DNA of 64,000 nucleotides from positions 1 through 64,000 of IMG/VR virus record IMGVR_UViG_3300025645_000055. One strand, given 5' to 3'. The position numbers and the translations under genes are program-made. Numbering within the stretch: position 1 is the stretch's first letter; every line of letters starts with the position of its first letter. This DNA comes from a virus. The notes under the pieces are model-generated. The model saw only the letters and a program-made list of their open reading frames with translations. It did no database searches and had not been told where the DNA came from. This document shows positions 1-64,000 of the stretch, in pieces.

Positions 1-50
1 ATCAAAGTAAGATACAAGAGTTGAAGGTGACTCTTAGCAAACTTTAAAAT

Positions 51-123
51 TGCCCCATCGTCTATGCGGTCTAGGACGCTGCCCTTTCACGGCAGAAACA
101 CGGGTTCGAATCCCGTTGGGGCA
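51..123 (+). tRNA. tRNA-Glu(TTC)
   Basis: Acceptor TGCCCCA pairs with TGGGGCA, the T-loop is TTCGAAT, and the seven-base anticodon loop CTTTCAC on a 5-bp stem gives TTC. It is the first tRNA of the left array, and one of three with this anticodon in the first 1.5 kb. Confidence 0.93.
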
Positions 124-129
124 ACTAAA

Positions 130-200
130 GGTCTATTGGTGTAATGGTAACATACTTGGCTGTCGCCCAGGTGCCGAGGGTTCGATTCCCTCATAGACCG
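130..200 (+). tRNA. tRNA-Asp(GTC)
   Basis: Acceptor GGTCTAT/ATAGACC with discriminator G, anticodon loop CTGTCGC on stem CTTGG/CCAGG and T-loop TTCGATT. The discriminator G fits Asp identity. First of four GTC tRNAs in the left array. Confidence 0.93.
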
Positions 201-205
201 CAATT

Positions 206-278
206 GGTGATGTAGCTCAGTTGGTAGAGCAATGGATTGAAGCTCCATGTGTCGTTGGTTCGAACCCAACTATCACCA
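206..278 (+). tRNA. tRNA-Phe(GAA)
   Basis: Canonical cloverleaf: acceptor GGTGATG/TATCACC, D-arm with GTTGG, anticodon loop TTGAAGC on stem ATGGA/TCCAT, T-loop TTCGAAC. Confidence 0.92.
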
Positions 279-283
279 CAAAA

Positions 284-356
284 GGTACTGTAACTCAGAG
301 GCGAGAGTGCTAGTCTGAAACGCTAGAAGTCGAGATTTCGAAATTCTCCAGTACCA
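284..356 (+). tRNA. tRNA, apparent Phe(GAA), divergent
   Basis: Acceptor GGTACTG/CAGTACC is perfect. The best anticodon arm is CTAGT/GCTAG with loop CTGAAAC, giving GAA. The T-stem has a T-T mismatch next to the loop TTCGAAA. Divergent from the Phe tRNA just upstream, so not a recent duplicate. The identity is inferred from the loop only. Confidence 0.6.
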
Positions 357-383
357 CAAGTTATATGTAGTAACATATAAAAC

Positions 384-413
384 TTGACTTTTTGAATATA
401 ATCATTATATTTG
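384..413 (+). promoter_or_regulatory. Bacteroidota-type promoter (TTG-N19-TATATTTG)
   Basis: TTG at 384-386 and TATATTTG at 406-413, about 20 bases before the start of the GIY-YIG gene; matches the -33/-7 consensus of the Bacteroidota primary sigma factor. Confidence 0.75.
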
Positions 414-432
414 TATAATAAAACATATAATT

Positions 433-978
433 ATGAAAAATAAAAGATTAATTTATTCGTTATCTTGTCCGTTTACAGATGAGATACATTATATCGGAAA
501 AACTAGTGTTGGGATGAGAAGACCACTTCAACACGCAACTAAAAGTCACTCTAAAAAAGTTGGAGAATGGGTTGATGGTTTGAAAGAAATAGGACATTCA
601 CCAAAAGTGGATATATTGGAACAAGTCTCGTTAAATGATGACTTAGATGGTAGAGAGAGATATTGGATACAGTATCGTTTAAAGAAGGGTGATACATTAC
701 TAAATGATTGTTTAGTGACACCACTATTAATCTCTAATGATTTAGATATAATACTTGGTGATGGTGAAGGTATGGAAATGGAACGAATTAGTAGATTCGT
801 TAAGGAGAGAAGAAAAATGGTTGGGATAACACAAGAGGATTTTGCTGATAGAGCGGGTGTTGCGTTGACAGTATTAAGAAAAATAGAACAAGGAAAATCT
901 AATATTAGGGTTGATGGCTTGTTAACCATCTTAAGTATGTTTGGTTGTACTTTAGATGTGAAAAAAAAGGGGGTATAG
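433..978 (+). CDS. GIY-YIG nuclease-like domain fused to HipB/XRE-type HTH
   Basis: The first ~95 residues look like a GIY-YIG nuclease fold: the strand YSLSCPF, then HYIGKTS, then an HxxxS/K stretch and an ExxWI element (GRERYWIQY). Residues ~115-181 form an XRE/HipB-like helix-turn-helix ending LDVKKKGV. GIY-YIG enzymes cut DNA and often act as homing nucleases, while the HTH would bind DNA. The gene sits inside a tRNA array behind its own promoter, and its last codons overlap the 5' end of the next tRNA. The domain call is from motifs; the target site and any mobility are inference. Confidence 0.72.
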   Translation: MKNKRLIYSLSCPFTDEIHYIGKTSVGMRRPLQHATKSHSKKVGEWVDGLKEIGHSPKVDILEQVSLNDDLDGRERYWIQYRLKKGDTLLNDCLVTPLLISNDLDIILGDGEGMEMERISRFVKERRKMVGITQEDFADRAGVALTVLRKIEQGKSNIRVDGLLTILSMFGCTLDVKKKGV

Positions 979-1041
979 CAAAGATGGTCTATGCGTGTGG
1001 TTGAAGACCATGAGATGTTGGTTCGATACCAACTGCCCTCA
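969..1041 (+). tRNA. tRNA, apparent Phe(GAA), overlaps upstream CDS stop
   Basis: Acceptor GGGGGTA/TGCCCTC (two wobble pairs), anticodon arm TGTGG/CCATG with loop TTGAAGA (GAA), T-arm GTTGG-TTCGATA-CCAAC. Its first ten bases are the last codons and stop of the GIY-YIG gene, so mature tRNA production must cut that mRNA. Confidence 0.65.
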
Positions 1042-1046
1042 CAAAT

Positions 1047-1118
1047 GCTGCTGTCGTCTAATGGTTAGGACGTGTGGTTTTCAGCCACAAAATGAGAGTT
1101 CGATTCTCTTCAGCAGTA
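1047..1118 (+). tRNA. tRNA-Glu(TTC), second copy
   Basis: Acceptor GCTGCTG/CAGCAGT (G-T at position 1-72), anticodon loop TTTTCAG on stem TGTGG/CCACA giving TTC, T-loop TTCGATT. Sequence differs widely from the first Glu tRNA. Confidence 0.82.
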
Positions 1119-1136
1119 CAATATAAGACTAAATAT

Positions 1137-1209
1137 AGCTATGAGGTCAAATGGTTAAGATATCGCACTGTCACTGCGTATGGAGCGGGTTCAACTCCCG
1201 TCATAGCTG
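1137..1209 (+). tRNA. tRNA-Asp(GTC), second copy
   Basis: Acceptor AGCTATG/CATAGCT, discriminator G, anticodon loop CTGTCAC on a CGCA/TGCG stem, T-arm CGGG-TTCAACT-CCCG. Confidence 0.8.
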
Positions 1210-1210
1210 C

Positions 1211-1268
1211 AAAAGTAAGGAACGTACAACCTTACATAATCCCAGGTTCGAAACTGGGGAGTACTTTT
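1211..1268 (+). ncRNA. Mini tRNA-like RNA lacking a D-arm
   Basis: A 58-nt element closed by AAAAGTA/TACTTTT with one hairpin TAAGG/CCTTA (nine-base loop AACGTACAA) and a T-arm-like hairpin CCCAG/CTGGG carrying GTTCGAAA. There is no room for a D-arm. Architecture resembles the 59-nt pair at 19763 and 20409. Charging and function are unknown. Confidence 0.5.
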
Positions 1269-1269
1269 G

Positions 1270-1376
1270 GTGTAGTGGGCACTCTGCCCTTTAGTACCAA
1301 CTATTGGAGTCCATTGAGGGCTTACGTTGGGAAATGGGGCGGTGGTATGTGGGGTTCGAATCCCCCTTAAGTGGCA
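1270..1376 (+). other. Degenerate tRNA-like segment
   Basis: Contains a clear T-arm (GGGG-TTCGAAT-CCCC, about 1350-1366) but no 5' acceptor strand that pairs well with the following TTAAGTGGC. It could be a tRNA remnant or the 3' part of an expanded tRNA; I cannot fold it confidently. Confidence 0.25.
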
Positions 1377-1382
1377 AAGTAT

Positions 1383-1461
1383 GCTGCGTAATGCAAATGG
1401 GTGAGCAACTGGGCTTTCAACCCAGCCTTTTGGAGAGTGGGTTCGATTCCCACACGCAGTA
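1383..1461 (+). tRNA. tRNA with TTC anticodon and long variable region
   Basis: Acceptor GCTGCGT/ACGCAGT, anticodon arm CTGGG/CCCAG with loop CTTTCAA (TTC, Glu), T-arm GTGGG-TTCGATT-CCCAC. The variable region is about 11 nt, unusually long for a Glu tRNA. Confidence 0.75.
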
Positions 1462-1528
1462 CAAAATTATAAAATATGAAACGCTTGGGAGCCATAGATT
1501 AGAAAGAATAAACGAGAAGACCAAAAAC

Positions 1529-1978
1529 ATGGGTTCTCGTAAGGATAGAAAACTGAAGAAGTATTCAAATAACTTTAATAAGATGTTTGATTTCTACTTA
1601 AGTGTTTATCGAAGTGGACTTATCACATTTTGTGGTAATACAGTTAACGTAGATTTTGATGTTGATGGTAGTGATGGTAAGTTAGGCTTTAGGGAATATG
1701 ATAATGGTAGGTTTAAACAAAGGACCCCAGTATCAAGACATCCCAACATACTTAAAGGTGTTATCATCGGTAAGAAAGGTTGGGGACTTTGGTTGAATAA
1801 TTGGTCAGAAGGAATTGTTGAGTGGTCATTTACTAAAGAAGAAATACTGGAAGAGTTCAGTAGTAGAAATATAGTAATTCCAGAATCATTGATGAATGAT
1901 TGGGATAATAGATTAGAGACATTAAAACGAAAACGTAATCATAATATGTATATGGATTACTTAAAAAATAAATCGTGA
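1529..1978 (+). CDS. Hypothetical protein, 149 aa
   Basis: I do not recognise the family. The reading frame is open further upstream, but that part is the preceding tRNA, so the start is placed at the ATG giving MGSRKDRKLKK. The protein is basic at both ends, with an aromatic and glycine-rich middle (GKKGWGLWLNNW) and no membrane segment. Its stop codon lies within the first bases of the next tRNA, the second such overlap in this array. Confidence 0.55.
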   Translation: MGSRKDRKLKKYSNNFNKMFDFYLSVYRSGLITFCGNTVNVDFDVDGSDGKLGFREYDNGRFKQRTPVSRHPNILKGVIIGKKGWGLWLNNWSEGIVEWSFTKEEILEEFSSRNIVIPESLMNDWDNRLETLKRKRNHNMYMDYLKNKS

Positions 1979-2044
1979 TGTGGTGTAATGGTAACATGCT
2001 TGGTTGTCTCCCAGGTGCTGAGGGTTCGATTCCCTTCTTCACGG
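1974..2044 (+). tRNA. tRNA-Asp(GTC), third copy
   Basis: Acceptor CGTGATG/CTTCACG with one T-T mismatch, discriminator G, anticodon loop TTGTCTC on CTTGG/CCAGG, T-loop TTCGATT. Begins inside the stop region of the preceding gene. Confidence 0.8.
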
Positions 2045-2049
2045 CAAAT

Positions 2050-2175
2050 AGTCCTAAGAATAAACCGTAAAATCGGTTGGATTTAAGCTATCTTATTCAA
2101 GTGTATCGATGAAGCTTGGGTAATATAAATTAGATGGTCTAATACTAGTTGGGGGTTCGATTCCCTTTAGGACTG
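2050..2175 (+). ncRNA. Expanded tRNA-like RNA, 126 nt
   Basis: Perfect 7-bp acceptor AGTCCTA/TAGGACT with discriminator G and a T-arm (TTCGATT loop) frame about 50 nt more than a tRNA needs. Between them are three hairpins: AACCG/CGGTT (loop TAAAAT), AAGCT/AGCTT enclosing 23 nt, and ATTAGA/TCTAAT. Acceptor and discriminator resemble the Asp tRNA at 2647. The anticodon cannot be assigned. Confidence 0.5.
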
Positions 2176-2186
2176 CAAAGGTTGTT

Positions 2187-2279
2187 AACGGTAACGTCTG
2201 GTAACATCTGGTAATAATAAAAAAGCTAAGTCGTTAGTTTATAGGGGTTTAAAAAACGCCTCTGGTAACGTCTGGTAAT
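2187..2279 (+). repeat. Direct repeats of CTGGTAAC/T units
   Basis: The unit GTCTGGTAAC or a close variant occurs about five times between 2187 and 2279, flanking a short AT-rich stretch just before the next gene. Function unknown; candidate operator or recombination scar. Confidence 0.45.
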
Positions 2280-2294
2280 TAAAGTAGGAAAAAT

Positions 2295-2504
2295 ATGACA
2301 AAAAACGACATTAAAAAGGCATTATATAAGCAAAAGCCAGAGGCATCTCTTATATTGGTTAGAGGTGGTATTGTACATTATGAGTGTTCATTAGAAGACG
2401 GAACGGTTCTTTATTTTAATGTACCAATGGAAGATATGGGTGACGCTGGATTTTATCCAATAATGGATGCTAAACATCTTCAAAGGTGGTTACCAGAAGA
2501 ATAA
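2295..2504 (+). CDS. Hypothetical protein, 69 aa
   Basis: Small soluble acidic protein starting MTKNDIKKAL after an A-rich leader, with no motif I recognise. It lies between tRNA genes; codon use and start context match neighbouring phage genes. Confidence 0.55.
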   Translation: MTKNDIKKALYKQKPEASLILVRGGIVHYECSLEDGTVLYFNVPMEDMGDAGFYPIMDAKHLQRWLPEE

Positions 2505-2512
2505 TTAAGATT

Positions 2513-2588
2513 GGGGGCACATGTACCAAGGCCTTGGCGAGTTTGGCTTGCAACCAGACTGTGGTGGGTTCGATTCCCACTGTCTCCA
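2513..2588 (+). tRNA. tRNA-Ala(TGC)
   Basis: Acceptor GGGGGCA/TGTCTCC, anticodon loop CTTGCAA on TTTGG/CCAGA, T-arm TGGG-TTCGATT-CCCA. The D-loop carries the palindrome CCAAGGCCTTGG, which could form a small hairpin. Confidence 0.83.
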
Positions 2589-2593
2589 CAATC

Positions 2594-2640
2594 TAACCAC
2601 AGCCAAAAGTGGGTAATAAGTACTCATTTGGCTGCGGTTA
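2594..2640 (+). repeat. Stable stem-loop spacer between two tRNAs
   Basis: TAACCACAGCCAAA (2594-2607) pairs with TTTGGCTGCGGTTA (2627-2640) at 13 of 14 positions. No T-run follows, so it is not an obvious terminator; similar stem-loop spacers occur in the right-hand tRNA array. Confidence 0.6.
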
Positions 2641-2646
2641 AAACAT

Positions 2647-2722
2647 AGTCCAATAAGCCCCGTTGGTTGGGGACCTAGACTGTCACTCTATGCAAATAAG
2701 GGTTCGAAACCCTTTTGGACTG
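2647..2722 (+). tRNA. tRNA-Asp(GTC), fourth copy
   Basis: Acceptor AGTCCAA/TTGGACT, discriminator G, D-stem CCCC/GGGG, anticodon loop CTGTCAC on TAGA/TCTA, T-loop TTCGAAA. Confidence 0.75.
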
Positions 2723-2731
2723 CTAAATTTT

Positions 2732-2807
2732 GGGGATGAAGCTCTACTGGCTGAGCACTTGACTTGCACTCAAGAGGTTGTGGGTTCGACTCCCATCATC
2801 TCCACCA
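2732..2807 (+). tRNA. tRNA-Ala(TGC), second copy, encoded CCA
   Basis: Canonical cloverleaf with acceptor GGGGATG/CATCTCC, anticodon loop CTTGCAC on CTTGA/TCAAG and T-loop TTCGACT. The discriminator A is followed by a genomically encoded CCA, unlike most tRNAs here. Confidence 0.92.
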
Positions 2808-2841
2808 AAATGTTTTTAAATAAAAATAAATCACTAATTAT

Positions 2842-2872
2842 TTGTGACTTTAAATTATTTGTACTATATTTG
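2842..2872 (+). promoter_or_regulatory. Promoter for ParB-like gene
   Basis: TTG 2842-2844, 20-bp spacer, TATATTTG 2865-2872, 25 bp before the next start codon. Confidence 0.72.
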
Positions 2873-2896
2873 CATTATAAAATATAAAACATAATT

Positions 2897-3742
2897 ATGA
2901 AATCAGTAGAAACATTAATATTTGACAACGCAAAAGAATTTAAAAAGTATTTAAAAGGTATTAGTGTGATGCCAGAGTCTTTTAATAGGTCTGTCAAAGA
3001 AACCCACGTTGCTAATATGAAAAAATCAATAGAAAGTATTGGTGTACAACGAGCAATTATTGTGATTGAAACAGATGTGTTCGATGGAATAAATAGATTA
3101 TATACGGCAGATGGACAACACCTTAGAAATGCAATATTATCAACTGATGATGATAAACTAGGGAAACATTTTGTGGTATTTGTTAATACAACCGATTCAC
3201 TTGGTGATATTATTCCATTCATTAGTAGAATGAATAGTACTGCTAAAAATTGGACTAGTGATGATTATTTAACTTCTTGGGCAAGACATGGACTTGAAAA
3301 TTATATATACATTAAGCAAAGAAAAAAAGAAACCCATTTATCAGTTAACATGTTAGTTAGTGAAGTATATGGTAGAAGCGTATCAATCAAACTTATTGAT
3401 GAATTTAAAAATGGTGATTTAGTTATTAATAGAGCACAAGGTACTGATATCCTAAGAACATTTGATGAAGCATGTTCATTAGGTTTAACAAGATGTAATG
3501 CTAGTCTAACAGCAACGGCTAGAATATTAAAAACCAGACCAAACCTTAAGGGTGATTTTTTATCGATGATTCAATCTAATAGAACAACCTTTAGTCATAA
3601 ATTAAATAGGGATGCTTATATTACATTATTTAAAAACTTTTTAAATATTGATGATACTAGAAAACCAAATAAAGTTAAAATAGGTTCTGTCAGTAGTAAA
3701 GTTACAGTTAGTAAGCCAATTAAAGAATTAGAAACAGCATAA
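2897..3742 (+). CDS. ParB/Srx-fold domain protein
   Basis: A 281-aa protein with an N-terminal ParB-nuclease-like region: strand elements around residues 20-60, a basic helix with a VQRAIIVIE strand, and the TADGQHLRNAI box typical of phage ParB-like domains. The C-terminal half is helical and unassigned. Proteins of this type bind or nick nucleic acid or use nucleotides; which applies here cannot be told. It starts a five-gene run with 1-5 nt gaps under a good promoter. Confidence 0.7.
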   Translation: MKSVETLIFDNAKEFKKYLKGISVMPESFNRSVKETHVANMKKSIESIGVQRAIIVIETDVFDGINRLYTADGQHLRNAILSTDDDKLGKHFVVFVNTTDSLGDIIPFISRMNSTAKNWTSDDYLTSWARHGLENYIYIKQRKKETHLSVNMLVSEVYGRSVSIKLIDEFKNGDLVINRAQGTDILRTFDEACSLGLTRCNASLTATARILKTRPNLKGDFLSMIQSNRTTFSHKLNRDAYITLFKNFLNIDDTRKPNKVKIGSVSSKVTVSKPIKELETA

Positions 3743-3745
3743 GAT

Positions 3746-4147
3746 ATGTTTAAAGTGATAGTCGCAGGTGGTAGAGATTTCAATGACTTTCCAAGGATGG
3801 TCATGGATTTGGATAAACTCCTTAAAAATAAGGATAGTGTCCAAATAGTAAGTGGAACTGCATTAGGTGCAGATAGACTTGGGGAAAGCTATGCCAGAAC
3901 AAGAGGGTTATCACTTAAACAATTTCCAGCTCCGTGGAGAGATATTGAAGGTAAACCAGAATCAGAAATTGGAACAACCAAAGGTGGTGAGAAGTATTGG
4001 AAGTTGGCTGGTCATTTTAGAAATGAACAAATGGCAGACTACGGTGATGCATTAGTTGCTTATTGGGATGAGAAATCTGGTGGTACTGGAAACATGATTA
4101 AATTGGCAAAAAGGAAAAAACTATTGGTAAGGGTTAAAAAATATTAA
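3746..4147 (+). CDS. SLOG-family (DUF2493/YspA-like) protein
   Basis: A 133-aa Rossmann-like protein with the hallmark N-terminus VIVAGGRDF, then VSGTALGADRLGESYA and RNEQMADYGDALVAYWDEKSGG. SLOG domains bind nucleotides or nucleotide-derived signals (NAD, ADP-ribose). In a genome rich in NAD and ADP-ribose enzymes this points to nucleotide sensing, but the ligand is inference. It follows the ParB-like gene by 3 nt. Confidence 0.85.
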   Translation: MFKVIVAGGRDFNDFPRMVMDLDKLLKNKDSVQIVSGTALGADRLGESYARTRGLSLKQFPAPWRDIEGKPESEIGTTKGGEKYWKLAGHFRNEQMADYGDALVAYWDEKSGGTGNMIKLAKRKKLLVRVKKY

Positions 4148-4148
4148 A

Positions 4149-4436
4149 ATGGAAAACAGAACATTATCAGAAGAAGACTTTAAGATTTGGACTAAGTTCA
4201 AGACTCAAAATAAATACCAATATGAAAGGTTTTTAGAGGATTGTGCACACGATGAATTATTAGAGAAACATAAAGATGAAATTGATGATTTCATAGGCAA
4301 GAAATGGCATACAGAAGGAGCCCACGGTTGGGAATGTCATAGTCCAGTTAAGGTTTGTGTATATTCGGTAGATAGTTGGAAAGAATTTGGTGATGAATGT
4401 TGTTCTTATTGTGGTCAACCAGAAGAAAGAAAATAA
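4149..4436 (+). CDS. Hypothetical protein, 95 aa, Cys-rich end
   Basis: Acidic protein with a central HGWEC segment and a C-terminal CCSYCGQPEE, suggesting a small metal site. No family recognised. Starts 1 nt after the SLOG gene. Confidence 0.62.
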   Translation: MENRTLSEEDFKIWTKFKTQNKYQYERFLEDCAHDELLEKHKDEIDDFIGKKWHTEGAHGWECHSPVKVCVYSVDSWKEFGDECCSYCGQPEERK

Positions 4437-4438
4437 TT

Positions 4439-4672
4439 ATGAATTTTATAAAAAAATACTTTCACAAAACTAGGGTTGAATTAATAGATATTAAGGTTAG
4501 TCAAATCCTTGAATCTATATATCAAGATAATGATAGTTTTACACACCTGGAACAATCAACAATACTAAATAAATTGTTTACCAATTTTAAGATTAGAAAG
4601 GGTGATGATTTAGGTGTCGTGATTAAAGAAAAAGATGATATTAATGAGGCTTTAAAAATTCTTGAAAAATAA
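4439..4672 (+). CDS. Hypothetical protein, 77 aa
   Basis: Starts MNFIKKYFHK; the frame is open upstream, but this ATG has the usual AATAATT leader and follows the previous stop by 2 nt. Helical and charged, with no known motif. Confidence 0.6.
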   Translation: MNFIKKYFHKTRVELIDIKVSQILESIYQDNDSFTHLEQSTILNKLFTNFKIRKGDDLGVVIKEKDDINEALKILEK

Positions 4673-4684
4673 TTTAAAAAAGAC

Positions 4685-4715
4685 TTGTTTTATTAAATTA
4701 ATAGAACTATATTTG
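4685..4715 (+). promoter_or_regulatory. Promoter of tRNA-like/leader region
   Basis: TTG 4685-4687, N20, TATATTTG 4708-4715. It starts the repeated-leader and tRNA-like stretch that runs into the TerD gene. Confidence 0.75.
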
Positions 4716-4730
4716 TACCATAATAAAAAT

Positions 4731-4850
4731 AACCATTAAAAAGGTTACTGGTTAGAGAGTCAAAGCGTAAGTTTTGGCTTGAAAGGTTCAATTCCTTTCG
4801 AAACCCTTCACGGGGTTTTGATTTTACCTTTTCAGATTAATATTTTTATT
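4731..4850 (+). repeat. Leader repeat unit 1
   Basis: Begins AACCATT, then GGTTACT, which can pair as AACC/GGTT, and ends ACCTTTTCAGATT. Related units follow at 4996, 5073 and 5157. A degenerate tRNA-like segment lies inside it. Confidence 0.5.
4743..4806 (+). ncRNA. Degenerate tRNA-like segment
   Basis: T-arm-like hairpin AAAGG-TTCAATT-CCTTT, a D-arm-like GGTTAGAGAG and a partly paired GGTTACT/CGAAACC end helix (5 of 7). It sits just downstream of a promoter. The anticodon is not readable. Confidence 0.3.
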
Positions 4851-4856
4851 ATAATT

Positions 4857-4985
4857 GGGTGTATAGCTTAGTGGTAGAGCACGGATATTACTTCGTGTGA
4901 TTTATAAGTGTTTACATTTTATCCATATACTGGAGTTACTGGCCTTTTTAAGCCCGTGGCGGAGGTTCGATTCCTTCTGCACCCA
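4857..4985 (+). ncRNA. Expanded tRNA, Lys(TTT)-like, 129 nt
   Basis: Perfect acceptor GGGTGTA/TGCACCC, canonical D-arm (GCTT-AGTGGTA-GAGC) and T-arm (GGAGG-TTCGATT-CCTTC). The likely anticodon arm is ACTGGC/GCCCGT around CTTTTTAA, giving a TTT-type anticodon. About 55 extra bases, with the helix GGATA/TATCC, sit between D-arm and anticodon arm, so this is a junction insertion rather than an anticodon-loop intron. Confidence 0.6.
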
Positions 4986-4995
4986 CTAAAAATTG

Positions 4996-5060
4996 AAACC
5001 ATAGTTTGAGTTACTATACGAAAAAAAAAAGATACTCTTTCTGATTTATTCAATTTTTTT
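4996..5060 (+). repeat. Leader repeat unit 2 (degenerate)
   Basis: AACCATAGTTTGAGTTACT resembles the start of units 1, 3 and 4, and is followed by CTCTTTCTGATTTATT, similar to their ends. Confidence 0.4.
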
Positions 5061-5072
5061 AACATAAAAAAA

Positions 5073-5147
5073 TTAACCATTGTTAAGGTTACTAAACTAT
5101 ATTTAAATTGTAAAAACTACCTTAACAGATTTCTAATTTTTTTTTTA
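5073..5147 (+). repeat. Leader repeat unit 3
   Basis: TTAACCATTGTTAAGGTTACT with AACC/GGTT pairing, ending ACCTTAACAGATTTC and a T-run. Confidence 0.48.
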
Positions 5148-5156
5148 TATAAATAT

Positions 5157-5247
5157 TAACCATTGAGAGGGTTACTCCAACGGTCTGTCCCGAAAGGGCT
5201 TGCCGTTACCAAAGCCACCTTTTCAGATTTTTAAATTTTATTTTATT
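5157..5247 (+). promoter_or_regulatory. Leader repeat unit 4, structured 5' UTR of TerD gene
   Basis: TTAACCATTGAGAGGGTTACT is followed by a hairpin AACGG/CCGTT enclosing CCC-GAAA-GGG, then ACCTTTTCAGATT and the start codon of the TerD-domain gene. The GAAA tetraloop hairpin is perfect. Probably an mRNA leader; mechanism unknown. Confidence 0.55.
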
Positions 5248-7266
5248 ATGCAACACTTAATTACACTTATCAAAAGAAAAGGGCTATCAGTAGAAAAAGG
5301 TAGTTCTAACAACCCAGAATTAGTTCACCAAATTAACCATGAGTTAATGAACAATGGGTTTATCCTATCTAAAGACTTATTTGATAGGTTAGCTACAAAA
5401 ACAGTAGACGAATTGACTACAATTATGGATGATTTACTTAAGGGTATTAATCATGTTATTGGTGGTAGTGGTTACGTTGCTACATATAAAGGTTTCCCAC
5501 AATCCGTATTGGCTATTTCATATAACGAATTCGTGATGAATGCAATCCTTTACTACTGGACAAACCAAGCTTGGAGACCACAAGAAACTGTTGGTATCGA
5601 AAGAGAATTTGGTTTTGAATTAGCAAAATTAAAAGAATTATCACTTCTTGAGGTATCTCAAGTTAAATCAGTATTCACTGATATTATATATGCTAACAAT
5701 AGTATTTCTGCTTTTGATAAAGAGATTGTTGATTACTTCATCCAAAATGGTGCAGAATTCAATTTCGGTAACATCAAATTTAAAGAAATTGCAGCTTATG
5801 TTGGTCAAAGATTATTAAACGAAACTAATGTAGAGGTATTACCTACTAAGGATGCAACCAATGTTCTAAGAATTTGGGCTGCTTATTCTGGTGGTGATGA
5901 AGGTCTTAAAACTAATACTAGATTTAAGAACCCAACAAGTAGACAACGTGGTGTACTTTTAAGAACTCTTGAAGGTTGTTATAACCTTGAGGATTCATTT
6001 AAAGGTAGAAGAGAAATGTGGTTAAGATTCCTATTCTTGTTACACCCAGGTACACCTAAAAACGTTAAAAGGTATCCAACATTAGGTGGATATACTAATA
6101 AACTTAGGAATACACCTAAATTACTTAAAACGTTTAATGCTAAAATCGAAGAATTATTAGATGCTAAAGATGTTTCAGTATTTGAACTATTGGCTAAGAG
6201 TCCAGGTGTCTTTACTCGTAGACTTGACCATTTGGTTAGAGTGTTCGGTATTATGGCATTTAATAAGTGGTCAGATAGTAATCCATCAACTAAGAACTTG
6301 ATTCAAGCGTATAACCACTTTACTGATAGAGATAAAGTGAGTGATGGTAGAGGGGCAATCCTTGCAGATGCGTCTCAATCTAAAGTTGTAACGTATAAAG
6401 CGTTAGAGCCATTAGATGCTAAACTTGTTAATACTATTAAGGTAGGTATTATTACTTTACTTAATGACACTGTTAGTGATACACTAGGTGATAAGAAAAT
6501 ATTTATTGACTTACCACTTTATTACAGACCATTAGATGCTAATAATAGAGCTTCTAACTTGAGTCTTAATGGAAACGTTAACGGTACTGTTGAAAGAGCA
6601 GATGTTGAAAAAACCATTAGATTATATGTTCACTGGGAAGGTAGAGATGATATTGATTTATCTGCATTCTCTATCACAAGTAAAAACGATGTGAATAAGA
6701 TTGGTTGGAACAGTCACCATAAAGTTGATGGTATTGTTTATTCTGGTGATAACACTGGACATAACGATAAGAATGCCGAATACATCGATATTACACCAAG
6801 TAAATTGGCTAGTGGTACTGAATGGGTAATTGTAGATGCTAATATCTATAGTGGTAAACACAACTTTAAATCATATGATGGGAGAATCAAAGCTGGTTGG
6901 ATGCTTAGAAGTAAGCCAGAATCAAATACGGCTTGGTTACCTAAAACAGTTGCAAATGCACAAGTATTGGCTTCTGAAGGTAGAATAGCATATTTAATGG
7001 CTTATCACGTACCAACCAAGAGTATTGTATACTTAGATTTAACTAGCGACACAACCAATGTAACAAATGGTGAAGATGCGTTGAAAATGAGAATGTTCTT
7101 AGACAGATTCGTAACTCTTAAGAGTGATGAAGACCTTTCTTGGGATAAAATTAACCAAGGACACTTGTTACATTTATTAGCTGGAGAGGTGGTAGATGAT
7201 GCTAAATTAGCGGATATTCACTTCAGTGAATTGACAACAACCGAAGAGGTTAGTAAATACCTATAG
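5248..7266 (+). CDS. TerD-domain stress protein with long helical N-terminus
   Basis: The true start is the ATG giving MQHLITLIKRKG; the open frame upstream is the structured leader. Residues ~1-400 form a long helical region with the motif VLRIWAAYSGGDEGL. Residues ~440-580 match the TerD fold, with NKIGWNSHHKVDGIVYSGDN resembling its Ca2+-binding loops and the usual GDN box. TerD proteins belong to tellurite and envelope-stress (ter) systems in the cytoplasm. At 672 aa it is far longer than stand-alone TerD. It ends in TAG just before a strong terminator, ahead of an apparent amber-suppressor tRNA. Family call from motifs; role in the phage unknown. Confidence 0.75.
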   Translation: MQHLITLIKRKGLSVEKGSSNNPELVHQINHELMNNGFILSKDLFDRLATKTVDELTTIMDDLLKGINHVIGGSGYVATYKGFPQSVLAISYNEFVMNAILYYWTNQAWRPQETVGIEREFGFELAKLKELSLLEVSQVKSVFTDIIYANNSISAFDKEIVDYFIQNGAEFNFGNIKFKEIAAYVGQRLLNETNVEVLPTKDATNVLRIWAAYSGGDEGLKTNTRFKNPTSRQRGVLLRTLEGCYNLEDSFKGRREMWLRFLFLLHPGTPKNVKRYPTLGGYTNKLRNTPKLLKTFNAKIEELLDAKDVSVFELLAKSPGVFTRRLDHLVRVFGIMAFNKWSDSNPSTKNLIQAYNHFTDRDKVSDGRGAILADASQSKVVTYKALEPLDAKLVNTIKVGIITLLNDTVSDTLGDKKIFIDLPLYYRPLDANNRASNLSLNGNVNGTVERADVEKTIRLYVHWEGRDDIDLSAFSITSKNDVNKIGWNSHHKVDGIVYSGDNTGHNDKNAEYIDITPSKLASGTEWVIVDANIYSGKHNFKSYDGRIKAGWMLRSKPESNTAWLPKTVANAQVLASEGRIAYLMAYHVPTKSIVYLDLTSDTTNVTNGEDALKMRMFLDRFVTLKSDEDLSWDKINQGHLLHLLAGEVVDDAKLADIHFSELTTTEEVSKYL

Positions 7267-7294
7267 AGGTATTATAAAAATAAATGAAGATAAC

Positions 7295-7330
7295 TATCCC
7301 TTAAGTATTTTAAGGGATATTTATTTGTTC
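7295..7330 (+). terminator. Intrinsic terminator after TerD gene
   Basis: Perfect 10-bp stem TATCCCTTAA/TTAAGGGATA with a five-base loop, followed by TTTATTTGTT. Confidence 0.85.
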
Positions 7331-7358
7331 AATAAATAACAATAAATTAAATTTGAAA

Positions 7359-7472
7359 ATGATGGTTGAAACTTTAAACCTTAGAACTAGGTATGCTGAG
7401 AAGAGAAGACATGGTATACATTCTAAAACACCTAGGGTGATTTGGAAAAGCAGAAGTAGACATATTGCTTAA
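7359..7472 (+). CDS. Small basic protein, 37 aa
   Basis: MMVETLNLRTRYAEKRRHG... is strongly basic (KRRHGIHSK), with an A-rich leader typical of starts here. It resembles small ribosome- or RNA-associated basic proteins, but I cannot assign a family. It lies between a terminator and the promoter of the suppressor tRNA. Confidence 0.5.
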   Translation: MMVETLNLRTRYAEKRRHGIHSKTPRVIWKSRSRHIA

Positions 7473-7494
7473 TGTTAATAAAACGTTAAAAGCT

Positions 7495-7524
7495 TTGTTT
7501 ATTTAAACTTAATACTTATATTTG
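7495..7524 (+). promoter_or_regulatory. Promoter of suppressor-tRNA/HD-PTH2 unit
   Basis: TTG 7495-7497, N19, TATATTTG 7517-7524, directly upstream of the CTA-anticodon tRNA. Confidence 0.78.
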
Positions 7525-7541
7525 TATATGAGTATTTATAT

Positions 7542-7613
7542 GACTTAGTGGCACTGGGCGTGTCTGGGCGGATTCTAAACCTGCTTATTGGGGTTCGAGT
7601 CCCCACTTCGTCA
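7542..7613 (+). tRNA. Probable amber-suppressor tRNA (CTA anticodon)
   Basis: T-arm TGGGG-TTCGAGT-CCCCA is perfect. The anticodon arm GCGGA/CCTGC (A-C at 31-39) carries loop TTCTAAA, so T33 is followed by anticodon CTA, which reads UAG. The acceptor GACTTAG/CTTCGTC has two internal mismatches and the D-arm is irregular, so charging efficiency and amino acid are uncertain. The next gene downstream has an in-frame TAG as its eighth codon. Confidence 0.62.
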
Positions 7614-7635
7614 CTAACATTAAAACAATTATATT

Positions 7636-8520
7636 ATGAAAACAACTGAATTTACTTAGGGCTACGTAGAGAGTCAAATGAAAGAAACCCTTCAAATGGA
7701 AGGTCTAACTGTGTACGAACATGGTGAGAGTGTGTGGGAATACACTAAAAAAATAATCTCTGGTGATTTTGACAAGATGAAATTACCCCTATGGTTCACT
7801 GAAAACCATAGATTTATCGTGAATAACTTACACGATATAAAAGATATCAAACAATACAATATATTTCACGATTGTGGGAAGCCGTTTTGTCTAGAAATAG
7901 ATGAAGATGGTAGACGACACTTTAAAGACCATGCAAAGGTATCCAAAGAAACCTGGATGAAGATTTCGGATAACCAAGTGGTTGGTGATTTAATAGGTTA
8001 TGATATGGCATTACATTCTGATACTGCCGATACCATTAAATCATATGATTGGGATATTAAGACTGCTTTTACCTTAATGGTAACTGCATTCGCAGAAATC
8101 CATTCAAACGCAGAGATGTTTGGTGGTATTGAATCTACATCATTTAAGATGAAGTGGAAGAAATTAGATAGGAGAGGTAAGATGCTCTTAAAGATGTTTG
8201 AGGAAGAAGATATTCATCCTTATTCTTATGTGATTGTAAGGAATGATATTCCAGAGAGTCATAAGACCGTTCAAGGCACACATGCTGCAATCGAACAGTT
8301 TAGAAAAAGTGATATCAATTTTCACCCATCAATTATTTATGTGGTGGTGAAGAACGAGTATAAACTCAAACAAGTTATTAAAAAATTAATTGAATCTGGT
8401 ATTAACGTTTCTATTTTTAGAGAACCGATGGAGCCTTATGATAATAGCATTACTGCTGTTTGTACTGAACCCATTACTGGTGACAAGAGGGAATACCTCA
8501 AAAACTTTATGTTATTATGA
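7636..8520 (+). CDS. HD-domain/PTH2-like fusion, in-frame TAG at codon 8
   Basis: From the ATG at 7636, which has the usual AATTATATT leader, the frame reads MKTTEFT, then TAG at 7657-7659, then GYVESQ and continues to 8520. The alternative ATG at 7678 is in the same frame with a poorer leader. Residues ~20-120 (numbered from 7636) resemble an HD phosphohydrolase (FHDCGKP, FKDHA). Residues ~205-294 resemble peptidyl-tRNA hydrolase 2 (HKTVQGTHAAIEQF, final strand ITAVCTEPI). PTH2 frees tRNA from peptidyl-tRNA. The product overlaps the macro-domain gene by 4 nt. Domain calls are by motif; amber read-through is inference from the adjacent suppressor tRNA. Confidence 0.7.
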
Positions 8521-9002
8521 AATACAATGAGATATATGGTGATATAGTCACCCTAGGAAAAGAAGGTAAATTTGATGTAATTGCACATGGGTGTAATTGC
8601 TTCTGTAGAATGGGGTCTGGCCTTGCCCCACAAATGGCAGATGCGTTTAAATGTAACGTTTTCCCATTAGAGCGACTAATATATAAAGGAGACATCAATA
8701 AGTTAGGTCAGATTGATTACCAAGAAGTGAAAGTTAATGATGGTAAATCTCTTATTGTTGTTAACGCATACTCACAATACGGATATGGTAACTACCATGG
8801 AAACGTAAACACACACCCAATAGACTATGAGGCTTTAACACTTTGTTTTAGAAAAATGAATCATAGGTTCGAAGGAAAACATATCGGATTACCAATGATA
8901 GGGGCTGGTCTAGCTGGTGGAGATTGGGATAGAATCAAGAATAGTATTCATAATGAGTTCACAAAATGTGACGTTACCGTAGTTATTTACAAGAAAATGT
9001 AA
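8517..9002 (+). CDS. Macro-domain protein (ADP-ribose or Appr-1''-p processing)
   Basis: 161 aa. The N-terminal strand and loop DVIAHGCNCFCRMGSGLA and the later PMIGAGLAGGDW are the ADP-ribose-binding loops of macro domains, close to the Poa1/ALC1-like group. Such proteins bind ADP-ribose, remove it from nucleic acid or protein, or dephosphorylate ADP-ribose-1''-phosphate, the end product of Tpt1-type tRNA 2'-phosphate removal. A Tpt1 homologue is encoded at 27.6 kb. Translationally coupled (ATGA) to the HD/PTH2 gene. Confidence 0.9.
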   Translation: MKYNEIYGDIVTLGKEGKFDVIAHGCNCFCRMGSGLAPQMADAFKCNVFPLERLIYKGDINKLGQIDYQEVKVNDGKSLIVVNAYSQYGYGNYHGNVNTHPIDYEALTLCFRKMNHRFEGKHIGLPMIGAGLAGGDWDRIKNSIHNEFTKCDVTVVIYKKM

Positions 9003-9009
9003 AAAACAT

Positions 9010-9040
9010 TTGGTAGATTCAAAAATTAATATTATCTTTG
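9010..9040 (+). promoter_or_regulatory. Promoter of 209-nt tRNA-like RNA
   Basis: TTG 9010-9012, N20, TATCTTTG 9033-9040, about 11 bp before the tRNA-like RNA. Confidence 0.75.
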
Positions 9041-9051
9041 TAAAAGAATAA

Positions 9052-9260
9052 CAACGACCCGTAACAGATATAGTTTCATAGACGGTTATAAGATTTCTTA
9101 TCTTATCTGAGTAAACTGTCGTAGTAATACTAAGTATGGAATGGTTATTAGGATGTTAGGTTTGATTTTCGTATTCGCAACAATAGGCTATTTCTACTCA
9201 GATTAGTTGAAGATAGTGATGTGAAAAGAATAATTAGAGGTTCGAATCCTTTAGGGTTGA
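9052..9260 (+). ncRNA. Long tRNA-like RNA with internal mini-ORF
   Basis: The 3' part is a T-arm (AGAGG-TTCGAAT-CCTTT) followed by AGGGTTG, which pairs with the 5' CAAC(GA)CCC with a two-base bulge. Between are hairpins CCGT/ACGG, AAGAT/ATCTT and a perfect 9-bp helix ATCTGAGTA (9105-9113)/TACTCAGAT (9195-9203), whose loop holds most of a 21-codon ORF. The plan (tRNA-like ends around an ORF) recalls tmRNA, but no tmRNA tag or conserved core is recognisable. Confidence 0.45.
9141..9206 (+). CDS. Possible 21-aa membrane peptide
   Basis: ATG at 9141 to TAG at 9206 encodes a peptide starting MVIRMLGLIFVF, a single hydrophobic segment with a basic N-terminus, lying inside the tRNA-like RNA. No independent leader is evident; it could be chance. 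Confidence 0.25.
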   Translation: MVIRMLGLIFVFATIGYFYSD

Positions 9261-9278
9261 CAAAAAGGATAGATATAT

Positions 9279-9309
9279 TTGTTTTATTCAAAAAAAAGAA
9301 CTATATTTG
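9279..9309 (+). promoter_or_regulatory. Promoter of envelope/transport cluster
   Basis: TTG 9279-9281, N20, TATATTTG 9302-9309, about 30 bp before the next gene. Confidence 0.75.
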
Positions 9310-9341
9310 TCAAAGGTAATATTAATTTAAACATTTAAAAA

Positions 9342-10067
9342 ATGAGTTTTAAAGATTTATTTATCGTAAACGATAATAAACAAACAGAAAAGAAAAAAAC
9401 TTTTGATGGTGGTACTAAAAAGTTTAAAAACAGTTTCCCAACATCTGAAACTGAAAAGGTAGATACTTCTACCACACCAAAGGATTTCTTTAATAACCCT
9501 AAAGATGTTTTTAAACCCACAGAAACACTAACACCAAATAGTGATGTGTGTGAACCACATATGGATAAGATTATGTCTATGTATGAAGAAGGGTTCAATA
9601 AAATGAACCAAGATGGATATGATTTCTTTGAATTTTTCAAGGGTGTTGTTGAAGCCGATGGTGTTGATAACCCAACCGTATATAAAATGGCACTTAGCAT
9701 GGCTAAGAATATGGGTGGTTCGGTAACTAAAGAATCGTTACTTAATCAAGCCGACTACTACTTAAAAGAGATTAATACTGTATACGAACACTACGTAGCA
9801 CTTGGTAAAACCAAGAGAAGTAATACTCTTACCCAAAAAGAAAATGAAGAATCAACATTGAATTCAGATTTAATTAGAATCAATAATGAGATTGCAAGAC
9901 TTAATCTTGAAAAGGGAACTGTTCAAAGGTCTTTAGAAACAATAGATGGTAAGTATACACCACAAGTAACAGACATTGATTGTAAGCTTTTAGCTAACAA
10001 TCTTGCAAAAGAAACACTTGTAAATTCAATTACAAGCGTAGTAAATGGAATCAAAAATAACATTTAA
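9342..10067 (+). CDS. Coiled-coil protein of the TerD/transport cluster
   Basis: 241 aa; low-complexity charged N-terminus to ~residue 70 (MSFKDLFIVNDNKQ), a helical core (FFEFFKGVVEADGVDNP) and a long coiled coil at ~160-210. No enzyme motif and no signal peptide. First gene of the cluster leading to the OmpA-fused solute-binding protein, so probably a cytoplasmic partner; function unknown. Confidence 0.68.
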   Translation: MSFKDLFIVNDNKQTEKKKTFDGGTKKFKNSFPTSETEKVDTSTTPKDFFNNPKDVFKPTETLTPNSDVCEPHMDKIMSMYEEGFNKMNQDGYDFFEFFKGVVEADGVDNPTVYKMALSMAKNMGGSVTKESLLNQADYYLKEINTVYEHYVALGKTKRSNTLTQKENEESTLNSDLIRINNEIARLNLEKGTVQRSLETIDGKYTPQVTDIDCKLLANNLAKETLVNSITSVVNGIKNNI

Positions 10068-10092
10068 TAACAATCAATTTAAAACAAAAATT

Positions 10093-11202
10093 ATGAGCAA
10101 CGGTAACACGGGTAGTAGATATCCAATTTTAAATCACTTTAATGGTGAGCAAATTAAAGAGTCAGTAGATTCTTTTAGAAAAGGTGAAAAAGGATTATTC
10201 TTTTTCATGAAATTAGCAGCATTAATCTTAGTGGCTGCGGGTCTTTGGGTATATGTTTTACCACCATTATTTATTATGGCTGGTAAAGCCTTAGCAGTAA
10301 TTGGTACATTAGTATTAGTAGGTGCATTTATTATTGCATTACCAGTAATCGTTAAAGGATTACGTAGATTTACAAGGTTTATGCATAAGTCCCTTATCAA
10401 ACATGACCCATTCGGTGAATTGTACGAGCAAAAAGATAAGCTTAAAGCTAATAAGACTAATTTCAACCTATCTCAAGGTAAAATTAATAACCTTAGAGAA
10501 CAAATGGAAGTTAGTGCATCTAAATCTGAAAATGATGCAGCCGATTACCAAGAGAAAATACTTCAATATAATAAGAAAGCATCTAAGATTAAAGCACGTA
10601 TGAATGCTGCTATCGAAAAGTCTGGTGCTGCAGCTAAAGGTGAAGATGAATACATTAATGATAATGTAGAGTTAATGAAAGTAGTTTCACAAGCCAGTAG
10701 AATTGGTCATATGCTTGAACAAGCCAAAGACTTCGTTGTGAAGTATGGTCTTAGGGCAGCAACAATGAAAAGACTTGCACAAAAACTGATTATGGTTGGT
10801 GCAGCTTTAGATATTAAAATCCTTGATTTTGATGCAACAATTGAAATTCTTGAAAAAGATTTTGAATATGCAAGAGAAGCAAGAGAAGCGACTACAGTAG
10901 TTAAAAACTCATTAGAGTTTGAGGATGGATGGGAAGTTAAGTATGCATTAGGTGTAGTAACAACTACAATTGCACAAGATAACGCAATCACAAGTGCTAA
11001 TTTCACAGACATTAATGCATTAACTGCAAACTATGATATGGATTCTGATGTATTATATGACAAGTTAAACATTCTTGCCGATAATATTAACACTGGTAAT
11101 GATATCATACCATCTGCAAACAAATTTAATGCAGTTGATTACAAGCCAACACATGAAGAGAAGATGACTGCTGGTGGTGGGTTTGGAAGTGATATGTTTT
11201 AA
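10093..11202 (+). CDS. Membrane-anchored coiled-coil protein
   Basis: Start taken at MSNGNTGSRYP, where the ATG follows an A-rich leader; an upstream in-frame ATG overlaps the previous gene. Residues ~37-90 form two adjacent membrane segments (LAALILVAAGLWVY; VIGTLVLVGAFIIALPVIV). Residues ~105-250 are a charged coiled coil, and the tail ends GGGFGSDMF. It follows the coiled-coil gene by 25 nt, and the two probably interact at the inner membrane. No family assigned. Confidence 0.7.
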   Translation: MSNGNTGSRYPILNHFNGEQIKESVDSFRKGEKGLFFFMKLAALILVAAGLWVYVLPPLFIMAGKALAVIGTLVLVGAFIIALPVIVKGLRRFTRFMHKSLIKHDPFGELYEQKDKLKANKTNFNLSQGKINNLREQMEVSASKSENDAADYQEKILQYNKKASKIKARMNAAIEKSGAAAKGEDEYINDNVELMKVVSQASRIGHMLEQAKDFVVKYGLRAATMKRLAQKLIMVGAALDIKILDFDATIEILEKDFEYAREAREATTVVKNSLEFEDGWEVKYALGVVTTTIAQDNAITSANFTDINALTANYDMDSDVLYDKLNILADNINTGNDIIPSANKFNAVDYKPTHEEKMTAGGGFGSDMF

Positions 11203-11228
11203 AAAATAAAAAAAAAAGGGGTAAATAT

Positions 11229-11259
11229 TTGATTTTTAAATATATTAATCTTATATTTG
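11229..11259 (+). promoter_or_regulatory. Promoter of SBP-OmpA gene
   Basis: TTG 11229-11231, N20, TATATTTG 11252-11259, followed by a 38-bp leader. Confidence 0.78.
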
Positions 11260-11297
11260 CCTCATATTAATAATTAAACAATTTAAATAAACGAATT

Positions 11298-13139
11298 ATG
11301 AGTACAGAAAACAATGGATTAATTTCAAGAGACAAAGGAATGTTCTCGAAAATGACACCCTTATTAAAAGTGATATTGGTGGTAGCAGTTTTAGCAATAG
11401 TAGGAGTGGCTGTTTGGTTTGCTGCACCTGGATTAAGGGTTTCGGCTTCTCAATCGTTAGATGAACTAACATTGGATGACACGAAATTAGACAATCAATC
11501 AGATTCAAACTTGATTGTATTACCAACAACAAGACCTTCTAATAAGGTTCAAAGTACACCTCAAGTGACTATTGGAACTTATGCTTGGAATGGTTTAACA
11601 CCTCTTGCGGCTGCAACTGGTGGTCCTTTTACAACAAAAGGTTCTTTAATGGAAACTAATGGTGTAAACTTAAGAATTGTACGTCAAGACTGGTTATCTG
11701 GTTTACGTGAAATGCAAATGAAGTTCATCGAACAATTTGATGCTGGACAAGAATTCCCAGACTCTGATAGAGCTGCAATGGGAATTACAATAATGGGTGA
11801 TGGAGCACCTTTCTATATCTCCACAATGCAAGGAGCATTAGATGCTAAGTTTGGTAAGGGTAAATATCATGTTGAAGTGGTAGGTGCATTTGGAATGTCA
11901 GATGGTGAAGATAAGGTGATTGGTCCACAAGAGTGGAAAACTAATCCTAAATCAATGATTGGGGCATTAATCTCAACAGTACCAGGTGATGGTGACTGGG
12001 TTACATTGTTAAACTATTGTTTTGCAAATGGACTTAAGGTTAATCCAGACTTTAATACTTATGATGCAGATGCAGTAAATATTTTTCCATCTAAGGATGA
12101 TGATTACATCAACTCTGCGAAAGAGTTAATCGCTTCTCAAACAGAAGGATTTACAGTATCACTTAAAGTGGTTAAAGATGGTCAACTTACTGGTGAAACA
12201 ATTCAAAAAGAAATTGATGGTTGTGCAACTTGGACACCTGGAGATAAAATGGTGTTTGATGCATTGGTTGGATATACTGATATTGCATCAACAAGAGACT
12301 TCCCAAATCAAATGGCAACAACACTTATAGTTGTTAAAGAATGGGCATCTACACATCCAGAGATTGTTTCAAATATTCTTAAGTCGGCATTAACGGCTGC
12401 TAATCAAATCAAACAATATGATGAATGGGCAGTTAGAGGTTCAGAAGCTATTGAAGCAACTTTTAAAGTAGAAACACCACAATACTGGTATGATATGTTT
12501 AAAGGTCAAACTGGAACTAAGAATGGTATTACATACAATATGGGTGGTACGAGAGTACTTAACTATGCAGATGTAATGCAATACTACGGTATCACAGATG
12601 GTACTAATAGATATAAAGCAGTTTATAATCAAGTATCGGGTTACTTAGTAAACCTTAATCCTTTTGGATTTAACGAATCGGTTGATGGTATTGTACCTTA
12701 CGCAGATGCAGTTAACTTGTTCTACCTTAAGAACATCAATGATATTGATGCTGGTACAACAGTAGAGGTTGATTATACAACAACAAAAACAGAAGTATTA
12801 GCAGATGGAGATTGGTATATCAACTTCAACACTGGTAGTGCAGAGATATTAGGTTCATCTAATACAGACTTAGCTTCGATATATAATTTGTTAGTTCAAG
12901 CAGAACAAACAAAGATATTAGTTAGTGGTCATACAGATAGTACTGGTAGTGCTAGTGTTAACTTCCCTCTTTCAGAGAGCAGAGCAAACTCTGTTGTTAA
13001 CTACTTAGTTAAACGAGGTATCTCAAGAGATAGAATACAAGAAGTAAGTGGTAAAGGAGATTCTGAACCAATTGCATCTAATGGTACGAATAGTGGTAGA
13101 GCGACTAATCGTAGAGTACAAGTAACATTTGTTCAATAA
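11298..13139 (+). CDS. ABC solute-binding protein fused to OmpA domain
   Basis: 613 aa. An N-terminal membrane anchor at ~22-45 (KVILVVAVLAIVGVAVWFAA) precedes a periplasmic solute-binding region of the NMT1/SsuA type (~70-470; GTYAWNGLTPLAAATGG). A C-terminal OmpA/MotB domain (~500-613) carries INFNTGSAEIL, VSGHTDSTGS, SESRANSVVNYL and NRRVQV. The OmpA part would hold peptidoglycan while the SBP delivers a ligand to the ABC permease and ATPase encoded at 15.6 and 16.9 kb. The substrate is not readable. A terminator follows. Confidence 0.85.
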   Translation: MSTENNGLISRDKGMFSKMTPLLKVILVVAVLAIVGVAVWFAAPGLRVSASQSLDELTLDDTKLDNQSDSNLIVLPTTRPSNKVQSTPQVTIGTYAWNGLTPLAAATGGPFTTKGSLMETNGVNLRIVRQDWLSGLREMQMKFIEQFDAGQEFPDSDRAAMGITIMGDGAPFYISTMQGALDAKFGKGKYHVEVVGAFGMSDGEDKVIGPQEWKTNPKSMIGALISTVPGDGDWVTLLNYCFANGLKVNPDFNTYDADAVNIFPSKDDDYINSAKELIASQTEGFTVSLKVVKDGQLTGETIQKEIDGCATWTPGDKMVFDALVGYTDIASTRDFPNQMATTLIVVKEWASTHPEIVSNILKSALTAANQIKQYDEWAVRGSEAIEATFKVETPQYWYDMFKGQTGTKNGITYNMGGTRVLNYADVMQYYGITDGTNRYKAVYNQVSGYLVNLNPFGFNESVDGIVPYADAVNLFYLKNINDIDAGTTVEVDYTTTKTEVLADGDWYINFNTGSAEILGSSNTDLASIYNLLVQAEQTKILVSGHTDSTGSASVNFPLSESRANSVVNYLVKRGISRDRIQEVSGKGDSEPIASNGTNSGRATNRRVQVTFVQ

Positions 13140-13155
13140 GAACAAGTAACAAGTT

Positions 13156-13200
13156 AAAGGCAATCCCACTAAAAAACAAATCGGGGTTGCCTTTATTTAT
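13156..13200 (+). terminator. Intrinsic terminator after SBP-OmpA gene
   Basis: AAAGGCAATCCC (13156-13167) pairs with GGGGTTGCCTTT (13183-13194) and is followed by ATTTATT. Confidence 0.82.
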
Positions 13201-13233
13201 TAAATAAATGAGTATAATTAATTAAAAACAATT

Positions 13234-13731
13234 ATGAGAAAAACAATTTTATTATTATTAGTGATGTTAATGTCCACAGTGGCATTCTCACAAACGGAAG
13301 TAGAAACTACAGAAGTAGAAACTACAAAAACTAGCTTATGGAATCCTTACATCGCAGTAGGGTTATCTGTAACAGATTCAAATGATTTTGATGCTACATC
13401 TTATGTATCGGCAGAGTTCGGTACTACTATGGATAACTTCTCAGTAGGGGTGGTATTTGGTCGTAATAACCTAGTAGACATTGGAAAAGATGAATCTTTT
13501 AAAGGTGAAAATGGTTATTGGACTGAACTTAAGATTGCAGCTTCAACCCCATTAGGGTTTGTTGATGGATATGCTTTAGTTGGTGTTGGAACATACTTTG
13601 ATGGTGGTGGAACATTCCTTGAATATGGGGCTGGACTATCTAAAAATCTAGGACCAATTGATGTTTTTGTACAAGTATCAAATTGGGATGGCACGACATA
13701 CGTGACACCTGGAATAAGTGTTTCATTATAA
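13234..13731 (+). CDS. Secreted outer-membrane beta-barrel-like protein
   Basis: Signal peptide MRKTILLLLVMLMSTVAFSQ, a short TE-rich linker with the repeat EVETT, then alternating hydrophobic and polar strands rich in G, Y and F (YALVGVGTYFDGGGTFLEYG) ending ISVSL, the pattern of a small outer-membrane barrel. Lies between two terminators as a single gene. Probably remodels the host surface; exact role unknown. Confidence 0.7.
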   Translation: MRKTILLLLVMLMSTVAFSQTEVETTEVETTKTSLWNPYIAVGLSVTDSNDFDATSYVSAEFGTTMDNFSVGVVFGRNNLVDIGKDESFKGENGYWTELKIAASTPLGFVDGYALVGVGTYFDGGGTFLEYGAGLSKNLGPIDVFVQVSNWDGTTYVTPGISVSL

Positions 13732-13752
13732 TATAGTGAACAAATAGAGATT

Positions 13753-13787
13753 AAAAAAAGGGTTAACATATGTTAACCCTTTTTTTT
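13753..13787 (+). terminator. Intrinsic terminator, near-perfect palindrome
   Basis: A-run then GGGTTAACATATGTTAACCC then T-run of eight; could work in both directions. Confidence 0.9.
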
Positions 13788-13799
13788 ATTTAAATTAAT

Positions 13800-13830
13800 T
13801 TGGTAGTCTCATTTATTTAACTTATCTTTG
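13800..13830 (+). promoter_or_regulatory. Promoter of T9SS-exported protein gene
   Basis: TTG 13800-13802, N20, TATCTTTG 13823-13830, 25 bp before the start codon. Confidence 0.75.
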
Positions 13831-13855
13831 TATTATATAAATAAACAAAAACAAA

Positions 13856-15616
13856 ATGAAATTAAAACAATTATTATTATTCGGAATTTTAACCTTAGTA
13901 ATGGGGTTAACAAATGTTAACGCACAAGACTTTTATCTAAACGCTAATGGTGTCACTTGTATGTGTCCAACGGCAAATATTGGTGATAGTGGTGTTGTTA
14001 ATGGTGTTACCTATACTAAAAGAATCGCAACCGAAATAACCGATGTGAACGCATCTACTACTTGTACGAGTGGTATAACAGATATGTCATATTTGTTTGA
14101 TTCTCATTTTTCTTTTAATGGTGACATTGGAAGTTGGGATGTGAGTGATGTTATAAATATGAGTGGGATGTTTTGGGTTGCAACTGATTTTAACCAAAAT
14201 ATAGGAAGTTGGGATGTAAGTAATGTTATTAATATGGACAATATGTTTCGAGAAACAACTTCATTCAATCAATATTTGGGGGATTGGGATGTAAGTAATG
14301 TGATTAATATGGAGGTTATATTTTATGAATCACAATCTATTAATCAAGATTTTAGTAATTGGCAATTTAATCCTAATGTTAATTTGAATTATTTATTCAG
14401 TAAATCTGGGTTGGATACTGATAATTATGATTCCTTATTACAATCCTTTGTGAATCAGAATCTTTTAAATAAAGAGATGGTTGCTGAAGATTTAACATAT
14501 TGTAATGAAACCCCCAGAAATGAATTACTCAATAATATGGGGTGGATAATTACTGAAGATTTATATCTTCAACCTAATTTAGTAGCACCAATTAATCTAA
14601 ATATTGAACCCAACCCAACGACTTGTGTTGCTACTGGTGTAGACCTTGGCACACCATCCACTACAAATGGGTGTGGTGTTGGTGTTGTGACTAATAACGC
14701 ACCTACTGAGTTCCCAATAGGTGAAACAATAGTTACTTGGACACTTACTGATGGAAATGGTATTACGGATACAGACACACAACTTGTTACAGTTACATTA
14801 TCTGTTGATGTTGCTGAGGTTTGTTATGTGACCAGTGATGATGTTGTGGTAACTAATAATAGAATCTTTCTTTTTAATATCGATGGTCAAAATGTTGACA
14901 ATTACGAAGTATTAAGAGAAACAACAACGGGTGGAGTTTATGAAACAATAGGTTTTATCATACCACCAGCAAATTCATTTTTAGACACTACTTCCAATAA
15001 TAACACTCAAGCATATCGTTACAAAGTTCAAACTTTAGATGTGTGTGGTGCAATGTCAATTGAATCACCTTATCATAAAACAATATTATTACAAAGTAGT
15101 ATTGCAGCAAATCAAACAATAAATCTTAGTTGGACACCATATGTTGGTACTGATTATACCACATATAATATTTTCAAACAGATTAATGGTGGAACGTTTG
15201 AATTATTCACTTCAATAGCTTCAACGAATTTAACATATAATGATATTGATGTGGACATAGCATTAAATGACTATGCATACTTTGTTTCAATTGATGTTGG
15301 TGGTTGTGTCGGAACACCATTTATGTCAGAGTCGATTAAATCAAATCAAGATGGTACATTAATACTTGGTATTAATGATAATGAACAATTGGAAAAATCA
15401 ATTATATTATTTCCAAATCCAACGAGTTCAATAGTTAATATTGAATTACCAGATGATTTAACATTAAATGAAGTTAATATAATAAACAATCTTGGTCAAA
15501 TAGTTGCCCAATATAATAGTAAGTCTTTTAATATCGAAGCATTATCAACTGGATTATATTTTTTAAATATCAATACCAGTAAAGGAAGTTTCGTTAAACG
15601 TTTAATTAAAAACTAA
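13856..15616 (+). CDS. Secreted BspA-like surface protein with T9SS sorting tail
   Basis: 586 aa: a signal peptide (MKLKQLLLFGILTLVMG...NAQ), then about four BspA/DUF285 repeats (GSWDVSNVINM) at ~85-170. Next comes an HYR/fibronectin-like segment (~245-330, WTLTDGNGITDTDTQ) and two Fn3-like units. The C-terminal Por_Secre_tail domain contains LFPNPTSSIVNIEL, GLYFLNINT and SFVKRLIKN. That tail directs export and surface anchoring by the Bacteroidota type IX secretion system, so the phage relies on host T9SS. Likely alters infected-cell adhesion or superinfection; this is inference. Confidence 0.86.
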   Translation: MKLKQLLLFGILTLVMGLTNVNAQDFYLNANGVTCMCPTANIGDSGVVNGVTYTKRIATEITDVNASTTCTSGITDMSYLFDSHFSFNGDIGSWDVSDVINMSGMFWVATDFNQNIGSWDVSNVINMDNMFRETTSFNQYLGDWDVSNVINMEVIFYESQSINQDFSNWQFNPNVNLNYLFSKSGLDTDNYDSLLQSFVNQNLLNKEMVAEDLTYCNETPRNELLNNMGWIITEDLYLQPNLVAPINLNIEPNPTTCVATGVDLGTPSTTNGCGVGVVTNNAPTEFPIGETIVTWTLTDGNGITDTDTQLVTVTLSVDVAEVCYVTSDDVVVTNNRIFLFNIDGQNVDNYEVLRETTTGGVYETIGFIIPPANSFLDTTSNNNTQAYRYKVQTLDVCGAMSIESPYHKTILLQSSIAANQTINLSWTPYVGTDYTTYNIFKQINGGTFELFTSIASTNLTYNDIDVDIALNDYAYFVSIDVGGCVGTPFMSESIKSNQDGTLILGINDNEQLEKSIILFPNPTSSIVNIELPDDLTLNEVNIINNLGQIVAQYNSKSFNIEALSTGLYFLNINTSKGSFVKRLIKN

Positions 15617-15623
15617 AAACATT

Positions 15624-16391
15624 ATGAAAATATTAAAACCTTTTGAGGTTGTAGAAACAAAAACAAAATATGCTATCATATTTGGGTGGTTATTATTGTT
15701 ATTTGGAAGTTGGTTATGGTATGGTTTATCAGAAACCCATATGTTCCCAACACTTCCACAAGTTGGTGATGGATTTGTGGGTCTGTGGAATGAAGGGTTA
15801 GTAACCCACATATTTAGTTCACTAGCACTTTGTGGTAAAGCAGTGGTATTAGCAATCATAGTTGCATTATCATTTGTTTATTTATCACCATTACCATTAA
15901 TTCAACCAATAGCACATATGTTATCTAAATTTAGATATCTACCACTTACTGGTGTTGCTTTTTATATTACAATGGTTATTTCTGGTGGACGAAGTATTCA
16001 AGTATGGATACTTGTGGTATTTATGACAACATATTTAACCACCTCACTTTTATCGATGTTAAAAGACATTAAAGAAGAAGAATTTGACCACGCTAGAGCA
16101 CTTGGGTGTAACAGATGGGAAATACTTTGGGAAGTAGTTGTTAAAGGTAGATTAGATTATGTAATCGAAATGGTTAGACAAAACCTTGCTATCGTATGGA
16201 TGATGCTTGTTACAGTAGAAAGTATTATGGCATCGGCTGGTGGACTTGGATTTCTTATTAAGAATTCAGATAAGTTCATGAATCACGGTAGAATCATTGC
16301 ATTACAAATAGTAATATTAGGTGTAGGACTTAGTATGGATTATTTTCTTACAACAACAAGAAGATTATTATTTAGATATTCAAAAATATAA
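15624..16391 (+). CDS. ABC transporter permease (NitT/TauT type)
   Basis: 255 aa with about six membrane segments and the conserved EAA loop (EEFDHARALGCNRWEILWEV). Family members form the inner-membrane channel for importers of anions, sulfonates or vitamins. Starts 7 nt after the surface-protein gene and precedes the ATPase at 16.9 kb; together with the SBP-OmpA protein it would make a full importer. Confidence 0.9.
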   Translation: MKILKPFEVVETKTKYAIIFGWLLLLFGSWLWYGLSETHMFPTLPQVGDGFVGLWNEGLVTHIFSSLALCGKAVVLAIIVALSFVYLSPLPLIQPIAHMLSKFRYLPLTGVAFYITMVISGGRSIQVWILVVFMTTYLTTSLLSMLKDIKEEEFDHARALGCNRWEILWEVVVKGRLDYVIEMVRQNLAIVWMMLVTVESIMASAGGLGFLIKNSDKFMNHGRIIALQIVILGVGLSMDYFLTTTRRLLFRYSKI

Positions 16392-16394
16392 ATT

Positions 16395-16556
16395 ATGACT
16401 AAAAAAAACCATTTCGGGTTTTGGTTAATAATATTAGGTCTAATACATTTGATGTTAACATTAATATTTGAAGGACAATTTGGTATTGATATGGCGTGGT
16501 ATTGGTTTATCATTAGTTTAACAACGATATTCATTGGAATATATTTATACGAATAA
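16395..16556 (+). CDS. Small two-helix membrane protein, 53 aa
   Basis: MTKKNHFGFW then two hydrophobic helices (LIILGLIHLMLTLIF and WFIISLTTIFIGIYLY). Starts 3 nt after the permease stop and so is likely co-translated; possibly an accessory subunit. Confidence 0.6.
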   Translation: MTKKNHFGFWLIILGLIHLMLTLIFEGQFGIDMAWYWFIISLTTIFIGIYLYE

Positions 16557-16558
16557 TT

Positions 16559-16864
16559 ATGAAGTTTACAAGAGAACAATTTGACGAATTAGGACCCCTT
16601 CATGTAGATGATTTTCCTATTGATAGTTCCAACCAAGATATAATGTTTAATCTATTCAATAGTCTAGATGAATATCTTCAAGGAATGGCACTTCAACACG
16701 GTTTTAGTGATAGTGTTTTTAGAGACGATTTATTTGAGTGTTTATGTGATAAACTATTAGGTATGACTTGTGAAGAATACTATAAGAGTGATATTGGTAA
16801 GGATTATTTTGATAATGGTGAAACAATAGAACTTGATTTTACCATTATCAAGGGGTGGATATAA
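16559..16864 (+). CDS. Hypothetical protein, 101 aa
   Basis: Acidic soluble protein (MKFTREQFDELG...) between permease and ATPase genes, starting 2 nt after the small membrane protein. No family recognised. Confidence 0.6.
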   Translation: MKFTREQFDELGPLHVDDFPIDSSNQDIMFNLFNSLDEYLQGMALQHGFSDSVFRDDLFECLCDKLLGMTCEEYYKSDIGKDYFDNGETIELDFTIIKGWI

Positions 16865-16892
16865 AATATTAATAATATAAATAATTAAAAAC

Positions 16893-17723
16893 ATGCAATA
16901 CGAATTAAAAGACACTATATTATATTTAGACAAAGTTGAGTTAGGATATGGTAGTGGTAAAAATTATAAAACAGTCCTTAAGGATGTTAATATAGTTGAA
17001 AAAGATGTGGTTAGAGATGGTCATGTAACGGGTCAAGTGATTGCCGTTGTTGGAAGAAGTGGTAGGGGAAAGTCTACCCTATTTAAAGCCATGACTGGTC
17101 TTGTAAAACCTCATAGTGGGGAAGCATTGATTACTGAGTTGGATAGTCCAGAGGGTGATGATGCAAAGAATGTAGAAGAGGGTGATGTAGGTTTTGTAGA
17201 CCAGAAATATACCTTATTCAGACATAAGACAGTTGAACAAATATTTCGCTACGCACTTAGAAAAAGTGGATTAACCAAGGTTGAGAAAACTGAAAAGGTT
17301 AATCGATATTTAGGTGAGTGGGGATTAGAAAAACAACGTAAGCAATACCCGATTGAATTATCTGGTGGGCAAAGACAACGTACTGCAATCATTGAACAAA
17401 TTCTTTCATCTGGACACTTTATGGTATTAGATGAACCGTTCTCTGGATTGGATGTTGGAAACATTAGAGATGTAAAAAGGTCTATCGAATTAATTAAGAA
17501 AGACCACGAATTAAACACTATCATCTTCTCAACACATGAGTTAAGACTTGCAGTTGAATTGGCAGATAGTATATATGTAGTTGGTTACCCAGAGGGAACA
17601 ACTGATTATGCGACAATCGTTAAACATTACGATTTAAAAGAAATGGGAATAGCTTGGACAGAGTATGGTCAAGCCCACATTGATTTAGTTGCAGATATTG
17701 ATAATACAATGATGAATTCATAA
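16893..17723 (+). CDS. ABC transporter ATPase
   Basis: 276 aa with Walker A VVGRSGRGKST, Q-loop FVDQKYTLF, signature LSGGQRQR, Walker B FMVLDEPFSGLD and H-loop FSTHE. It pairs with the NitT/TauT-type permease 0.5 kb upstream. All catalytic motifs are intact, so the importer is probably functional. Confidence 0.92.
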   Translation: MQYELKDTILYLDKVELGYGSGKNYKTVLKDVNIVEKDVVRDGHVTGQVIAVVGRSGRGKSTLFKAMTGLVKPHSGEALITELDSPEGDDAKNVEEGDVGFVDQKYTLFRHKTVEQIFRYALRKSGLTKVEKTEKVNRYLGEWGLEKQRKQYPIELSGGQRQRTAIIEQILSSGHFMVLDEPFSGLDVGNIRDVKRSIELIKKDHELNTIIFSTHELRLAVELADSIYVVGYPEGTTDYATIVKHYDLKEMGIAWTEYGQAHIDLVADIDNTMMNS

Positions 17724-18440
17724 ATGGCAAGAGAAACCTTACTTAGTGGAAAAGCATATGATAATTGTGAAATGCAATCTATCAATGGTGATTTTTTAGC
17801 TTTTACCAGCTTCAAAAGAATGAATTGGTATGTTAGTAGAGGTTTAGCCGAAGTTATTGATGACAACAAGTATCAATTAAATTTTGTGACCAATGGGGAT
17901 TTCGGTGATAAGAGTGATTACTATCGATTAAAACTAGAGAATAAATGTGTTATATGTGGTGATGAAGATAATTTAACTAAGCACCACATCGTACCATATC
18001 AATTTAGAAAGTTTATTCCAATGAAATATAAAAAGGGGTTATCCCGTGATGTGGTTTGTATATGCCATGGTTGTCATAAAGATTATGAAACAATAGCAGA
18101 CATCTTTAAGGAAGAACTACTAATCAAGTATGATTTGGTTGATGACTTAAATATTAGTAACACCCTTGGTAAGTATTTTAATACACTTAAGAATTATAGT
18201 CACTATCAAACTAAAGAAACAATAGAACGTTTATCTAGTTTTATAACAACACATGTTGGTAGACCAATTGATGAAGTACTTAAAGATGATTGGTTAGAAA
18301 CAGTCGATACTTCTAAAAAATTGGTTGATTTAGTTAATGTTGATGACTTTATTATTTTATGGAGAAACCATTTTATAGAAACAACAGAACCAAAGTACTT
18401 ACCAGAAGAATGGGTTAAGGACATAAATAGAGTAATATAA
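17724..18440 (+). CDS. HNH-type zinc-motif protein
   Basis: 238 aa. The central region CVICGDEDNLTKHHIVP ... CHGCHKDY has the two Cys pairs and the HH of HNH nucleases (~76-125). The C-terminal ~100 residues are helical and unassigned. Starts immediately after the ATPase stop. Could be a free-standing HNH endonuclease or a degenerate zinc-binding protein. Confidence 0.72.
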   Translation: MARETLLSGKAYDNCEMQSINGDFLAFTSFKRMNWYVSRGLAEVIDDNKYQLNFVTNGDFGDKSDYYRLKLENKCVICGDEDNLTKHHIVPYQFRKFIPMKYKKGLSRDVVCICHGCHKDYETIADIFKEELLIKYDLVDDLNISNTLGKYFNTLKNYSHYQTKETIERLSSFITTHVGRPIDEVLKDDWLETVDTSKKLVDLVNVDDFIILWRNHFIETTEPKYLPEEWVKDINRVI

Positions 18441-18619
18441 TGGCAGAAAGAAAAACAAAGTGTGATGTGTGTGATAGTACTAAATTTATAATTCAACATA
18501 CTATACCCCAAAAAATGTTAGTCAAACAATTACAAATGGTACAAGCTAAATGTATATGTGGTAATATTTTTGAGTTCGTAAGACGCACACCTGGAGTGGG
18601 TAGAGGCAGAATTCTATAA
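18440..18619 (+). CDS. Small zinc-ribbon protein, 59 aa
   Basis: MAERKTKCDVCDS ... CICGN, two Cys pairs about 28 residues apart, then a basic tail RRTPGVGRGR. Its ATG shares the last A of the previous TAA. Confidence 0.6.
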   Translation: MAERKTKCDVCDSTKFIIQHTIPQKMLVKQLQMVQAKCICGNIFEFVRRTPGVGRGRIL

Positions 18620-18646
18620 ATTTTTTAAAAGTTTTTCCAAAAAGAC

Positions 18647-18677
18647 TTGCTTTTTATAAAAAGTTGTCTTATATTTG
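18647..18677 (+). promoter_or_regulatory. Promoter of 83-nt tRNA-like RNA
   Basis: TTG 18647-18649, N20, TATATTTG 18670-18677. Confidence 0.78.
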
Positions 18678-18694
18678 TACCATAATAATTACAA

Positions 18695-18777
18695 TGACTT
18701 GTAGTCGGGGGCTTCTAATCAAACGGGAGTTATACGTAATCATACTGGAAATGGAAGTGTAAGTCTTCCCAGGTCAA
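18695..18777 (+). ncRNA. Divergent tRNA-like RNA, 83 nt
   Basis: End helix TGACTTG (18695-18701)/CAGGTCA (18770-18776), immediately preceded by a T-arm-shaped hairpin GGAAG-TGTAAGT-CTTCC. The T-loop lacks the TTC motif. A promoter ends 18 bp upstream. No anticodon can be assigned. Confidence 0.45.
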
Positions 18778-18813
18778 CAAAAAAAAATAAATTAAAAGTT
18801 TTTTAAATAAAAC

Positions 18814-18844
18814 TTGCTTTATTAAAATAATAGTTCTATATTTG
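18814..18844 (+). promoter_or_regulatory. Promoter, first of tandem pair
   Basis: TTG 18814-18816, N20, TATATTTG 18837-18844. The ~50 bp around it are nearly repeated at 18880-18935. It would produce a very short RNA with the hairpin GTTGT/ACAAC. Confidence 0.72.
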
Positions 18845-18846
18845 CA

Positions 18847-18869
18847 CTGTTGTTAATTTGAAAGACAAC
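18847..18869 (+). ncRNA. Possible very short hairpin RNA
   Basis: GTTGT-TAATTTGAAAG-ACAAC directly at the start of transcription from the 18.84 kb promoter, followed by an A-run. May be a leader rather than a product. Confidence 0.3.
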
Positions 18870-18904
18870 GAAAAAAAATATATTAAAAGTTTTTTAAAAA
18901 AAAC

Positions 18905-18935
18905 TTGCTTTATTAAAATAATAGTCTTATATTTG
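18905..18935 (+). promoter_or_regulatory. Promoter of long structured RNA
   Basis: TTG 18905-18907, N20, TATATTTG 18928-18935. Near-duplicate of the promoter 91 bp upstream. Confidence 0.78.
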
Positions 18936-18941
18936 CAGAGT

Positions 18942-19434
18942 CGTTTAGAAATAGATGACACGTTCATTAAAATATTGAAAATATGGGGTGCTTATACTCC
19001 AGTCTTCGGACAAGGATAGACCAGCAATGGTTTAAAGTAGTAGATTTAGTGTCTATTGCGTTGCATTAACCCTTCGGGGTTAGACAATCCACGTAAGCAT
19101 GATTACCAAACCGTATCAAGGGCATCTGCTGAGATACGAAACCCACAACTTATGGGGATTGAGTAGAAATACAATAGTAAGGTAGTTAGAATCAGATATC
19201 CTAAAAGGGGGTATTGTTTGACTAAACGGTGTAAAAGCTATTGGTTGGATTCATTAAGAAATTTTATGGGACTTATCTTCGGGTAATAAGTGAAATGATT
19301 AACATGATGGTAAAACATTATATCGAGGCGTTGTATTCTTAACCACTCAAAAGGTGGCACGAATGTCAACCAGCAGACACGTCTTGAAACTTAGAGTGAG
19401 GCTTATACCAGAGTTAAATGGTGCATTTTTTTTT
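18942..19434 (+). ncRNA. Long structured non-coding RNA, ~490 nt
   Basis: No supported ORF. Perfect hairpins include TAACCC-TTCG-GGGTTA (19067-19082), CGTATC/GATACG (19112-19138), CCCA/TGGG (19142-19156) and ACTTAT/ATAAGT (19271-19291). It starts at a strong promoter and ends at a T-run (19426-19434). Position beside a phage tRNA array recalls the GOLLD and ROOL RNAs, but I see no sequence match to either. Confidence 0.6.
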
Positions 19435-19440
19435 GATAAA

Positions 19441-19762
19441 AATAAAAAGAGAAAGTTCTGTTGGACTAGAACTGAAAATTAAGTTATGCCGTTGAAATAT
19501 ATGGCTGGTTGATTCCTCTCAAGGGATGAGATTAAATTTGATGAGTACATGTCATAAGGAACGGGGTCGCACTCGTTTATTCTCGCAAGGAACCTGGGCA
19601 AAGAAAGCTAGATTATATAAGTTCTATGTAGCAGAGTTATGGTCACTCTAAGACCAACTTAATGTTATCTACTTGAAGGAAACTGATAGTGTGTGAAAAA
19701 GCTGAAAGGCATATAAATGATAACGGGGGCAACCCACTTGCTGAACACTCAAGCATAAATCT
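19441..19762 (+). ncRNA. Structured RNA stretch upstream of mini tRNA-like RNA
   Basis: No ORF with a plausible start. Hairpins AGTTCT/AGAACT (19454-19473) and GGTC/GACC (19641-19655), plus ATGCC/GGCAT pairing across ~200 nt. May be an independent RNA or the 5' domain of the mini tRNA-like RNA that follows directly. Confidence 0.4.
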
Positions 19763-19821
19763 GGGCGTACTACTTCAACTTGTTGGAGGGAGTGCAATAG
19801 GTTCAAATCCTTTTACGCCCA
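19763..19821 (+). ncRNA. D-armless mini tRNA-like RNA, copy 1 (59 nt)
   Basis: Acceptor GGGCGTA/TACGCCC with discriminator A, one hairpin CTTCA-ACTTGT-TGGAG and a T-arm AGG-TTCAAAT-CCT. No D-arm. A second copy at 20409 has the same length and plan but a different hairpin sequence with compensating changes. Confidence 0.65.
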
Positions 19822-20016
19822 CTAAATTATATTTCGAGAGTACTAGATAACAAATTCCAGTCGATGTACTCGTTAAGAACCTATCCGCAAGATAGGAATA
19901 TACCCAAGAGTAATGGATTGTGAGGGAATTGTATAATTTAAACTAAGAATCTCATCATATGGATGAATATAAGCTTTGTAATGAAGATTATTTTAAATAA
20001 GTTGAGGTTTTTAAAC
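19822..20016 (+). ncRNA. Structured spacer RNA
   Basis: No ORF. Hairpin CCTATC-CGCAA-GATAGG (~19880-19896) and a long-range GAGAGTAC/GTACTCG helix. Lies between the mini tRNA-like RNA and the next aberrant tRNA. Confidence 0.35.
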
Positions 20017-20085
20017 GGGGATTTCGTCTAAGACAAAGGCAGCACCACACCAGGTGTTAATGAAGTATCGAACCTTCAATCCCCA
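20017..20085 (+). ncRNA. Aberrant tRNA, six-base anticodon loop, copy 1 (69 nt)
   Basis: Acceptor GGGGATT/AATCCCC, D-arm GTCT..AGGC, anticodon arm GCACC/GGTGT with six-base loop ACACCA and T-stem GAAG/CTTC with eight-base loop TATCGAAC. No T33. Paralog at 20165. Confidence 0.55.
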
Positions 20086-20164
20086 CAAATATAGTTGGTT
20101 GGACTATAATAGGATTATGGTACCCCTTTGAAGGGTTTAATGTTAGAAACTTAATTTTATAAAC

Positions 20165-20233
20165 TGCGAGTTTCGTCTAAGCTAAGACGCTATCCCACCA
20201 GATAGAAATGAAGTATCGAATCTTCGACTTGCA
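20165..20233 (+). ncRNA. Aberrant tRNA, six-base anticodon loop, copy 2 (69 nt)
   Basis: Acceptor TGCGAGT/ACTTGCA, D-arm GTCT/AGAC, anticodon arm CTATC/GATAG with loop CCACCA, T-loop TATCGAAT. Same length and plan as the copy at 20017, with every stem pair in the anticodon arm changed compensatorily. Confidence 0.55.
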
Positions 20234-20237
20234 CAAA

Positions 20238-20406
20238 TTTTGAAGTGGTGAAAGGAAGACACCCTACGGAATATAAAACTGTCCTTTGAGAATGGTGTGT
20301 GGAGCAACTGTGATTAGTACCTCCAACAGTAAAGTAGAGTCTAACCGACTAATAATCAAAAAGTCGGAACAATTAGAATAGTTAGTTTCATGGCTAACCT
20401 TCAAAA
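20238..20406 (+). ncRNA. Structured RNA closed by 8-bp helix
   Basis: TTTTGAAG (20238-20245) pairs with CTTCAAAA (20399-20406). Inside are CCGACT/AGTCGG (20345-20367) and GTTAG/CTAAC (20381-20398). It abuts the second mini tRNA-like RNA. Confidence 0.5.
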
Positions 20407-20408
20407 AT

Positions 20409-20467
20409 GGGCGTACTATCACAAGTTATTGTGAGAAGTGTGTTAGGTTTAAATCCTTTTACGCCCA
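20409..20467 (+). ncRNA. D-armless mini tRNA-like RNA, copy 2 (59 nt)
   Basis: GGGCGTA/TACGCCC, hairpin TCACA-AGTTAT-TGTGA, T-arm AGG-TTTAAAT-CCT, discriminator A. Same length as copy 1; the hairpin stem differs at most pairs while keeping complementarity. Confidence 0.65.
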
Positions 20468-20497
20468 CTATAGTTTCGAAAACTTAAATTGAGAAAC

Positions 20498-20572
20498 CGA
20501 GAGGTAGCTCAGTTTGCTCAGAGCGTCACCCATTGGGGGTGGAGGTCGTTGGTTCGAATCCAACCCTCTCGA
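20498..20572 (+). tRNA. tRNA, Pro(TGG) or Gln(TTG)
   Basis: Canonical acceptor CGAGAGG/CCTCTCG, D-arm GCTC/GAGC and T-arm GTTGG-TTCGAAT-CCAAC. The anticodon arm is TCACC/GGTGG around CATTGGG: strict pairing puts TTG at 34-36 but leaves A at 33, while a one-base slip gives T33 and TGG. Confidence 0.75.
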
Positions 20573-20661
20573 CAAAAATTAAAATAAATTAACAAAAAAC
20601 GTAACTTTAATATAGTTACACATATTTAATAGAAAGGGATAAACCCTAAACAATAGAAATT

Positions 20662-20766
20662 ATGATGAATTATACGACAACATATCAAAAGCAGTATCCG
20701 CAAGGGGGGAAACCTAGTGGGCTGGACTTGTCGTGTATTTACTCTAAAGGTAAAACAGGTGTGTAA
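20662..20766 (+). CDS. Possible small protein, 34 aa
   Basis: MMNYTTTYQKQYPQGGKPSG... starts after AATAGAAATT, a typical leader here, and ends before a terminator. Lies in an RNA-rich stretch, so could be chance. Confidence 0.35.
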   Translation: MMNYTTTYQKQYPQGGKPSGLDLSCIYSKGKTGV

Positions 20767-20793
20767 ATAAATCAATTACATAACTTAAACGGT

Positions 20794-20829
20794 AAGCTCA
20801 GCTATAAAGAAATTTAGTTGGGCTTTTTT
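20794..20829 (+). terminator. Terminator with competing hairpin
   Basis: AAGCTCAGC (20794-20802) pairs with GTTGGGCTT followed by six T. TTGGGC can alternatively pair with GCCCAA just downstream, an arrangement that could switch. Confidence 0.6.
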
Positions 20830-20845
20830 CATGCCCAAATTTCAA

Positions 20846-20940
20846 CGGGTAATGTGCGAGTGGTTTAAGCAATCGGTCTTGGAAGCCGATGACAATTTCA
20901 AGAAGGTTATTGTCCGTAGGTTCGAATCCTACTTACCCGA
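20846..20940 (+). tRNA. Class II tRNA (long variable arm), apparent TGG anticodon
   Basis: Acceptor CGGGTAA/TTACCCG, D-arm GCGAGTGGTTTAAGC as in Ser tRNAs, variable arm GACAATTTCAAGAAGGTTATTG, T-arm GTAGG-TTCGAAT-CCTAC, discriminator A. The loop CTTGGAA on TCGGT/GCCGA reads TGG by strict geometry; GGA (Ser) would need a one-base shift. Confidence 0.75.
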
Positions 20941-20948
20941 CTAAACAT

Positions 20949-21021
20949 CGGGATGTATATCAATTGGTAGATTACGTGCTTTGGGAGTACGAGGTTGCTG
21001 GTTCGAGTCCAGTCATCCCGA
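20949..21021 (+). tRNA. tRNA-Pro(TGG)
   Basis: Acceptor CGGGATG/CATCCCG, anticodon loop TTTGGGA on CGTGC/GTACG, T-loop TTCGAGT. Canonical. Confidence 0.93.
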
Positions 21022-21060
21022 CAGAATGAAAGTTCATTGACATGTTGGTTAAGTAAAATA

Positions 21061-21111
21061 TAGAAGTCTAGGGAGCCATTGCTCTTAAAACGTCCAACCT
21101 AGAAACTTCTA
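21061..21111 (+). repeat. Stem-loop spacer between Pro and Gln tRNAs
   Basis: TAGAAGT (21061-21067)/ACTTCTA (21105-21111) closes an inner helix CTAGG/CCTAG. No T-arm. Confidence 0.55.
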
Positions 21112-21117
21112 TAATAT

Positions 21118-21190
21118 TGGGATATGGTGTAATTGGTAACACGTCTGTTTTTGGTGCAGAAGAGTATGGGTTCGAGACCCGTTGTCCCAA
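21118..21190 (+). tRNA. tRNA-Gln(TTG), copy 1
   Basis: Acceptor TGGGATA/TGTCCCA, anticodon loop TTTTGGT on TCTGT/GCAGA, T-loop TTCGAGA, discriminator A. Confidence 0.9.
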
Positions 21191-21197
21191 CTAATAT

Positions 21198-21270
21198 TGC
21201 CCTATGGTATAACGGTTAATACGTCTGGTTTTGAACCAGAAGATTGGGGGTTCGAATCCGTCTAGGGTAA
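21198..21270 (+). tRNA. tRNA-Gln(TTG), copy 2
   Basis: Acceptor TGCCCTA/TAGGGTA, anticodon loop TTTTGAA on TCTGG/CCAGA, T-loop TTCGAAT with one T-stem mismatch. Confidence 0.88.
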
Positions 21271-21296
21271 CAATAAAGATATTTGGGAGACTGTTA

Positions 21297-21337
21297 TTAA
21301 TTCATAGAACCTATTGCGAGTGGTATCATAGAATTAA
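21297..21337 (+). repeat. Stem-loop spacer between Gln tRNAs
   Basis: TTAATTC (21297-21303)/GAATTAA (21331-21337) closes a short loop containing ACC/GGT pairing. Confidence 0.45.
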
Positions 21338-21343
21338 AATTAT

Positions 21344-21416
21344 TGGGGTATGGTGTAATGTGTAACATTCAAGATTTTGGTCCTTGAGAGTGTCGGTTCG
21401 AGTCCGTCTACCCCAA
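21344..21416 (+). tRNA. tRNA-Gln(TTG), copy 3
   Basis: Acceptor TGGGGTA/TACCCCA, anticodon loop TTTTGGT on CAAG/CTTG with an A-C closing pair, T-stem with one mismatch. Likely functional but weaker than copies 1 and 2. Confidence 0.78.
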
Positions 21417-21417
21417 C

Positions 21418-21563
21418 TATATTGTGTGCGTAACTAAGGTATTTAGGAGTATACATAACAAGTAGTTGACTTAGTACTATCAATGAAAAGTATGTGGAAA
21501 ATGATACAGTTTGAACGGAATCCCATGTTGGGGAGAGATATGAGTGCAAGCCTCATCAATATA
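21418..21563 (+). ncRNA. Structured RNA spacer, 146 nt
   Basis: TATATTG (21418-21424) pairs with CAATATA (21557-21563). Inside is the hairpin TGAG-TGCAAGC-CTCA. No ORF and no T-arm. Confidence 0.4.
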
Positions 21564-21567
21564 AATT

Positions 21568-21649
21568 GGGAGTATTGAGCAACTGGTTGCTCAGCAGACT
21601 GTAAATCTGTGGTCTTACGACATTGGGGGTTCGAATCCCTCTACTCCCA
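21568..21649 (+). tRNA. tRNA-Tyr(GTA), copy 1
   Basis: Acceptor GGGAGTA/TACTCCC, anticodon loop CTGTAAA on GCAGA/TCTGT, long variable arm as expected for bacterial Tyr, T-loop TTCGAAT. Confidence 0.92.
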
Positions 21650-21654
21650 CAATT

Positions 21655-21735
21655 GGGAACTAAAAGCCATTCGGATATGGCATCGGGACTGTAAATCTCG
21701 TCCTTCGGGGAGTGGTTCGAGTCCACTAGGTCCCA
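21655..21735 (+). tRNA. tRNA-Tyr(GTA), copy 2
   Basis: Acceptor GGGAACT/AGGTCCC with one mismatch, anticodon loop CTGTAAA on CGGGA/TCTCG, variable arm TCCTTCGGGGA, T-loop TTCGAGT. Confidence 0.85.
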
Positions 21736-21738
21736 CAA

Positions 21739-21795
21739 TTGGTCACAGATGAAACGACCAGTCTTCACAGAAAGACTTCCTCATGAGGGGATATA
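21739..21795 (+). repeat. Triple-hairpin spacer between Tyr tRNAs
   Basis: TGGTC/GACCA, GTCTT/AAGAC and the palindrome CCTCATGAGG follow one another without a T-arm. Confidence 0.4.
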
Positions 21796-21808
21796 AATAA
21801 AGCTGCAT

Positions 21809-21878
21809 GGGTTGTGAAAGGATACTAGCCGAGGTTGTAACCCTCTAGCTTTGTAGGGTTCGAGTCCCTATCAGCCCA
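21809..21878 (+). tRNA. tRNA-Tyr(GTA), copy 3, reduced
   Basis: Acceptor GGGTTGT/TCAGCCC (six of seven pairs), anticodon loop TTGTAAC on GAGG/CCTC, T-arm TAGGG-TTCGAGT-CCCTA. D-arm and variable region are short, total 70 nt. Confidence 0.65.
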
Positions 21879-21883
21879 CAACT

Positions 21884-22016
21884 TGACTATAATTGGTCGG
21901 CAATGTTAATGTAGTGTTTGAGAGCAAACCGTATAATCTCGGCAAACCATCATTAATGAATGAGTTATGTATGTTACATCATAACCTTTTGTGGGGTTCG
22001 ACTCCCCAATGGTCAA
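21884..22016 (+). ncRNA. Expanded tRNA-like RNA, 133 nt
   Basis: Perfect acceptor TGACTAT/ATGGTCA with discriminator A, short D-arm ATTG/CAAT and T-arm TGGGG-TTCGACT-CCCCA. Some 60 extra bases hold TTAATG/CATTAA and GTTATG/CATAAC hairpins. Anticodon not assignable. Confidence 0.5.
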
Positions 22017-22052
22017 CACGCTAGGCTAGTAAGTGTCCAACACGCTAGGCTA
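22014..22052 (+). repeat. 15-bp direct repeat CAACACGCTAGGCTA
   Basis: Two exact copies at 22014-22028 and 22038-22052, the first overlapping the 3' end of the expanded tRNA-like RNA. Confidence 0.7.
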
Positions 22053-22056
22053 ATAT

Positions 22057-22128
22057 TCCTTCGTAACTCAGAGGCAGAGTACCGTGCTTTTAACACGGGA
22101 GTCGTGATATCGTAATTCACCGAGGGAA
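22057..22128 (+). tRNA. tRNA-Lys(TTT), copy 1
   Basis: Acceptor TCCTTCG/CGAGGGA, anticodon loop CTTTTAA on CCGTG/CACGG. The T-arm GTGA/TCAC has a nine-base loop TATCGTAAT, again with an extra A after the first T. Confidence 0.78.
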
Positions 22129-22130
22129 CA

Positions 22131-22202
22131 AAAATTAGTAGCATATGCTCGATGAACGACTATGTACATGTAAGTAGGGATACTAGTCATGTTACTAATT
22201 TT
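22131..22202 (+). repeat. Cruciform-like spacer between Lys tRNAs
   Basis: A perfect 10-bp helix AAAATTAGTA/TACTAATTTT encloses GCATATGC and GACTA/TAGTC hairpins; tRNA-sized (72 nt) but without a T-loop. Confidence 0.55.
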
Positions 22203-22207
22203 AATTT

Positions 22208-22280
22208 GCACCCGAAGCTCAAGTGGACGGGCTTCCCGCTTTTAACGGGAAGGTTACGGGTTCGAGGCCCGTGGGGTGCA
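22208..22280 (+). tRNA. tRNA-Lys(TTT), copy 2
   Basis: Acceptor GCACCCG/GGGGTGC (last pair mismatched), anticodon loop CTTTTAA on TCCCG/CGGGA, T-arm ACGGG-TTCGAGG-CCCGT. Confidence 0.9.
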
Positions 22281-22285
22281 CAAAT

Positions 22286-22369
22286 GCGATGTTAGTGTAA
22301 GTCAAAGATTCTAGATTAAACACGCAACCCATAGGGGTTGAGATGGGGGTTCAAGTCCTTTGCATCGCT
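22286..22369 (+). ncRNA. tRNA-like RNA with rearranged core, 84 nt
   Basis: Acceptor GCGATGT/GCATCGC and T-loop TTCAAGT are clear. The interior folds as GTGT/ACAC plus a hairpin CAACCC/GGGTTG rather than D and anticodon arms. No anticodon assignable. Confidence 0.45.
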
Positions 22370-22374
22370 CAAAT

Positions 22375-22468
22375 GATAGTATAGTGAAATATTCTGTGTA
22401 GACGTACATATAAAAATCACACCTTCTGCTTAGGTTGGAATAATTGGTATGAAATCCAATTACTATCT
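22375..22468 (+). ncRNA. tRNA-like RNA with T-loop insertion, 94 nt
   Basis: Acceptor GATAGTA/TACTATC, T-stem ATTGG/CCAAT with eight-base loop TATGAAAT. The interior has GTGA/TCAC around TGTA/TACA and a hairpin ACCT/AGGT. Same extra A in the T-loop as the RNAs at 20017 and 20165. Confidence 0.45.
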
Positions 22469-22473
22469 TAATT

Positions 22474-22544
22474 GCCGATATCGTATAACGGTATTACGTG
22501 CCCTTGGTAGGGGTGAAATCTCAGCTCGTTTCTGAGTATCGGCT
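22474..22544 (+). tRNA. tRNA-Thr(GGT)
   Basis: Acceptor GCCGATA/TATCGGC, anticodon loop TTGGTAG on TGCCC/GGGTG, T-stem CTCAG/CTGAG with atypical loop CTCGTTT. Confidence 0.68.
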
Positions 22545-22554
22545 CTAAGTTTAT

Positions 22555-22680
22555 TAATAAGTGGGTAAAACCTTGAGGCATCCCCCTCGGACTATGACGG
22601 CTTATATTTGACGATATAAGTGTTCAAGTTTCTGGTCAAGCAATGCACCAGGTTTGGTGGAATCACCTTACAAAAGCGAG
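22555..22680 (+). ncRNA. Structured non-tRNA RNA in the array
   Basis: Hairpins CTTATAT/ATATAAG (22601-22620), CTGGT/ACCAG (22632-22651) and GGTG-GAAT-CACC (22656-22667). No ORF, no T-arm. Confidence 0.42.
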
Positions 22681-22703
22681 GATTAATATTAATAGACTTA
22701 ACT

Positions 22704-22786
22704 GCGAATATCGTATAATGGAGGGGAAACCCGTATTATAGTGGCCTTCCAAGTCACGGATGAGAGTTCGATTCTCTCTATTCGCT
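22704..22786 (+). tRNA. tRNA-Gly(TCC) with D-loop hairpin
   Basis: Acceptor GCGAATA/TATTCGC, anticodon loop CTTCCAA on GTGGC/GTCAC, T-loop TTCGATT. The D-loop carries an inserted hairpin GGG-GAAA-CCC (22723-22732) just after its GG. Confidence 0.88.
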
Positions 22787-22794
22787 CAATAATT

Positions 22795-22881
22795 GCCTCT
22801 ATAGCTCAGTTGGTTTGGCGAAAGCCTTAGAGCAGCCCCCTTTTAAGGGGCAGGTCGTAGGTTCGAATCCTACTGGGGGTA
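22795..22881 (+). tRNA. tRNA-Lys(TTT), copy 3, with D-loop hairpin
   Basis: Acceptor GCCTCTA/TGGGGGT, D-stem GCTC/GAGC, anticodon loop CTTTTAA on GCCCC/GGGGC, T-arm GTAGG-TTCGAAT-CCTAC. The D-loop holds GGC-GAAA-GCC (22817-22826). Confidence 0.88.
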
Positions 22882-22883
22882 CT

Positions 22884-22936
22884 AAGTTAGTTATGACATT
22901 ATGATTTGAGGCTTAATCATCCTCTTTAACTAACTT
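22884..22936 (+). repeat. 10-bp closed stem-loop spacer
   Basis: AAGTTAGTTA/TAACTAACTT is perfect. Inside, ATGATT/AATCAT and GAGG/CCTC are mutually exclusive pairings. Confidence 0.55.
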
Positions 22937-22940
22937 TATT

Positions 22941-23011
22941 GCGAGATGTAGCTTAATGGCAAAGCATCGGCCTTCCAAGTCGAGGATGCGGTTCGACCCC
23001 GACATTTCGCA
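22941..23011 (+). tRNA. tRNA-Gly(TCC), copy 2
   Basis: Acceptor GCGAGAT/ATTTCGC, anticodon loop CTTCCAA on TCGGC/GTCGA, ordinary short D-loop, T-loop TTCGACC. Confidence 0.9.
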
Positions 23012-23019
23012 CTAAAAAT

Positions 23020-23102
23020 GCCCCCCTAGTATAATGGAGACGAAAGTCGTATTACCTTGGATTTGTAACCCAAAGATATCAGTTCGATTCTGATGGGGGG
23101 CT
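23020..23102 (+). tRNA. tRNA-Thr(TGT) with D-loop hairpin
   Basis: Acceptor GCCCCCC/GGGGGGC, anticodon loop TTTGTAA on TTGG/CCAA, T-arm ATCAG-TTCGATT-CTGAT. D-loop insertion GAC-GAAA-GTC (23039-23048) follows the GG. Confidence 0.88.
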
Positions 23103-23110
23103 CCATACCA

Positions 23111-23195
23111 GCCGATGTCGCATAGTGGTCTATTGCACTTGATTTGTAATCAAGAGAAAGAAATTTCATCGTCAGTTCGAATCTGACCATCGGCT
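23111..23195 (+). tRNA. tRNA-Thr(TGT), copy 2, long variable arm
   Basis: Acceptor GCCGATG/CATCGGC, anticodon loop TTTGTAA on CTTGA/TCAAG, T-loop TTCGAAT. The variable region is expanded to about 15 nt and can form a short hairpin, unusual for Thr. Confidence 0.88.
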
Positions 23196-23210
23196 CACAT
23201 ATTTATTAGT

Positions 23211-23672
23211 ATGAAAAACTTAATCAACAAAATCTGGGCGTTCATCAAACTAATGCTACCTAATAGCTGGTTTCCAGAAGACGTAATAATTTACGCTATC
23301 GAAGATGATATGAAATCGTGGAAACTTATTGAAGTTCTCATTGTTAGAGAAATAAATAAGTATAGAATCGAAAATGGTCTTAAACCAGTATCTGGTGAGT
23401 TAAACACCAAGCTAGAAACAAAGATAAGAAGCGACTTTATGTCGGATGAAGAAAAACTATCCCACGATGGTTTTGGTGTATCATCAAGAAGACTTAAAGA
23501 TATGGGGTTTAAAAGTGTTGGTGAAATTATAGCCTATGGTTATACAAATGGTGGTGATGTGGTTCATGCTTGGAAAAATAGTCCAAGTCATAATCGTGTA
23601 TTACTTGGAAATTATAAATACCTGGGTGTTAGTAAAACTGATAGATATTATTGTGTAATATTTACCAGATAA
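23211..23672 (+). CDS. CAP/SCP-domain protein
   Basis: 153 aa. After ~50 residues the sequence follows the CAP (cysteine-rich secretory/allergen) fold: LIVREINKYRIENGLKPV, SHDGF, VGEIIAYG and the hallmark HAWKNSPSHNRVLLGNYKYLGV. Bacterial CAP proteins are usually exported; the N-terminus has only a weak hydrophobic stretch, so location is uncertain. Begins 16 nt after a tRNA and is followed by two more tRNA sequences. Confidence 0.82.
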   Translation: MKNLINKIWAFIKLMLPNSWFPEDVIIYAIEDDMKSWKLIEVLIVREINKYRIENGLKPVSGELNTKLETKIRSDFMSDEEKLSHDGFGVSSRRLKDMGFKSVGEIIAYGYTNGGDVVHAWKNSPSHNRVLLGNYKYLGVSKTDRYYCVIFTR

Positions 23673-23674
23673 AT

Positions 23675-23714
23675 GCGAGTGTAGCTCAGTTGGTTAGAGC
23701 GTTATTTAAATCAT
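23675..23714 (+). pseudogene. 5' half of a tRNA (truncated)
   Basis: Acceptor GCGAGTG, D-arm GCTC-AGTTGGTTA-GAGC and the beginning of an anticodon arm, then directly the next tRNA. GCGAGTG pairs 7 of 7 with the TACTCGC that ends the following tRNA, better than that tRNA's own 5' strand does. Confidence 0.6.
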
Positions 23715-23786
23715 GCGGGAGTAGCTCAATGGTAGAGCGATACGTTACCAACGTATAGGTTGAGGGTTCGAATCTGATTACTCGCC
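23715..23786 (+). tRNA. tRNA-Gly-like with ACC anticodon
   Basis: 5' GCGGGAG, D-arm GCTC/GAGC and anticodon loop TTACCAA on ATACG/CGTAT resemble Gly tRNAs (normally GCC), giving ACC here. The acceptor TACTCGC pairs at six of seven positions and the T-stem around TTCGAAT is poor, so the 3' half may be degenerate or shared with the upstream half. Confidence 0.5.
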
Positions 23787-23791
23787 AAATT

Positions 23792-23822
23792 AAGGATGAC
23801 ATAAATGTTATCCTTTTTTATT
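23792..23822 (+). terminator. Terminator ending the tRNA region
   Basis: AAGGATGACAT/ATGTTATCCTT followed by a T-rich run. Confidence 0.82.
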
Positions 23823-23852
23823 TGTTTTATTCGATTAATTGAACTATATTTG
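23822..23852 (+). promoter_or_regulatory. Promoter of small RNA/downstream operon
   Basis: TTG 23822-23824, N20, TATATTTG 23845-23852. Confidence 0.78.
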
Positions 23853-23856
23853 TTAA

Positions 23857-23927
23857 ATGATAGGAGTATGAGTCCGTACATAAAAATTGGTCGAATAGGA
23901 CATCGCTACCAAAACCTATCATTTTTT
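23857..23927 (+). ncRNA. Small structured RNA or leader, ~70 nt
   Basis: Closed by ATGATAGG (23857-23864)/CCTATCAT (23915-23922), then six T. Inside are GTA/TAC and TTGGT/ACCAA hairpins, and GTCC could pair with GGAC as a pseudoknot. Directly follows a promoter; could be an sRNA or an attenuator for the next gene. Confidence 0.55.
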
Positions 23928-23947
23928 AATAAATAAAACAAAGAATT

Positions 23948-24187
23948 ATGATTAGAATTATTAAAGTATTAATGGATTTCGGGATGGATTTTGAATATGA
24001 AAATCGTGGGTCTGAAGGTGAGAAGATTGTTTCCTATGAACTAGGGTTAGATATATCCAACCAAAATGGTAAGATATATTACTCTTGTGGTTGTGAACCA
24101 GAAACAGTTGAAGATGTAGATTTTGAATACATGCGACTTGCTAGTGAAGTACAAGACGAATGTATCGCACAAACAGCATCCTTTTAA
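23948..24187 (+). CDS. Hypothetical protein, 79 aa
   Basis: Acidic small protein (MIRIIKVLMDFGMDFEYEN...) with a YYSCGCEPE segment. First gene after the small RNA leader; no family recognised. Confidence 0.6.
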   Translation: MIRIIKVLMDFGMDFEYENRGSEGEKIVSYELGLDISNQNGKIYYSCGCEPETVEDVDFEYMRLASEVQDECIAQTASF

Positions 24188-24188
24188 T

Positions 24189-24512
24189 ATGAGTGATGAT
24201 GTAGCTTGCCCATATTGTGGCACATACCAAGAGATTAACCACGATGATGGTTATGGGTATGAAGAAGATGGAAATCATGAACAACAATGTTATAATTGTG
24301 AAAAGAATTTTATCTTCACAACCGCAATAATATATCATTATGAAGGTTATAAAGCAGATTGTTTGAATGGTGATGAACACTTATATAAACCAGTGCCAAC
24401 TGCACCTAGGTGTTACGCTAAAATGAGGTGTGAAATGTGTGGTATTGAAAGAGAACCAACGGAAGATGAAAAAGTAACATATAGTATACCAGAAAAACCG
24501 AATTATGATTAA
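24189..24512 (+). CDS. Zinc-binding hypothetical protein, 107 aa
   Basis: Start at [11 protein letters not shown], the ATG one base after the previous stop. CPYC...CYNC and a second knuckle MRCEMCG suggest two zinc sites. Its end overlaps the start of the sugar dehydrogenase gene by 8 nt. Function not assigned. Confidence 0.66.
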
Positions 24513-25776
24513 AAACCCAACCATAGCAATAATAGGATTAGGATATGTTGGGCTACCACTTGCCGTTGCTTTTGCAAAAAAGTATAAGGTGATTGGTTTT
24601 GATATTGATAATAAACGAGTATCACAATTACAAGAAGCATTTGATTCAACATTAGAGATGAGTTCACCAGAACTAATAGAGGTGTTACACCCAAATGGTT
24701 TAACTGTTACAACAGACCCATATGTCCTTGGTAAAGCAGATGTTTTTATCATTGCAGTTCCAACACCAACAAATCATAATAATGAGTCTGTATTAACACC
24801 ACTTATTAAGGCATGTGAGAATGTTGCATGTGTACTTGAAAAAAATAAGGTTGTGATTATAGAATCAACTGTATACCCAGGTGTTACAGAAGATATTCTA
24901 GTTCCAATACTTGAAAAAGAATCTGGTCTTAAATTCAATGAAGATTTCTTCGTTGGTTATTCACCAGAAAGAATCAACCCAGGTGATAAGAAACACACAG
25001 TTACAAAGATACTTAAGGTTACATCTGGTTCAACACCAGAGTCTGCCAAATACATAGATGAACTATATGCATCAATCATTACGGCTGGTACATACTTAGC
25101 ACCATCTATTAAAGTGGCAGAAGCAGCGAAGGTAATTGAGAACACCCAAAGAGACATTAACATAGCATTTATGAATGAATTGGCTAAGATATTTAGTCTA
25201 TTGGATATTGATACTAAAGAGGTGTTGGATGCTGCTGCAACCAAGTGGAATTTCTTAAAATTTACACCAGGTCTTGTTGGTGGTCATTGTATTGGGGTTG
25301 ACCCATATTACTTGGCTCAAAAAGCAAGGGCAGAGGGTTATAACCCAGAGTTAATATTAGCAGCTCGTAGACTTAACGATGGTATGGGTGCTTATGTTGG
25401 TAGAGAAGTCATCAAGTTGATGATTAAACACAATAAACAAATAAATGGTGGTAATGTATTGGTTTTGGGAATTACTTTTAAAGAGAATTGTCCAGACATT
25501 AGAAATACCAAGGTGGTTGATATTGTTTCAGAGTTAGAGAAATTCTACGTTAATGTAGATGTATATGACCCTTGGGCAAATCATGATGAGGTTGAAGATG
25601 TGTTTGGTATAGATTTACTACATGTAGAAGACTTAAATATAAAAAAATATGATGGTATAGTATTAGCCGTTGGACATGATGAGTTTAAAACAATTATAAA
25701 TATTAATAACTTTGATGGTGTGGTATATGATGTTAAGTCGTTCCTACCAAAAGAAAATGTAAATGATAGATTATGA
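24505..25776 (+). CDS. UDP-GlcNAc/GalNAc-type nucleotide-sugar 6-dehydrogenase
   Basis: 423 aa. N-terminal NAD-binding Rossmann motif [14 protein letters not shown], then [27 protein letters not shown], and the catalytic region [19 protein letters not shown] with the active Cys in GGHC. The C-terminal domain includes [17 protein letters not shown]. This is the WbpA/TviB branch that oxidises UDP-N-acetylhexosamines to uronic acids for surface polysaccharide. It consumes NAD+. In a phage it may alter host capsule or O-antigen; that is inference. Confidence 0.93.
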
Positions 25777-25970
25777 ATAAAGAAGAATTTGAAGAATGGG
25801 TTGTTGATGTGCACTGTGATTTATTTCACGTGATGCCAACATACATGGATGACGAACATGGTGTTAGGATAGACCAACTAAGGGTTTTAAGTGCTATTAA
25901 CAAACACCCAAAGGTATTACAACATAAAACATTAAAACAACTACTCGAACAATTCGAGGTATTAAATTAA
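25773..25970 (+). CDS. Hypothetical protein, 65 aa
   Basis: Starts on ATGA overlapping the dehydrogenase stop. Small acidic helical protein ending LLEQFEVLN. No family recognised. Confidence 0.6.
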
Positions 25971-25975
25971 GAGAT

Positions 25976-26182
25976 ATGGATGAATGGGAAAGCAGATTGT
26001 TTAAATACAATTACACTTCGTATTGTCAAGGTACGGCAGATAGAGGTGTTGGATATGCACTTTTAAATGTGCCAAGAAGTACTACATTTAATAACAATAG
26101 AAGTGTACTAATGAATAGTAGGCATAACGATAATCATGAGATTGATATTGAAAGTGTTGAGGATTTAACAATTCACTTCTAA
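25976..26182 (+). CDS. Hypothetical protein, 68 aa
   Basis: Begins MDEWESRLFKYNYTS, 5 nt after the previous stop; Asn-rich middle. No motif recognised. Confidence 0.58.
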   Translation: MDEWESRLFKYNYTSYCQGTADRGVGYALLNVPRSTTFNNNRSVLMNSRHNDNHEIDIESVEDLTIHF

Positions 26183-26185
26183 TAT

Positions 26186-26216
26186 TTGGTTATTAAAAAT
26201 AATTATTATATATTTG
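26186..26216 (+). promoter_or_regulatory. Promoter of mscL-like gene
   Basis: TTG 26186-26188, N20, TATATTTG 26209-26216, very close (4 bp) to the start codon, so the mRNA would be nearly leaderless. Confidence 0.72.
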
Positions 26217-26220
26217 TAAA

Positions 26221-26643
26221 ATGAAATTACTTAAAGAATTTAAAGACTTTGCCATTAAGGGTAATATGATGGATATGGCAATCGGTATCATTATCGGTGC
26301 ATCATTTAATGGTATCATCAATATCTTGGTTAAGAAAATAATTCTACCACCAATTGCTTATATATCTAACGGTATCAATTTAAAAGATAAACGTATGGTA
26401 TTACAAGAAGCCACTGGTGATACTACAGAAATAGTAGTTGAATATGGTGAACTAATAGAAGCCTTTATAGACTTCTTTATTATTGGTCTGGTATTGTTTA
26501 TAGTTGTTAAGATTATGAACAAATGGATGGACAGAGCACAAGACCCAAGAGATATTACCGTTAAAACACCTAAAAATATTCAACTATTAAGTGATATTTC
26601 AGATTTACTTGAAAAACAAAATGAATTATTAAAAAACAAATAA
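26221..26643 (+). CDS. mscL: Large-conductance mechanosensitive channel
   Basis: 140 aa, the usual MscL length. N-terminal amphipathic helix KEFKDFAIKGNMMDMAIGIIIG leads into TM1, then a periplasmic loop, TM2 (FFIIGLVLFIVVKIMN) and the C-terminal bundle (LLSDISDLLEKQNELLKNK). MscL opens under membrane tension to release osmolytes; a phage copy could protect swollen cells or assist lysis timing. Own promoter. Confidence 0.92.
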   Translation: MKLLKEFKDFAIKGNMMDMAIGIIIGASFNGIINILVKKIILPPIAYISNGINLKDKRMVLQEATGDTTEIVVEYGELIEAFIDFFIIGLVLFIVVKIMNKWMDRAQDPRDITVKTPKNIQLLSDISDLLEKQNELLKNK

Positions 26644-26648
26644 ATATT

Positions 26649-27593
26649 ATGGGAAGCTTCTATTCAACATGTTCGATATCGGATATGACATTAACAAATC
26701 AAAAAACAAGTATTCAATTACTAGTACCAACCTTTTCTAAAGATTTTTCAGAACATAAGGGTATGATAGTATCTAACGATGGGGCAATGTGTTTCTTTGC
26801 ACCATTTGGGTTTCCAATCCATGGTAGATATTATGACTATGGGCAAATTGAAGATATAGAAAGAGATGCAAACGTTGAAATGCTTGAGGATTTCTTCAAC
26901 CTATCAATAGAACAAATACTAGAGAATGTTGGTGATGACCGTTGGCATAAATATGGTGAAAAAAGAGATGGTGATTCAACTGATAACCACTGGAAAATCA
27001 CTGGTAAAGATGGTGGTGCTGTTAAGAATCAAGATGTGTTCCTTGAATTGGGGATGACATATTTTAGAACTGAGGTTTTAGAATACCTAGAAGAAGGTTG
27101 GAAAGATTTAATACCTGGGGCTAAAGAACATGGTCAATACACAATTGGTGGTAGAATAGGACAATACTTTGATGAATTAAAAAAATTAAGAAAAGAAGAT
27201 AAATCAATATTTGGTTCAAAATATGAATCAAAATATGGTACTAGTTTATATCTACCAAGTTTGATTGAAATTAGTATGTGGGATTTATTACCAATCACTC
27301 AAGAAACATCTGGTGATGAAATGCTTAAGCAAGTTACGTTCTTATACAATCTTGGATATCGTAAACTAGGTAAAATGTTATTACCATCAGTTTATGGTTC
27401 ACAACAAGACAATTGGTTTGAAACACTTAAGTTTAATAAATTCACCAATGATTTATTGGTTAAAGATATTAACGAATATAATAGTTGGATGATTGAAGAT
27501 TATACCACTGATGGTGTTTTTGATAAAGAAGGTTTTATTGAAGACTATGGTGAAAAATATCTTGAACAAATAGAAATGATTCAAAATGGGTAA
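26649..27593 (+). CDS. Hypothetical protein, 314 aa
   Basis: Soluble protein starting MGSFYSTCSISDMTLTNQ. The opening strand and a CFFAPFGFPIHGRYYDYGQIED segment resemble large-phage proteins seen by me only as hypotheticals. No catalytic motif. Overlaps the Tpt1 start by 8 nt, so the two are translationally coupled. Confidence 0.65.
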   Translation: MGSFYSTCSISDMTLTNQKTSIQLLVPTFSKDFSEHKGMIVSNDGAMCFFAPFGFPIHGRYYDYGQIEDIERDANVEMLEDFFNLSIEQILENVGDDRWHKYGEKRDGDSTDNHWKITGKDGGAVKNQDVFLELGMTYFRTEVLEYLEEGWKDLIPGAKEHGQYTIGGRIGQYFDELKKLRKEDKSIFGSKYESKYGTSLYLPSLIEISMWDLLPITQETSGDEMLKQVTFLYNLGYRKLGKMLLPSVYGSQQDNWFETLKFNKFTNDLLVKDINEYNSWMIEDYTTDGVFDKEGFIEDYGEKYLEQIEMIQNG

Positions 27594-28128
27594 AAAAGAT
27601 GTAAGTAGATTTTTAAGTCTTGTATTAAGACATAAACCAGAGACGATTGGAATTACCCTAGATGAAAATGGGTGGGTAGATGTTGATGTGTTATTATCTT
27701 CACTAAAATCTCATAATAGAGAAATTACTTTTGGTGAACTTAAAGAATCGGTCATCACCAATAATAAGCAACGATTTACCTTTAACGATGATGAAACCCA
27801 AATTAGGGCTAATCAAGGACATAGTGTTGATGTTGATTTACAATTAAAACCTTCTAAACCACCAAGTAAATTATACCATGGGACTGTTGAGAAAGCAATT
27901 CAAGGTATAAAAGAGACTGGTTTAAAGAAAATGAATCGTCACGCACTACATTTAAGTGAAGATGTGGCTACGGCTACTAATGTGGGTTCTAGACGTGGTG
28001 ATGCAATCATACTAGAAATTGATTCTGGTGCAATGGACATAGATGGATTTGAATTCTGTCAATCAAAAAATGGTGTGTGGCTTATTGATATAGTACCACA
28101 TAGATATATTAACTTTGAAAACTATTAA
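27586..28128 (+). CDS. kptA: RNA 2'-phosphotransferase Tpt1/KptA
   Basis: 180 aa, typical length. N-terminal SRFLSLVLRHKPETIGITLD (R15-H16), RANQGHSVDVDL (R74), LYHGT (97-100) and SRRGDAIILEID (R136/R137) supply the Arg-His-Arg-Arg catalytic set. The enzyme transfers an internal RNA 2'-phosphate to NAD+, giving nicotinamide and ADP-ribose 1'',2''-cyclic phosphate, and is the last step of yeast tRNA splicing. It can also ADP-ribosylate RNA ends. Here the genome also has a 2H phosphodiesterase, a macro domain, Thg1 and NAD salvage, arguing for a real RNA-repair role. Confidence 0.95.
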   Translation: MGKKDVSRFLSLVLRHKPETIGITLDENGWVDVDVLLSSLKSHNREITFGELKESVITNNKQRFTFNDDETQIRANQGHSVDVDLQLKPSKPPSKLYHGTVEKAIQGIKETGLKKMNRHALHLSEDVATATNVGSRRGDAIILEIDSGAMDIDGFEFCQSKNGVWLIDIVPHRYINFENY

Positions 28129-28131
28129 ATA

Positions 28132-28359
28132 ATGAAAGGACTTATTGATAGATATATGAGCAGTTACCTTAGATTGGTGGTACTCATAGTTATTAGTATT
28201 ATGGCTGGACTATCATTATTATTAAGCCCAGAAAACGTTAGCCATTTGGTTATTAGATTTGTTGGGGTTATATGGGTAATAGATGGTATTAATTATATTG
28301 GGTTGTATAAACTTAAACGACTTAAAGATAAATCAGATACAGAAGAATGGGTGAAATAG
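28132..28359 (+). CDS. Small membrane protein, 75 aa
   Basis: Two hydrophobic segments (LVVLIVISIMAGLSLLL and FVGVIWVIDGINYIGLY) and a basic C-terminus. Starts 3 nt after Tpt1, ends in TAG, overlaps the next gene by 13 nt. Confidence 0.6.
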   Translation: MKGLIDRYMSSYLRLVVLIVISIMAGLSLLLSPENVSHLVIRFVGVIWVIDGINYIGLYKLKRLKDKSDTEEWVK

Positions 28360-28550
28360 ATAAAAAATTAGACGAACTAATAGACTTAGTGGTAAAGGAA
28401 AAGGACTATAGTAGTGGGACTGTTCTTTATGCTCTAAAGGGTGCAAAGTGCATACCACATCACCATAGGGTGTTTGCTTTAGAGGTTTGTAGGTTGGTTA
28501 AAGATAAGATGAGACCAATGCTTGAAGCAGAAAAAGCATCATGGAACTAA
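28347..28550 (+). CDS. Hypothetical protein, 67 aa
   Basis: Helical soluble protein (MGEIDKKLDELIDLVVKEK) overlapping both neighbours. No family recognised. Confidence 0.55.
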   Translation: MGEIDKKLDELIDLVVKEKDYSSGTVLYALKGAKCIPHHHRVFALEVCRLVKDKMRPMLEAEKASWN

Positions 28551-28801
28551 TGAAAAAATTAAGATATAATATTAAGAAGTGGTTTTTAAAGAGAAAATTA
28601 AAAAAGTTCTTTAAAAAACTTAATTGGTCACATGATGATATCATGGGGATGACTAGTCATTGTGGTTCATTAGATGATGCCACGAAACACCTTACATATA
28701 GATTATTACAAAAATTCTTATGTGATGAAAGGGAAGAGAAAATTTTACACATGACGGCTAAAGTATTGGTTAGAGATGGGTTTATTAGGGGTTGGAAATA
28801 A
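28541..28801 (+). CDS. Hypothetical basic protein, 86 aa
   Basis: Lys-rich N-terminus (NIKKWFLKRKLKKFFKK) then a helical region; start may instead be the ATG at 28550. Possibly nucleic-acid binding, by charge only. Confidence 0.55.
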   Translation: MELMKKLRYNIKKWFLKRKLKKFFKKLNWSHDDIMGMTSHCGSLDDATKHLTYRLLQKFLCDEREEKILHMTAKVLVRDGFIRGWK

Positions 28802-29187
28802 TGTATAAAGTTAGATTCAATTTAGGTAGGGGTCCTCGGTATATGACCTGGAAGATAGAAAACCCAGATGGTACTGTAGAGTATTTAGAACCAAATGACA
28901 TATCTTTATCAATGTATGGTTGTGAACTTAAAAACAACCCTAAAGCTGCTAAAAGAATATTTGATGGTGCAAACAAATATGTGTGTGCATTTATTAAGTG
29001 TAAAACGTTAATTATTAGTGAACCATTAACCGAAGACAAAGATATTAGTATGTCTTTAATGTATAACCCAAGGGTTAAACCTTATTGGGTTAATAATAAT
29101 GGTGATAACTTAGATGGTAAAAAGATTGATTGGGTGATAACCAATGGTCGTAAATTATGGTTTAAAAACCTTGACTATTTCAAATAA
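28801..29187 (+). CDS. Hypothetical protein, 128 aa
   Basis: Start placed at MYKVRFNLGRG, whose ATG uses the last A of the previous TAA. Beta-rich, with a CELKNNPKAAKRIF segment. No family assigned. Confidence 0.62.
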   Translation: MYKVRFNLGRGPRYMTWKIENPDGTVEYLEPNDISLSMYGCELKNNPKAAKRIFDGANKYVCAFIKCKTLIISEPLTEDKDISMSLMYNPRVKPYWVNNNGDNLDGKKIDWVITNGRKLWFKNLDYFK

Positions 29188-29205
29188 TGTTATTATATTG
29201 GTGCT

Positions 29206-29454
29206 ATGAAAAACAAAATATTTATAGACCTAGATAGTGAACGAGATGAAACCATCTTAATAACCAAACCAGAGAACATTGTTGAAGAAATATCTGATGA
29301 AGAATCTGCAAAGAAGATGATTCTTGAGGATATAACAACGGTATGTCAAGCATTGGGTACACTAATCAAAGTAGGTAACGACAGTGAGTATTTCGATGGT
29401 GAAAAATCTGCAAAGATTTGTATCAAATACTTAGAAGATAACTTTATAAAATAA
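29206..29454 (+). CDS. Hypothetical acidic protein, 82 aa
   Basis: MKNKIFIDLDSERDET..., highly acidic, helical C-terminal half. No motif recognised. Confidence 0.55.
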   Translation: MKNKIFIDLDSERDETILITKPENIVEEISDEESAKKMILEDITTVCQALGTLIKVGNDSEYFDGEKSAKICIKYLEDNFIK

Positions 29455-29457
29455 AGG

Positions 29458-29727
29458 ATGATAAATTGTGAATTATGTAATAGAGAAAAAGAGCTAACCT
29501 CACATCATCTAATACCAAAACAAGTACACGCTAAGAGTTATACCATGGGTCTTTACACTAAAGAGGAAATGAGGTCTAATAGAGCAATGCTTTGTCGTTT
29601 ATGTCATCGAGAGATACATAAGTTTTTCACCCATAAAGAATTAGCAACTATTTATTATACAGTAGAGTTGTTAAAAAATAATGAGACCGTAAAGAAGTTC
29701 TTGGTCTGGGCTAGAAAACAAAAGTAA
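29458..29727 (+). CDS. HNH endonuclease-like zinc protein, 89 aa
   Basis: CELCNREKELTSHHLIPK and CRLCHREIHKFF contain the paired Cys and the HH...H pattern of HNH nucleases. Compact single-domain form. Phage HNH proteins nick DNA, for homing or packaging; the role here is open. Followed 2 nt later by the 2H phosphoesterase. Confidence 0.8.
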   Translation: MINCELCNREKELTSHHLIPKQVHAKSYTMGLYTKEEMRSNRAMLCRLCHREIHKFFTHKELATIYYTVELLKNNETVKKFLVWARKQK

Positions 29728-29729
29728 TT

Positions 29730-30293
29730 ATGAAACTAACCAAAATTTACAAAAAACTAATCACCGAAGCAAGTAATTCACATTCATACGGATGTGTCAT
29801 GCTTTATTTTGATGCTAAAGAACCATTGTTCAAACAAGCACAAAAAATAATAGAAAAAGATGACCTATACTTAGGTACTGAAGATGACCCAGGTTATGGT
29901 TTAGAAACAGAACCACATGTTACTGTATTATATGGTATTCATGGTGATGTTCCAGATGAAGATGTTGAAGCTAAAATAGATAACTTCACCCAACCAGAAA
30001 TAAACTTGAAGGATATATCAATATTTGATAATGCAGCCAAGGGGTTTGATGTGGTTAAATTTGATATCACCAATAAGGAACTGAATAAGATGAATAAGGA
30101 TGTATCTAAATTACCCCACACAACAGATTACCCAGATTATCATGCACATATTACAATTGCATATGTTAAAGCTGGTAAAGGTGAGAAATATGTTCAAACA
30201 TTATCAGAGGATAAACAAATTAACATTAAACCCAATAAGATAGTCTACAGTAAACCAGATGATTCCAAAAAAACTTATGATTTTAACGGATAA
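29730..30293 (+). CDS. 2H phosphoesterase (LigT/CPDase-like)
   Basis: 187 aa with the two HxT motifs of the 2H family: H63-V-T65 in HVTVLYG and H140-I-T142 in HAHITIAYV, placed on pseudo-symmetric strands. Relatives open 2',3'-cyclic phosphates on RNA or hydrolyse ADP-ribose 1'',2''-cyclic phosphate. Both reactions flank Tpt1 in eukaryote-like tRNA repair, and Tpt1 is encoded 1.6 kb upstream. Substrate not determinable from sequence. Confidence 0.88.
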   Translation: MKLTKIYKKLITEASNSHSYGCVMLYFDAKEPLFKQAQKIIEKDDLYLGTEDDPGYGLETEPHVTVLYGIHGDVPDEDVEAKIDNFTQPEINLKDISIFDNAAKGFDVVKFDITNKELNKMNKDVSKLPHTTDYPDYHAHITIAYVKAGKGEKYVQTLSEDKQINIKPNKIVYSKPDDSKKTYDFNG

Positions 30294-30330
30294 ATAACTA
30301 GGTTTGTTGATAGGTTTAATATTTATTAAT

Positions 30331-31089
30331 ATGACAACATTTAATATAATAATTTATTCAACACTACCAACATTCTTATATATATTCTTTATATATTCGG
30401 TTTTACCATATAACACATTTAAGATAAGAAAGTCTTTATTGTACTGGGGTTTTGGTGCACTTTCTATTTTACTTGTCATGGGTTTTTATAAGTTATTCCC
30501 AAATTGGAGTAACCTACCAAGCATTCTTACTAATATGTATACCGATAAACTTGGTTATTTACACATTAGGAACTTCATACAGATAGGTTTATTAGAAGAA
30601 TTGAGTAAGATGATTATGTTCTTATTGTTGGGTGTACTTGGAAGTAGGTTACCAATGTTTAAGGCGTTATCACCAATTGAAACTATGCTTTATTGTGGTT
30701 TTCTAGCACTTGGATTTGCGGGTGTTGAAAACATATACTATGGTCAAAATGTTAATAACCCAGAATTTGTTTTAAAACTTCGTTCAATTACTTCAGTACC
30801 AGCTCATCTTATATTTGGGTTATATATGGGGTATTTTATAGCTAAGGGTAAATTAATTTTGCGTATTAAAAATAAATCATATATCGATTTATTACTAAGT
30901 AACAATAAATTTAGAAAGGTAATATTTGGATTATTTGGGTTGTTTGTTGCCATGGTTCTTCATGGTATTTATAACCTACACATAGCTTTAAACACCTATT
31001 CATTTATAAGTGGAACGTATATATTTTTATTTGCAGCCACATTTGGATTATATTGGTGTTACAACGACATCCGAAAAATAACTTCATAA
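30331..31089 (+). CDS. PrsW-family intramembrane metalloprotease
   Basis: 252 aa from the ATG MTTFNIIIYST; an upstream in-frame start is less likely given the leader. About eight membrane helices carry the family motifs LLEELSK (EExxK), FAGVENIYY, SVPAHLIFGLYMGYF and a late HGIYNL. PrsW cleaves membrane anti-sigma factors in bacteria. The phage also encodes sigma factors, so interference with host envelope-stress regulation is conceivable. Confidence 0.82.
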   Translation: MTTFNIIIYSTLPTFLYIFFIYSVLPYNTFKIRKSLLYWGFGALSILLVMGFYKLFPNWSNLPSILTNMYTDKLGYLHIRNFIQIGLLEELSKMIMFLLLGVLGSRLPMFKALSPIETMLYCGFLALGFAGVENIYYGQNVNNPEFVLKLRSITSVPAHLIFGLYMGYFIAKGKLILRIKNKSYIDLLLSNNKFRKVIFGLFGLFVAMVLHGIYNLHIALNTYSFISGTYIFLFAATFGLYWCYNDIRKITS

Positions 31090-31093
31090 TCCC

Positions 31094-31124
31094 TTGTTTT
31101 TATAGAAAATTAGAACTATATTTG
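31094..31124 (+). promoter_or_regulatory. Promoter of histone-like/GatB-YqeY/RNase P unit
   Basis: TTG 31094-31096, N20, TATATTTG 31117-31124. Confidence 0.75.
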
Positions 31125-31183
31125 TACTATAATAATATTTCAAACCATTGATTTATTATTAAAAAATAGTATATTAGTTACCT

Positions 31184-31582
31184 ATGGCAAAGAAAAGGGT
31201 AATTAAAAAGGTAACACCTAAGAAACCAGCACCTAAAAAAAAGACGGTGGTGACAAAAAAGGCAGTACCTAAGAAAAGGGTTACAAAGAAAACTGTAACT
31301 AAAAAAAATGTAGTGGCGAAGAAGGTTGTTATTAAAAAGAAAACAACATCTTCACGTAGACCAGTTAAGAAAACTAGTGTAACAGAAGCTAAACACGATA
31401 AAGTACCAGTTAAAACGGTTAAGAAACCTAAAAACGTTAAAAACTTTGTTAAGATTAGTACCACATCCAAACATAGTAAGTTTGTTGATGCTGGTAAAAG
31501 AGTTCAAGCTGGTGAGTTACAATGGTCAAGATATGTGGTAGAGGGTAATGTCTCATATCACTATTATTTAATATTAAAATAA
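31184..31582 (+). CDS. Lys-rich histone H1-like protein
   Basis: 132 aa. The first ~85 residues are Lys, Pro, Val and Thr repeats (VTPKKPAPKKK) like bacterial H1-type DNA-compaction proteins. The last ~45 form a short globular domain (FVDAGKRVQAGELQWSRYVV). Likely binds DNA or RNA non-specifically. It leads the unit that ends in the RNase P RNA. Confidence 0.72.
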   Translation: MAKKRVIKKVTPKKPAPKKKTVVTKKAVPKKRVTKKTVTKKNVVAKKVVIKKKTTSSRRPVKKTSVTEAKHDKVPVKTVKKPKNVKNFVKISTTSKHSKFVDAGKRVQAGELQWSRYVVEGNVSYHYYLILK

Positions 31583-31588
31583 AAGATA

Positions 31589-31972
31589 ATGACAATTTTT
31601 GAAAAAATGTGTGCGGATTTCTTAGCGGCTTATAAGGCCAAAGAAATGGAAAAGAAAGATTTTTTAGGTTTCCTTAAATCGGAAATTCTTAGAGAGGGTA
31701 AACCCACAGATGATGCTTATGTGATTCTTAAACTTAAATCTATGTTTAATAAATTAGAGGATTCTGATTCAATCACTGAAATGGAGTTTAATGTGTTTCA
31801 TTCATATATTCCAAAACAAATGAGTGAAGAAGAATTAACTGTTATTATTGGTTTAGTGGTTCAAGAATCGTTAAACGCAAATATGGGTACAATCATGAAA
31901 CATTTGATTAAAACATACCCAGGTCAATATGATGGTAAAATGGCATCAATAATTGCTAAAAAATTATTATAA
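31589..31972 (+). CDS. GatB/YqeY-domain protein
   Basis: 127 aa. FEKMCADFLAAYKAKE... resembles the stand-alone YqeY form of the GatB tail domain, with FHSYIPKQMSEEEL and MGTIMKHLIKTYPGQYDGKMASIIAKKLL matching its second half (the usual G..M..vmk....G..dg..v). In GatB this domain helps bind tRNA for amidation. The RNase P RNA begins 3 nt after its stop, a suggestive neighbour. Confidence 0.85.
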   Translation: MTIFEKMCADFLAAYKAKEMEKKDFLGFLKSEILREGKPTDDAYVILKLKSMFNKLEDSDSITEMEFNVFHSYIPKQMSEEELTVIIGLVVQESLNANMGTIMKHLIKTYPGQYDGKMASIIAKKLL

Positions 31973-31974
31973 AA

Positions 31975-32170
31975 AATAAGTCAGAGAACGTATCGCACTA
32001 CGGTGAGAAACCTCCAGACATCACAGTTTAAGGTAGGAGACGAAAGTCGATTGCACTACCGAGGATGCAACTCAAACAGACCGAGGGGATGAACTGCCCG
32101 TTGAGGTCGGGTTAGAGGCAAATAGGTAAATGATACGATAAAGCAGAATTTGGGGTAAGCTCAACTTATT
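31975..32170 (+). ncRNA. rnpB: RNase P RNA, miniature phage-encoded
   Basis: Conserved blocks appear in the right order: GAGAAACCTCCAGA (CR-I), GATGCAACTCAAACAGACCG (CR-II/III region), GAGGCAAATAGG (CR-IV) and CAGAATTTGGGGTAAGC (CR-V). The diagnostic P4 helix forms between ACC-T-CCAGA (32010-32018) and TTTGG-GGT (32149-32156) with the universally bulged U kept, and sequence changes from bacterial P4 are compensatory. P1 is AATAAGT (31975-31981)/ACTTATT (32164-32170). At ~196 nt it is about half the bacterial length, so most peripheral helices are lost. It is the catalytic RNA that cuts tRNA 5' leaders. No phage rnpA is visible here; it may use the host protein. Confidence 0.88.
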
Positions 32171-32188
32171 ATTAAAAAAAACAATTAA

Positions 32189-32755
32189 ATGAATAGAGAA
32201 AAAATCTTTGATAACTTAGATAACTTACTTGCTAATAAGCATGGTAAGAATTTCATAAACCATCTAGTGATGGCTTATGTACCAGTGAATAAAGTTGATA
32301 AGGTTTTTATCAGACCACAGAAGGTTAAATTTAAATGTGCAATCATTGATGAACAATTAATATCTGTTAATGAAATACTTAAGGGTGTTACAGAAGATGC
32401 GTTTAAAGATGATGTATTCAAGTATCTTCACACAATGTTTGATACTAAAAGTGAACCAGAAACACCAATTAAGAAATTAATGGGTGATAAGAAGCTTGGT
32501 ATCCAAGGTACTAAAACCGATACCTTTATGTCTATTGATGGTTATTTCCTTTTCTATGATTGGCTTTCAACTAAAATTATGTTGGGTGATAAACATATCA
32601 CCTGGTTAATGAGAAAGGCTAAGGAAACCCTTACTGATAGCACTGGTAATAGGGTTAAAAAAGAGGTGGAGAAAAAAGAGGTTAGAGCAACCTTTGCCCT
32701 TGGTGACCTACCAGCACTACAAGCCCTTAAGGATAAATTAGATGGGAAAAAATAA
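32189..32755 (+). CDS. Hypothetical protein, 188 aa
   Basis: Soluble mixed protein (MNREKIFDNLDNLLANKHGKN...) with a KKEVEKKEVRATFALGDLPALQ tail. Follows the RNase P RNA by 18 nt and may share its transcript. It is not similar to RnpA by eye. Function unknown. Confidence 0.62.
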   Translation: MNREKIFDNLDNLLANKHGKNFINHLVMAYVPVNKVDKVFIRPQKVKFKCAIIDEQLISVNEILKGVTEDAFKDDVFKYLHTMFDTKSEPETPIKKLMGDKKLGIQGTKTDTFMSIDGYFLFYDWLSTKIMLGDKHITWLMRKAKETLTDSTGNRVKKEVEKKEVRATFALGDLPALQALKDKLDGKK

Positions 32756-32879
32756 ACATGTTAAGAGTGGGTGGAATAAGGGTAACTATTGTGGTTGCCA
32801 CTATTGTACTGGTACTACTTATGAAGATTGGTTGGAGTTAAAACATAATCTAAAACCTAAACATAAAAATACTCTATAA
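32742..32879 (+). CDS. Small zinc-motif protein, 45 aa
   Basis: MGKNKHVKSGWNKGNYCGCHYCTG...; CGCHYC could bind a metal. Overlaps the upstream gene by 14 nt in another frame. Confidence 0.5.
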   Translation: MGKNKHVKSGWNKGNYCGCHYCTGTTYEDWLELKHNLKPKHKNTL

Positions 32880-32883
32880 ATGT

Positions 32884-32914
32884 TTGCTTATTAAATATAT
32901 TATACTTATCTTTG
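32884..32914 (+). promoter_or_regulatory. Promoter of NAD salvage genes
   Basis: TTG 32884-32886, N20, TATCTTTG 32907-32914. Transcription would start downstream of the earlier in-frame ATG at 32912, fixing the CDS start at 32939. Confidence 0.78.
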
Positions 32915-32938
32915 TCCTATAATTGTAAAACAATATAT

Positions 32939-33922
32939 ATGGATATTAAGAAAACAGTAAACCCAGAAGATTATAGTGTTGGTGTGATAGTTGCACGGTT
33001 TCAAACCCACGAATTACATGACCCACACAAAGAGATGATTGATATCGTCTGTGATAATCATAAAAAGGTACTTATTTTCCTTGGAATATCTACAATTCCA
33101 AATACCAAAAGAAACCCATTAGATTTTGCCACTAGAATGGTGATGATACAAGAATATGCACCAAAAGCGGTGATTATACCAATTAAGGATAATCGTTCTA
33201 ATTTAGTATGGAGTAAATATTTAGATTCACAAATATCATTAATATTTGGTGATGCTAATGTTAAACCATTACTATATGGTAGTAGAGATTCTTTTATCCC
33301 ATTCTATGAGGGTAGATTTGATACTGCTGAATTAACAAGCGATGTTATGATTAGTGGTACTGAAATAAGAAATAACGTTTCCAAAGAAATCCTAATGTCT
33401 CAAGACTTCCGAGCTGGGGTTATACACGCAAATTACGCACAAAGAGCAGTATCATATCCAACGGTTGATGTTGTTGCATATAATGATAAAGGTCAAATCT
33501 TAATGGCTAAGAAACCAAACGAAGACAAGTATAGATTTGTTGGTGGATTTGTTGACACAAGTGATAATAGACTTGAACATTCTGCTAGACGAGAGTTTAT
33601 GGAAGAAACTGGTGGTAGTGGTGAAATAGGTGAATTAAAATATGTTTGTTCACAAGCCATTGATGATTGGAGATATAAGAAAGAAGACTCTGGTATTATG
33701 ACCACACTCTTTATTGGTTATTTCAGATGGGGTTATGTAAGACCCTCAGATGATATTAGTGAACTTAAATGGATGGACTTCTCTAGATTCTTAGATATGG
33801 GTTATATTAAACATAATATGATGCCAGAACACGAAACCTTAATGATTACCCTTGTTAATAAAATTAAAGATGGTACATTAGGTATTAAAACACTTGAAGA
33901 ACAAAATACAGAAAAACTATAA
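32939..33922 (+). CDS. Bifunctional NMN adenylyltransferase/Nudix hydrolase
   Basis: 327 aa. Residues ~12-170: nucleotidyltransferase fold with VIVARFQTHELHDPHKE and ISGTEIRNNV (the SxTxxR-type motif) as in NadM. Residues ~185-310: a Nudix domain with GGFVDTSDNRLEHSARREFMEETGG matching GX5EX7REUXEEXGU. The first activity makes NAD+ from NMN and ATP; the Nudix part of such fusions typically hydrolyses ADP-ribose. NAMPT follows after 1 nt, giving a two-step nicotinamide-to-NAD route. Confidence 0.93.
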   Translation: MDIKKTVNPEDYSVGVIVARFQTHELHDPHKEMIDIVCDNHKKVLIFLGISTIPNTKRNPLDFATRMVMIQEYAPKAVIIPIKDNRSNLVWSKYLDSQISLIFGDANVKPLLYGSRDSFIPFYEGRFDTAELTSDVMISGTEIRNNVSKEILMSQDFRAGVIHANYAQRAVSYPTVDVVAYNDKGQILMAKKPNEDKYRFVGGFVDTSDNRLEHSARREFMEETGGSGEIGELKYVCSQAIDDWRYKKEDSGIMTTLFIGYFRWGYVRPSDDISELKWMDFSRFLDMGYIKHNMMPEHETLMITLVNKIKDGTLGIKTLEEQNTEKL

Positions 33923-33923
33923 T

Positions 33924-35585
33924 ATGGAAACATTAGAACTAAATAAACAAGGGGTTAAGACAGTTACCTTACCCAAGCGTAAGATAGCAGACGTACCTAG
34001 ACTATTATGGGCAGATGCCTATACTGCTGGGTCAAATAAGTTTCAATCGGCTAAAGCTAAACAAGAATCTGTTTACTATGTCACATTCCGTAGACAACTA
34101 TCTACTGTTAATCCACTCTTATATAATGTGGGTGATGATAGAATTATCTTCGGTGGTCTACAACGACTATTAGAGAAGATTTTCTATGAACCAGTAACAC
34201 ATAAAGAGATTGATGATGCTAAGGAATTTCTTTCTACATTCAAAGCCACAACATTAGGTTATGCAGAATATGAGTTTCCAGAGGAAATGTGGAGAACAGT
34301 TGTAGACGAATATAACGGTAGACCACCAATCCTTATTAAAGGGATGCCAGAGGGTTCTGTTGTATATCCTAATGAACCAGTTGTACAAGTTACATCAATG
34401 GTTGATGGTATGGGTGAATTAGCAGCTTGGTTTGAATCTACCATCCTTAAGGTATGGGCAGTTTCAGAACGTATCACACAGAACGAACATTGGATTACAA
34501 AACTTAAAGGTATGATTCATGGAATTGAACCAGATTTAGATGATGAATCTGTTCACTTTCAAGCATCACTTATGCTTACCGATTTCGGTGACAGAGGTGG
34601 TATAACACCAGAAGAATCAGAAGAATTAGGTATGGCTCACTTATATACGTTCCCAGGTACAGACACATGTTCTGGGGCATATCAAGCTTGGTATAATGCT
34701 AATAAAACACCAGTGGGTAGTAGTGTTAATGCACTTGCCCATAGAAACGTACAAGCATATAAATTAGAAAATGATGTTTATGAAGCGATTTATAACTCAT
34801 GTAAAGATAACGAAATCATTTCGATGGTTGCCGATTGTTACGATTTCTACTATGCAGTAAGAGAATACTTATTACCACTAGCACTCCGTAGTATCAAAGA
34901 AGAAAATGGAAAGGTTGTAGTGGGTAGACCAGACTCTGGAAATGCAGTAGAACAAGTCCTATGGCTTTGTAGACTAGCTAAGAGATATGGTTTATATACC
35001 ACAAAGGTAATTGATGGTGTTGAGTGGTACTTCGGTACAACACTTAAGTTCATCGAGGGTGATGGAATGAAATATGATACAATGTGGGAAATCATTCAAG
35101 CATTAGAAAAAGAAGGATTTGCACCACACGGTTGGGGATTATTTGGCGTAGGTGGTGGACTAAGAAATGGTATCAAAAGAGATAACCTTTCTGCTAAATA
35201 CGCACTATGTTCAATGGGTTACGACCACGTTGGTGTTACAAAGTTCTCTGAAACACTAGGTAAAACTACTTTACCTGGACCTTTCAAAGTTTTAAGAAGT
35301 GCCGAAGCATTACATAATAAAGAAACCATAGTGTTTGATACTGAAAAAGGAGAAGATGCAATGGTGGTTTACTATGATGGTTCTAATATATACAAACCAT
35401 TTGGTGAGGGTCAAGATGATGACTTCTTAGTTATTAGAGCAAGGATTAGAGAACAGTGGGATAGTATGCCACTTAATCTAACATCTGATACTAATCATAA
35501 TTATCCAGCTAGTAAAGCAATACTTGCAAAACGTATTGAATTACTTAAGGAATATGCACCTAATAAACACGCTAAAAACTACTAA
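33924..35585 (+). CDS. nadV: Nicotinamide phosphoribosyltransferase (NAMPT)
   Basis: 553 aa from METLELNKQG; the in-frame upstream start lies inside the previous gene. Family signatures: DFGDRGG, PGTDTCSGAYQAWYN, SMVADCYDFYYAVREYLLPL, VVGRPDSGN, IEGDGM, GLFGVGGGLRN and TLPGPFKVLRS. It converts nicotinamide and PRPP to NMN, which the adjacent NMNAT adenylates to NAD+. This pair is the composition described for the phage NAD+ reconstitution pathway NARP2; it also recycles the nicotinamide released by Tpt1 and Sir2. Confidence 0.95.
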   Translation: METLELNKQGVKTVTLPKRKIADVPRLLWADAYTAGSNKFQSAKAKQESVYYVTFRRQLSTVNPLLYNVGDDRIIFGGLQRLLEKIFYEPVTHKEIDDAKEFLSTFKATTLGYAEYEFPEEMWRTVVDEYNGRPPILIKGMPEGSVVYPNEPVVQVTSMVDGMGELAAWFESTILKVWAVSERITQNEHWITKLKGMIHGIEPDLDDESVHFQASLMLTDFGDRGGITPEESEELGMAHLYTFPGTDTCSGAYQAWYNANKTPVGSSVNALAHRNVQAYKLENDVYEAIYNSCKDNEIISMVADCYDFYYAVREYLLPLALRSIKEENGKVVVGRPDSGNAVEQVLWLCRLAKRYGLYTTKVIDGVEWYFGTTLKFIEGDGMKYDTMWEIIQALEKEGFAPHGWGLFGVGGGLRNGIKRDNLSAKYALCSMGYDHVGVTKFSETLGKTTLPGPFKVLRSAEALHNKETIVFDTEKGEDAMVVYYDGSNIYKPFGEGQDDDFLVIRARIREQWDSMPLNLTSDTNHNYPASKAILAKRIELLKEYAPNKHAKNY

Positions 35586-35586
35586 G

Positions 35587-35826
35587 ATGAATTTAACAGA
35601 TTTATTAAAAGATAAGGTCGTATTGTATATGACCGATGCGTTGGTTGAGGTAGAACTCACCATTAAAACGGCTGAGGAAGTAAAACACTCAAGAGACTTA
35701 GAACCCTCAACAAGAGAGAACGATTGGTGGCCTGCCTCTGAGTCTTGGAGAACAGTAAGTGTTGTATTTACTAATGGATTTAGGAAGTCTTATGGTAGCC
35801 TATCAGAAATTAAATTAAAAGAGTAA
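35587..35826 (+). CDS. Hypothetical protein, 79 aa
   Basis: Start MNLTDLLKDKVVLYM right after NAMPT. Beta-rich small protein (WWPASESWRTVSVVFTNG). No family recognised. Confidence 0.58.
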   Translation: MNLTDLLKDKVVLYMTDALVEVELTIKTAEEVKHSRDLEPSTRENDWWPASESWRTVSVVFTNGFRKSYGSLSEIKLKE

Positions 35827-35830
35827 AATT

Positions 35831-36157
35831 ATGGAAAGAAAGATAAGTGAAACACCCAACAAGTGGGTTATATTAGGATTACCAGATAACCATTATAAAG
35901 TTTATGGAACTTGGGCTGGTGGTTATTTGGATGGTGATAGATGGAAATTAAATTCTGGAATAAAAGAGGTTGAACAAGATGATGACTTCTATTATTTTAT
36001 TGGATATAGTGGAAGTTGTTATAAATGCGATAAAAAAGGATATGGTGTGATGACATCCTTTGGTCATGATGTTTTAGATAAGATGATAGGATTAGCAAAA
36101 GGACAAGTTGAAGTACTTGATGATGTTGATGATTGGGCAGAACACATAAAAGAATAG
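35831..36157 (+). CDS. Hypothetical protein, 108 aa
   Basis: MERKISETPNKWVIL...; a WKLNSGIKEV and YSGSCYKCDKKGYG segment. No assigned fold. Ends where a structured intergenic RNA begins. Confidence 0.6.
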   Translation: MERKISETPNKWVILGLPDNHYKVYGTWAGGYLDGDRWKLNSGIKEVEQDDDFYYFIGYSGSCYKCDKKGYGVMTSFGHDVLDKMIGLAKGQVEVLDDVDDWAEHIKE

Positions 36158-36165
36158 TCGAAAAA

Positions 36166-36280
36166 GGGTTAACAGTAGACTTTAAAGACACAAACCAGTA
36201 ACCTTGCGGGGCATATGTCCCCAATACACCAAACCCTAAGCATATGTAGTGGGTGAGAAAGCTGTTAGGTGTCATTTTTA
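36166..36280 (+). promoter_or_regulatory. Structured leader RNA, switch candidate
   Basis: GGGTT (36166-36170)/AACCC (36232-36236) encloses GGGGCATATGTCCCC (36208-36222). ACACC (36226-36230) pairs with GGTGT (36268-36272), which is followed by CATTTTT. GCATATGT occurs twice, so alternative pairings are possible. Sits between two small genes; may be a riboswitch, attenuator or independent RNA. I recognise no known class. Confidence 0.5.
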
Positions 36281-36291
36281 AATAAAAAATT

Positions 36292-36432
36292 ATGGAAATT
36301 AAACCACTAGATTTAACATTACAACAATGGGTTAAAGACCATATAGAGTTTAGAGAATTCCTAGAGAAAAAGATGCGTGAGTATTGTATGTCTGAATTAA
36401 AGATAGATAAGTCTAGGTTTGGTGAAAAATAA
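36292..36432 (+). CDS. Hypothetical protein, 46 aa
   Basis: MEIKPLDLTLQQWVKDHIEF...; charged helical. Directly downstream of the structured RNA, with the normal AAATT leader. Confidence 0.5.
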   Translation: MEIKPLDLTLQQWVKDHIEFREFLEKKMREYCMSELKIDKSRFGEK

Positions 36433-36448
36433 TTAGTATCTTTGTATT

Positions 36449-36685
36449 ATGGAAACAGAAGAAATTTATAAAAAAGCATATAGTAGATATATCTCACCAT
36501 CTATGTATGATAAGATGTTTAGTAATGGGTGGCGTTTTCAAGAGTTCCCATTCGGTGGAGGAAATAAAGATATTATACTTGCTAGAATTGAAGAATTATT
36601 GATAACTAAACAAGTTAAATGTGGTTATATGGCTACGTCAATACGAGGATATCATAACTACTATTATATATACAAAAAGAAATAA
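36449..36685 (+). CDS. Hypothetical protein, 78 aa
   Basis: METEEIYKKAYSRY..., Tyr-rich with FPFGGGNKDI. A TATCTTTG box lies 5 bp upstream, but its -33 element is weak. Confidence 0.55.
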   Translation: METEEIYKKAYSRYISPSMYDKMFSNGWRFQEFPFGGGNKDIILARIEELLITKQVKCGYMATSIRGYHNYYYIYKKK

Positions 36686-36688
36686 AAT

Positions 36689-36910
36689 ATGGAAATAATA
36701 GGTTATATAATCAATTTCATTGTTTTTGGGGTATTAATCCTTGCATGGATTGCTATGTGGACACATGATGATTCACGAATGACCGATGAACAACTCTATG
36801 GTATGAGTGCCGAAGAGTACTCCCGTAAGATGATGGGTGATGAAACCTATGAAAAATATTTAAATCAAGGTAAAGATGAAAAGAGTTTGGAGAAACCTAA
36901 GTCGGAGTAA
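36689..36910 (+). CDS. Small membrane-anchored protein, 73 aa
   Basis: One N-terminal membrane helix (GYIINFIVFGVLILAWIAMW) and a charged cytoplasmic tail. Confidence 0.6.
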   Translation: MEIIGYIINFIVFGVLILAWIAMWTHDDSRMTDEQLYGMSAEEYSRKMMGDETYEKYLNQGKDEKSLEKPKSE

Positions 36911-37094
36911 ACCACCAGTAAATGAAGAGGTCGAACTACAACATATGATTGTGGGTATCGGTGCACCAGAACGTGAGGGTTGGTTTAGCACTGGTAGGAT
37001 GAGAGAGAGTGGTACATATAGTATATTACAAAATAAAAGTGGAACTGTAGATTACAGACCACCAACCCATTGGAGAGCAATTAAAACAGATTAA
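36876..37094 (+). CDS. Hypothetical protein, 72 aa
   Basis: MKRVWRNLSRSKPPV... overlaps the preceding gene by 35 nt in another frame; ends RPPTHWRAIKTD, a motif common in short phage proteins. Leads directly into the Thg1 gene. Confidence 0.52.
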   Translation: MKRVWRNLSRSKPPVNEEVELQHMIVGIGAPEREGWFSTGRMRESGTYSILQNKSGTVDYRPPTHWRAIKTD

Positions 37095-37095
37095 G

Positions 37096-37878
37096 ATGAA
37101 AAACGATTTAGGAAAACGAATGAAAGAGAACTACGAGTATAGGACTAAATCCTATATTCCTAGACGAACATATACAATAATTAGATTAGATGGTAAAGCT
37201 TTTCACACCTTTACAAAAGGGTTTGAAAGACCATATGATACTAAGTTAATGGATGCAATGAATTATGCAACCAAGATGCTTTGTGAGAATGTACAAGGTT
37301 GTAAGTTGGGTTATACACAGTCTGATGAAATTAGTTTATTATTAACTGATTTTGATAAGATTGGTACTGATGCTTATTTAGATGGTGCTATTCAAAAGAT
37401 AGTATCAATTACTGCATCTATGGCTACGGCATACTTCAATAGATACATGCTTGAAAATGATATTACTGCTAAATTGGCTTTCTTCGATAGTCGAGTGTTT
37501 AGTATTCCAGAAGCAACTGAAGTTGAAAACTATTTCATTTGGCGACAAGAGGATTGTGTTAGAAACTCAATTAGTATGACTGCACAGTCACTTTATAGTC
37601 ACAAAGAACTACACGGTGTTAACACATCTGGTATGCAAGATTTATGTATGGAGAAGGGTGTTAATTGGAACGACCAACCCGATGGGTTTAAAAGGGGTCG
37701 TATGATTGTTAAAGAGCAATATGAAATCCAAGCATTTGACCTGGAGACTAGTGGTTTAGATAACAACCATAGACCAATTAATGTTGGTACTGCAATCAGA
37801 AATAGGTGGGCTATCAAACCAGCTACTTGGATTCTAAGAGATAGAGAAGAGTTTAGCGATTTAATACCAAAACGATAA
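37096..37878 (+). CDS. Thg1-like 3'-5' RNA polymerase (tRNA-His guanylyltransferase family)
   Basis: 260 aa, family length. Palm-domain motifs IIRLDGKAFHTFTKGFERPYD (metal ligand D32) and GYTQSDEISLLL (D77-E78), then FDSRVFSIPEATEVENYFIWRQ and DCVRNSISM. The family adds nucleotides to RNA 5' ends; bacterial and phage members (TLPs) repair truncated tRNA 5' ends using the tRNA as template. With the phage RNase P RNA it would define tRNA 5' ends. Its stop overlaps the methyltransferase start. Confidence 0.94.
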   Translation: MKNDLGKRMKENYEYRTKSYIPRRTYTIIRLDGKAFHTFTKGFERPYDTKLMDAMNYATKMLCENVQGCKLGYTQSDEISLLLTDFDKIGTDAYLDGAIQKIVSITASMATAYFNRYMLENDITAKLAFFDSRVFSIPEATEVENYFIWRQEDCVRNSISMTAQSLYSHKELHGVNTSGMQDLCMEKGVNWNDQPDGFKRGRMIVKEQYEIQAFDLETSGLDNNHRPINVGTAIRNRWAIKPATWILRDREEFSDLIPKR

Positions 37879-38765
37879 TGAATGTATTATCACTTTTCGA
37901 TGGATTATCTGGTGGACAGATAGCATTACGTAACTTGGGTATTACACCCACTAATTACTATGCATCTGAAATAGACAAGTTCGCTATCAAGGTTACCCAA
38001 CATAATTTTCCAAATACTATACAGCTTGGTGACATCACAAATATAGGTGTTGCCAAGCCTTTTATGGATTCTTGGATATATGATAAAACCACCATGGAAA
38101 AACTTCATAATATAGGTGGTGGTATCGATTTACTAATGGGTGGAAGCCCTTGCCAATCATTTAGTAAGGCTGGTGATGGCACTGGTTTTGATGGTAAGAG
38201 TAAGTTATTCTGGGAATACCTAAGAATACTTAAAGAGGTGAAACCTAAATACTTCTTACTAGAGAATGTAGTAATGAAAAAGGAGTGGGAAGATGTTATA
38301 ACAGAGGCAATGGGTGTTGAACCCATCATGATTAACTCTAATCTTGTAAGTGCTCAAAATAGAAAACGATTATTCTGGACTAATATACCAAATGTAGAAC
38401 AACCAGAAGATAGGGGTATCCTACTTAAAGACATTCTTGAGGACGATGCAGACCCTAAGTATGCTATTAGTGATTCTAAGATAGATAGAGTACTAAACTC
38501 TCAATGGGGTAAAGGTTTCTTCTATGATAAGTCACATGATAAGATTGGAACTGCAATTGCTGGTTATCATAAACTACCAACAGATGGTACATACATTGAC
38601 CTGGGTTACCCAAGGAAGATAACACCAACAGAATTTGAAAAATTACAGACTGTACCAGTGGGATATACTGATTGTGTGAGTGATACACAACGCTATGCTA
38701 TGGTGGGTAATGGGTGGACAATTGATGTTATAAGTCATATCTTAAAAAATATGGAATTGGGTTGA
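37878..38765 (+). CDS. C5-cytosine DNA methyltransferase 1
   Basis: 295 aa with motif I LSLFDGLSGGQIAL, catalytic PC motif MGGSPCQSFSKAGDG, ENV, QNRKRLFW and motif X VGNGWTIDVI. It methylates DNA at C5, probably to protect phage DNA from restriction. It has a ~35% related neighbour with a shorter recognition region; no partner restriction gene is seen. Confidence 0.95.
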   Translation: MNVLSLFDGLSGGQIALRNLGITPTNYYASEIDKFAIKVTQHNFPNTIQLGDITNIGVAKPFMDSWIYDKTTMEKLHNIGGGIDLLMGGSPCQSFSKAGDGTGFDGKSKLFWEYLRILKEVKPKYFLLENVVMKKEWEDVITEAMGVEPIMINSNLVSAQNRKRLFWTNIPNVEQPEDRGILLKDILEDDADPKYAISDSKIDRVLNSQWGKGFFYDKSHDKIGTAIAGYHKLPTDGTYIDLGYPRKITPTEFEKLQTVPVGYTDCVSDTQRYAMVGNGWTIDVISHILKNMELG

Positions 38766-38792
38766 TTAATTCAATTAATAGAACTATATTTG
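38762..38792 (+). promoter_or_regulatory. Promoter of second methyltransferase
   Basis: TTG 38762-38764, N20, TATATTTG 38785-38792, overlapping the end of the first methyltransferase gene. Confidence 0.75.
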
Positions 38793-38807
38793 TTTAAACA
38801 ACAAAAT

Positions 38808-39722
38808 ATGAATGTATTATCACTATTTGATGGGATGTCTTGTGGACAGATTGCGTTAGAAAGAATAGGAGTAAAAGTAGACAATTATTATTCAAGTGAG
38901 ATTGATAAGCATGCTTTGAAAGTTACCGAAAAGAATTACCCAAATACAATACAAGTGGGTGATGTAAAAGAATTAAAGGGTAGTGATTTACCTAAGATTG
39001 ATTTAATGATGGGTGGAAGCCCATGTCAAGGGTTTAGCTTTAGTGGTAAACAATTGAATTTCGATGACCCAAGGAGTAAGTTGTTCTTTGAATTTGTTAG
39101 ATTAATAGATGAAATCAAACCTAAATACTTCTTACTAGAGAATGTGGTGATGAAGCAAGAGTTTCAAGATGTGATAACAGAAGCATTAGGTGTTGAACCT
39201 ATTATGATTAATTCTCAATTGGTAAGTGCTCATCATAGAAAGAGGTTGTATTGGACTAACATTCCAAATATAGAGCAACCAGAAGATAAGGGTATTGGTT
39301 TAATAGATATACTTGAGGATGATGAAATGATAGGACCCTCAGCGATTAGAGGTCGAAGACTTAACAAGGCAACAATACTTGGTAGAAGACTAAATGAACG
39401 TGGTAAGAGGGATGATTATAATAAAGAGATACCTATTACCCAATGTCTTGAAGTAAGGGCATCAAATAGGACTAAATCAAACTGTTTAACAACAGTTGCC
39501 AAAGATAATGTATTAACAACAATGCCGATTGGGAGACACCCAGATGCGTTTAAAAAGGGTTTACCCTTTAGATATTATACAATAAAAGAATATTGCAGAC
39601 TACAAACAGTGCCAGATGATTATTTTGAAGGTGTTGCAAGTGAAAATCAAGCCAGAAAAATGATTGGTAATGGTTGGACTGTAGATGTAATAGGACACAT
39701 ATTAAAAAACATGGAATTATGA
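38808..39722 (+). CDS. C5-cytosine DNA methyltransferase 2
   Basis: 304 aa from MNVLSLFDGMSCGQ, the first ATG after its promoter. Same motifs as its neighbour: GGSPCQGFSFSGKQ, ENVVMKQEFQDVITEALGVEPI, HHRKRLYW and IGNGWTVDVI. A different target-recognition region (GRRLNKATILGRRLNERGK) suggests another site. The two look like an old tandem duplication. Confidence 0.95.
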   Translation: MNVLSLFDGMSCGQIALERIGVKVDNYYSSEIDKHALKVTEKNYPNTIQVGDVKELKGSDLPKIDLMMGGSPCQGFSFSGKQLNFDDPRSKLFFEFVRLIDEIKPKYFLLENVVMKQEFQDVITEALGVEPIMINSQLVSAHHRKRLYWTNIPNIEQPEDKGIGLIDILEDDEMIGPSAIRGRRLNKATILGRRLNERGKRDDYNKEIPITQCLEVRASNRTKSNCLTTVAKDNVLTTMPIGRHPDAFKKGLPFRYYTIKEYCRLQTVPDDYFEGVASENQARKMIGNGWTVDVIGHILKNMEL

Positions 39723-40201
39723 TTAATGATAAATCAGTATTTTTCTGGGGTGGTATCTGTAGCCAATGGTATCCTTCGGATTTTGAAATAAACGAAGAAA
39801 AATTTACATCTGCTGAACAGTATATGATGTATAAGAAAGCATTACTATTTGAAGATGAAGAAGTAGCCAATGCAATAATGAGAACCAACAACCCTAAAGA
39901 CCAAAAAGCTTTAGGTAGAAAAGTGAGGGGATTTGATAAAGATGTATGGGAAGAAGTATGTCGTGAGTATGTTTACGAAGGTAATTATGCTAAATTCACA
40001 CAAAACCCAGAGTTACTTGAAGAATTACTTAGCTATGGCGATAGAGAGATAGTAGAAGCTAGTCCAGAAGACCCAATTTGGGGTATTGGACTACATGAAA
40101 ACGATAAAAGAGTCCTTGATAAAGAACAATGGTTAGGAACTAACTGGTTGGGTGAGGCAATAATGAGAGTGAGAGACGAATTAAACGCACATAAACCATA
40201 A
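39719..40201 (+). CDS. NADAR-domain protein (YbiA-like)
   Basis: 160 aa from MINDKSVFFWGGICSQWYPSDF; the ATG overlaps the methyltransferase TGA. Conserved NADAR features: FTSAEQYMMYKKALLF, NPKDQKALGRKVRGFD, NYAKFTQNPEL and DPIWGIGL. The family hydrolyses N-glycosidic bonds of ADP-ribosylated or riboflavin-pathway substrates and is tied to ADP-ribose metabolism. Fits the NAD/ADP-ribose theme here. Confidence 0.92.
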   Translation: MINDKSVFFWGGICSQWYPSDFEINEEKFTSAEQYMMYKKALLFEDEEVANAIMRTNNPKDQKALGRKVRGFDKDVWEEVCREYVYEGNYAKFTQNPELLEELLSYGDREIVEASPEDPIWGIGLHENDKRVLDKEQWLGTNWLGEAIMRVRDELNAHKP

Positions 40202-40204
40202 GAT

Positions 40205-40561
40205 ATGAAACCAATACCATTTAAAGAACAAACAAACGTAGCAGCCGAAACACAAGATGAATATGGTGACTTACCATTTCTTGATATGAAGGGTAAAACG
40301 GGTACAATAGTATCTTGTTGGGGATTATCCGAAGAAGAAATAGCAGAGGTTGTTAAGACTGGTAAGATATGGGTTGGGTTAATGTGTTTTGGTAACCCAT
40401 TAACACCAAGCCTTTTGACCGTTAATAAAACGGATTTATTTGAAACAACAACCATACCATGTACCTCTTGTGGTATTAACGATGTTGAAGGAATTGTTAA
40501 TATGGTTGAGGATAACCTGGTTAATGAAAAAGAATGTAAAGATTGTGATAGTGTAAAATAA
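40205..40561 (+). CDS. Hypothetical protein, 118 aa, zinc motif
   Basis: CTSCGIND ... CKDC near the C-terminus suggests a metal-binding knuckle; the first half has a beta-rich segment (IVSCWGLSEEEIAEVV). Not assigned. Confidence 0.6.
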   Translation: MKPIPFKEQTNVAAETQDEYGDLPFLDMKGKTGTIVSCWGLSEEEIAEVVKTGKIWVGLMCFGNPLTPSLLTVNKTDLFETTTIPCTSCGINDVEGIVNMVEDNLVNEKECKDCDSVK

Positions 40562-40566
40562 AGATT

Positions 40567-41235
40567 ATGGAACAAAAACCTAAAGACAACTTCAGATTTA
40601 ACTTTGGTGGGTTACCACCAAACAAGATATGGTTCACATCAGACCCACACTTTTTTCATACTAACATCATTAAATATACCGATAGACCATTTGATAATGT
40701 TGGTGAAATGAATATGGCGTTGGTTAGAAATTGGAATAATACGGTTAAAGATGATGACCTTATATTTTGCCTTGGGGATTTTGCCTTGGGGAAGAATCAA
40801 GAATGTAACGACCTACTTCAAGTATTAAATGGTCAGAAGGTTTTAATCATTGGTAATCATGAAAGAACGATTATGAAACACCCAGCAAATAGAGATATGT
40901 TTGATGGTGGTATCTATGAAAGACTAGAGATTAAGGTTAATGATGATGAGGTTTCAGATAACTTTCAACACTTAACACTTTCACATTACCCAATGATTAC
41001 TTGGAATCATTCACATAGGGGTTCTTGGCAACTATTTGGACACGTACATGGTGTTTTGGATGGTAACCCTAAGTTATCACCAAACCAATTAGATGTAGGT
41101 GTTGATTCACATAACTTCACCCCCATTTCTTATCAAACAGTTAAGGAATTAATAACCATAGAAAATATAAATAGGGTTAAAATAACAAGAGTGAATAACC
41201 ACAATAAAGATGATAATAGTAACAGTAACCGATGA
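40567..41235 (+). CDS. Calcineurin-like metallophosphoesterase
   Basis: 222 aa with all metal-ligand blocks: FTSDPHFFH, FCLGDFALG, IIGNHERT, LSHYPM and FGHVHG. Small phage phosphoesterases of this type hydrolyse nucleotides or RNA 2',3'-cyclic phosphates; substrate unknown. Its extended C-terminal tail overlaps the next gene by 26 nt. Confidence 0.9.
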   Translation: MEQKPKDNFRFNFGGLPPNKIWFTSDPHFFHTNIIKYTDRPFDNVGEMNMALVRNWNNTVKDDDLIFCLGDFALGKNQECNDLLQVLNGQKVLIIGNHERTIMKHPANRDMFDGGIYERLEIKVNDDEVSDNFQHLTLSHYPMITWNHSHRGSWQLFGHVHGVLDGNPKLSPNQLDVGVDSHNFTPISYQTVKELITIENINRVKITRVNNHNKDDNSNSNR

Positions 41236-41710
41236 ACAAAGAGAAAGGGCGAGTAAGCTTTATGATTTTGAAGCATTAAATAATAGTATTACAAAGGGAG
41301 AGGGCAACGTTGTCGGCTCAATAGGTGAAATAGTCGTTTGTGATTATTTTGATGGTACACAAGCCAACACATATGATTATGATATAATCTTAAATAATAA
41401 AAAGATAGATGTTAAAACTAAAAAATATCAGAGTCATTTAGTACCACATATGGGTTGGAACTTAAACATACCAGTGTTTAACACAACTCAAGAGTGTGAC
41501 CACTATTGTTTTGTTGTTGTATCTGATGACTTAAAAAAGGCTTGTATATTTGGTTTCATTAAAAAAGAAAACTTTTATAAAAGGGCAGTGTTAGGTAAGA
41601 AAGGTGAAGTAGACCCAAATGGTAATGGTGTGTGGAAGTTTAGGTCAGACTGTTATAATCTATCACCAAAAGAATTAAAGTTACCTAAAAAAATTGAACA
41701 AAATGGATAA
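41210..41710 (+). CDS. PD-(D/E)XK-like nuclease fold protein
   Basis: 166 aa. VGSIGEIVVCDYF followed by YDYDIILNNKKIDVKTKKY gives an E...D...DxK arrangement of the restriction-nuclease fold. Probably a DNA endonuclease of recombination or host-DNA degradation; assignment by motif only. Confidence 0.7.
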   Translation: MIIVTVTDEQRERASKLYDFEALNNSITKGEGNVVGSIGEIVVCDYFDGTQANTYDYDIILNNKKIDVKTKKYQSHLVPHMGWNLNIPVFNTTQECDHYCFVVVSDDLKKACIFGFIKKENFYKRAVLGKKGEVDPNGNGVWKFRSDCYNLSPKELKLPKKIEQNG

Positions 41711-42149
41711 TTTAACAAAATGGGATAAGAAGTTTATTAGTCTGGTGGCGGAAGTAGCCTCTTGGTCTAAGGACACTAATAGGCAAGTAGGGTGTGTTAT
41801 CGTAAATGATGATAAAGATGTACTTACACAAGGTTATAATGGTTTCCCAAGGGGTTCAGATGACGACAAAGACCCTAGACGTTATGAGAAACCAGCGAAA
41901 TACATGTGGACTGAACACGCAGAACGAAATGCGATATATAATGCAGCTAGGTCTGGGACAATATTAAAGGGTGGAACACTCTATTGTAGTTTCTTCCCTT
42001 GTGTTGATTGTTGTAGGGCTACGATTCAAGTAGGGATAAAAAAAGTATATGCACCTAAACCAGATTTAAATCATAAAACATGGGGTGATGGGTGGATAGA
42101 AGGTATCATCATGTTAAAAGAATGTGGTGTTGAAATAATTTGGATATAA
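41703..42149 (+). CDS. dCMP deaminase
   Basis: 148 aa from MDNLTKWDKKF. Zinc and catalytic motifs HAERNAIYNAA and FFPCVDCCRATI, plus VGCVIVNDD and GYNGFPRGSDD. Converts dCMP to dUMP for thymidylate synthesis; common in large phages. Confidence 0.94.
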   Translation: MDNLTKWDKKFISLVAEVASWSKDTNRQVGCVIVNDDKDVLTQGYNGFPRGSDDDKDPRRYEKPAKYMWTEHAERNAIYNAARSGTILKGGTLYCSFFPCVDCCRATIQVGIKKVYAPKPDLNHKTWGDGWIEGIIMLKECGVEIIWI

Positions 42150-42159
42150 AAAATTAATT

Positions 42160-42345
42160 ATGAGTGAAAAAAAAATGATATTATTAGGTGTTGCCAATGA
42201 AGGGGAACAGAACTTTGAATTAGCACTTGTTAAAGAGTGGGTAATCAATAAAACTACCTTGGTTGGTAATACTGTGTTCTTCGAAGTAGATGGCACATAT
42301 TTTTCAGTAGATAGACAAAAATTTGATAACATAATAACAAAATAA
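42160..42345 (+). CDS. Hypothetical protein, 61 aa
   Basis: MSEKKMILLGVANEGEQNF..., small alpha/beta, no family recognised; 1 nt before the next gene. Confidence 0.55.
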   Translation: MSEKKMILLGVANEGEQNFELALVKEWVINKTTLVGNTVFFEVDGTYFSVDRQKFDNIITK

Positions 42346-42346
42346 T

Positions 42347-42766
42347 ATGGTATTACGAGCAATTAAAAACGCCTTTAAATTAAAGGAAAACAGAGGTTGG
42401 GATAGAATATACTTTGCAATTGATTTACATAGTACGGTGGTTAAACCAAACTACAGTACTGATTCAATTCCAACAGAGTTCTACCCACACTCAAAAGAGG
42501 TGTTACAAGCACTAACTAAGCGTGATGATATCGCACTTATTATGTGGACTTGTTCACACCCACACGAAATAGTTAAATACGTTAAGTTCTTCAAGGACAT
42601 GGATATTGTATTTGACCATATAAATAAAAATCCAGAAGTTAAAACCGATGTTAATGGTTATGGTAACTATGATGATAAGCCTTATATGAGTGCAATCATT
42701 GATGATAAAGCTGGGTTTGATGCCGACACCGAATGGGAAGGTATAAAAGAATATTTTGAATTATGA
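42347..42766 (+). CDS. HAD-like phosphatase domain protein
   Basis: 139 aa. FAIDLHSTVVKP (motif I, DxHxT), MWTCSHP (motif II T/S) and SAIIDDKAGFD (motif IV) fit a compact HAD fold without a cap. Phage HADs act on nucleotides or RNA ends; substrate unknown. Confidence 0.72.
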   Translation: MVLRAIKNAFKLKENRGWDRIYFAIDLHSTVVKPNYSTDSIPTEFYPHSKEVLQALTKRDDIALIMWTCSHPHEIVKYVKFFKDMDIVFDHINKNPEVKTDVNGYGNYDDKPYMSAIIDDKAGFDADTEWEGIKEYFEL

Positions 42767-42960
42767 AAAAATTTGTATTAACAACAAAGAGTGAAAGTGG
42801 TGACGATTATATTTATTTAATCGAACACAAAAAACAACCCACTATGAAAGAATTAGATAAATTCTTAATGATTAACGGTTGTGATATGGATGAAGAAAGG
42901 ACATATGAAGATGTCGTACATCTAGAAGAAATAAAAGAATTTGAAACAATACCATCATGA
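42763..42960 (+). CDS. Hypothetical protein, 65 aa
   Basis: MKKFVLTTKSESGDDYIYLIE..., short beta-alpha protein coupled by ATGA overlaps to both neighbours. Confidence 0.56.
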   Translation: MKKFVLTTKSESGDDYIYLIEHKKQPTMKELDKFLMINGCDMDEERTYEDVVHLEEIKEFETIPS

Positions 42961-43667
42961 AAAAAATAGTAGTATTTACGGGAGCTGGTGTATCAGCCGA
43001 ATCGGATATCTCAACATATAGAGACATCACAGATGGTCTTTGGTATAACTATAAGGTTGAAGAAGTTGCAACCATTGAAGGTTGGAAGGCCGATAAAGAA
43101 AAGGTGTTGGAATTTCATAACATGCTTAGGGGTAAATTACATGATAAGAAACCTAACTTAGCACATACCTTAATTGGTGACCTGGAAGATGATTTTGAGG
43201 TAACAGTCATCACCCAAAATGTAGATGAACTACATGAAAAGGGTGGTTCTAAAAATGTACTTCATATCCACGGTGAGTTAATGAAGTGTAAAAGTAGTGT
43301 TGACCCAAGCTTATTTTATGATGCTAGGGGAAGTATCAATATAGGTGATAAGTGTGTTAAGGGGTCACAGTTAAGACCCGCCACTGTATTATTTGGTGAG
43401 TTCCCATACTTTATGCCAGAATCAATAAAAGCTTTAAAGAGATGTGATATCTTGATTATTGTTGGTACTGGGTTTGACATTCAATATACCACTGGTATGA
43501 TTACTGAGGTTAAACAAAGTTGTAAAATATACTACGTAGACCCACAACCAGCTAAGTTTTTGGAGTCATATCCAAATTTGGGTGGTCGAATTAACTATGT
43601 TGAAAAACCAGCAACCACGGGGGTTCAAGAGGTGTTTGATGAAATATATGAAAAATTTGTAGGATAA
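42957..43667 (+). CDS. Sir2-family NAD-dependent deacylase
   Basis: 236 aa. FTGAGVSAESDISTYRD (NAD-binding GAG), ITQNVDELHEKGG, the catalytic His in LHIHGELMKC, VLFGEFP and IIVGTGFDIQ. Only two of the usual four zinc Cys are clear. Sir2 proteins deacylate lysines or hydrolyse NAD, releasing nicotinamide, which the phage NAMPT could recycle. Confidence 0.92.
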   Translation: MKKIVVFTGAGVSAESDISTYRDITDGLWYNYKVEEVATIEGWKADKEKVLEFHNMLRGKLHDKKPNLAHTLIGDLEDDFEVTVITQNVDELHEKGGSKNVLHIHGELMKCKSSVDPSLFYDARGSINIGDKCVKGSQLRPATVLFGEFPYFMPESIKALKRCDILIIVGTGFDIQYTTGMITEVKQSCKIYYVDPQPAKFLESYPNLGGRINYVEKPATTGVQEVFDEIYEKFVG

Positions 43668-43716
43668 TAGAATTATTATTTGTATATTTGTAATCAACAA
43701 TTTAAAATATAGTATT

Positions 43717-44250
43717 ATGAAGCGATTAATTTTTATTATGGTGATGCTTATCACCTTTACAAGTCAAGCACAATTTAACTGGTTCGAGTGGAATCAAGAT
43801 GAAGAATTTCTTTTAAATGTTTGGGTTGACCCCACATTTACAGATAAGGGTGAACAGTATGGTATTGGAGTCACCAAAGAACTTGGTGGTGGATGGGTAT
43901 CTGCTGAAATCTCTTATTATGGAGCATTAGAACCTTATTACTTAGATTTGGTTGGTAGTGGTGGTGCAAACTTTCATTTATTTAGAAATGATGCAGTTAA
44001 ATACTATGTAGGTGGTAGACTTGGTTGGATACATCGTGGAGATGGATATTCACCACACGCACTTATGGGTGTTACTGGTGGGTTTGATATAAAGATTAAT
44101 GATATTATACGTGGCTTTCCCGATGTACGACTTGGGTTGAGGTATTGGGGTGATTTTAGAACCGACCAACACGAAGATTTCTTAGGTGGTACAGATGATA
44201 ACCAATGGCGAGATAACGTTGGTGGTGTGGTAACATTTCCACTCAATTAA
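43717..44250 (+). CDS. Secreted outer-membrane barrel-like protein
   Basis: 177 aa with signal peptide MKRLIFIMVMLITFTSQAQ and many amphipathic strands (YYVGGRLGWIHRGDG, VRLGLRYWGDF). Similar plan to the protein at 13234. Preceded by TATATTTG at 43682-43689. Likely placed in the host outer membrane. Confidence 0.7.
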   Translation: MKRLIFIMVMLITFTSQAQFNWFEWNQDEEFLLNVWVDPTFTDKGEQYGIGVTKELGGGWVSAEISYYGALEPYYLDLVGSGGANFHLFRNDAVKYYVGGRLGWIHRGDGYSPHALMGVTGGFDIKINDIIRGFPDVRLGLRYWGDFRTDQHEDFLGGTDDNQWRDNVGGVVTFPLN

Positions 44251-44251
44251 G

Positions 44252-44362
44252 ATGAGAGATACAACAGATGGTAAAGTAATTATAAACAGTGATGATTGCT
44301 TTGGTCAATTAGGTACATTAACACACCTTAAAGATGGTGAAAAATTCACATTAAGACAATAG
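44252..44362 (+). CDS. Hypothetical protein, 36 aa
   Basis: MRDTTDGKVIINSDDCFGQL...; 1 nt after the barrel gene, ends in TAG, 2 nt before the next gene, so its spacing supports a real gene. Confidence 0.5.
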   Translation: MRDTTDGKVIINSDDCFGQLGTLTHLKDGEKFTLRQ

Positions 44363-44364
44363 TT

Positions 44365-44871
44365 ATGGGATGGATTAAAACATTTAAACGTGGTGATGGT
44401 GGTTACGATAGTTTCGATTGGAAAATATCTGATTCAATTGCCGTAGATTTTATTACAGTATTATTTGGAATCATCTTAGGTTTCATTCTTGGTATTATCA
44501 TACCAATATTAATGTTATTCTTTTATGCTTGGAGTATTGATAGTCACCGTAGAAAACAATCCATAGTTGGGTTGGTGTGTTGTATACTTTGGGTATTGGA
44601 TTTCATATTTGGTGGTCTTGCTTATAGTATGTGGGCACATGAGTATCCAAACTTCTTTTTATCTCTAGCTACCCTATTTTTAAGTATGGGAACTATATTT
44701 GTTGTGTTATTGAGGTTTGATGATTTCTTATTTGATATGTTTCAGTCTTTTAACTATCCAGTACTAACATCGTTGGTTTGGTTTGGTGCTATAATATTTT
44801 TCACCCACCCAATATTTAAGATATTATTAGAGTTTATTGGTGTAGCTAGTAAACCATTTATAACATTTTAA
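44365..44871 (+). CDS. Multi-span membrane protein, 168 aa
   Basis: About five hydrophobic helices (VLFGIILGFILGIIIPILM; LVCCILWVLDFIFGGLAY; LATLFLSMGTIFVVLL; and two near the end). No family recognised. It converges with the minus-strand lysozyme gene, leaving only 2 nt; a holin role is possible but unsupported. Confidence 0.65.
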   Translation: MGWIKTFKRGDGGYDSFDWKISDSIAVDFITVLFGIILGFILGIIIPILMLFFYAWSIDSHRRKQSIVGLVCCILWVLDFIFGGLAYSMWAHEYPNFFLSLATLFLSMGTIFVVLLRFDDFLFDMFQSFNYPVLTSLVWFGAIIFFTHPIFKILLEFIGVASKPFITF

Positions 44872-44873
44872 TA

Positions 44874-45749
44874 CTAGTTAAAGCTAAACATATTTGATTC
44901 TTTTTCTCTTCTTGAGGCGTGTCCACTATATGATACGGCTGTAGTTTTAATCTTTTCTTTTGCTTTGGTTAATTCATTATTTTTAACCAATTGAATGAAC
45001 TTAGACTTTCTGAAGTTACCAATCCCCATATTATAAATCATTGATACCATTGCATCATACATTCCTTGGGTAATTTTAACATCCAATTTCTTAGTATCCC
45101 ATTTATGTAGTATTCTATTAAGGGCATCACTGGCAACCTTAATATCTTTTGCTAATAAGGTTTCTGCTTGTTTATCATTTATTTTAGTCTCACCACTAAC
45201 CATTTTTGTTTTACTTTTACGTTCCGAATGTCCCCAACCAATGGTGATTCTACCATCACCAATATCATATGCGGTTAAAACTGGTTCACCTTTTTTTCTG
45301 GCAGAACCTTCTTCATCTTTAATAAATTCAATAAGACTTTCACTAACATTTCTAATTTGTAAATTAGATTTAGGTGTTGTTGTTTCATCCTTTATTTTAT
45401 TAATAACTTGGTTATCAAGTTCGATAACACTTGCTTTCACATCTGGTGGTAATTTGTTTAAAACCTTTTTAGTTTCACCAACATTAGAAAGCATTATAAC
45501 CCCTAATCCTACGATAGCCATACTCAATACTTTTTTCTTAGTGTTTGTTGGAAGACCCTTAATTTTCTTATGTAACATAATTAAATAGTTTTTAGCTTTA
45601 TCAAGCGTATTAACGCCCTCAATTGATTTATCTATGGTAACACCTATGTCATCCCAATTAACCTCGTTAGGGGTATCTGGATTAACCTTACCAGAGAAAT
45701 CCTCAAGTAGTGTGTTTAGTTTATGAATATGATATGCGTTAACTAACAT
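44874..45749 (-). CDS. GH24 lysozyme with N-terminal membrane segment
   Basis: The only minus-strand gene. 291 aa: an N-terminal ~85-residue helical region, one membrane helix (VLSMAIVGLGVIMLS), a linker, then a GH24 muramidase domain at ~145-291. The domain has IEFIKDEEGS (catalytic Glu), AYDIGDGRITIGWGHS (D/T residues) and a C-terminal SGHASRREKESNMFS. It cleaves peptidoglycan. The membrane anchor suggests signal-arrest-release export or virion association. Confidence 0.9.
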   Translation of the reverse strand: MLVNAYHIHKLNTLLEDFSGKVNPDTPNEVNWDDIGVTIDKSIEGVNTLDKAKNYLIMLHKKIKGLPTNTKKKVLSMAIVGLGVIMLSNVGETKKVLNKLPPDVKASVIELDNQVINKIKDETTTPKSNLQIRNVSESLIEFIKDEEGSARKKGEPVLTAYDIGDGRITIGWGHSERKSKTKMVSGETKINDKQAETLLAKDIKVASDALNRILHKWDTKKLDVKITQGMYDAMVSMIYNMGIGNFRKSKFIQLVKNNELTKAKEKIKTTAVSYSGHASRREKESNMFSFN

Positions 45750-45803
45750 ATGTTTGTTTTTAATATAAATATACGGGATTTATTCAAAAATATATCAGAT
45801 AAG

Positions 45804-45834
45804 TTGATTTTTAAATTCTTTTGAACTATATTTG
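45804..45834 (+). promoter_or_regulatory. Promoter
   Basis: TTG 45804-45806, N20, TATATTTG 45827-45834, restarting plus-strand transcription after the lysozyme gene. Confidence 0.77.
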
Positions 45835-45853
45835 TTTAAACTAAATACAAACC

Positions 45854-46357
45854 ATGGTAATAAACCACATTAAACCACCAAAAACCATTTGTACTATAAC
45901 CGATGAGGGACATAGAGTCTTTCTAGCTGGTAGTATTGAAATGGGTAAAGCCGAAGACTGGCAACAAAAAATAACAGATACCTTACATAAGGATAAGTAT
46001 AGACCATTTATAATATACAACCCAAGACGAGATGATTGGGACTCATCTTGGAAACAAGGTATGGAAGAACCACAATTTTATCAACAAGTAAATTGGGAGA
46101 TGAACGCATTAGACAAATGTGATACCATCTTTATGTACTTTGATAAGAATACCAAATCACCAATCTCATTACTTGAATTAGGACTCTATGCGTCATCTAA
46201 AAAGATGGTAGTATGTTGTCCAGACGGTTTTTGGAGAAAGGGCAACGTGGTAGCTGTATGTGAGAAATACGGCATCCCAATGTATAATGACTTTGATGAA
46301 GCTACAGAAAGTTTAATCAAAAAGGTTAAAACGAGTGGTAAGCAATTATTAACCTAA
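45854..46357 (+). CDS. Nucleoside 2-deoxyribosyltransferase-like protein
   Basis: 167 aa. RVFLAGSIEMGKAEDWQ, YNPRRDDWDSSWKQ, QVNWEMNALDKCDTIFMYF and ISLLELGLYASS match the Nuc_deoxyrib_tr2 group, with the catalytic Glu probably in LLELG. These enzymes or SLOG-like relatives act on the glycosidic bond of nucleosides; a nucleotide salvage or signal role is possible. Confidence 0.85.
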   Translation: MVINHIKPPKTICTITDEGHRVFLAGSIEMGKAEDWQQKITDTLHKDKYRPFIIYNPRRDDWDSSWKQGMEEPQFYQQVNWEMNALDKCDTIFMYFDKNTKSPISLLELGLYASSKKMVVCCPDGFWRKGNVVAVCEKYGIPMYNDFDEATESLIKKVKTSGKQLLT

Positions 46358-46358
46358 G

Positions 46359-46389
46359 TTGCTTTATTGAAAAATTAGAACTATATTTG
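46359..46389 (+). promoter_or_regulatory. Promoter of ECF sigma/phosphoesterase operon
   Basis: TTG 46359-46361, N20, TATATTTG 46382-46389. Confidence 0.77.
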
Positions 46390-46414
46390 TTCAAACCAAA
46401 ACCAAAAACTAAAC

Positions 46415-46774
46415 ATGAGCATATTAAAATTTGAATTAAAAAAAGAACACATTGAGTTGGTGAAGTACCTTAATTGGGATAATCTAAAGGATGGTACAAT
46501 TAGTACAGAACCTTCAGAACCATTTGGTAGTAATAACTCGTATGATGATATGGGTATCATTTTATATGGTAAACCAGAAGATTTTGACCCATTTAATTAT
46601 GATGGTGATGAAATAGGTAATCCATTTAAATGGTCTTTAGAGCAATTAGAAGAAATGGAAACGTTATTAAGTGAATTACCACAAGCCATCGAAGTGATAT
46701 TAAATGCACAAACATTCGAACCTGGTATGTATAAAACCAGATATAACGATAAGTCTTGGAAAAAGATTAAATAG
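46415..46774 (+). CDS. Hypothetical acidic protein, 119 aa
   Basis: Strongly acidic (PEDFDPFNYDGDEIGNP), ends in TAG whose G begins the next gene's GTG start. An acidic partner just upstream of an ECF sigma factor could be a regulator, but no anti-sigma motif is visible. Confidence 0.6.
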   Translation: MSILKFELKKEHIELVKYLNWDNLKDGTISTEPSEPFGSNNSYDDMGIILYGKPEDFDPFNYDGDEIGNPFKWSLEQLEEMETLLSELPQAIEVILNAQTFEPGMYKTRYNDKSWKKIK

Positions 46775-47319
46775 TGGGTTTTTTAACAACACTTAAGGCT
46801 GCTGTAGATGGTAATGAACCTGCGTTGGAAAAAATTCATGATAAAATATTTAATGTCGTAGATTTTAACTGTATGAGATTTAGCACATCCAAATTGGATG
46901 GTGAAGATAATATACAAGAATGCTACATTAAGATTATGAATAAACTTCACACCTTTAATGGTAGAAGTTATAAGTCATTAAACACATGGGTTAAACATAT
47001 ATGTGTTAACTATTCGATAGACCAGTATCGTAAGAAGAATAATATTATTTCTGGAGAAGATATTTCTGAATATATAAACCACTATTCAGATGAAGAAGAA
47101 ACCGAAGCTAAAACATATTCTATTGATGATTTTATAGATGTTATTGATAGATTAGGTGATAAACAACGTATGATATTTAACCTATTCGTACTTGATGGTT
47201 TTAGTCATAAAGAAATAAGTGTGGAACTTAACATAAGTATTGATGCATCCAAAAGTGGTCTTTACTTAGCTAAAAAAAACCTAAGAAAGTTCTCAAAAAC
47301 AAAACAACAAAAACTATGA
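46774..47319 (+). CDS. ECF-type RNA polymerase sigma factor
   Basis: 181 aa with GTG start. Region 2 around DNIQECYIKIMNKLHTFNGRSYKSLNTWVKHIC and region 4 around RMIFNLFVLDGFSHKEISVELNISIDASKSGLYLAKKNL. It would direct host RNA polymerase to a subset of phage promoters. Overlaps the next gene by 4 nt. Confidence 0.88.
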   Translation: MGFLTTLKAAVDGNEPALEKIHDKIFNVVDFNCMRFSTSKLDGEDNIQECYIKIMNKLHTFNGRSYKSLNTWVKHICVNYSIDQYRKKNNIISGEDISEYINHYSDEEETEAKTYSIDDFIDVIDRLGDKQRMIFNLFVLDGFSHKEISVELNISIDASKSGLYLAKKNLRKFSKTKQQKL

Positions 47320-49019
47320 AATTTAAACAATTAACAAGGGAAAACAAAAACTTTATTGCAAACACTTATCGTGATAATAATCTAAGTTGGCAAGAGAGAA
47401 TTCGTTTATTAGAAGATTATTGTGGGGTAAATGAACGAACTGTTAGAAATTGGGTTAAGAAATTAAACCTTAAATTAACAGAAGTGGTGGATTCACCAGA
47501 ACTTAAAAAGGCAAAGGATAAAAACTTTAATAAGGATGCAACCAGATTTATTGTTACTTGGGCACAAAATGATACACCAGTACATCTTAAATTCTTAAAT
47601 AACATAGAACACTATGCTAAAGAAATAAATGCAGATATACATGTGATAGCTGGAAGGTATAAAAACCCAACATCTGTATTCACAGATTCGACACATGATA
47701 AATGGTCAGATGATGTGGTAGAATATTTAGATGCTGCTAGACATGATATTCATAAGTATGTTAGTATAATGTCTGATGTAAAGGTACAACCAACGGCAAT
47801 AAACCCAATGACTGGATTACAAGGTATGTCTGGTGTTAATTCTTGTATTTTTGGCTCACCAAAGGTTCAATTAGAGATGATACCAGTGTTGGAAAAGGCA
47901 AAACCAAAGATGATGGTTACAACTGGTGCTTGTACTGTTTCAAACTATACAGATTCTAAGGCTGGTAAGAAGGGTGAATTCCACCACCAACTTGGTTTTG
48001 TTATTGTTGAGATAAAGGATGATAACATATTCTATATGCGACAAGTAACCGCAGATGATGATGGTAACTTTACTGATTTATATTACAATGTACAGTTTAA
48101 AGGTATAAGAGCACCTATAGAGTTTAGTGGTGAAACATTAATAGAGCAATTATTAAATAAAAGTGATTGGATTAAAAACCATTGTGGTTCTGAACCACTT
48201 ATGTTATTAGGTAAGACTAAAATTAAAAAGGTTAAGAAGATAGCAGCTTGTATTCTTGGTGATATACATTATGGTCATCACGATAAAAAGGTGTTAAAGA
48301 AAACATATGAATTATTAGATAGGGTAATGCCAGAGCACGTTGTACTTCATGATGTATTTGATGGTGATTCAATATCACACCATGCAATGAAGGACCCCTT
48401 TATCCAATATGGTAAAGAAATGAACAATACCAACAACTTAGCTAACGAGGTTAACTTCATGATGAAGAAACTTAAAAAGTTTAAGAAATATGATAATGTG
48501 GTTATTGTTAGAAGTAATCATGATGATTTCTTGGATAGATGGCTTAAGTTGGGTGATTGGAAGAAACAACCAACCTATAAGAACTCACCATTATATATGG
48601 AATACAGTGGTATTCTACTTAAACAATATGCCGAAACACCAGAGGATGTTAAAGGTGTTATTCCAGAATTAATTAATAGAAAATTCCCTAAGTTTATAAC
48701 ACTTGGTAGGAGAGATTCATATAGGGTTAATGATTGGGAGTTAGGACAACATGGTGACTACGGTTCAAACGGTTCTAGAGGTTCATTAGTACAAATGAGA
48801 AAACTTAACACAAAAATTGTGGTAGGTCATTATCATAGTCCAGGTCGTAAAGATGGTGCATTAGCCGTTGGAACATCAACCAAATTAAGGGTTGGTTATA
48901 ACCAAGGTCCAAGTTCTTGGGCACAATCACACGTAATTATACATGAAGATGGTAAAGCACAACATATCGTGTTTGTATCAGATGATGATGGTAATGTGAA
49001 TTATACAACCTTTGAATGA
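47316..49019 (+). CDS. HTH-metallophosphoesterase protein
   Basis: 567 aa. The N-terminus (NNLSWQERIRLLEDYCGVNERTVRNWVKKL) is a helix-turn-helix. A middle region of ~190 residues is unassigned. The C-terminal phosphoesterase has LGDIHYGHHD, HDVFDGDSISHH, VRSNHDDFLDRW and VVGHYHSPGR. Proteins of this layout occur in large phages. DNA- or RNA-directed phosphoesterase activity is likely; the substrate is unknown. Confidence 0.82.
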   Translation: MKFKQLTRENKNFIANTYRDNNLSWQERIRLLEDYCGVNERTVRNWVKKLNLKLTEVVDSPELKKAKDKNFNKDATRFIVTWAQNDTPVHLKFLNNIEHYAKEINADIHVIAGRYKNPTSVFTDSTHDKWSDDVVEYLDAARHDIHKYVSIMSDVKVQPTAINPMTGLQGMSGVNSCIFGSPKVQLEMIPVLEKAKPKMMVTTGACTVSNYTDSKAGKKGEFHHQLGFVIVEIKDDNIFYMRQVTADDDGNFTDLYYNVQFKGIRAPIEFSGETLIEQLLNKSDWIKNHCGSEPLMLLGKTKIKKVKKIAACILGDIHYGHHDKKVLKKTYELLDRVMPEHVVLHDVFDGDSISHHAMKDPFIQYGKEMNNTNNLANEVNFMMKKLKKFKKYDNVVIVRSNHDDFLDRWLKLGDWKKQPTYKNSPLYMEYSGILLKQYAETPEDVKGVIPELINRKFPKFITLGRRDSYRVNDWELGQHGDYGSNGSRGSLVQMRKLNTKIVVGHYHSPGRKDGALAVGTSTKLRVGYNQGPSSWAQSHVIIHEDGKAQHIVFVSDDDGNVNYTTFE

Positions 49020-49444
49020 AAATATTTAAAAAGGGTAGAATTGAATTAGGTGAAGGTCATATAATCCAATACACCTTATTCGAATGGAAACCATTGGGTG
49101 GTATTTGGTTTTACCACTGGAAGACAATAGACCAAAATAGATTTCACACACACGCCTTTAATAGTATAGCTACCACACTTAGTGGTGGTTATACTCAAGA
49201 GGTTATAAAGGATGGTGTAGTAACAAAAGAATATGTTAGTAAACTATTTAGACCAAGATTCTTACCAAGGAATTACTGTCATAGAATATTAGAAGCAAAA
49301 CCAAATACCTGGACAATGGTAATGTTTGGTAGATGGATACCATATTGGTGGGAATATTTCTCTGATACAAAAACTTGGGTGAAATATACTTGGGGTCGAA
49401 AAGTGGTGGATAAACGAAATGGTGATGAAACAACAATACTTTAG
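49016..49444 (+). CDS. Cupin-like protein, 142 aa
   Basis: Beta-rich with FHTHAFNSIATTLSGGY and YCHRILEAKPNTWTMVMFG, the two His-bearing strands of a cupin barrel. Coupled by ATGA to the phosphoesterase gene. Activity not predictable. Confidence 0.68.
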   Translation: MKIFKKGRIELGEGHIIQYTLFEWKPLGGIWFYHWKTIDQNRFHTHAFNSIATTLSGGYTQEVIKDGVVTKEYVSKLFRPRFLPRNYCHRILEAKPNTWTMVMFGRWIPYWWEYFSDTKTWVKYTWGRKVVDKRNGDETTIL

Positions 49445-49447
49445 ACT

Positions 49448-49807
49448 ATGAAATTTAAAACCAGAAAAGAAAGATTAAAACATAGACTAGAAAATGAAAC
49501 CAATGGTGAAAATATTGATAAGTTGATGGAAATCTTTGAGTATTATGAACGTAACAATTTAAATACTATAGAAAAATTAAACAGACGAAAGAAGATATAT
49601 ACCAATGGTATTAATGGAGCATTGAGGGGTGCAATAACAGCTCATGGTCCTATTACTAAGTTACTTATAGGTAGTGCATCCAAACGAATATATGGTAGTC
49701 TTCTTAAAAGTGAGACTGAAGCCAAATACAGATTTTCACTTATTTCCTACATTTTAGGTATATTTTCTTTGTTAGTTGGATTATTTGTAGTATATTTGCT
49801 GTATTAA
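49448..49807 (+). CDS. Membrane protein, 119 aa
   Basis: Charged helical N-terminal half and a C-terminal membrane helix (ILGIFSLLVGLFVVYLLY). No family assigned. Confidence 0.6.
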   Translation: MKFKTRKERLKHRLENETNGENIDKLMEIFEYYERNNLNTIEKLNRRKKIYTNGINGALRGAITAHGPITKLLIGSASKRIYGSLLKSETEAKYRFSLISYILGIFSLLVGLFVVYLLY

Positions 49808-49808
49808 T

Positions 49809-50039
49809 ATGATAAAACAACAACAATTACATGAGGCAATTTTAAATGATACAGTTTTAAAGGATATGTATCAATACATAAATCATATCTACTCTGTCTC
49901 ATTCCCAACAATTATTTATGAAATTGGTAGTAACACCATTACGTATAAATACAGTGAGGTGGTTGAATCGTTAGTTGGTAATGTTAAACATGTAATAAAA
50001 CATAGAGAAAATCAAATAATAGGATATTATGAACGGTAA
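49809..50039 (+). CDS. Hypothetical protein, 76 aa
   Basis: MIKQQQLHEAILNDTVLK..., soluble helical; overlaps the next gene by 11 nt. Confidence 0.55.
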   Translation: MIKQQQLHEAILNDTVLKDMYQYINHIYSVSFPTIIYEIGSNTITYKYSEVVESLVGNVKHVIKHRENQIIGYYER

Positions 50040-50373
50040 AGACTTAAAAAAGGATTCTTATGTAAAATGGGAAGCTAGAAGAATGTTAAAGGGGTGGAAT
50101 ACATTTGGGAAAGTAACCAACTTAACCAAGAAGGAAGTTACAATACTTACCTTTGATGATTTTAAAGAAACAACAATATCAAGAACTGGTGAAGCAGTTG
50201 ATGATGAGATATATCTTGTTACTAAACAAGATGTTGAAGATAATCTATTGTTATCTCGTATCGAACTAGATGCCCAAATAGGTAAAGTAGAACTTGAAGC
50301 ATTAAAAGAGGTGCGTGAGTTACAAAAAATAAAAAGAAAAATAACAGAATATATAGATGGAGAAGATAACTAA
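50029..50373 (+). CDS. Hypothetical protein, 114 aa
   Basis: SH3/KOW-like N-terminus (DSYVKWEARRMLKGWNTFGKV) and a helical charged C-terminus. Not assigned. Confidence 0.58.
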   Translation: MNGKDLKKDSYVKWEARRMLKGWNTFGKVTNLTKKEVTILTFDDFKETTISRTGEAVDDEIYLVTKQDVEDNLLLSRIELDAQIGKVELEALKEVRELQKIKRKITEYIDGEDN

Positions 50374-50890
50374 AATAACATACTTTGATTTTGATGGAAC
50401 ATCCGTTAAAACACAAATGCCAGACTCTGGTAAAATAATTTGGGAAAATGTTACTGGTAATGTTTGGCCTCACATTGGGTGGTGGTCTAAACCAGAATCA
50501 CTAGATATTGAGGTATTTGAACACCCAGTTAATCCATTGGTAAAAGAGGCTAATGACATCCACAATGGTTGTGATGAAACCCTTACTGTTATGCTTACTG
50601 GTCGTAGAAAACACCTAGCAACGTTGGTTGAAGATTTATTGGATAAGTATGAATACAAATTCGATAGACACCAGTATAACTACGGTGGTTCTACAGAACA
50701 AAATAAGATAGACCAAATGAACAATGCACTTGAAGAATTTAAAAATGTTAAAACCATAACATTCTTTGATGATAGGTTAGAACACCTACCAATCTTTAAG
50801 GACTACTTAACATCATTGGTTGACAACGGTAGATTAGACACATTTAACCTTTACCATGTAGATGGTCAAGGTGAAATCAACGTATACTAA
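50357..50890 (+). CDS. HAD phosphatase of the RNA-repair (HAD_SAK-like) type
   Basis: 177 aa. TYFDFDGTSVKT (motif I), WWSKPESLD, the Thr motif VMLTGRRKH and TFFDDRLEHLPIF (motif IV) follow the HAD domain seen in Swiss-Army-knife RNA repair proteins. Relatives remove terminal phosphates, probably from RNA ends. Fits with Tpt1, the 2H enzyme and Thg1; assignment by pattern only. Confidence 0.78.
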   Translation: MEKITKITYFDFDGTSVKTQMPDSGKIIWENVTGNVWPHIGWWSKPESLDIEVFEHPVNPLVKEANDIHNGCDETLTVMLTGRRKHLATLVEDLLDKYEYKFDRHQYNYGGSTEQNKIDQMNNALEEFKNVKTITFFDDRLEHLPIFKDYLTSLVDNGRLDTFNLYHVDGQGEINVY

Positions 50891-51123
50891 TGGATACTAA
50901 AGAAAACTTAGTTAAACAACTCTTATCAGAGTGTAAGATATACACGGACAAACCAACGACAAAACTCGGTGGTCAAAGTGCTGGTATGACTTATTACCCA
51001 ACAATCGTTGAGCATGAGAGTCTGGAAATTAAGTTTAGTATCAATTACCATAAGTCTATGTACAAGAATAGGGAATTGGGCTTAACTCTTATGGAGTTAG
51101 CCCTTTCTGAGATTATAAAATAA
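50890..51123 (+). CDS. Hypothetical protein, 77 aa
   Basis: MDTKENLVKQLLSECKIY...; ATG shares the A of the previous TAA. Gly/Thr loop LGGQSAGMTYYP. Precedes RNase R by 3 nt. Confidence 0.56.
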   Translation: MDTKENLVKQLLSECKIYTDKPTTKLGGQSAGMTYYPTIVEHESLEIKFSINYHKSMYKNRELGLTLMELALSEIIK

Positions 51124-51126
51124 AAT

Positions 51127-53046
51127 ATGAATAAAATAGAAATAGGAGACATACTAGAAGGAACAATACATTTTAACAAATTTGGTTCTGCATATCTAGT
51201 AAGTAATAAATTAAAAAAAGACATCTACATACATAAAAATAACACTAATAAATCTATTCATTTAGATACTATTAGTCTTAGGGTTGTGAAAGGAGTAAAT
51301 CGTTCAATAGAAGGTGTCGTTGAAGAAGTAATAGAACGGTTTAAAACAACATTCGTTGGTACAATACAAATTAATAATGGGTTTGGGTTTCTGGTTGCAG
51401 ATTCCGATAAAATGCCATTTGATTTGTTTATTCCACAAATTAAATTAATGGGTGCAACCAACGGTCAAAAGGTGGTTGGTAGATTGGTTGATTGGCTTGA
51501 TGGTATGAAAACACCAAACGGTGAAATCATTGAGATACTTGGTGATATTAACGATAACGATGTTCAAACAAATGCTATCGTTCACCAGTATGAATTACCA
51601 GGTGTGTTCGATGAAGATGTTAAAGCAGAGTCTGAAATGATATCTGATGTGATTACTGATGAAGATATTTCAAATAGGTTAGACCTAAGAGAGATATTAA
51701 CATTTACAATTGACCCAGATACCGCAAAAGACTTTGATGATGCACTATCATACGAAGACTTACCAAATGGTGATATAAAGATTGGAATACATATAGCAGA
51801 TGTTAGTCATTATGTGAGACCTGGAACTGCATTAGATAAAGAAGCATACGAAAGAGGAACATCCATCTATTTAACCGACACGGTTATTCCGATGCTCCCA
51901 GAGAGACTTTCTAATGGGATATGTTCACTAAGACCTAATGAAGATAAACTAACGTTCTCAGCCATCTTTACGTTCAATAAGAACTATGAGGTTATTGATG
52001 AATGGTTTGGTAGAACGGTAATACATTCTAACCATAGACTTACATATGGTGAGGCAGAAAATCTTATATTATTAAGTAAACCCACTAGTGATGATGAAAT
52101 GGAAAGTGTGTTACCAGTAATAAATGATATTGCAAAGGAATTAAGGAGTATTAGAGATGATGATGGTGCAATTACATTTCAACGTGATGAATTAAAGTTC
52201 TTCACCAATGGAGCTGGTGAGTTGGATATAATGGTGAAACCAACATTAAGTTCTAATATTCTTATTGAAGAATTCATGCTACTAGCCAACAGAAGGGTTG
52301 GTAGATTATTAAAGAGTAAGAAGATTCCGACTGTTAATAGAATACACGAAGAACCTAATCCAGAGAAGCTTGGTGATGTTCAAAAATCACTTAAAGAGTT
52401 TGGATATAATGTTGATTTATTAAGTCCTAAAAACTTAAGGAGAAACATTAACAACTTATTAAGAGAAGTACATGGTAAGGATGATGAGCATTTGGTGAAT
52501 AACCTATTGCTTAGGTCGATGCAAAAGGCAGTATATTCAACAGAACACGCAGGTCACTTTGGTTTGTCGTTTGATGATTATACACACTTTACATCACCAA
52601 TTAGACGTTACCCAGATATCATGGTTCATAGAATACTTAATCGAGTGTTGGAAGGTAAAAGCCAACATAAGGAGAGTAAACTATCCACAAGATGTAATCA
52701 CTTATCCAATATGGAAGTTAGAGCACAAAAAGCATCTAGGGAGTCTATCAAGTATAAGCAATGTGAGTACATGAAAGAAAGGGTTGGTAAACTATTTACT
52801 GGTGTTGTTTCATCAATAAACACACATGGGATATATGTTGAAATAGTAGGTGCAAACTGTGATGGTTTCATCAATACTTCATCATATTCTAAAGATGAAT
52901 CATATACCATTAATTCAAATAAAGTATCTACAATTGGAAACGATAGTGGAAAGACAATTACATTAGGTGATAAGATACCAATTCTAATTAAAAGTGTAGA
53001 CTTTGTAAGTAAAACTATCAACGTTAAGCATTTTAATTTAAAATAA
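51127..53046 (+). CDS. rnr: RNase R/RNase II family exoribonuclease
   Basis: 639 aa. Two N-terminal cold-shock-like domains (GTIHFNKFGSAYLVS; GTIQINNGFGFLVADS). The RNB catalytic core has FTIDPDTAKDFDDALS, IGIHIADVSHYV, ERGTSIYL and PMLPERLSNGICSLRP; the late TSPIRRYPDIMVHR motif and a C-terminal S1 domain follow. It degrades RNA 3'-5', including structured RNA. All core Asp residues are present. Phage copies may recycle host RNA or police faulty tRNAs. Confidence 0.95.
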   Translation: MNKIEIGDILEGTIHFNKFGSAYLVSNKLKKDIYIHKNNTNKSIHLDTISLRVVKGVNRSIEGVVEEVIERFKTTFVGTIQINNGFGFLVADSDKMPFDLFIPQIKLMGATNGQKVVGRLVDWLDGMKTPNGEIIEILGDINDNDVQTNAIVHQYELPGVFDEDVKAESEMISDVITDEDISNRLDLREILTFTIDPDTAKDFDDALSYEDLPNGDIKIGIHIADVSHYVRPGTALDKEAYERGTSIYLTDTVIPMLPERLSNGICSLRPNEDKLTFSAIFTFNKNYEVIDEWFGRTVIHSNHRLTYGEAENLILLSKPTSDDEMESVLPVINDIAKELRSIRDDDGAITFQRDELKFFTNGAGELDIMVKPTLSSNILIEEFMLLANRRVGRLLKSKKIPTVNRIHEEPNPEKLGDVQKSLKEFGYNVDLLSPKNLRRNINNLLREVHGKDDEHLVNNLLLRSMQKAVYSTEHAGHFGLSFDDYTHFTSPIRRYPDIMVHRILNRVLEGKSQHKESKLSTRCNHLSNMEVRAQKASRESIKYKQCEYMKERVGKLFTGVVSSINTHGIYVEIVGANCDGFINTSSYSKDESYTINSNKVSTIGNDSGKTITLGDKIPILIKSVDFVSKTINVKHFNLK

Positions 53047-53058
53047 TACCAAATATAG

Positions 53059-53089
53059 TTGAAACTCTATTTTAATAGAACTATCTTTG
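53059..53089 (+). promoter_or_regulatory. Promoter of RpoD-like sigma gene
   Basis: TTG 53059-53061, N20, TATCTTTG 53082-53089; places the CDS start at 53126 rather than the earlier in-frame codon at 53087. Confidence 0.77.
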
Positions 53090-53125
53090 TCATCAATAAT
53101 AACTATAATAACATCCTTAACCTAT

Positions 53126-54001
53126 ATGAGAGTACTAAAAATCGGTAGTGGCTACACTATAAAAGAATCTGAAAGTTTAAAACAATATTTAAAGGATGTA
53201 TCAAAAATACCTTTATTCGCATCATCTGATGCTGAAGCTGAATGTGCTCAAAGAGCATTTGGGGGTGATAAAAGGGCTATTGATGAATTAGTAAGTAGAA
53301 ACCTAAGATTTGTTATTAGTGTTGCAAAACAACACAAGACCACCAACGTACTATTAGATGATTTAATCAACGAGGGTAATATAGGTTTGCTTGAAGCTGC
53401 TACCAAGTTTGACCCAAGTCATGGTAATAAATTTATATCCTTTGCCGTTTGGTATATTAGGAAAGATATCATGAAGTATGTATACACCCATGAAAGGGTT
53501 GTAAGGGTACCTCTCAACAAGTTAAACGCATTAAATATGCTTAATAATGAAATCTGTGCTGCCGAACAAGAAACTGGTGGTAAGGTATCTATGAGTGAAA
53601 TTCAAGAAAGAGAAAATTTAAACCATTTAACAACATCTAAAATGTCAGATTTATTGGCATTAAGCACTAGTAATACCATGTCAATTGACACACCATTAAC
53701 TGGTGGTGAATCAACAAGATATTCTGATGTGATGGAATCTAAGGAGTTTGATGATACTGATGGAAAGTTAATTAATGAACAACAATTAGATAGATTAAAC
53801 CTATTGTTAGATAGGCTTGATTATGATACTGCTTTTGTTGTTAAGATGTACTATGGTATTGATTGTTTTTATCCTTTAAAACTAGAAGAAATAGGTGAAA
53901 TCCTAGGTTTATGTAGTGAACGTGTTAGACAAATTAAAATCAGTGGACTTAAAAAACTTAAAGAATTAGGTAATGTGGTTGAGTTTAGAGATATGCTTTA
54001 G
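53126..54001 (+). CDS. RpoD-like primary-type sigma factor
   Basis: 291 aa, the compact length of Bacteroidota RpoD. Region 1.2-2 has YLKDVSKIPLF, RNLRFVISVAKQ, DLINEGNIGLLEAATKFD and FISFAVWYIRKDIMKY; region 3 has VVRVPLNKLNALN; region 4 has LKLEEIGEILGLCSERVRQIK. It would reprogram host RNA polymerase, plausibly on the TTG-N20-TAnnTTTG promoters found here. The region 2.4 helix differs from host RpoD (YIRKDI for WIRQSI), hinting at altered -7 recognition. Confidence 0.94.
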   Translation: MRVLKIGSGYTIKESESLKQYLKDVSKIPLFASSDAEAECAQRAFGGDKRAIDELVSRNLRFVISVAKQHKTTNVLLDDLINEGNIGLLEAATKFDPSHGNKFISFAVWYIRKDIMKYVYTHERVVRVPLNKLNALNMLNNEICAAEQETGGKVSMSEIQERENLNHLTTSKMSDLLALSTSNTMSIDTPLTGGESTRYSDVMESKEFDDTDGKLINEQQLDRLNLLLDRLDYDTAFVVKMYYGIDCFYPLKLEEIGEILGLCSERVRQIKISGLKKLKELGNVVEFRDML

Positions 54002-54048
54002 TGTTTTCTATAATTTTATAATATTTATTACTATAAAAGATATTTAAA

Positions 54049-54423
54049 ATGGCAAAAAATACAATAAAAAGACTGGTTAGAGAATCACTATTTGGTGAGG
54101 TAGCAAAGAAGAAAGAAAAGAATCAATCCAAACTTAAGGGTAGTCAAGATAATAATGACAAAGAAAAGGGTAACGAAGTTAATCATGAGAAGAACACCAA
54201 AAAGGATTATACAGATGTTCAACACGCATTAGATAAGGATAGAAACCCTACGGGTCCTTCAAATGTTGGGATAATGAAAGCTATGGGTATTGAAGATGAT
54301 GCTGGTGGTATCGCTAGGTCTTTATTTGGTAAGAAATTAAACCAAGATAAAAATGACCAAGGTGGTTTATATCAATTTGATGATACAGAATTGGCAACAA
54401 TTAGAGGTCTTATACCAAAATAA
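54049..54423 (+). CDS. Hypothetical Lys-rich protein, 124 aa
   Basis: Low-complexity charged middle (KDKEKGNEVNHEKNTKKD-like) and a C-terminal GLYQFDDTELATIRGL. Probably a disordered structural or virion-associated protein. A terminator follows. Confidence 0.6.
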   Translation: MAKNTIKRLVRESLFGEVAKKKEKNQSKLKGSQDNNDKEKGNEVNHEKNTKKDYTDVQHALDKDRNPTGPSNVGIMKAMGIEDDAGGIARSLFGKKLNQDKNDQGGLYQFDDTELATIRGLIPK

Positions 54424-54443
54424 AATACATAACATATATAATT

Positions 54444-54473
54444 AAATCACCTATCCAGGTGATTTTTTTTGTT
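54444..54473 (+). terminator. Intrinsic terminator
   Basis: AAATCACCT-ATCC-AGGTGATTT perfect stem followed by a run of T. Confidence 0.9.
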
Positions 54474-54480
54474 TAAAAAC

Positions 54481-54511
54481 TTGTATAACCCAATTATTAG
54501 TCTTATATTTG
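54481..54511 (+). promoter_or_regulatory. Promoter of lipoprotein gene
   Basis: TTG 54481-54483, N20, TATATTTG 54504-54511, five bases before the start codon. Confidence 0.75.
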
Positions 54512-54516
54512 TGGTG

Positions 54517-54783
54517 ATGAAAAAATTAGGTAAATATTTAATCGTTATCGGTCTGTTGTTTGGGTGTGAAGAATTCCCATCAACCTATACCAAAAAAACT
54601 ATCAAAGAATATAATAAGATGGATAAACCAATCACCCTATTAGCCAAGGCTAAGGATGGAAATGGTTATTACTCTGTTACACTTCTTGATGGTAGTGGCG
54701 AAGCACACCAATTCAGTAGTATGAGTAGGTTCGCCAATGATATAGGTCAAACATACAAGAAAGGTGACACAATAAAACAATAA
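54517..54783 (+). CDS. Small lipoprotein, 88 aa
   Basis: Start MKKLGKYLIVIG set by the promoter. Lipobox LLFGC at ~residues 14-18, then EEFPSTYTKK. Likely acylated and placed in the cell envelope; could be a superinfection-exclusion factor, but this is only by analogy. Confidence 0.68.
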   Translation: MKKLGKYLIVIGLLFGCEEFPSTYTKKTIKEYNKMDKPITLLAKAKDGNGYYSVTLLDGSGEAHQFSSMSRFANDIGQTYKKGDTIKQ

Positions 54784-54786
54784 ATT

Positions 54787-55269
54787 ATGGGAATTAGTGT
54801 ATGTCCTAGGATTATCCTAGGTGTTAATATGAGTTACTTAATCAGAACAAGGATTGAGAAAGAAGAGTTTGAAATCCACGATGAGCGAGGACAAAAAACT
54901 GGTAATATTGGTGTAGATAAAAAAACCTTCTACGATATTGATTATAAAGGTGGAACTTTAACCACTGGTGATGCTACTGGTGAAGGTCTATATACTGATG
55001 AAATCTGTGATTTAATTAATGTACCAGAAGAACCAAATGAAAACAAATTAGGTGTCTTCCAAACTGATTACGAAGAAGAAAATACACCAGATAATTTAAT
55101 ATTAGGTGTTAAATTAATAGAAGGAGACGATGCCATGTATGGTAGCACTACTGATATTCTAAATACTGATAAATTAGCTAGGGACATTGAACAGTTAAAG
55201 AAAACACTTAAAGATGACTTTAATTGTGATATCATACCTTCATTATATCTTAATACAAATGTTGGATAA
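54787..55269 (+). CDS. Hypothetical protein, 160 aa
   Basis: Start uncertain: the ATG at 54787 has the normal leader, but MSYLIRTRIEKEEF at 54829 is also possible; the palindrome CCTAGGATTATCCTAGG lies between them. Acidic soluble protein, no family. Confidence 0.58.
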   Translation: MGISVCPRIILGVNMSYLIRTRIEKEEFEIHDERGQKTGNIGVDKKTFYDIDYKGGTLTTGDATGEGLYTDEICDLINVPEEPNENKLGVFQTDYEEENTPDNLILGVKLIEGDDAMYGSTTDILNTDKLARDIEQLKKTLKDDFNCDIIPSLYLNTNVG

Positions 55270-55478
55270 TGGAAACATTAAAATTTCATAACCCACAACT
55301 AAGTAACTTCTTAATTGAAGCGAAAGAAAATGAGTACCCAATGTCTAAAACGGATATTGGGCATAACTCAATAACATTTGTTATGAATGAATACACCCAA
55401 TTCACCTTCACATATTATGATAATAAGGTGGCTAGGGATGAAGACTTTGAACAATTTAAAAATTACTCATTAACATGA
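55269..55478 (+). CDS. Hypothetical protein, 69 aa
   Basis: METLKFHNPQLSNFL...; small, aromatic; coupled by TAATG to the upstream gene and overlapping the next. Confidence 0.55.
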   Translation: METLKFHNPQLSNFLIEAKENEYPMSKTDIGHNSITFVMNEYTQFTFTYYDNKVARDEDFEQFKNYSLT

Positions 55479-55705
55479 CACAATTACCAGCTTTAATAGC
55501 AATTGGTACATTACTATATATGACCATTGTAAATAAGGAGATTAAAATACTATATTTAATCTCTGCAATATGTGGTGGAATCGTTGCTATTGGTAGTACC
55601 ATTAAAGTTTTTAGTGGTGGTATGGTTATATTCTACGTTATTGGTAGTATATTCTGGATAATTTTTACATATTTTATATTTAAACAATGGAAGAAATCCG
55701 TTTAA
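55475..55705 (+). CDS. Membrane protein, 76 aa
   Basis: Three hydrophobic segments (LPALIAIGTLLYMTI; LYLISAICGGIVAIG; VIFYVIGSIFWIIFTYFIF). Confidence 0.6.
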   Translation: MTQLPALIAIGTLLYMTIVNKEIKILYLISAICGGIVAIGSTIKVFSGGMVIFYVIGSIFWIIFTYFIFKQWKKSV

Positions 55706-55822
55706 GTGTAACAAAACATAGATAAAGAGTACAATTTTAATAAAAAATATGTTAAAATATTATGGAATTAATAACTTTTTGGTTATAACATAGTTTTAAG
55801 ATATTTATAACAATATAGTATT

Positions 55823-56131
55823 ATGGATATAATGAACATATTAATAGTGATAATCATAATATTGGTGGTTGCGTTAATAGTTATTCCACCAATAGTTAAG
55901 AATAACATAACCTTAAATACAACACTTAGCTTATCGTTGGTTGTTGCTTGTGGGTCGTTATCGGTTCTATTAGCAACTAGGGGTAATTGGTTTGGTTGTG
56001 CATTATGGGCTGTTTATTCGGTCTTATTTGTTACCAGAATGGTTAATCATAGGTCATGTAGATTAAAAACTAAAGATATTGAAAAACGATTAGAGAAACT
56101 AATTGAAAAAGAGAATCTAGATAAAAAATAA
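55823..56131 (+). CDS. Membrane protein, 102 aa
   Basis: Three hydrophobic segments (LIVIIIILVVALIVIPPIV; LSLSLVVACGSLSVLL; ALWAVYSVLFVTRMV) and a charged C-terminal helix. The ~115 bp upstream are AT-rich with no clear promoter. Confidence 0.6.
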   Translation: MDIMNILIVIIIILVVALIVIPPIVKNNITLNTTLSLSLVVACGSLSVLLATRGNWFGCALWAVYSVLFVTRMVNHRSCRLKTKDIEKRLEKLIEKENLDKK

Positions 56132-56137
56132 CATATT

Positions 56138-56431
56138 ATGTATAGTCTTATTTTATTCATCACCATCACGGTGATTGAAACAATTTTTGTTTTATGGAAA
56201 TGGTCCGACATTAGAGACTACCAAAACATCGCAACAGATGTTGCCTCGGTTACCAACTTAGATAAACAAACTAAGTATAAGAAGATAACTAAAATCTTCG
56301 GTAACCTATTAAACAACTTCAGAAAATTTCTTATTATACCAATAATTTTAATCCTATTGGTTAACTTTATTGCCTCAACAATCGTTGGGTCATTGATTCA
56401 TTTGGTGGTTTATTTAATTTCTTTGATTTAA
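56138..56431 (+). CDS. Membrane protein, 97 aa
   Basis: N-terminal helix LILFITITVIETIFVLW and two C-terminal helices around IIPIILILLVNFIAS. Follows another small membrane protein by 6 nt. Confidence 0.6.
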   Translation: MYSLILFITITVIETIFVLWKWSDIRDYQNIATDVASVTNLDKQTKYKKITKIFGNLLNNFRKFLIIPIILILLVNFIASTIVGSLIHLVVYLISLI

Positions 56432-56468
56432 ATTAGGTAGTGTCATTTATTTTTTATATCTTTGTAAT

Positions 56469-57227
56469 ATGAAAAACATAACTAGAAATACAATTAAGGT
56501 AAACGTTCCACTTCCAAGGAAAGATTTTTTAAAGTGGGAAGATGAACAACAAACCCTTAGTGTTCAAACTGAATTTAATGGTGACACTAATAACTTCACA
56601 TTTAGATTAACAATACCTAAATTCGTTTACGATAAGGTTAAGGACACAGATTCTGGTTACTACACAAACCCACTAAAGGTTGAAGCTTGGGAAACCAAAG
56701 AAAAGAAATTTACAAAAACAATGTCATATAGTCAATTGGGTTATTTACTAACACAACTAACAGACTTATGTGTCTATGCTATGTCATTAGCAGAGAGAGA
56801 AGAAGCTAAGACTGAAAAGTATATTGCTATTAACTTCGTTCATGGTAATCTACAAAGAAAGGATGATTTTAACTTTGCATCGATGGGAAAACAAACCCAA
56901 AACAGTTTTCAATTCTTTACAGTATATAAGATAATTAAATCCCCACATTCACTTGATAGATACAATTACAAATCTGATGTTAGAATCGGAAGTAAGATGG
57001 AAACCAATAAAAATGCTAATAATAAGAAATGGCATTACTATGGTGTGGGTACAGTTGAACGATTTAAACTAGTTAGATGGACTCAAGAAAGAGAAGACTT
57101 CTTAACTAAGGTTCAAACTAAGTTTGTAGATATGAATGATTCACTAGATGTGTTTCTTGGTAATATCACAGATGATAAAATAGAAGAACTAATGACTAAT
57201 AGTCCAAAATTTTTACTAGAAAACTAA
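56469..57227 (+). CDS. Hypothetical protein, 252 aa
   Basis: Soluble mixed alpha/beta protein (MKNITRNTIKVNVPLPRKDF) with no recognised motif. A TATCTTTG box at 56457-56464 has only a weak -33 partner. First of a tightly spaced run. Confidence 0.64.
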   Translation: MKNITRNTIKVNVPLPRKDFLKWEDEQQTLSVQTEFNGDTNNFTFRLTIPKFVYDKVKDTDSGYYTNPLKVEAWETKEKKFTKTMSYSQLGYLLTQLTDLCVYAMSLAEREEAKTEKYIAINFVHGNLQRKDDFNFASMGKQTQNSFQFFTVYKIIKSPHSLDRYNYKSDVRIGSKMETNKNANNKKWHYYGVGTVERFKLVRWTQEREDFLTKVQTKFVDMNDSLDVFLGNITDDKIEELMTNSPKFLLEN

Positions 57228-57535
57228 TGGAAAAAACGACAACACAAAGAGGTTTTGATATCACAAATTTCAAAGACCTATACGACAATGACTGTTCACT
57301 ACAAGAGTCTAGCCTAGCAACACAAGCTGCTATTTGGTTAGGTATCAGTCGTCCAACCCCAAAGATTATGGCCTCACAAGCTAAACAATTTGGTGTTGAA
57401 ACAGATGAAACAACTGGTTGGGTAGAATATCCAATTCCAGAAGAGGTTTTAATATCCACTAGGATGCATTTATCTGTTGACCTGGCTAAAGAACTTATAA
57501 CAGAATTAGAAACCTTTGTAAAAGAAAACGAATAA
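57227..57535 (+). CDS. Hypothetical protein, 102 aa
   Basis: Contains WLGISRPTPKIMAS and ends VDLAKELITELETFVKENE, a helical acidic tail. Coupled by shared A in TAATG-type overlaps to both neighbours. Confidence 0.6.
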   Translation: MEKTTTQRGFDITNFKDLYDNDCSLQESSLATQAAIWLGISRPTPKIMASQAKQFGVETDETTGWVEYPIPEEVLISTRMHLSVDLAKELITELETFVKENE

Positions 57536-57900
57536 TGACAGAAGAAGATATTAAATTACAATACGAAGACTTTAAGTTGAATAATAAACTTACCTATGAG
57601 ACATTGGGGAAGCTATTATTTGATGCTAAGGTTGTTAGAATAGACAATGACTATGTTGAAAGTTATAACTATGCTGGTAAACACCCAACGGTAGATAACT
57701 ACTCTATGTTGGTAAAAACTAATGATGTTGAACGAATTCAAGTGGTTTATAAGTCATTTAAAGGTGAGTACTATGTATGTACTGAACCACTACATGATTT
57801 GTTCATTGATAAGATAATCATTGAAAATAGAATAGCCAAAGCTGAGCACATACATAATGGGGTTAAAGAAAAGTTGGTACAATATATAGAAAACCAATAA
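57535..57900 (+). CDS. Hypothetical protein, 121 aa
   Basis: MTEEDIKLQYEDFKLNNKL..., charged alpha/beta; start overlaps the previous stop by one base. No family. Confidence 0.6.
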   Translation: MTEEDIKLQYEDFKLNNKLTYETLGKLLFDAKVVRIDNDYVESYNYAGKHPTVDNYSMLVKTNDVERIQVVYKSFKGEYYVCTEPLHDLFIDKIIIENRIAKAEHIHNGVKEKLVQYIENQ

Positions 57901-57905
57901 AAAAC

Positions 57906-57936
57906 TTGTGAGTAACAATTAAAAGAACTATATTTG
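57906..57936 (+). promoter_or_regulatory. Promoter
   Basis: TTG 57906-57908, N20, TATATTTG 57929-57936. Confidence 0.77.
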
Positions 57937-57967
57937 CTAAACAATAACGAACTTTAATATAATAATT

Positions 57968-58261
57968 ATGAATGAAATAGGTGGTAGTATAATTTTTTTT
58001 CTTGGGGCATTCGGTCTCATGTGGGTAATCAGTGCTGGTCTTAGAAGCACATATCAAATTACAGATTACAATGCAAAAACACAAATAGAACGAGTTGTGG
58101 GTACTAAAGAGTATAAAATACTTGATAGAAGTAACAATTCAATATGGGTTGGGTCACCTGGTGATGTAACTTACAATCTTGAACTACCAAGTGGTGAAGT
58201 AGTATCTTGTCGATGTACAGATAGTTTCTTCCAACCATTAATTTGTAGAAAATATCAATAA
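57968..58261 (+). CDS. Membrane-anchored hypothetical protein, 97 aa
   Basis: One N-terminal membrane helix (GGSIIFFLGAFGLMWVISAGL) followed by a beta-rich soluble part with two Cys (VVSCRCTD). Confidence 0.6.
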   Translation: MNEIGGSIIFFLGAFGLMWVISAGLRSTYQITDYNAKTQIERVVGTKEYKILDRSNNSIWVGSPGDVTYNLELPSGEVVSCRCTDSFFQPLICRKYQ

Positions 58262-58263
58262 TT

Positions 58264-58527
58264 ATGGGAAAATATGTAAATGTAATTGGTGGAGAAGTAA
58301 TTGGTGCATCCTTTAGAGATAAAGTACAAGCATTAATTGGGGGTGGTGCAAAAGAAACCACGGGTGATAAATTTGAAGAAAACTTGGTTTGTGTCGTAGA
58401 TAATGGATTCTTCGCTGCAGCAGGTTATGCTTATAACGAATCAGAGTATGAAGAATTTAGTGACCCAGATGACCCAAGACCAAAAAGATGGTTCACACTT
58501 GATGATGTTGAAAACATAGCCAAATAA
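58264..58527 (+). CDS. Hypothetical protein, 87 aa
   Basis: MGKYVNVIGGEVIGASFRDK..., Gly-rich start and acidic tail. No family recognised. Confidence 0.58.
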   Translation: MGKYVNVIGGEVIGASFRDKVQALIGGGAKETTGDKFEENLVCVVDNGFFAAAGYAYNESEYEEFSDPDDPRPKRWFTLDDVENIAK

Positions 58528-58546
58528 TAACATAAAAAAATAAAAC

Positions 58547-59635
58547 ATGAGTCATTTTGCAGTATTAGTAATAGGAGAAAATATTGAGGGTCAATTAGCA
58601 CCATACCAAGAGAGTATGGATGATAACTCCAATGAAGAATATTTTGAATTTCATGACCTTACACCAGAGTATAAAGAAGATTATGAAACTGGAACATCTA
58701 GTGAGTTTTATTGTTCTAGTAATTCTTCTTGGGGTCAAGAAATTACCGAAGACTTATTTAAAACACTTGAAGATGCCGTAGTTGGTAGACGAATAATCCA
58801 TACGGTTGAAAAATCAATGGGTTTAGGTAGTTACTATAAACTTAATGGAAACTACAGAGGTTATTACCCATTACCCGAAAACAAAAGATGTGAGGGTGAT
58901 GTATGGTTTAAGGTAACCAAAATCATAGAATCTACACACCCAACTGAAGGTGTGTGTTTTGATGGTGTAATTCAAGTTCAAAAGATTGACCCACCAAAAG
59001 AACTTCCCAATAAAGATGCATATACAACATTTGAAGAGTTTTGTCTTGACTACTGTGGTAGTGAACCAGAAGAAGATGGTAGATATGGTTATATGACAAA
59101 CCCAAATGCTAAATGGGATTGGTTTCAAATTGGTGGTAGATACAGAGATAGACTTAAAATGAAACAACCAGAGTTAGCCTTGAAAGGTGGGGGTATGGAG
59201 GCATTCCCGACACTTTATCGTGAATCAACAGATGGTTATGGGGATGTGGGTTTAAAATCCGACATTGATTTCGATGCAATGCATGGTAACCAAAAAGACT
59301 ATGATGAAGCAATTCGTTTCTGGGAAATGAAAATAGATGGTTCTGAACCAACTACACCAGAAGAAGAAGAACAAATGAAATTTTCTTACTATAAAGATGC
59401 TTACTACACTGATAGATACAAAACCAAAGAGGTTTACGCTAAGTGTATGGCTAATTTCACGATGTGGGCTATTTTAAAAGATGGTAAATGGTATGAGAAA
59501 GGTGAGATGGGTATGTTTGGTATGTCTGGTGAGTCTGGTGATGAAGCATTAGAATGGGAACTTAACTTCTATGATACATTCATAGCACCATTAGACGATA
59601 ATACATTAATAACAGTTGTAGACTGTCACATATAA
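58547..59635 (+). CDS. Conserved phage protein of the MSHFxVLVIGE type, 362 aa
   Basis: The opening MSHFAVLVIGENIEGQLAPYQES is shared by a family of uncharacterised proteins in large phages; NPNAKWDWFQIGGRY and FTMWAILKDGKWYEKG are further conserved-looking blocks. Soluble. Function unknown in the family. Confidence 0.75.
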   Translation: MSHFAVLVIGENIEGQLAPYQESMDDNSNEEYFEFHDLTPEYKEDYETGTSSEFYCSSNSSWGQEITEDLFKTLEDAVVGRRIIHTVEKSMGLGSYYKLNGNYRGYYPLPENKRCEGDVWFKVTKIIESTHPTEGVCFDGVIQVQKIDPPKELPNKDAYTTFEEFCLDYCGSEPEEDGRYGYMTNPNAKWDWFQIGGRYRDRLKMKQPELALKGGGMEAFPTLYRESTDGYGDVGLKSDIDFDAMHGNQKDYDEAIRFWEMKIDGSEPTTPEEEEQMKFSYYKDAYYTDRYKTKEVYAKCMANFTMWAILKDGKWYEKGEMGMFGMSGESGDEALEWELNFYDTFIAPLDDNTLITVVDCHI

Positions 59636-60106
59636 ATGGATATACCCAAAGTAAATCAAAGAATAAGAAATGTTGAGGAAGAAATAGAAAATCAATATGT
59701 GTATGATATATACAGAACTGAAATCTATGAAACCTTTAGCGATAAAGCCCATACTAATGGGTGGAAACTATCCTTACAAGGTCATACAACCAAAGATGGT
59801 CTATTCCTATATCATAGGCTTATAGACTTCTTAGATGAGACCCAAACGGCTTATAAATTAGCAACAGTTAGAAGGTATAATCATACGAAGGACTTTAAAC
59901 CAACGGAACAATCCAAAAAGGGTATGACCATCTATATCAGAAATGATTGGGATACAATGCTCTTCGCAGAAGAGATATACAAACGAATTAAAGACTATAA
60001 AGGTTGGCAAGATATTCCAACCCCAACGTCTTATGAGCACTACGCAGGTGCTGTCTATATTAGAAATGATAGAGACGAAAATGGCGAATATATAAGAGCA
60101 AATTAA
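59636..60106 (+). CDS. Hypothetical protein, 156 aa
   Basis: Starts immediately after the previous stop. Basic and aromatic soluble protein (SLQGHTTKDGLFLYHRLIDF). No family assigned. Confidence 0.62.
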   Translation: MDIPKVNQRIRNVEEEIENQYVYDIYRTEIYETFSDKAHTNGWKLSLQGHTTKDGLFLYHRLIDFLDETQTAYKLATVRRYNHTKDFKPTEQSKKGMTIYIRNDWDTMLFAEEIYKRIKDYKGWQDIPTPTSYEHYAGAVYIRNDRDENGEYIRAN

Positions 60107-60121
60107 TAATAAAAAACAAGA

Positions 60122-60151
60122 AATTATGAGTGGAACAAAAATTACGGTAAT
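60122..60151 (+). repeat. Shared 5' gene start, copy 1
   Basis: The ~30 bp from AAATTATG through the codons for MSGTKITV recur at 62763-62792 in front of an unrelated protein. Confidence 0.75.
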
Positions 60152-60527
60152 AGCAGTAATAGGGGTGGTTGGAATAATTCTATCACTAATGTTTGGGATT
60201 CCCAAATATAATGTATGGCAATCTAAAATAGCAATTGAAACTGCCCAAAACAATGGTAAGGCTCAAATGGCTCAAGCCGAAGAAAACCGTAAGATTGCAG
60301 TGTTAGAAGCACAAGCAAACCTGGAAGTGGAAACACTTAATGGTCAAGCCGAAGTTGAAAGAGCAACCTATATGGCACAAGCTATTGAAATAGAGAATGG
60401 TAAACTTACCACTAAATATATTCAATATCTATGGGTTAGAAATATCGATAAAATGGATGGTGATGTAATCTATATCCCAACCGAAGCTAATCTTCCAATA
60501 TTGGAAGCAACAAAGAAAAACCAATAG
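60126..60527 (+). CDS. Band-7-like short membrane coiled-coil protein
   Basis: 133 aa: one membrane helix (VIAVIGVVGIILSLMFGIP), then an Ala/Glu/Gln coiled coil (AQAEENRKIAVLEAQANLEVE) as in the tail of prohibitin/SPFH proteins but without the SPFH domain. Short forms like this are common in large phages. Role unknown. Confidence 0.7.
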   Translation: MSGTKITVIAVIGVVGIILSLMFGIPKYNVWQSKIAIETAQNNGKAQMAQAEENRKIAVLEAQANLEVETLNGQAEVERATYMAQAIEIENGKLTTKYIQYLWVRNIDKMDGDVIYIPTEANLPILEATKKNQ

Positions 60528-60529
60528 TC

Positions 60530-60766
60530 ATGAGAGGTATATTAGGACTAGTATTAATGGTAGTGGGGTTGATTGGGGCTGGATACATCGCAATTTGGTG
60601 GGGTATCGTACAACCAATAATGACAATAGCAGAAGCTATTGATACAGACACAGTTTCGGCAACGTTGATTGGAAAAGAAGTGATTAAGTTCTTCTTAAAA
60701 GAGGTGGTAGCTGGAATATGGTTTTATGTATTTGTTATCTGGGGATATACAAGATTATTAAAATAA
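60530..60766 (+). CDS. Membrane protein, 78 aa
   Basis: Two or three hydrophobic segments (LVLMVVGLIGAGYIAIWWG; VVAGIWFYVFVIWGY). Follows the Band-7-like gene by 2 nt. Confidence 0.6.
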   Translation: MRGILGLVLMVVGLIGAGYIAIWWGIVQPIMTIAEAIDTDTVSATLIGKEVIKFFLKEVVAGIWFYVFVIWGYTRLLK

Positions 60767-60915
60767 TGAAGTATTTACCATTTTTAATACCATCAATACT
60801 ACTTGCTCTAGGGACTGTGTGGTTAGCCTATAATGGGATAAATGGATGGGGTTGGTTACTATTTGGAGCAATAATACTGTTCCCAACAATTAAAAGTGAT
60901 TCAGATGATGAATAA
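60766..60915 (+). CDS. Small membrane protein, 49 aa
   Basis: From MKYLPFLIPSILLALG, whose ATG shares the last base of the previous stop; two membrane helices and an acidic end SDSDDE. Confidence 0.58.
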   Translation: MKYLPFLIPSILLALGTVWLAYNGINGWGWLLFGAIILFPTIKSDSDDE

Positions 60916-60935
60916 TATATAAAAAAAAAACAATT

Positions 60936-61856
60936 ATGGATACAACAATAACAGAAAGAGAAATTATCATAAACGAAGATTTAGAGTTTGGTGATATTAG
61001 TACGTGGGGAGACCCAATAGAAAATTTAGTTAAGACTTTTAGAGGGTCTAACATCGTTAGAACGGTAGTAAGTGGTAAATATACCCACTATACCTTTATT
61101 GAGTACCTAAAGATGGCTTATGATAACCATAAGGGTTTGATTATTAAGCCAGATTTCATTTGGCATACGGTTCTTTATGAATTGTCTCAACTAATCATTG
61201 CAGACCCAGAAAAATATCGTGATTTCTTTACAACCACAGAGGGTAAACAAAAAATTACTGTACCAACTAATGACCCACAATTAATTGATTTACAACTAAT
61301 CATAGATATTCTACACGAACTAGTGCCAACAGACACACGTGATTATTTATTAGATTTTTCAACAACAGATGAATTATCTAAGATGGCGATTAATGCAGCT
61401 TTTTGTGAAGCAGTATCACCGTTTTATGATTATGGTATGTTCATGTGTGGTATCCCCAAGATGAAGATACTTGGTACTGAAGAAGATTGGGACAAGATAA
61501 AAACTTCATGTGAAAACCTAAAAGAAACATTCAGTGACCATACATCATATTTTGATGGTGTAATTAATTTGGTTGATAAGTTTAATGATGGTACAGATAT
61601 AGAATATTTGGGTCAAATATTTAATAGCCAACGAGAAGGTTCTGGAAGTAAATTACACATTGATGGTTGGGTTAAAGATTTGTTCGCAGATAAAACCCAC
61701 ACCAAGTATAAAGAAATGCCAAGGCAATTGTCTAGTGTTAAGTATGAATTTCTTAATACTGGTCAAAACTTTAAACTACATTGTGGTCTGTTTTCTTCTA
61801 ACTTAGAAGATGACTATTTAGTACCAGAATACGGATATCTAATAGAAGAATTATAA
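60936..61856 (+). CDS. Hypothetical protein, 306 aa
   Basis: Soluble, mostly helical acidic protein (MDTTITEREIIINEDLEFGD). Repeated short phrases such as LVDKFNDGTDIEYLGQIFNS but no known motif. Confidence 0.63.
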   Translation: MDTTITEREIIINEDLEFGDISTWGDPIENLVKTFRGSNIVRTVVSGKYTHYTFIEYLKMAYDNHKGLIIKPDFIWHTVLYELSQLIIADPEKYRDFFTTTEGKQKITVPTNDPQLIDLQLIIDILHELVPTDTRDYLLDFSTTDELSKMAINAAFCEAVSPFYDYGMFMCGIPKMKILGTEEDWDKIKTSCENLKETFSDHTSYFDGVINLVDKFNDGTDIEYLGQIFNSQREGSGSKLHIDGWVKDLFADKTHTKYKEMPRQLSSVKYEFLNTGQNFKLHCGLFSSNLEDDYLVPEYGYLIEEL

Positions 61857-61877
61857 TAATTTAAAAAACATTTAATT

Positions 61878-62135
61878 ATGAAAACACAAGAGGAAAAAGA
61901 TTTAATGATTCAAAGACTAAGTGATGAACGAGATTCAACACCAGAGTATAGTTTTTTCAATGAGAATAATTGGATAAAACTTGATGCCAAGATTGATATA
62001 ATTAGTGGTGATATGTCCTTAGAGGATTTTGATGAGGGTGATTGGGAAGAAATGGATGATGTTAACATGGCGTTTCGAGCAGCAGAAGAAGCTGAAGATT
62101 GGTTAAATGGGGACTTAGATGATGAAGACCTATAG
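61878..62135 (+). CDS. Hypothetical acidic protein, 85 aa
   Basis: Very acidic (LEDFDEGDWEEMDDVN...NGDLDDEDL), ends in TAG. Charge pattern recalls DNA-mimic proteins, but nothing more specific supports that. Confidence 0.56.
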   Translation: MKTQEEKDLMIQRLSDERDSTPEYSFFNENNWIKLDAKIDIISGDMSLEDFDEGDWEEMDDVNMAFRAAEEAEDWLNGDLDDEDL

Positions 62136-62137
62136 TC

Positions 62138-62497
62138 ATGGGTTTTTTCACTAAGAGAAGTAAAGAGAAAATATGCAGTGAAACCAAGAAACACCGATAT
62201 AATTCGGAAGCACAAGCTGTAAGGGCTATCAATAATTATGACAAACTAAAAAGGTCATACTATTGTGAACATTGTGATGGATTCCATAACACCAGTGCAT
62301 CGATAACAGATGTACTTGAACATGGTCAATTATCACTTGAAGAAGAAAATAGACTATTAAAAATTAAGGTTAATGAAATCGTTAAACGTAATGATATGTT
62401 AATCGAGAAAAGTCGTAATCAAAAACATGCATTGGCAACTGCCAATCTTAAGATTAAATCAATGAATGCTGGGTTTAAACCTGGTGATAAGTGTTAA
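62138..62497 (+). CDS. Zinc-knuckle coiled-coil protein, 119 aa
   Basis: N-terminal basic segment with YYCEHCDGFHNT (CxxC...H), resembling a treble-clef knuckle in phage RNA- or DNA-binding proteins, and a coiled coil (~70-105). Confidence 0.65.
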   Translation: MGFFTKRSKEKICSETKKHRYNSEAQAVRAINNYDKLKRSYYCEHCDGFHNTSASITDVLEHGQLSLEEENRLLKIKVNEIVKRNDMLIEKSRNQKHALATANLKIKSMNAGFKPGDKC

Positions 62498-62507
62498 AAT
62501 AAACAAT

Positions 62508-62762
62508 ATGAAAGGATTATTTAACGTAGACGATTATAATGACTGGTTTAATGACAAAGGTAAAAAAACCGAATCATACGCAAACCCAGGTATCTTCCTA
62601 AGATTAGATAAGTTATCTGATGACCTAATATTTGATTACTTTAGAGAATGTAGGGTTGATGATGTTGAGAACCTAATGTATGGTCAATATAAAGAAGAAT
62701 TTAATAAATTCCGAACTGACATAAGAGCAGATTGGAGAGATAAACTAGATAAAAAAGAATAG
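62508..62762 (+). CDS. Hypothetical protein, 84 aa
   Basis: From MKGLFNVDDYNDWF, ATG in the normal AACAAT context. Acidic helical protein. Confidence 0.57.
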   Translation: MKGLFNVDDYNDWFNDKGKKTESYANPGIFLRLDKLSDDLIFDYFRECRVDDVENLMYGQYKEEFNKFRTDIRADWRDKLDKKE

Positions 62763-62792
62763 AAATTATGAGTGGAACAAAAATTACAGTAA
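62763..62792 (+). repeat. Shared 5' gene start, copy 2
   Basis: Near-identical to 60122-60151, encoding the same eight residues MSGTKITV before the two proteins diverge completely. Confidence 0.75.
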
Positions 62793-63124
62793 AGAAAAAA
62801 GACCTTATCACTAAGATTAAGGAGAACAAAGCATTACATGTTGAAGAATTCAATCAAGCAGTTGTTGATTATAAAGTAGAAGCATTAAGACAACTTAATG
62901 AACAAATCAGTGAGGTTGCAAATGGTGGGCTTGAGGCAAAATTAGACTTGGTAACACCAATTGATAACTCTTCAGAGTATGATGACCTTATCGATATGTT
63001 TGGTTGGACAACCAAAAAAGAGATTGAGTTAGAAAAGCATGAGTATAATCAATATATTAAGGATGATACCCAATCATCTATTCATGCTAAATTTCAAAAC
63101 ACCTTTTATTCTTCAACACACTAA
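62768..63124 (+). CDS. Hypothetical protein, 118 aa
   Basis: MSGTKITVKKKDLITKIKEN..., basic N-terminus then a helical region (EALRQLNEQISEVANGG) like small phage proteins annotated only as hypothetical. Confidence 0.62.
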   Translation: MSGTKITVKKKDLITKIKENKALHVEEFNQAVVDYKVEALRQLNEQISEVANGGLEAKLDLVTPIDNSSEYDDLIDMFGWTTKKEIELEKHEYNQYIKDDTQSSIHAKFQNTFYSSTH

Positions 63125-63127
63125 GAC

Positions 63128-63445
63128 ATGGAAAAGTTTTTAGAAATTAAAGAAGCAACCACCAAACTCCTTACTACTAAGTTAAAGGAACTGATGGTTC
63201 AAGATATTAAATACCTAATGGTTGGTAAGTTAACCAGTGTTAAGGTAATAGGTGTAAGCCTAGGTGATGTTGTTACCCACTTAGAAGAACTGGGTTTTAC
63301 AGAGTCTAGAGACCTTGAATCAAATGGTTGGCAAATGGACTTCTGGATGCAATTCACCAATGGTGATGTAACATATGACCTGGGTGGTAGTGGTTACTAC
63401 GGTAACGCTATATCAATCGAACTTAATACTGATAAAGATGAGTGA
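63128..63445 (+). CDS. Hypothetical protein, 105 aa
   Basis: Alpha/beta protein with WQMDFWMQFTNGDVTYDLGG near the end. Overlaps the next gene by 8 nt. Confidence 0.6.
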   Translation: MEKFLEIKEATTKLLTTKLKELMVQDIKYLMVGKLTSVKVIGVSLGDVVTHLEELGFTESRDLESNGWQMDFWMQFTNGDVTYDLGGSGYYGNAISIELNTDKDE

Positions 63446-63782
63446 GACCGTACATTATAGGGGAACACTAACTAAGGTTGATACCAAAGGTAAGACCGTT
63501 AACGAGTACGCTACAGAGTTTATAGACTCAAAAGGTATTGGTGTGGATGATTATTATGATAGTCCAGTAGAACATCTGGTAGACGATTTCTATGAAATAT
63601 TCTATTATCATAAACCATCAAAGACCTTGTATCTGATTAAAAGACAAAGGGTTGAAATTGATGAAGACATCATCAAAGCTGAACGATTAGATAGTGGTGT
63701 CATTGAATTTGAACTAAAGTATTATAACGGTGGAGCTGGGTTTGAAGAATGCCTAGATGAAGCAATAGAAAATATGCAATAA
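63438..63782 (+). CDS. Hypothetical protein, 114 aa
   Basis: From MSETVHYRGTLTKVD; beta-rich start, FYEIFYYHKPSKTLYLIKR middle. Coupled to both neighbours. Confidence 0.6.
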   Translation: MSETVHYRGTLTKVDTKGKTVNEYATEFIDSKGIGVDDYYDSPVEHLVDDFYEIFYYHKPSKTLYLIKRQRVEIDEDIIKAERLDSGVIEFELKYYNGGAGFEECLDEAIENMQ

Positions 63783-64000
63783 TGGATAAAGAGAAACTAT
63801 TTCAAGACGTTAAATTCCCATTACATTGGGGTTGTGAAGAATATAAAATGTATATATTTGATGCCGATGATGAAATGGTTGCAATGACCTATTATGATGT
63901 ATTAGATGCAACAGCTACGTATCACCCATTTGAGAAATTGATTGGTGAATACAAGGATGTGGAAGAACCACCAAATGCCAAATATGCACATACCAAAGGG
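63782..64000 (+). CDS. Hypothetical protein, 3' end outside window
   Basis: MDKEKLFQDVKFPLHWGCEEYK... remains open to the window edge (73 codons). ATG overlaps the previous stop. No family recognisable in the visible part. Confidence 0.6.
   Translation, partial: MDKEKLFQDVKFPLHWGCEEYKMYIFDADDEMVAMTYYDVLDATATYHPFEKLIGEYKDVEEPPNAKYAHTKG

Follow-up and report, generated by a model that had tools for sequence, protein, structure and literature searches.

Phage T4 injects internal proteins against restriction, and NARP2 is an NAD+ reconstitution pathway made up of NAMPT and NMNAT. T4 Alt is cleaved at ITE (PMC5694885), and the catalytic tetrad of the phosphoesterase Acb1 is HxT/HxT (PMC9117128). 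In the portions available to us of two accounts of jumbo phages, NAD+-coupled RNA repair has already been proposed for networks of KptA, 2H, Macro and NADAR genes, and 2H domains fused to MuF or portal proteins are reported (Iyer, Burroughs, Anantharaman and Aravind, 2021, PMC7824862; 2022, PMC9503650). Here we compare these systems with a 64,000-nucleotide stretch of viral DNA (the window), part of the 73,385-base IMG/VR record IMGVR_UViG_3300025645_000055, which is probably itself a fragment; the host of this large phage is probably a member of the Bacteroidota. The sequences directly show the genes, their conserved catalytic residues, their conserved clustering and the tag pattern described below.

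Tpt1/KptA and the NAD+-linked genes around it

The gene at 27586..28128 (+ strand) encodes a 180-residue Tpt1/KptA RNA 2'-phosphotransferase, as the initial annotation had proposed, with matches over cut-off to both PF01885 (E 4e-49, 167.5 bits, cut-off 26) and the NCBIfam KptA equivalog NF002014 (247.3, cut-off 239), and further matches to PHROG 5470 (E 7.5e-67) and to solved Tpt1 structures (E 2.5e-52). Residues R15, H16, R63 and R136 are invariant across six aligned phage Tpt1 sequences and, judged by their spacing relative to R23, H24, R71 and R138 of the yeast enzyme, we take them to be the Arg-His-Arg-Arg catalytic tetrad. The protein is clearly a Tpt1 with an intact catalytic site, and is predicted to remove RNA 2'-phosphates in an NAD+-dependent manner. 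It had been described as eukaryote-like, but it is of the bacterial type and its closest cellular relatives are the KptA proteins of Bacteroidota.

In 80 bacterial KptA loci (L430–L509), almost all from Bacteroidota, genes within approximately 4 kb were counted. The neighbours include ADP-ribosylglycohydrolase (58 loci), calcineurin phosphatase (46), NADAR (37), NAMPT (31), macro (16), SIR2 (13) and NrtR-Nudix (12). An RNA ligase lies near KptA in just two of the 80, which leaves the phage contexts as the basis for connecting it with RNA repair.

The window carries a comparable set on its + strand. A putative NMNAT-like nucleotidyltransferase fused to Nudix (32912..33922; NUDIX, E 5.1e-12; CTP_transf_like, 0.0071), whose matches to the NCBIfam NMNAT and Nudix models fall below their cut-offs, is followed by a NAMPT/NadV-like nicotinamide phosphoribosyltransferase (33894..35585; NAPRTase, E 2.1e-17; NAMPT_N, 4.2e-6). 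Further along are a NADAR domain of the ribosyl N-glycosidase type (39674..40201; PF08719, E 6e-53; TIGR02464 over cut-off), an NAD+-dependent sirtuin, SIR2 (42957..43667; PF02146, E 5.7e-32), and a nucleoside 2-deoxyribosyltransferase-like (NDRT-like) protein (45854..46357; PF15891, E 1e-38), which is 49% identical to a KptA neighbour of the same family in the Bacteroidota locus L483. These five, and with them the NAD+ supply half of the set, had been overlooked in the initial annotation. The product of 42347..42766, which shares 47% identity with the ORF at 18133 of the related phage L016 and is kept after NAMPT in relatives, has no Pfam match, and is read as HAD-like from its sequence only. 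The candidate macro domain (8517..9002, + strand), which might process ADP-ribose phosphate, stands on PHROG 335 ('phosphatase', E 1.5e-45) and on solved macrodomains (E down to 2e-8), although its Pfam match (E 0.046) is under the cut-off; a close relative (L517) carries a 54% identical macro domain approximately 2 kb from Tpt1.

Two further assignments were borne out: a Thg1-like 3'-5' nucleotidyltransferase (37096..37878, + strand; PF04446, E 2.8e-31; solved Thg1-like protein 4kgk, E 3.7e-57) and a 'Swiss army knife' HAD phosphatase of the kind linked to RNA repair, HAD_SAK_1 (50357..50890, + strand; PF10307, E 1.6e-12), which directly follows the 2H gene in relatives L344, L345, L351 and L358–L362. 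Insertion-bearing tRNAs are present as described, with extra D-loop hairpins, and many of the tRNAs are duplicated. The RNase P RNA was not upheld, giving no Rfam match at the gathering threshold; a structured RNA at 19323–19755 resembles GOLLD, though its 57 bits (E 1e-13) fall short of the Rfam gathering score of 150. The ligase and kinase noted as missing from the window were found nowhere in the 73-kb fragment by profile searches; the one for Rnl1 lacked a separate positive control, although its model does match in related phages. With no RNA ligase found in the fragment, the description as a nearly complete tRNA maturation or repair system is not supported.

The relatives do bring these genes together. 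In L016–L018 and L342 they form a Macro–Tpt1–Thg1–calcineurin phosphatase–2H–NMNAT–NAMPT cluster, with approximately 5 kb from Macro to 2H, which bears out the grouping of Tpt1, Thg1, macro, phosphatases and 2H as one set. RNA ligases are found in many Tpt1-bearing phages: in one record (G015; L514) RNA ligase–Macro–Thg1–RtcB–NAPRT–NadE–NadD form one run, and another Tpt1-bearing record (G014) encodes a kinase-phosphatase-ligase protein. Co-occurrence across whole genomes, a check that had been suggested earlier, gave local clusters but no clear enrichment of Thg1 or ligase once genome size is considered. Thg1 is present in 26 of 53 Tpt1 records versus eight of 34 tRNA-bearing control contigs of at least 100 kb, and among genomes of at least 300 kb in 12/18 versus 3/5, with no clear difference; we therefore set Tpt1–Thg1 co-occurrence aside and used only local clustering as an argument. 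RNA ligase enrichment was likewise set aside (PF09414 in 26/53 Tpt1 records and 15/34 controls). Given the tight packing from Macro to NAMPT and the ligase run of G015, NAD+-coupled RNA-end repair is well supported as a gene association, from which we infer the activities.

The 2H phosphoesterase and its N-terminal tag

The 187-residue 2H phosphoesterase (29730..30293, + strand) has both of its HxT motifs, as previously noted, and H63-x-T65 and H140-x-T142 are invariant in 36 2H relatives; loss of catalytic residues in homologues, which had been raised as a point against the set, was seen neither here (36/36) nor in the Tpt1 tetrad (6/6). The protein scores 31.7 bits with Pfam Acb1 (PF23474; cut-off 27), 22.9 with 2_5_RNA_ligase2 (under its cut-off of 27) and 27.3 with TIGR02258, the ThpR/LigT equivalog for RNA 2',3'-CPDase, which is far below the cut-off of 65.7. 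Acb1 matches all 36 sequences at E≤1e-3, and 2_5_RNA_ligase2 matches 34 of them, some better than Acb1 does, as in L016, where Acb1 reaches 26.4 and so stays below 27. Among solved structures searched by sequence, Acb1 was the sole true homologue found with the single 2H protein and the best one found with a profile; PPR proteins returned by the PDB search were rejected as repeat artefacts. An AF2 model (pLDDT 89) compared best with Usb1 (Z 14.0), Acb1 (12.9), LigT (12.9) and CPDase (12.5), a spread of about 1.5 Z, so the sequence likeness to Acb1 is not decisive for the substrate; CNPase-type structures lie lower (Z ~7), which need not speak against that family.

The N-terminus fits a short propeptide ending in (I/L)xE, namely MKLTKIYKKLITE (29730..29768, + strand), predicted to be a cleavable capsid-targeting sequence cut after E13 and before an A. 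Across the 36 sequences E13 is almost invariant within an otherwise variable N-terminus, nearly all relatives carry a tag ending in xE, and the region is disordered in the AF2 model; Tpt1, unlike 2H, does not look tagged. A T4-type prohead protease (Peptidase_S77) scored over cut-off in 16 of the 25 relatives' records that were searched for it. Simple regular expressions gave little signal in single loci, so we relied on a profile trained on the 36 2H tags, with shuffled N-termini as background. At p<0.01 this profile picked out 17 of 198 ORFs around the prohead protease (two expected), including one ORF beside the protease, and similar tags occur on prohead-core-like ORFs near it in relatives. 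Of approximately 130 further ORFs, taken from the window and the record end, only two reach this level. Neighbours of the 2H gene in these phages are picked out just as frequently as the ORFs around the protease (24/247), which makes the tag a genome-wide one in some phages and no proof of packaging; as tagged genes cluster near 2H in some phages, with 2H flanked by such clusters in G099 and G109, these ORFs are unusable as a negative control. A T4-like tag together with a T4-type prohead protease in relatives suggests that 2H is probably packaged in the virion and injected.

The initial annotation had 2H and Tpt1 performing adjacent steps. This is now questioned by the tag and the Acb1 likeness and by the linkage of 2H in relatives, which is tighter to NAMPT/NMNAT than to Tpt1, with Tpt1 missing from 27 of 32 records holding a close 2H relative. 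A delivered anti-signal enzyme would suit 2H at least as well.

Proposed roles and alternatives

Our main reading, to which we give a probability of about 50%, is that the window holds the phage counterpart of the KptA/NAD+-ADP-ribose gene island of Bacteroidota, which would maintain both RNA ends and NAD+ during infection, with 2H a partly separate, injected component. What each enzyme acts on, whether 2H is packaged and in what order the steps occur are all inferred from the genes and their contexts. Tpt1 would strip 2'-phosphates from RNA, for example from tRNAs broken by host RNases, using NAD+ and yielding nicotinamide and ADP-ribose 1'',2''-cyclic phosphate; NAMPT and NMNAT would return nicotinamide to NAD+, and Macro, Nudix and NADAR would remove by-products or conjugates that contain ADP-ribose. 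Other RNA ends could be healed by Thg1 and the phosphatases, with a ligase supplied by the host or from elsewhere in the phage genome. 2H would be made with its propeptide, lose it to the prohead protease, be packaged in the virion and then injected, and may hydrolyse cyclic phosphodiesters at the start of infection; its target might be a nucleotide signal, ADP-ribose cyclic phosphate or the 2',3'-cyclic ends of RNA. Tentatively, the two parts might form a two-stage counter-defence, in which 2H, injected from the capsid together with the DNA, clears cyclic alarm nucleotides or cyclic RNA ends, while RNA repair and the restoration of NAD+ fall to the expressed NAD+-recycling island (Tpt1, Thg1, Macro, phosphatases, NAMPT and NMNAT-Nudix); we rate this as somewhat less likely than not.

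A tRNA repair line against anticodon nucleases would place 2H before Tpt1 in one pathway, opening RNA 2',3'-cyclic phosphates to 2'-phosphates, with a Trl1- or T4-like ligase joining the ends, Tpt1 removing the 2'-phosphate and macro clearing ADP-ribose phosphate. Tpt1 and 2H lie 1.6 kb apart in a single run of + strand genes and cluster with Thg1 and phosphatase in L016–L018 and L342, and relatives encode RNA ligases, in one case within the run that holds Macro, Thg1 and RtcB; the window's many duplicated tRNAs and the available parts of the published jumbo-phage proposal (PMC7824862, PMC9503650) point the same way. This nevertheless seems unlikely to us, as 2H mostly occurs without Tpt1 and, unlike Tpt1, looks tagged for the capsid, its TIGR02258 score is low and no ligase was found in the fragment. 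That same separation, with many contigs holding 2H–NAMPT–NMNAT synteny and no Tpt1 nearby, would instead favour an anti-defence island and not an RNA repair set, where 2H is a virion-carried, Acb1-like anti-CBASS (or anti-Thoeris) enzyme unrelated to Tpt1, and NAMPT/NMNAT, NADAR and SIR2 counter NAD+ depletion and ADP-ribosylation. The Acb1 matches by Pfam and by solved structure and the injection tag agree with this; yet the 2_5_RNA_ligase2 matches, better than Acb1 in L016, the near-equal fits to Usb1, LigT, Acb1 and CPDase, and the existence of Tpt1–Thg1–2H–phosphatase clusters make it rather improbable. Finally, Tpt1 might not serve repair at all: as an ADP-ribosyltransferase it could cap RNA or DNA ends that bear a 5'-phosphate, or it could remove internal 2'-phosphates set by some kinase. 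Macro and ADP-ribosylglycohydrolase genes often adjoin bacterial KptA, and Tpt1/KptA proteins are able to modify phosphorylated RNA ends with ADP-ribose, a change that macro/PARG-type hydrolases reverse, but the same source calls the biological role of end-capping unclear (PMC11833690); the window Tpt1 has no distinguishing feature of this kind, and we consider it very unlikely.

On our main reading, one phage locus would tie together RNA repair, NAD+ supply and a delivered counter-defence. That Tpt1/KptA travels with NAD+-making and ADP-ribose-clearing genes in both hosts and phages suggests that 2'-phosphate removal may be coupled to nicotinamide recycling and, if capsid delivery of 2H is true, large phages would deliver, ahead of any gene expression, an enzyme directed at cyclic phosphodiester signals.

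Comparison with known systems

The Bacteroidota KptA neighbourhoods share NADAR, NAMPT, macro, SIR2, NDRT-like, calcineurin phosphatase and PRPP synthetase genes with the phage set, but 2H and Thg1 are not matched among the host neighbours, and the ADP-ribosylglycohydrolase common beside host KptA was not found in the window. As in NARP2, NAMPT- and NMNAT-type genes are adjacent, although here the NMNAT forms a fusion with Nudix and has links to Tpt1, 2H and Thg1. The RNA ligase and 5'-kinase of fungal and plant Trl1-type tRNA splicing were not found in the 73-kb fragment, with ligases in relatives. Anti-CBASS Acb1 (from T4 57B, FBB1 and BCSR5) shares with the window protein the 2H fold, the HxT/HxT tetrad and PF23474 over cut-off, but identity is approximately 16–17%, the fold agrees just as well with other 2H families, and the window protein carries the capsid-type propeptide. 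Features of Acb1 further include base-stacking aromatics and a C-terminal lid (Y12, W74, F107, W147, E141). With T4 internal proteins and Alt, this propeptide shares its N-terminal position, a length of 10–20 residues and an (I/L)xE end, along with a T4-type prohead protease in 2H relatives; the tagged enzyme here is a 2H phosphoesterase, and its packaging is predicted from sequence. The networks of Iyer et al. resemble the present locus in having, in large phages, KptA with 2H, Macro, NADAR, Swiss-army-knife HAD, Thg1, tRNA provisioning and NadM/NadV salvage under the same proposed logic, but the available portions of those accounts do not include this gene run, the likeness to Bacteroidota KptA islands or capsid-targeting propeptides on 2H. 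Relative to them, the newer element is the predicted N-terminal xE tag of the 2H proteins, which resembles the capsid-targeting sequences of T4.

Tpt1 and the NAD+ and ADP-ribose genes

The Tpt1 and 2H phosphoesterase genes proposed by the initial annotation are both real, as judged from profile matches and HxT motifs. Within the window, which comes from an IMG/VR virus record of 73,385 bases and holds nearly all of its genes on the + strand, the Tpt1/KptA gene (27586–28128) matches PF01885 (4e-49), PHROG 5470 (7.5e-67), the KptA equivalog above its cut-off and solved Tpt1 structures (2.5e-52). Its residues Arg15, His16, Arg63 and Arg136, which from their spacing we take to be the catalytic tetrad, are invariant among six divergent phage sequences. 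Thg1 and the HAD_SAK phosphatase also gave clear matches, and the macro domain, weak in Pfam, is supported by PHROG 335 and solved macrodomains. The Tpt1, however, is bacterial and not ‘eukaryote-like’ as first described, because its nearest cellular relatives are Bacteroidota proteins with 55–60% identity; this kinship points to a Bacteroidota as the probable phage host.

In addition, the window carries NAD+ and ADP-ribose genes that had been overlooked, namely an NMNAT-like/Nudix fusion (32912–33922) directly before NAMPT (33894–35585), a NADAR protein (39674–40201), SIR2 (42957–43667) and a nucleoside deoxyribosyltransferase-like protein (45854–46357). Tpt1 consumes NAD+ and frees nicotinamide, which is the substrate of NAMPT. 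We read the locus as a putative bacterial-type island of ADP-ribose genes and NAD+-coupled RNA-end repair, all of whose activities we infer from families and context; the initial annotation was largely right in what it observed and partly right in how it interpreted this. The same region also encodes an MscL channel, a PrsW-type membrane protease and two C5-cytosine methyltransferases (26221–26643, 30304–31089 and 37878–39722), and a protein directly preceding the macro gene (7678–8520, + strand) has a weak C-terminal match to PTH2 (peptidyl-tRNA hydrolase) that is below the cut-off (E 0.009).

Gene neighbourhoods in phages and Bacteroidota

In three near-identical contigs (L016–L018) and at locus L342, a run of approx. 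10–13 kb has the order Macro, Tpt1, Thg1, calcineurin-like phosphatase, 2H, YqeY-like, NMNAT-Nudix, NAMPT and HAD-like. The window's own order of HNH, 2H, NMNAT-Nudix, NAMPT and Thg1 recurs in its closest relatives (L012, L333 and L364), and in the record of L333 Tpt1 is accompanied by a HAD-like gene and by a macro gene that is 54% identical with that of the window, approx. 13 kb from 2H. A Tpt1-bearing record of 198 kb, G015, encodes in one run (L514, 3474–12029, − strand) an RNA ligase, Macro, Thg1, RtcB, a nicotinamidase-like protein (so named from reading its sequence; Pfam gave no hit), NAPRTase, NAD synthase and a NadD-like protein. Record G014 has one protein that fuses a kinase with a calcineurin phosphatase and an Rnl1-type ligase, and HAD_SAK directly follows 2H in another set of relatives.

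The argument for the Tpt1 set stands on this local clustering and not on co-occurrence. Thg1 was present in 26 of the 53 records searched compared with eight of 34 control contigs (tRNA-bearing, at least 100 kb, and smaller than the Tpt1-set records), but no difference is left once the comparison is limited to those of at least 300 kb (12/18 compared with 3/5), and RNA ligase PF09414, found in 15/34 controls, is about equally common in the Tpt1 set.

We also surveyed genes within approx. 4 kb of KptA at 80 bacterial loci, almost all from Bacteroidota, whose genomes are related so that the following counts are not independent: ADP-ribosylglycohydrolase (58), calcineurin phosphatase (46), NADAR (37), NAMPT (31), the PF15891 deoxyribosyltransferase-like family (24), DUF4291 (22), macro (16), SIR2 (13), PRPP synthetase (13) and NrtR-Nudix (12). 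RNA ligase, searched with phage ligases as queries, was near KptA at only two loci. These counts show that the phage island and the Bacteroidota host island have much gene content in common. The association of KptA with 2H, Macro, NADAR, HAD, Thg1 and NAD+ salvage as jumbo-phage RNA repair and counter-defence has been published in general form (PMC7824862, PMC9503650); in a search of open-access literature we found neither the specific phage run, nor a comparison of that run with the Bacteroidota KptA island, nor a capsid-targeting propeptide on 2H proteins.

RNAs of the window

An RNase P RNA had also been proposed, but none reaches the Rfam threshold in the window. What was mistaken for it is probably a GOLLD-like RNA between the tRNA blocks (19323–19755, + strand), which matches RF02032 over its full length with 57 bits (E approx. 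1e-13), below the gathering score of 150. The insertion-bearing tRNAs, on the other hand, were borne out: three tRNAs on the + strand (22704–22786, 22795–22881 and 23020–23102) have a 10–12 nt D-loop insertion (GGGGAAACCC, GGCGAAAGCC and GACGAAAGTC) able to form a small NNN-GAAA-NNN hairpin. The + strand tRNAs at 1–2810 and 20498–23786 are highly redundant, with several Glu, Asp, Phe, Gln, Gly and Lys copies, a set that would fit a role in replacing host tRNAs after cleavage. A tRNA-like gene with approx. 60 extra nt (4857–4985, + strand; Rfam tRNA, 47.8 bits) is called tRNA-Stop(tta) by ARAGORN, which, with introns allowed, places a 60-nt intron in the anticodon loop; the assignment is uncertain. 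By eye, degenerate + strand tRNA-like pieces near the GOLLD-like RNA (19765–19825, 20012–20085, 20164–20230 and 20408–20470) have an acceptor and T arm but no proper D arm.

The 2H proteins and their N-terminal tag

The window 2H protein (29730–30293) keeps both HxT motifs. In Pfam it scores highest against Acb1 (31.7 bits, above the cut-off), with 2_5_RNA_ligase2 under the cut-off at 22.9 bits; in the 2H alignment these families match 36/36 and 34/36 sequences respectively. Acb1 is also the solved structure found by sequence search, but the AlphaFold2 model (pLDDT 89) fits Usb1, Acb1, LigT and CPDase within approx. 1.5 Z units, so neither fold nor family identifies the substrate. As only five of the 32 records with a close 2H relative contain Tpt1, 2H is not dependent on it.

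Nearly all 2H relatives start with a short variable tag (e.g. MKRIKLFEEFMNE, MNIKKELRAALLKE and MKIGDKFKEVLNE) that closes with a nearly invariant Glu ahead of the first strand. 2H relatives also occur in the Maribacter phages Molly and Colly; the tag is missing from the Molly_5 protein and from the relative in LR756508. In the window protein it reads MKLTKIYKKLITE followed by Ala, with Glu13 as the final tag residue, and is disordered in the model; across the window and the record end, only two of approx. 130 other ORFs have a tag score that good. A T4-type prohead protease attains the cut-off in 16 of the 25 records with 2H, and 17 of 198 ORFs around the protease have a similar tag at p<0.01 compared with two expected, including ORFs adjoining it (tags MQNFGKIKNxFNxLLxE and MKKLIKTFEQFIFE). 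In the records G099 and G109, the phage's own tag (MKxxKLFEEFxNE and MNLQESIRRILREE) is common to many ORFs around 2H, a dozen at L365 (8925–19504) and approximately six at L405, which makes these candidate packaged effector clusters. In LR745206, the start MKxLKKYNES is repeated in many ORFs neighbouring its 2H gene; by eye, the reading frame of its tagged 2H domain (L008:10001–11317) runs on into a DnaQ-like exonuclease-looking region.

The tag pattern, the protease and the tagged ORFs make packaging of the 2H family into the capsid likely, and the 2H enzyme is probably delivered in the virion. Internal proteins of T4 have capsid-targeting propeptides of 10–20 residues, which the prohead protease cuts after Glu (PMC5694885; PMC3012670), and T4 Alt is cleaved at ITE (PMC5694885). 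The 2H tag is likewise a short N-terminal stretch that ends in Glu.
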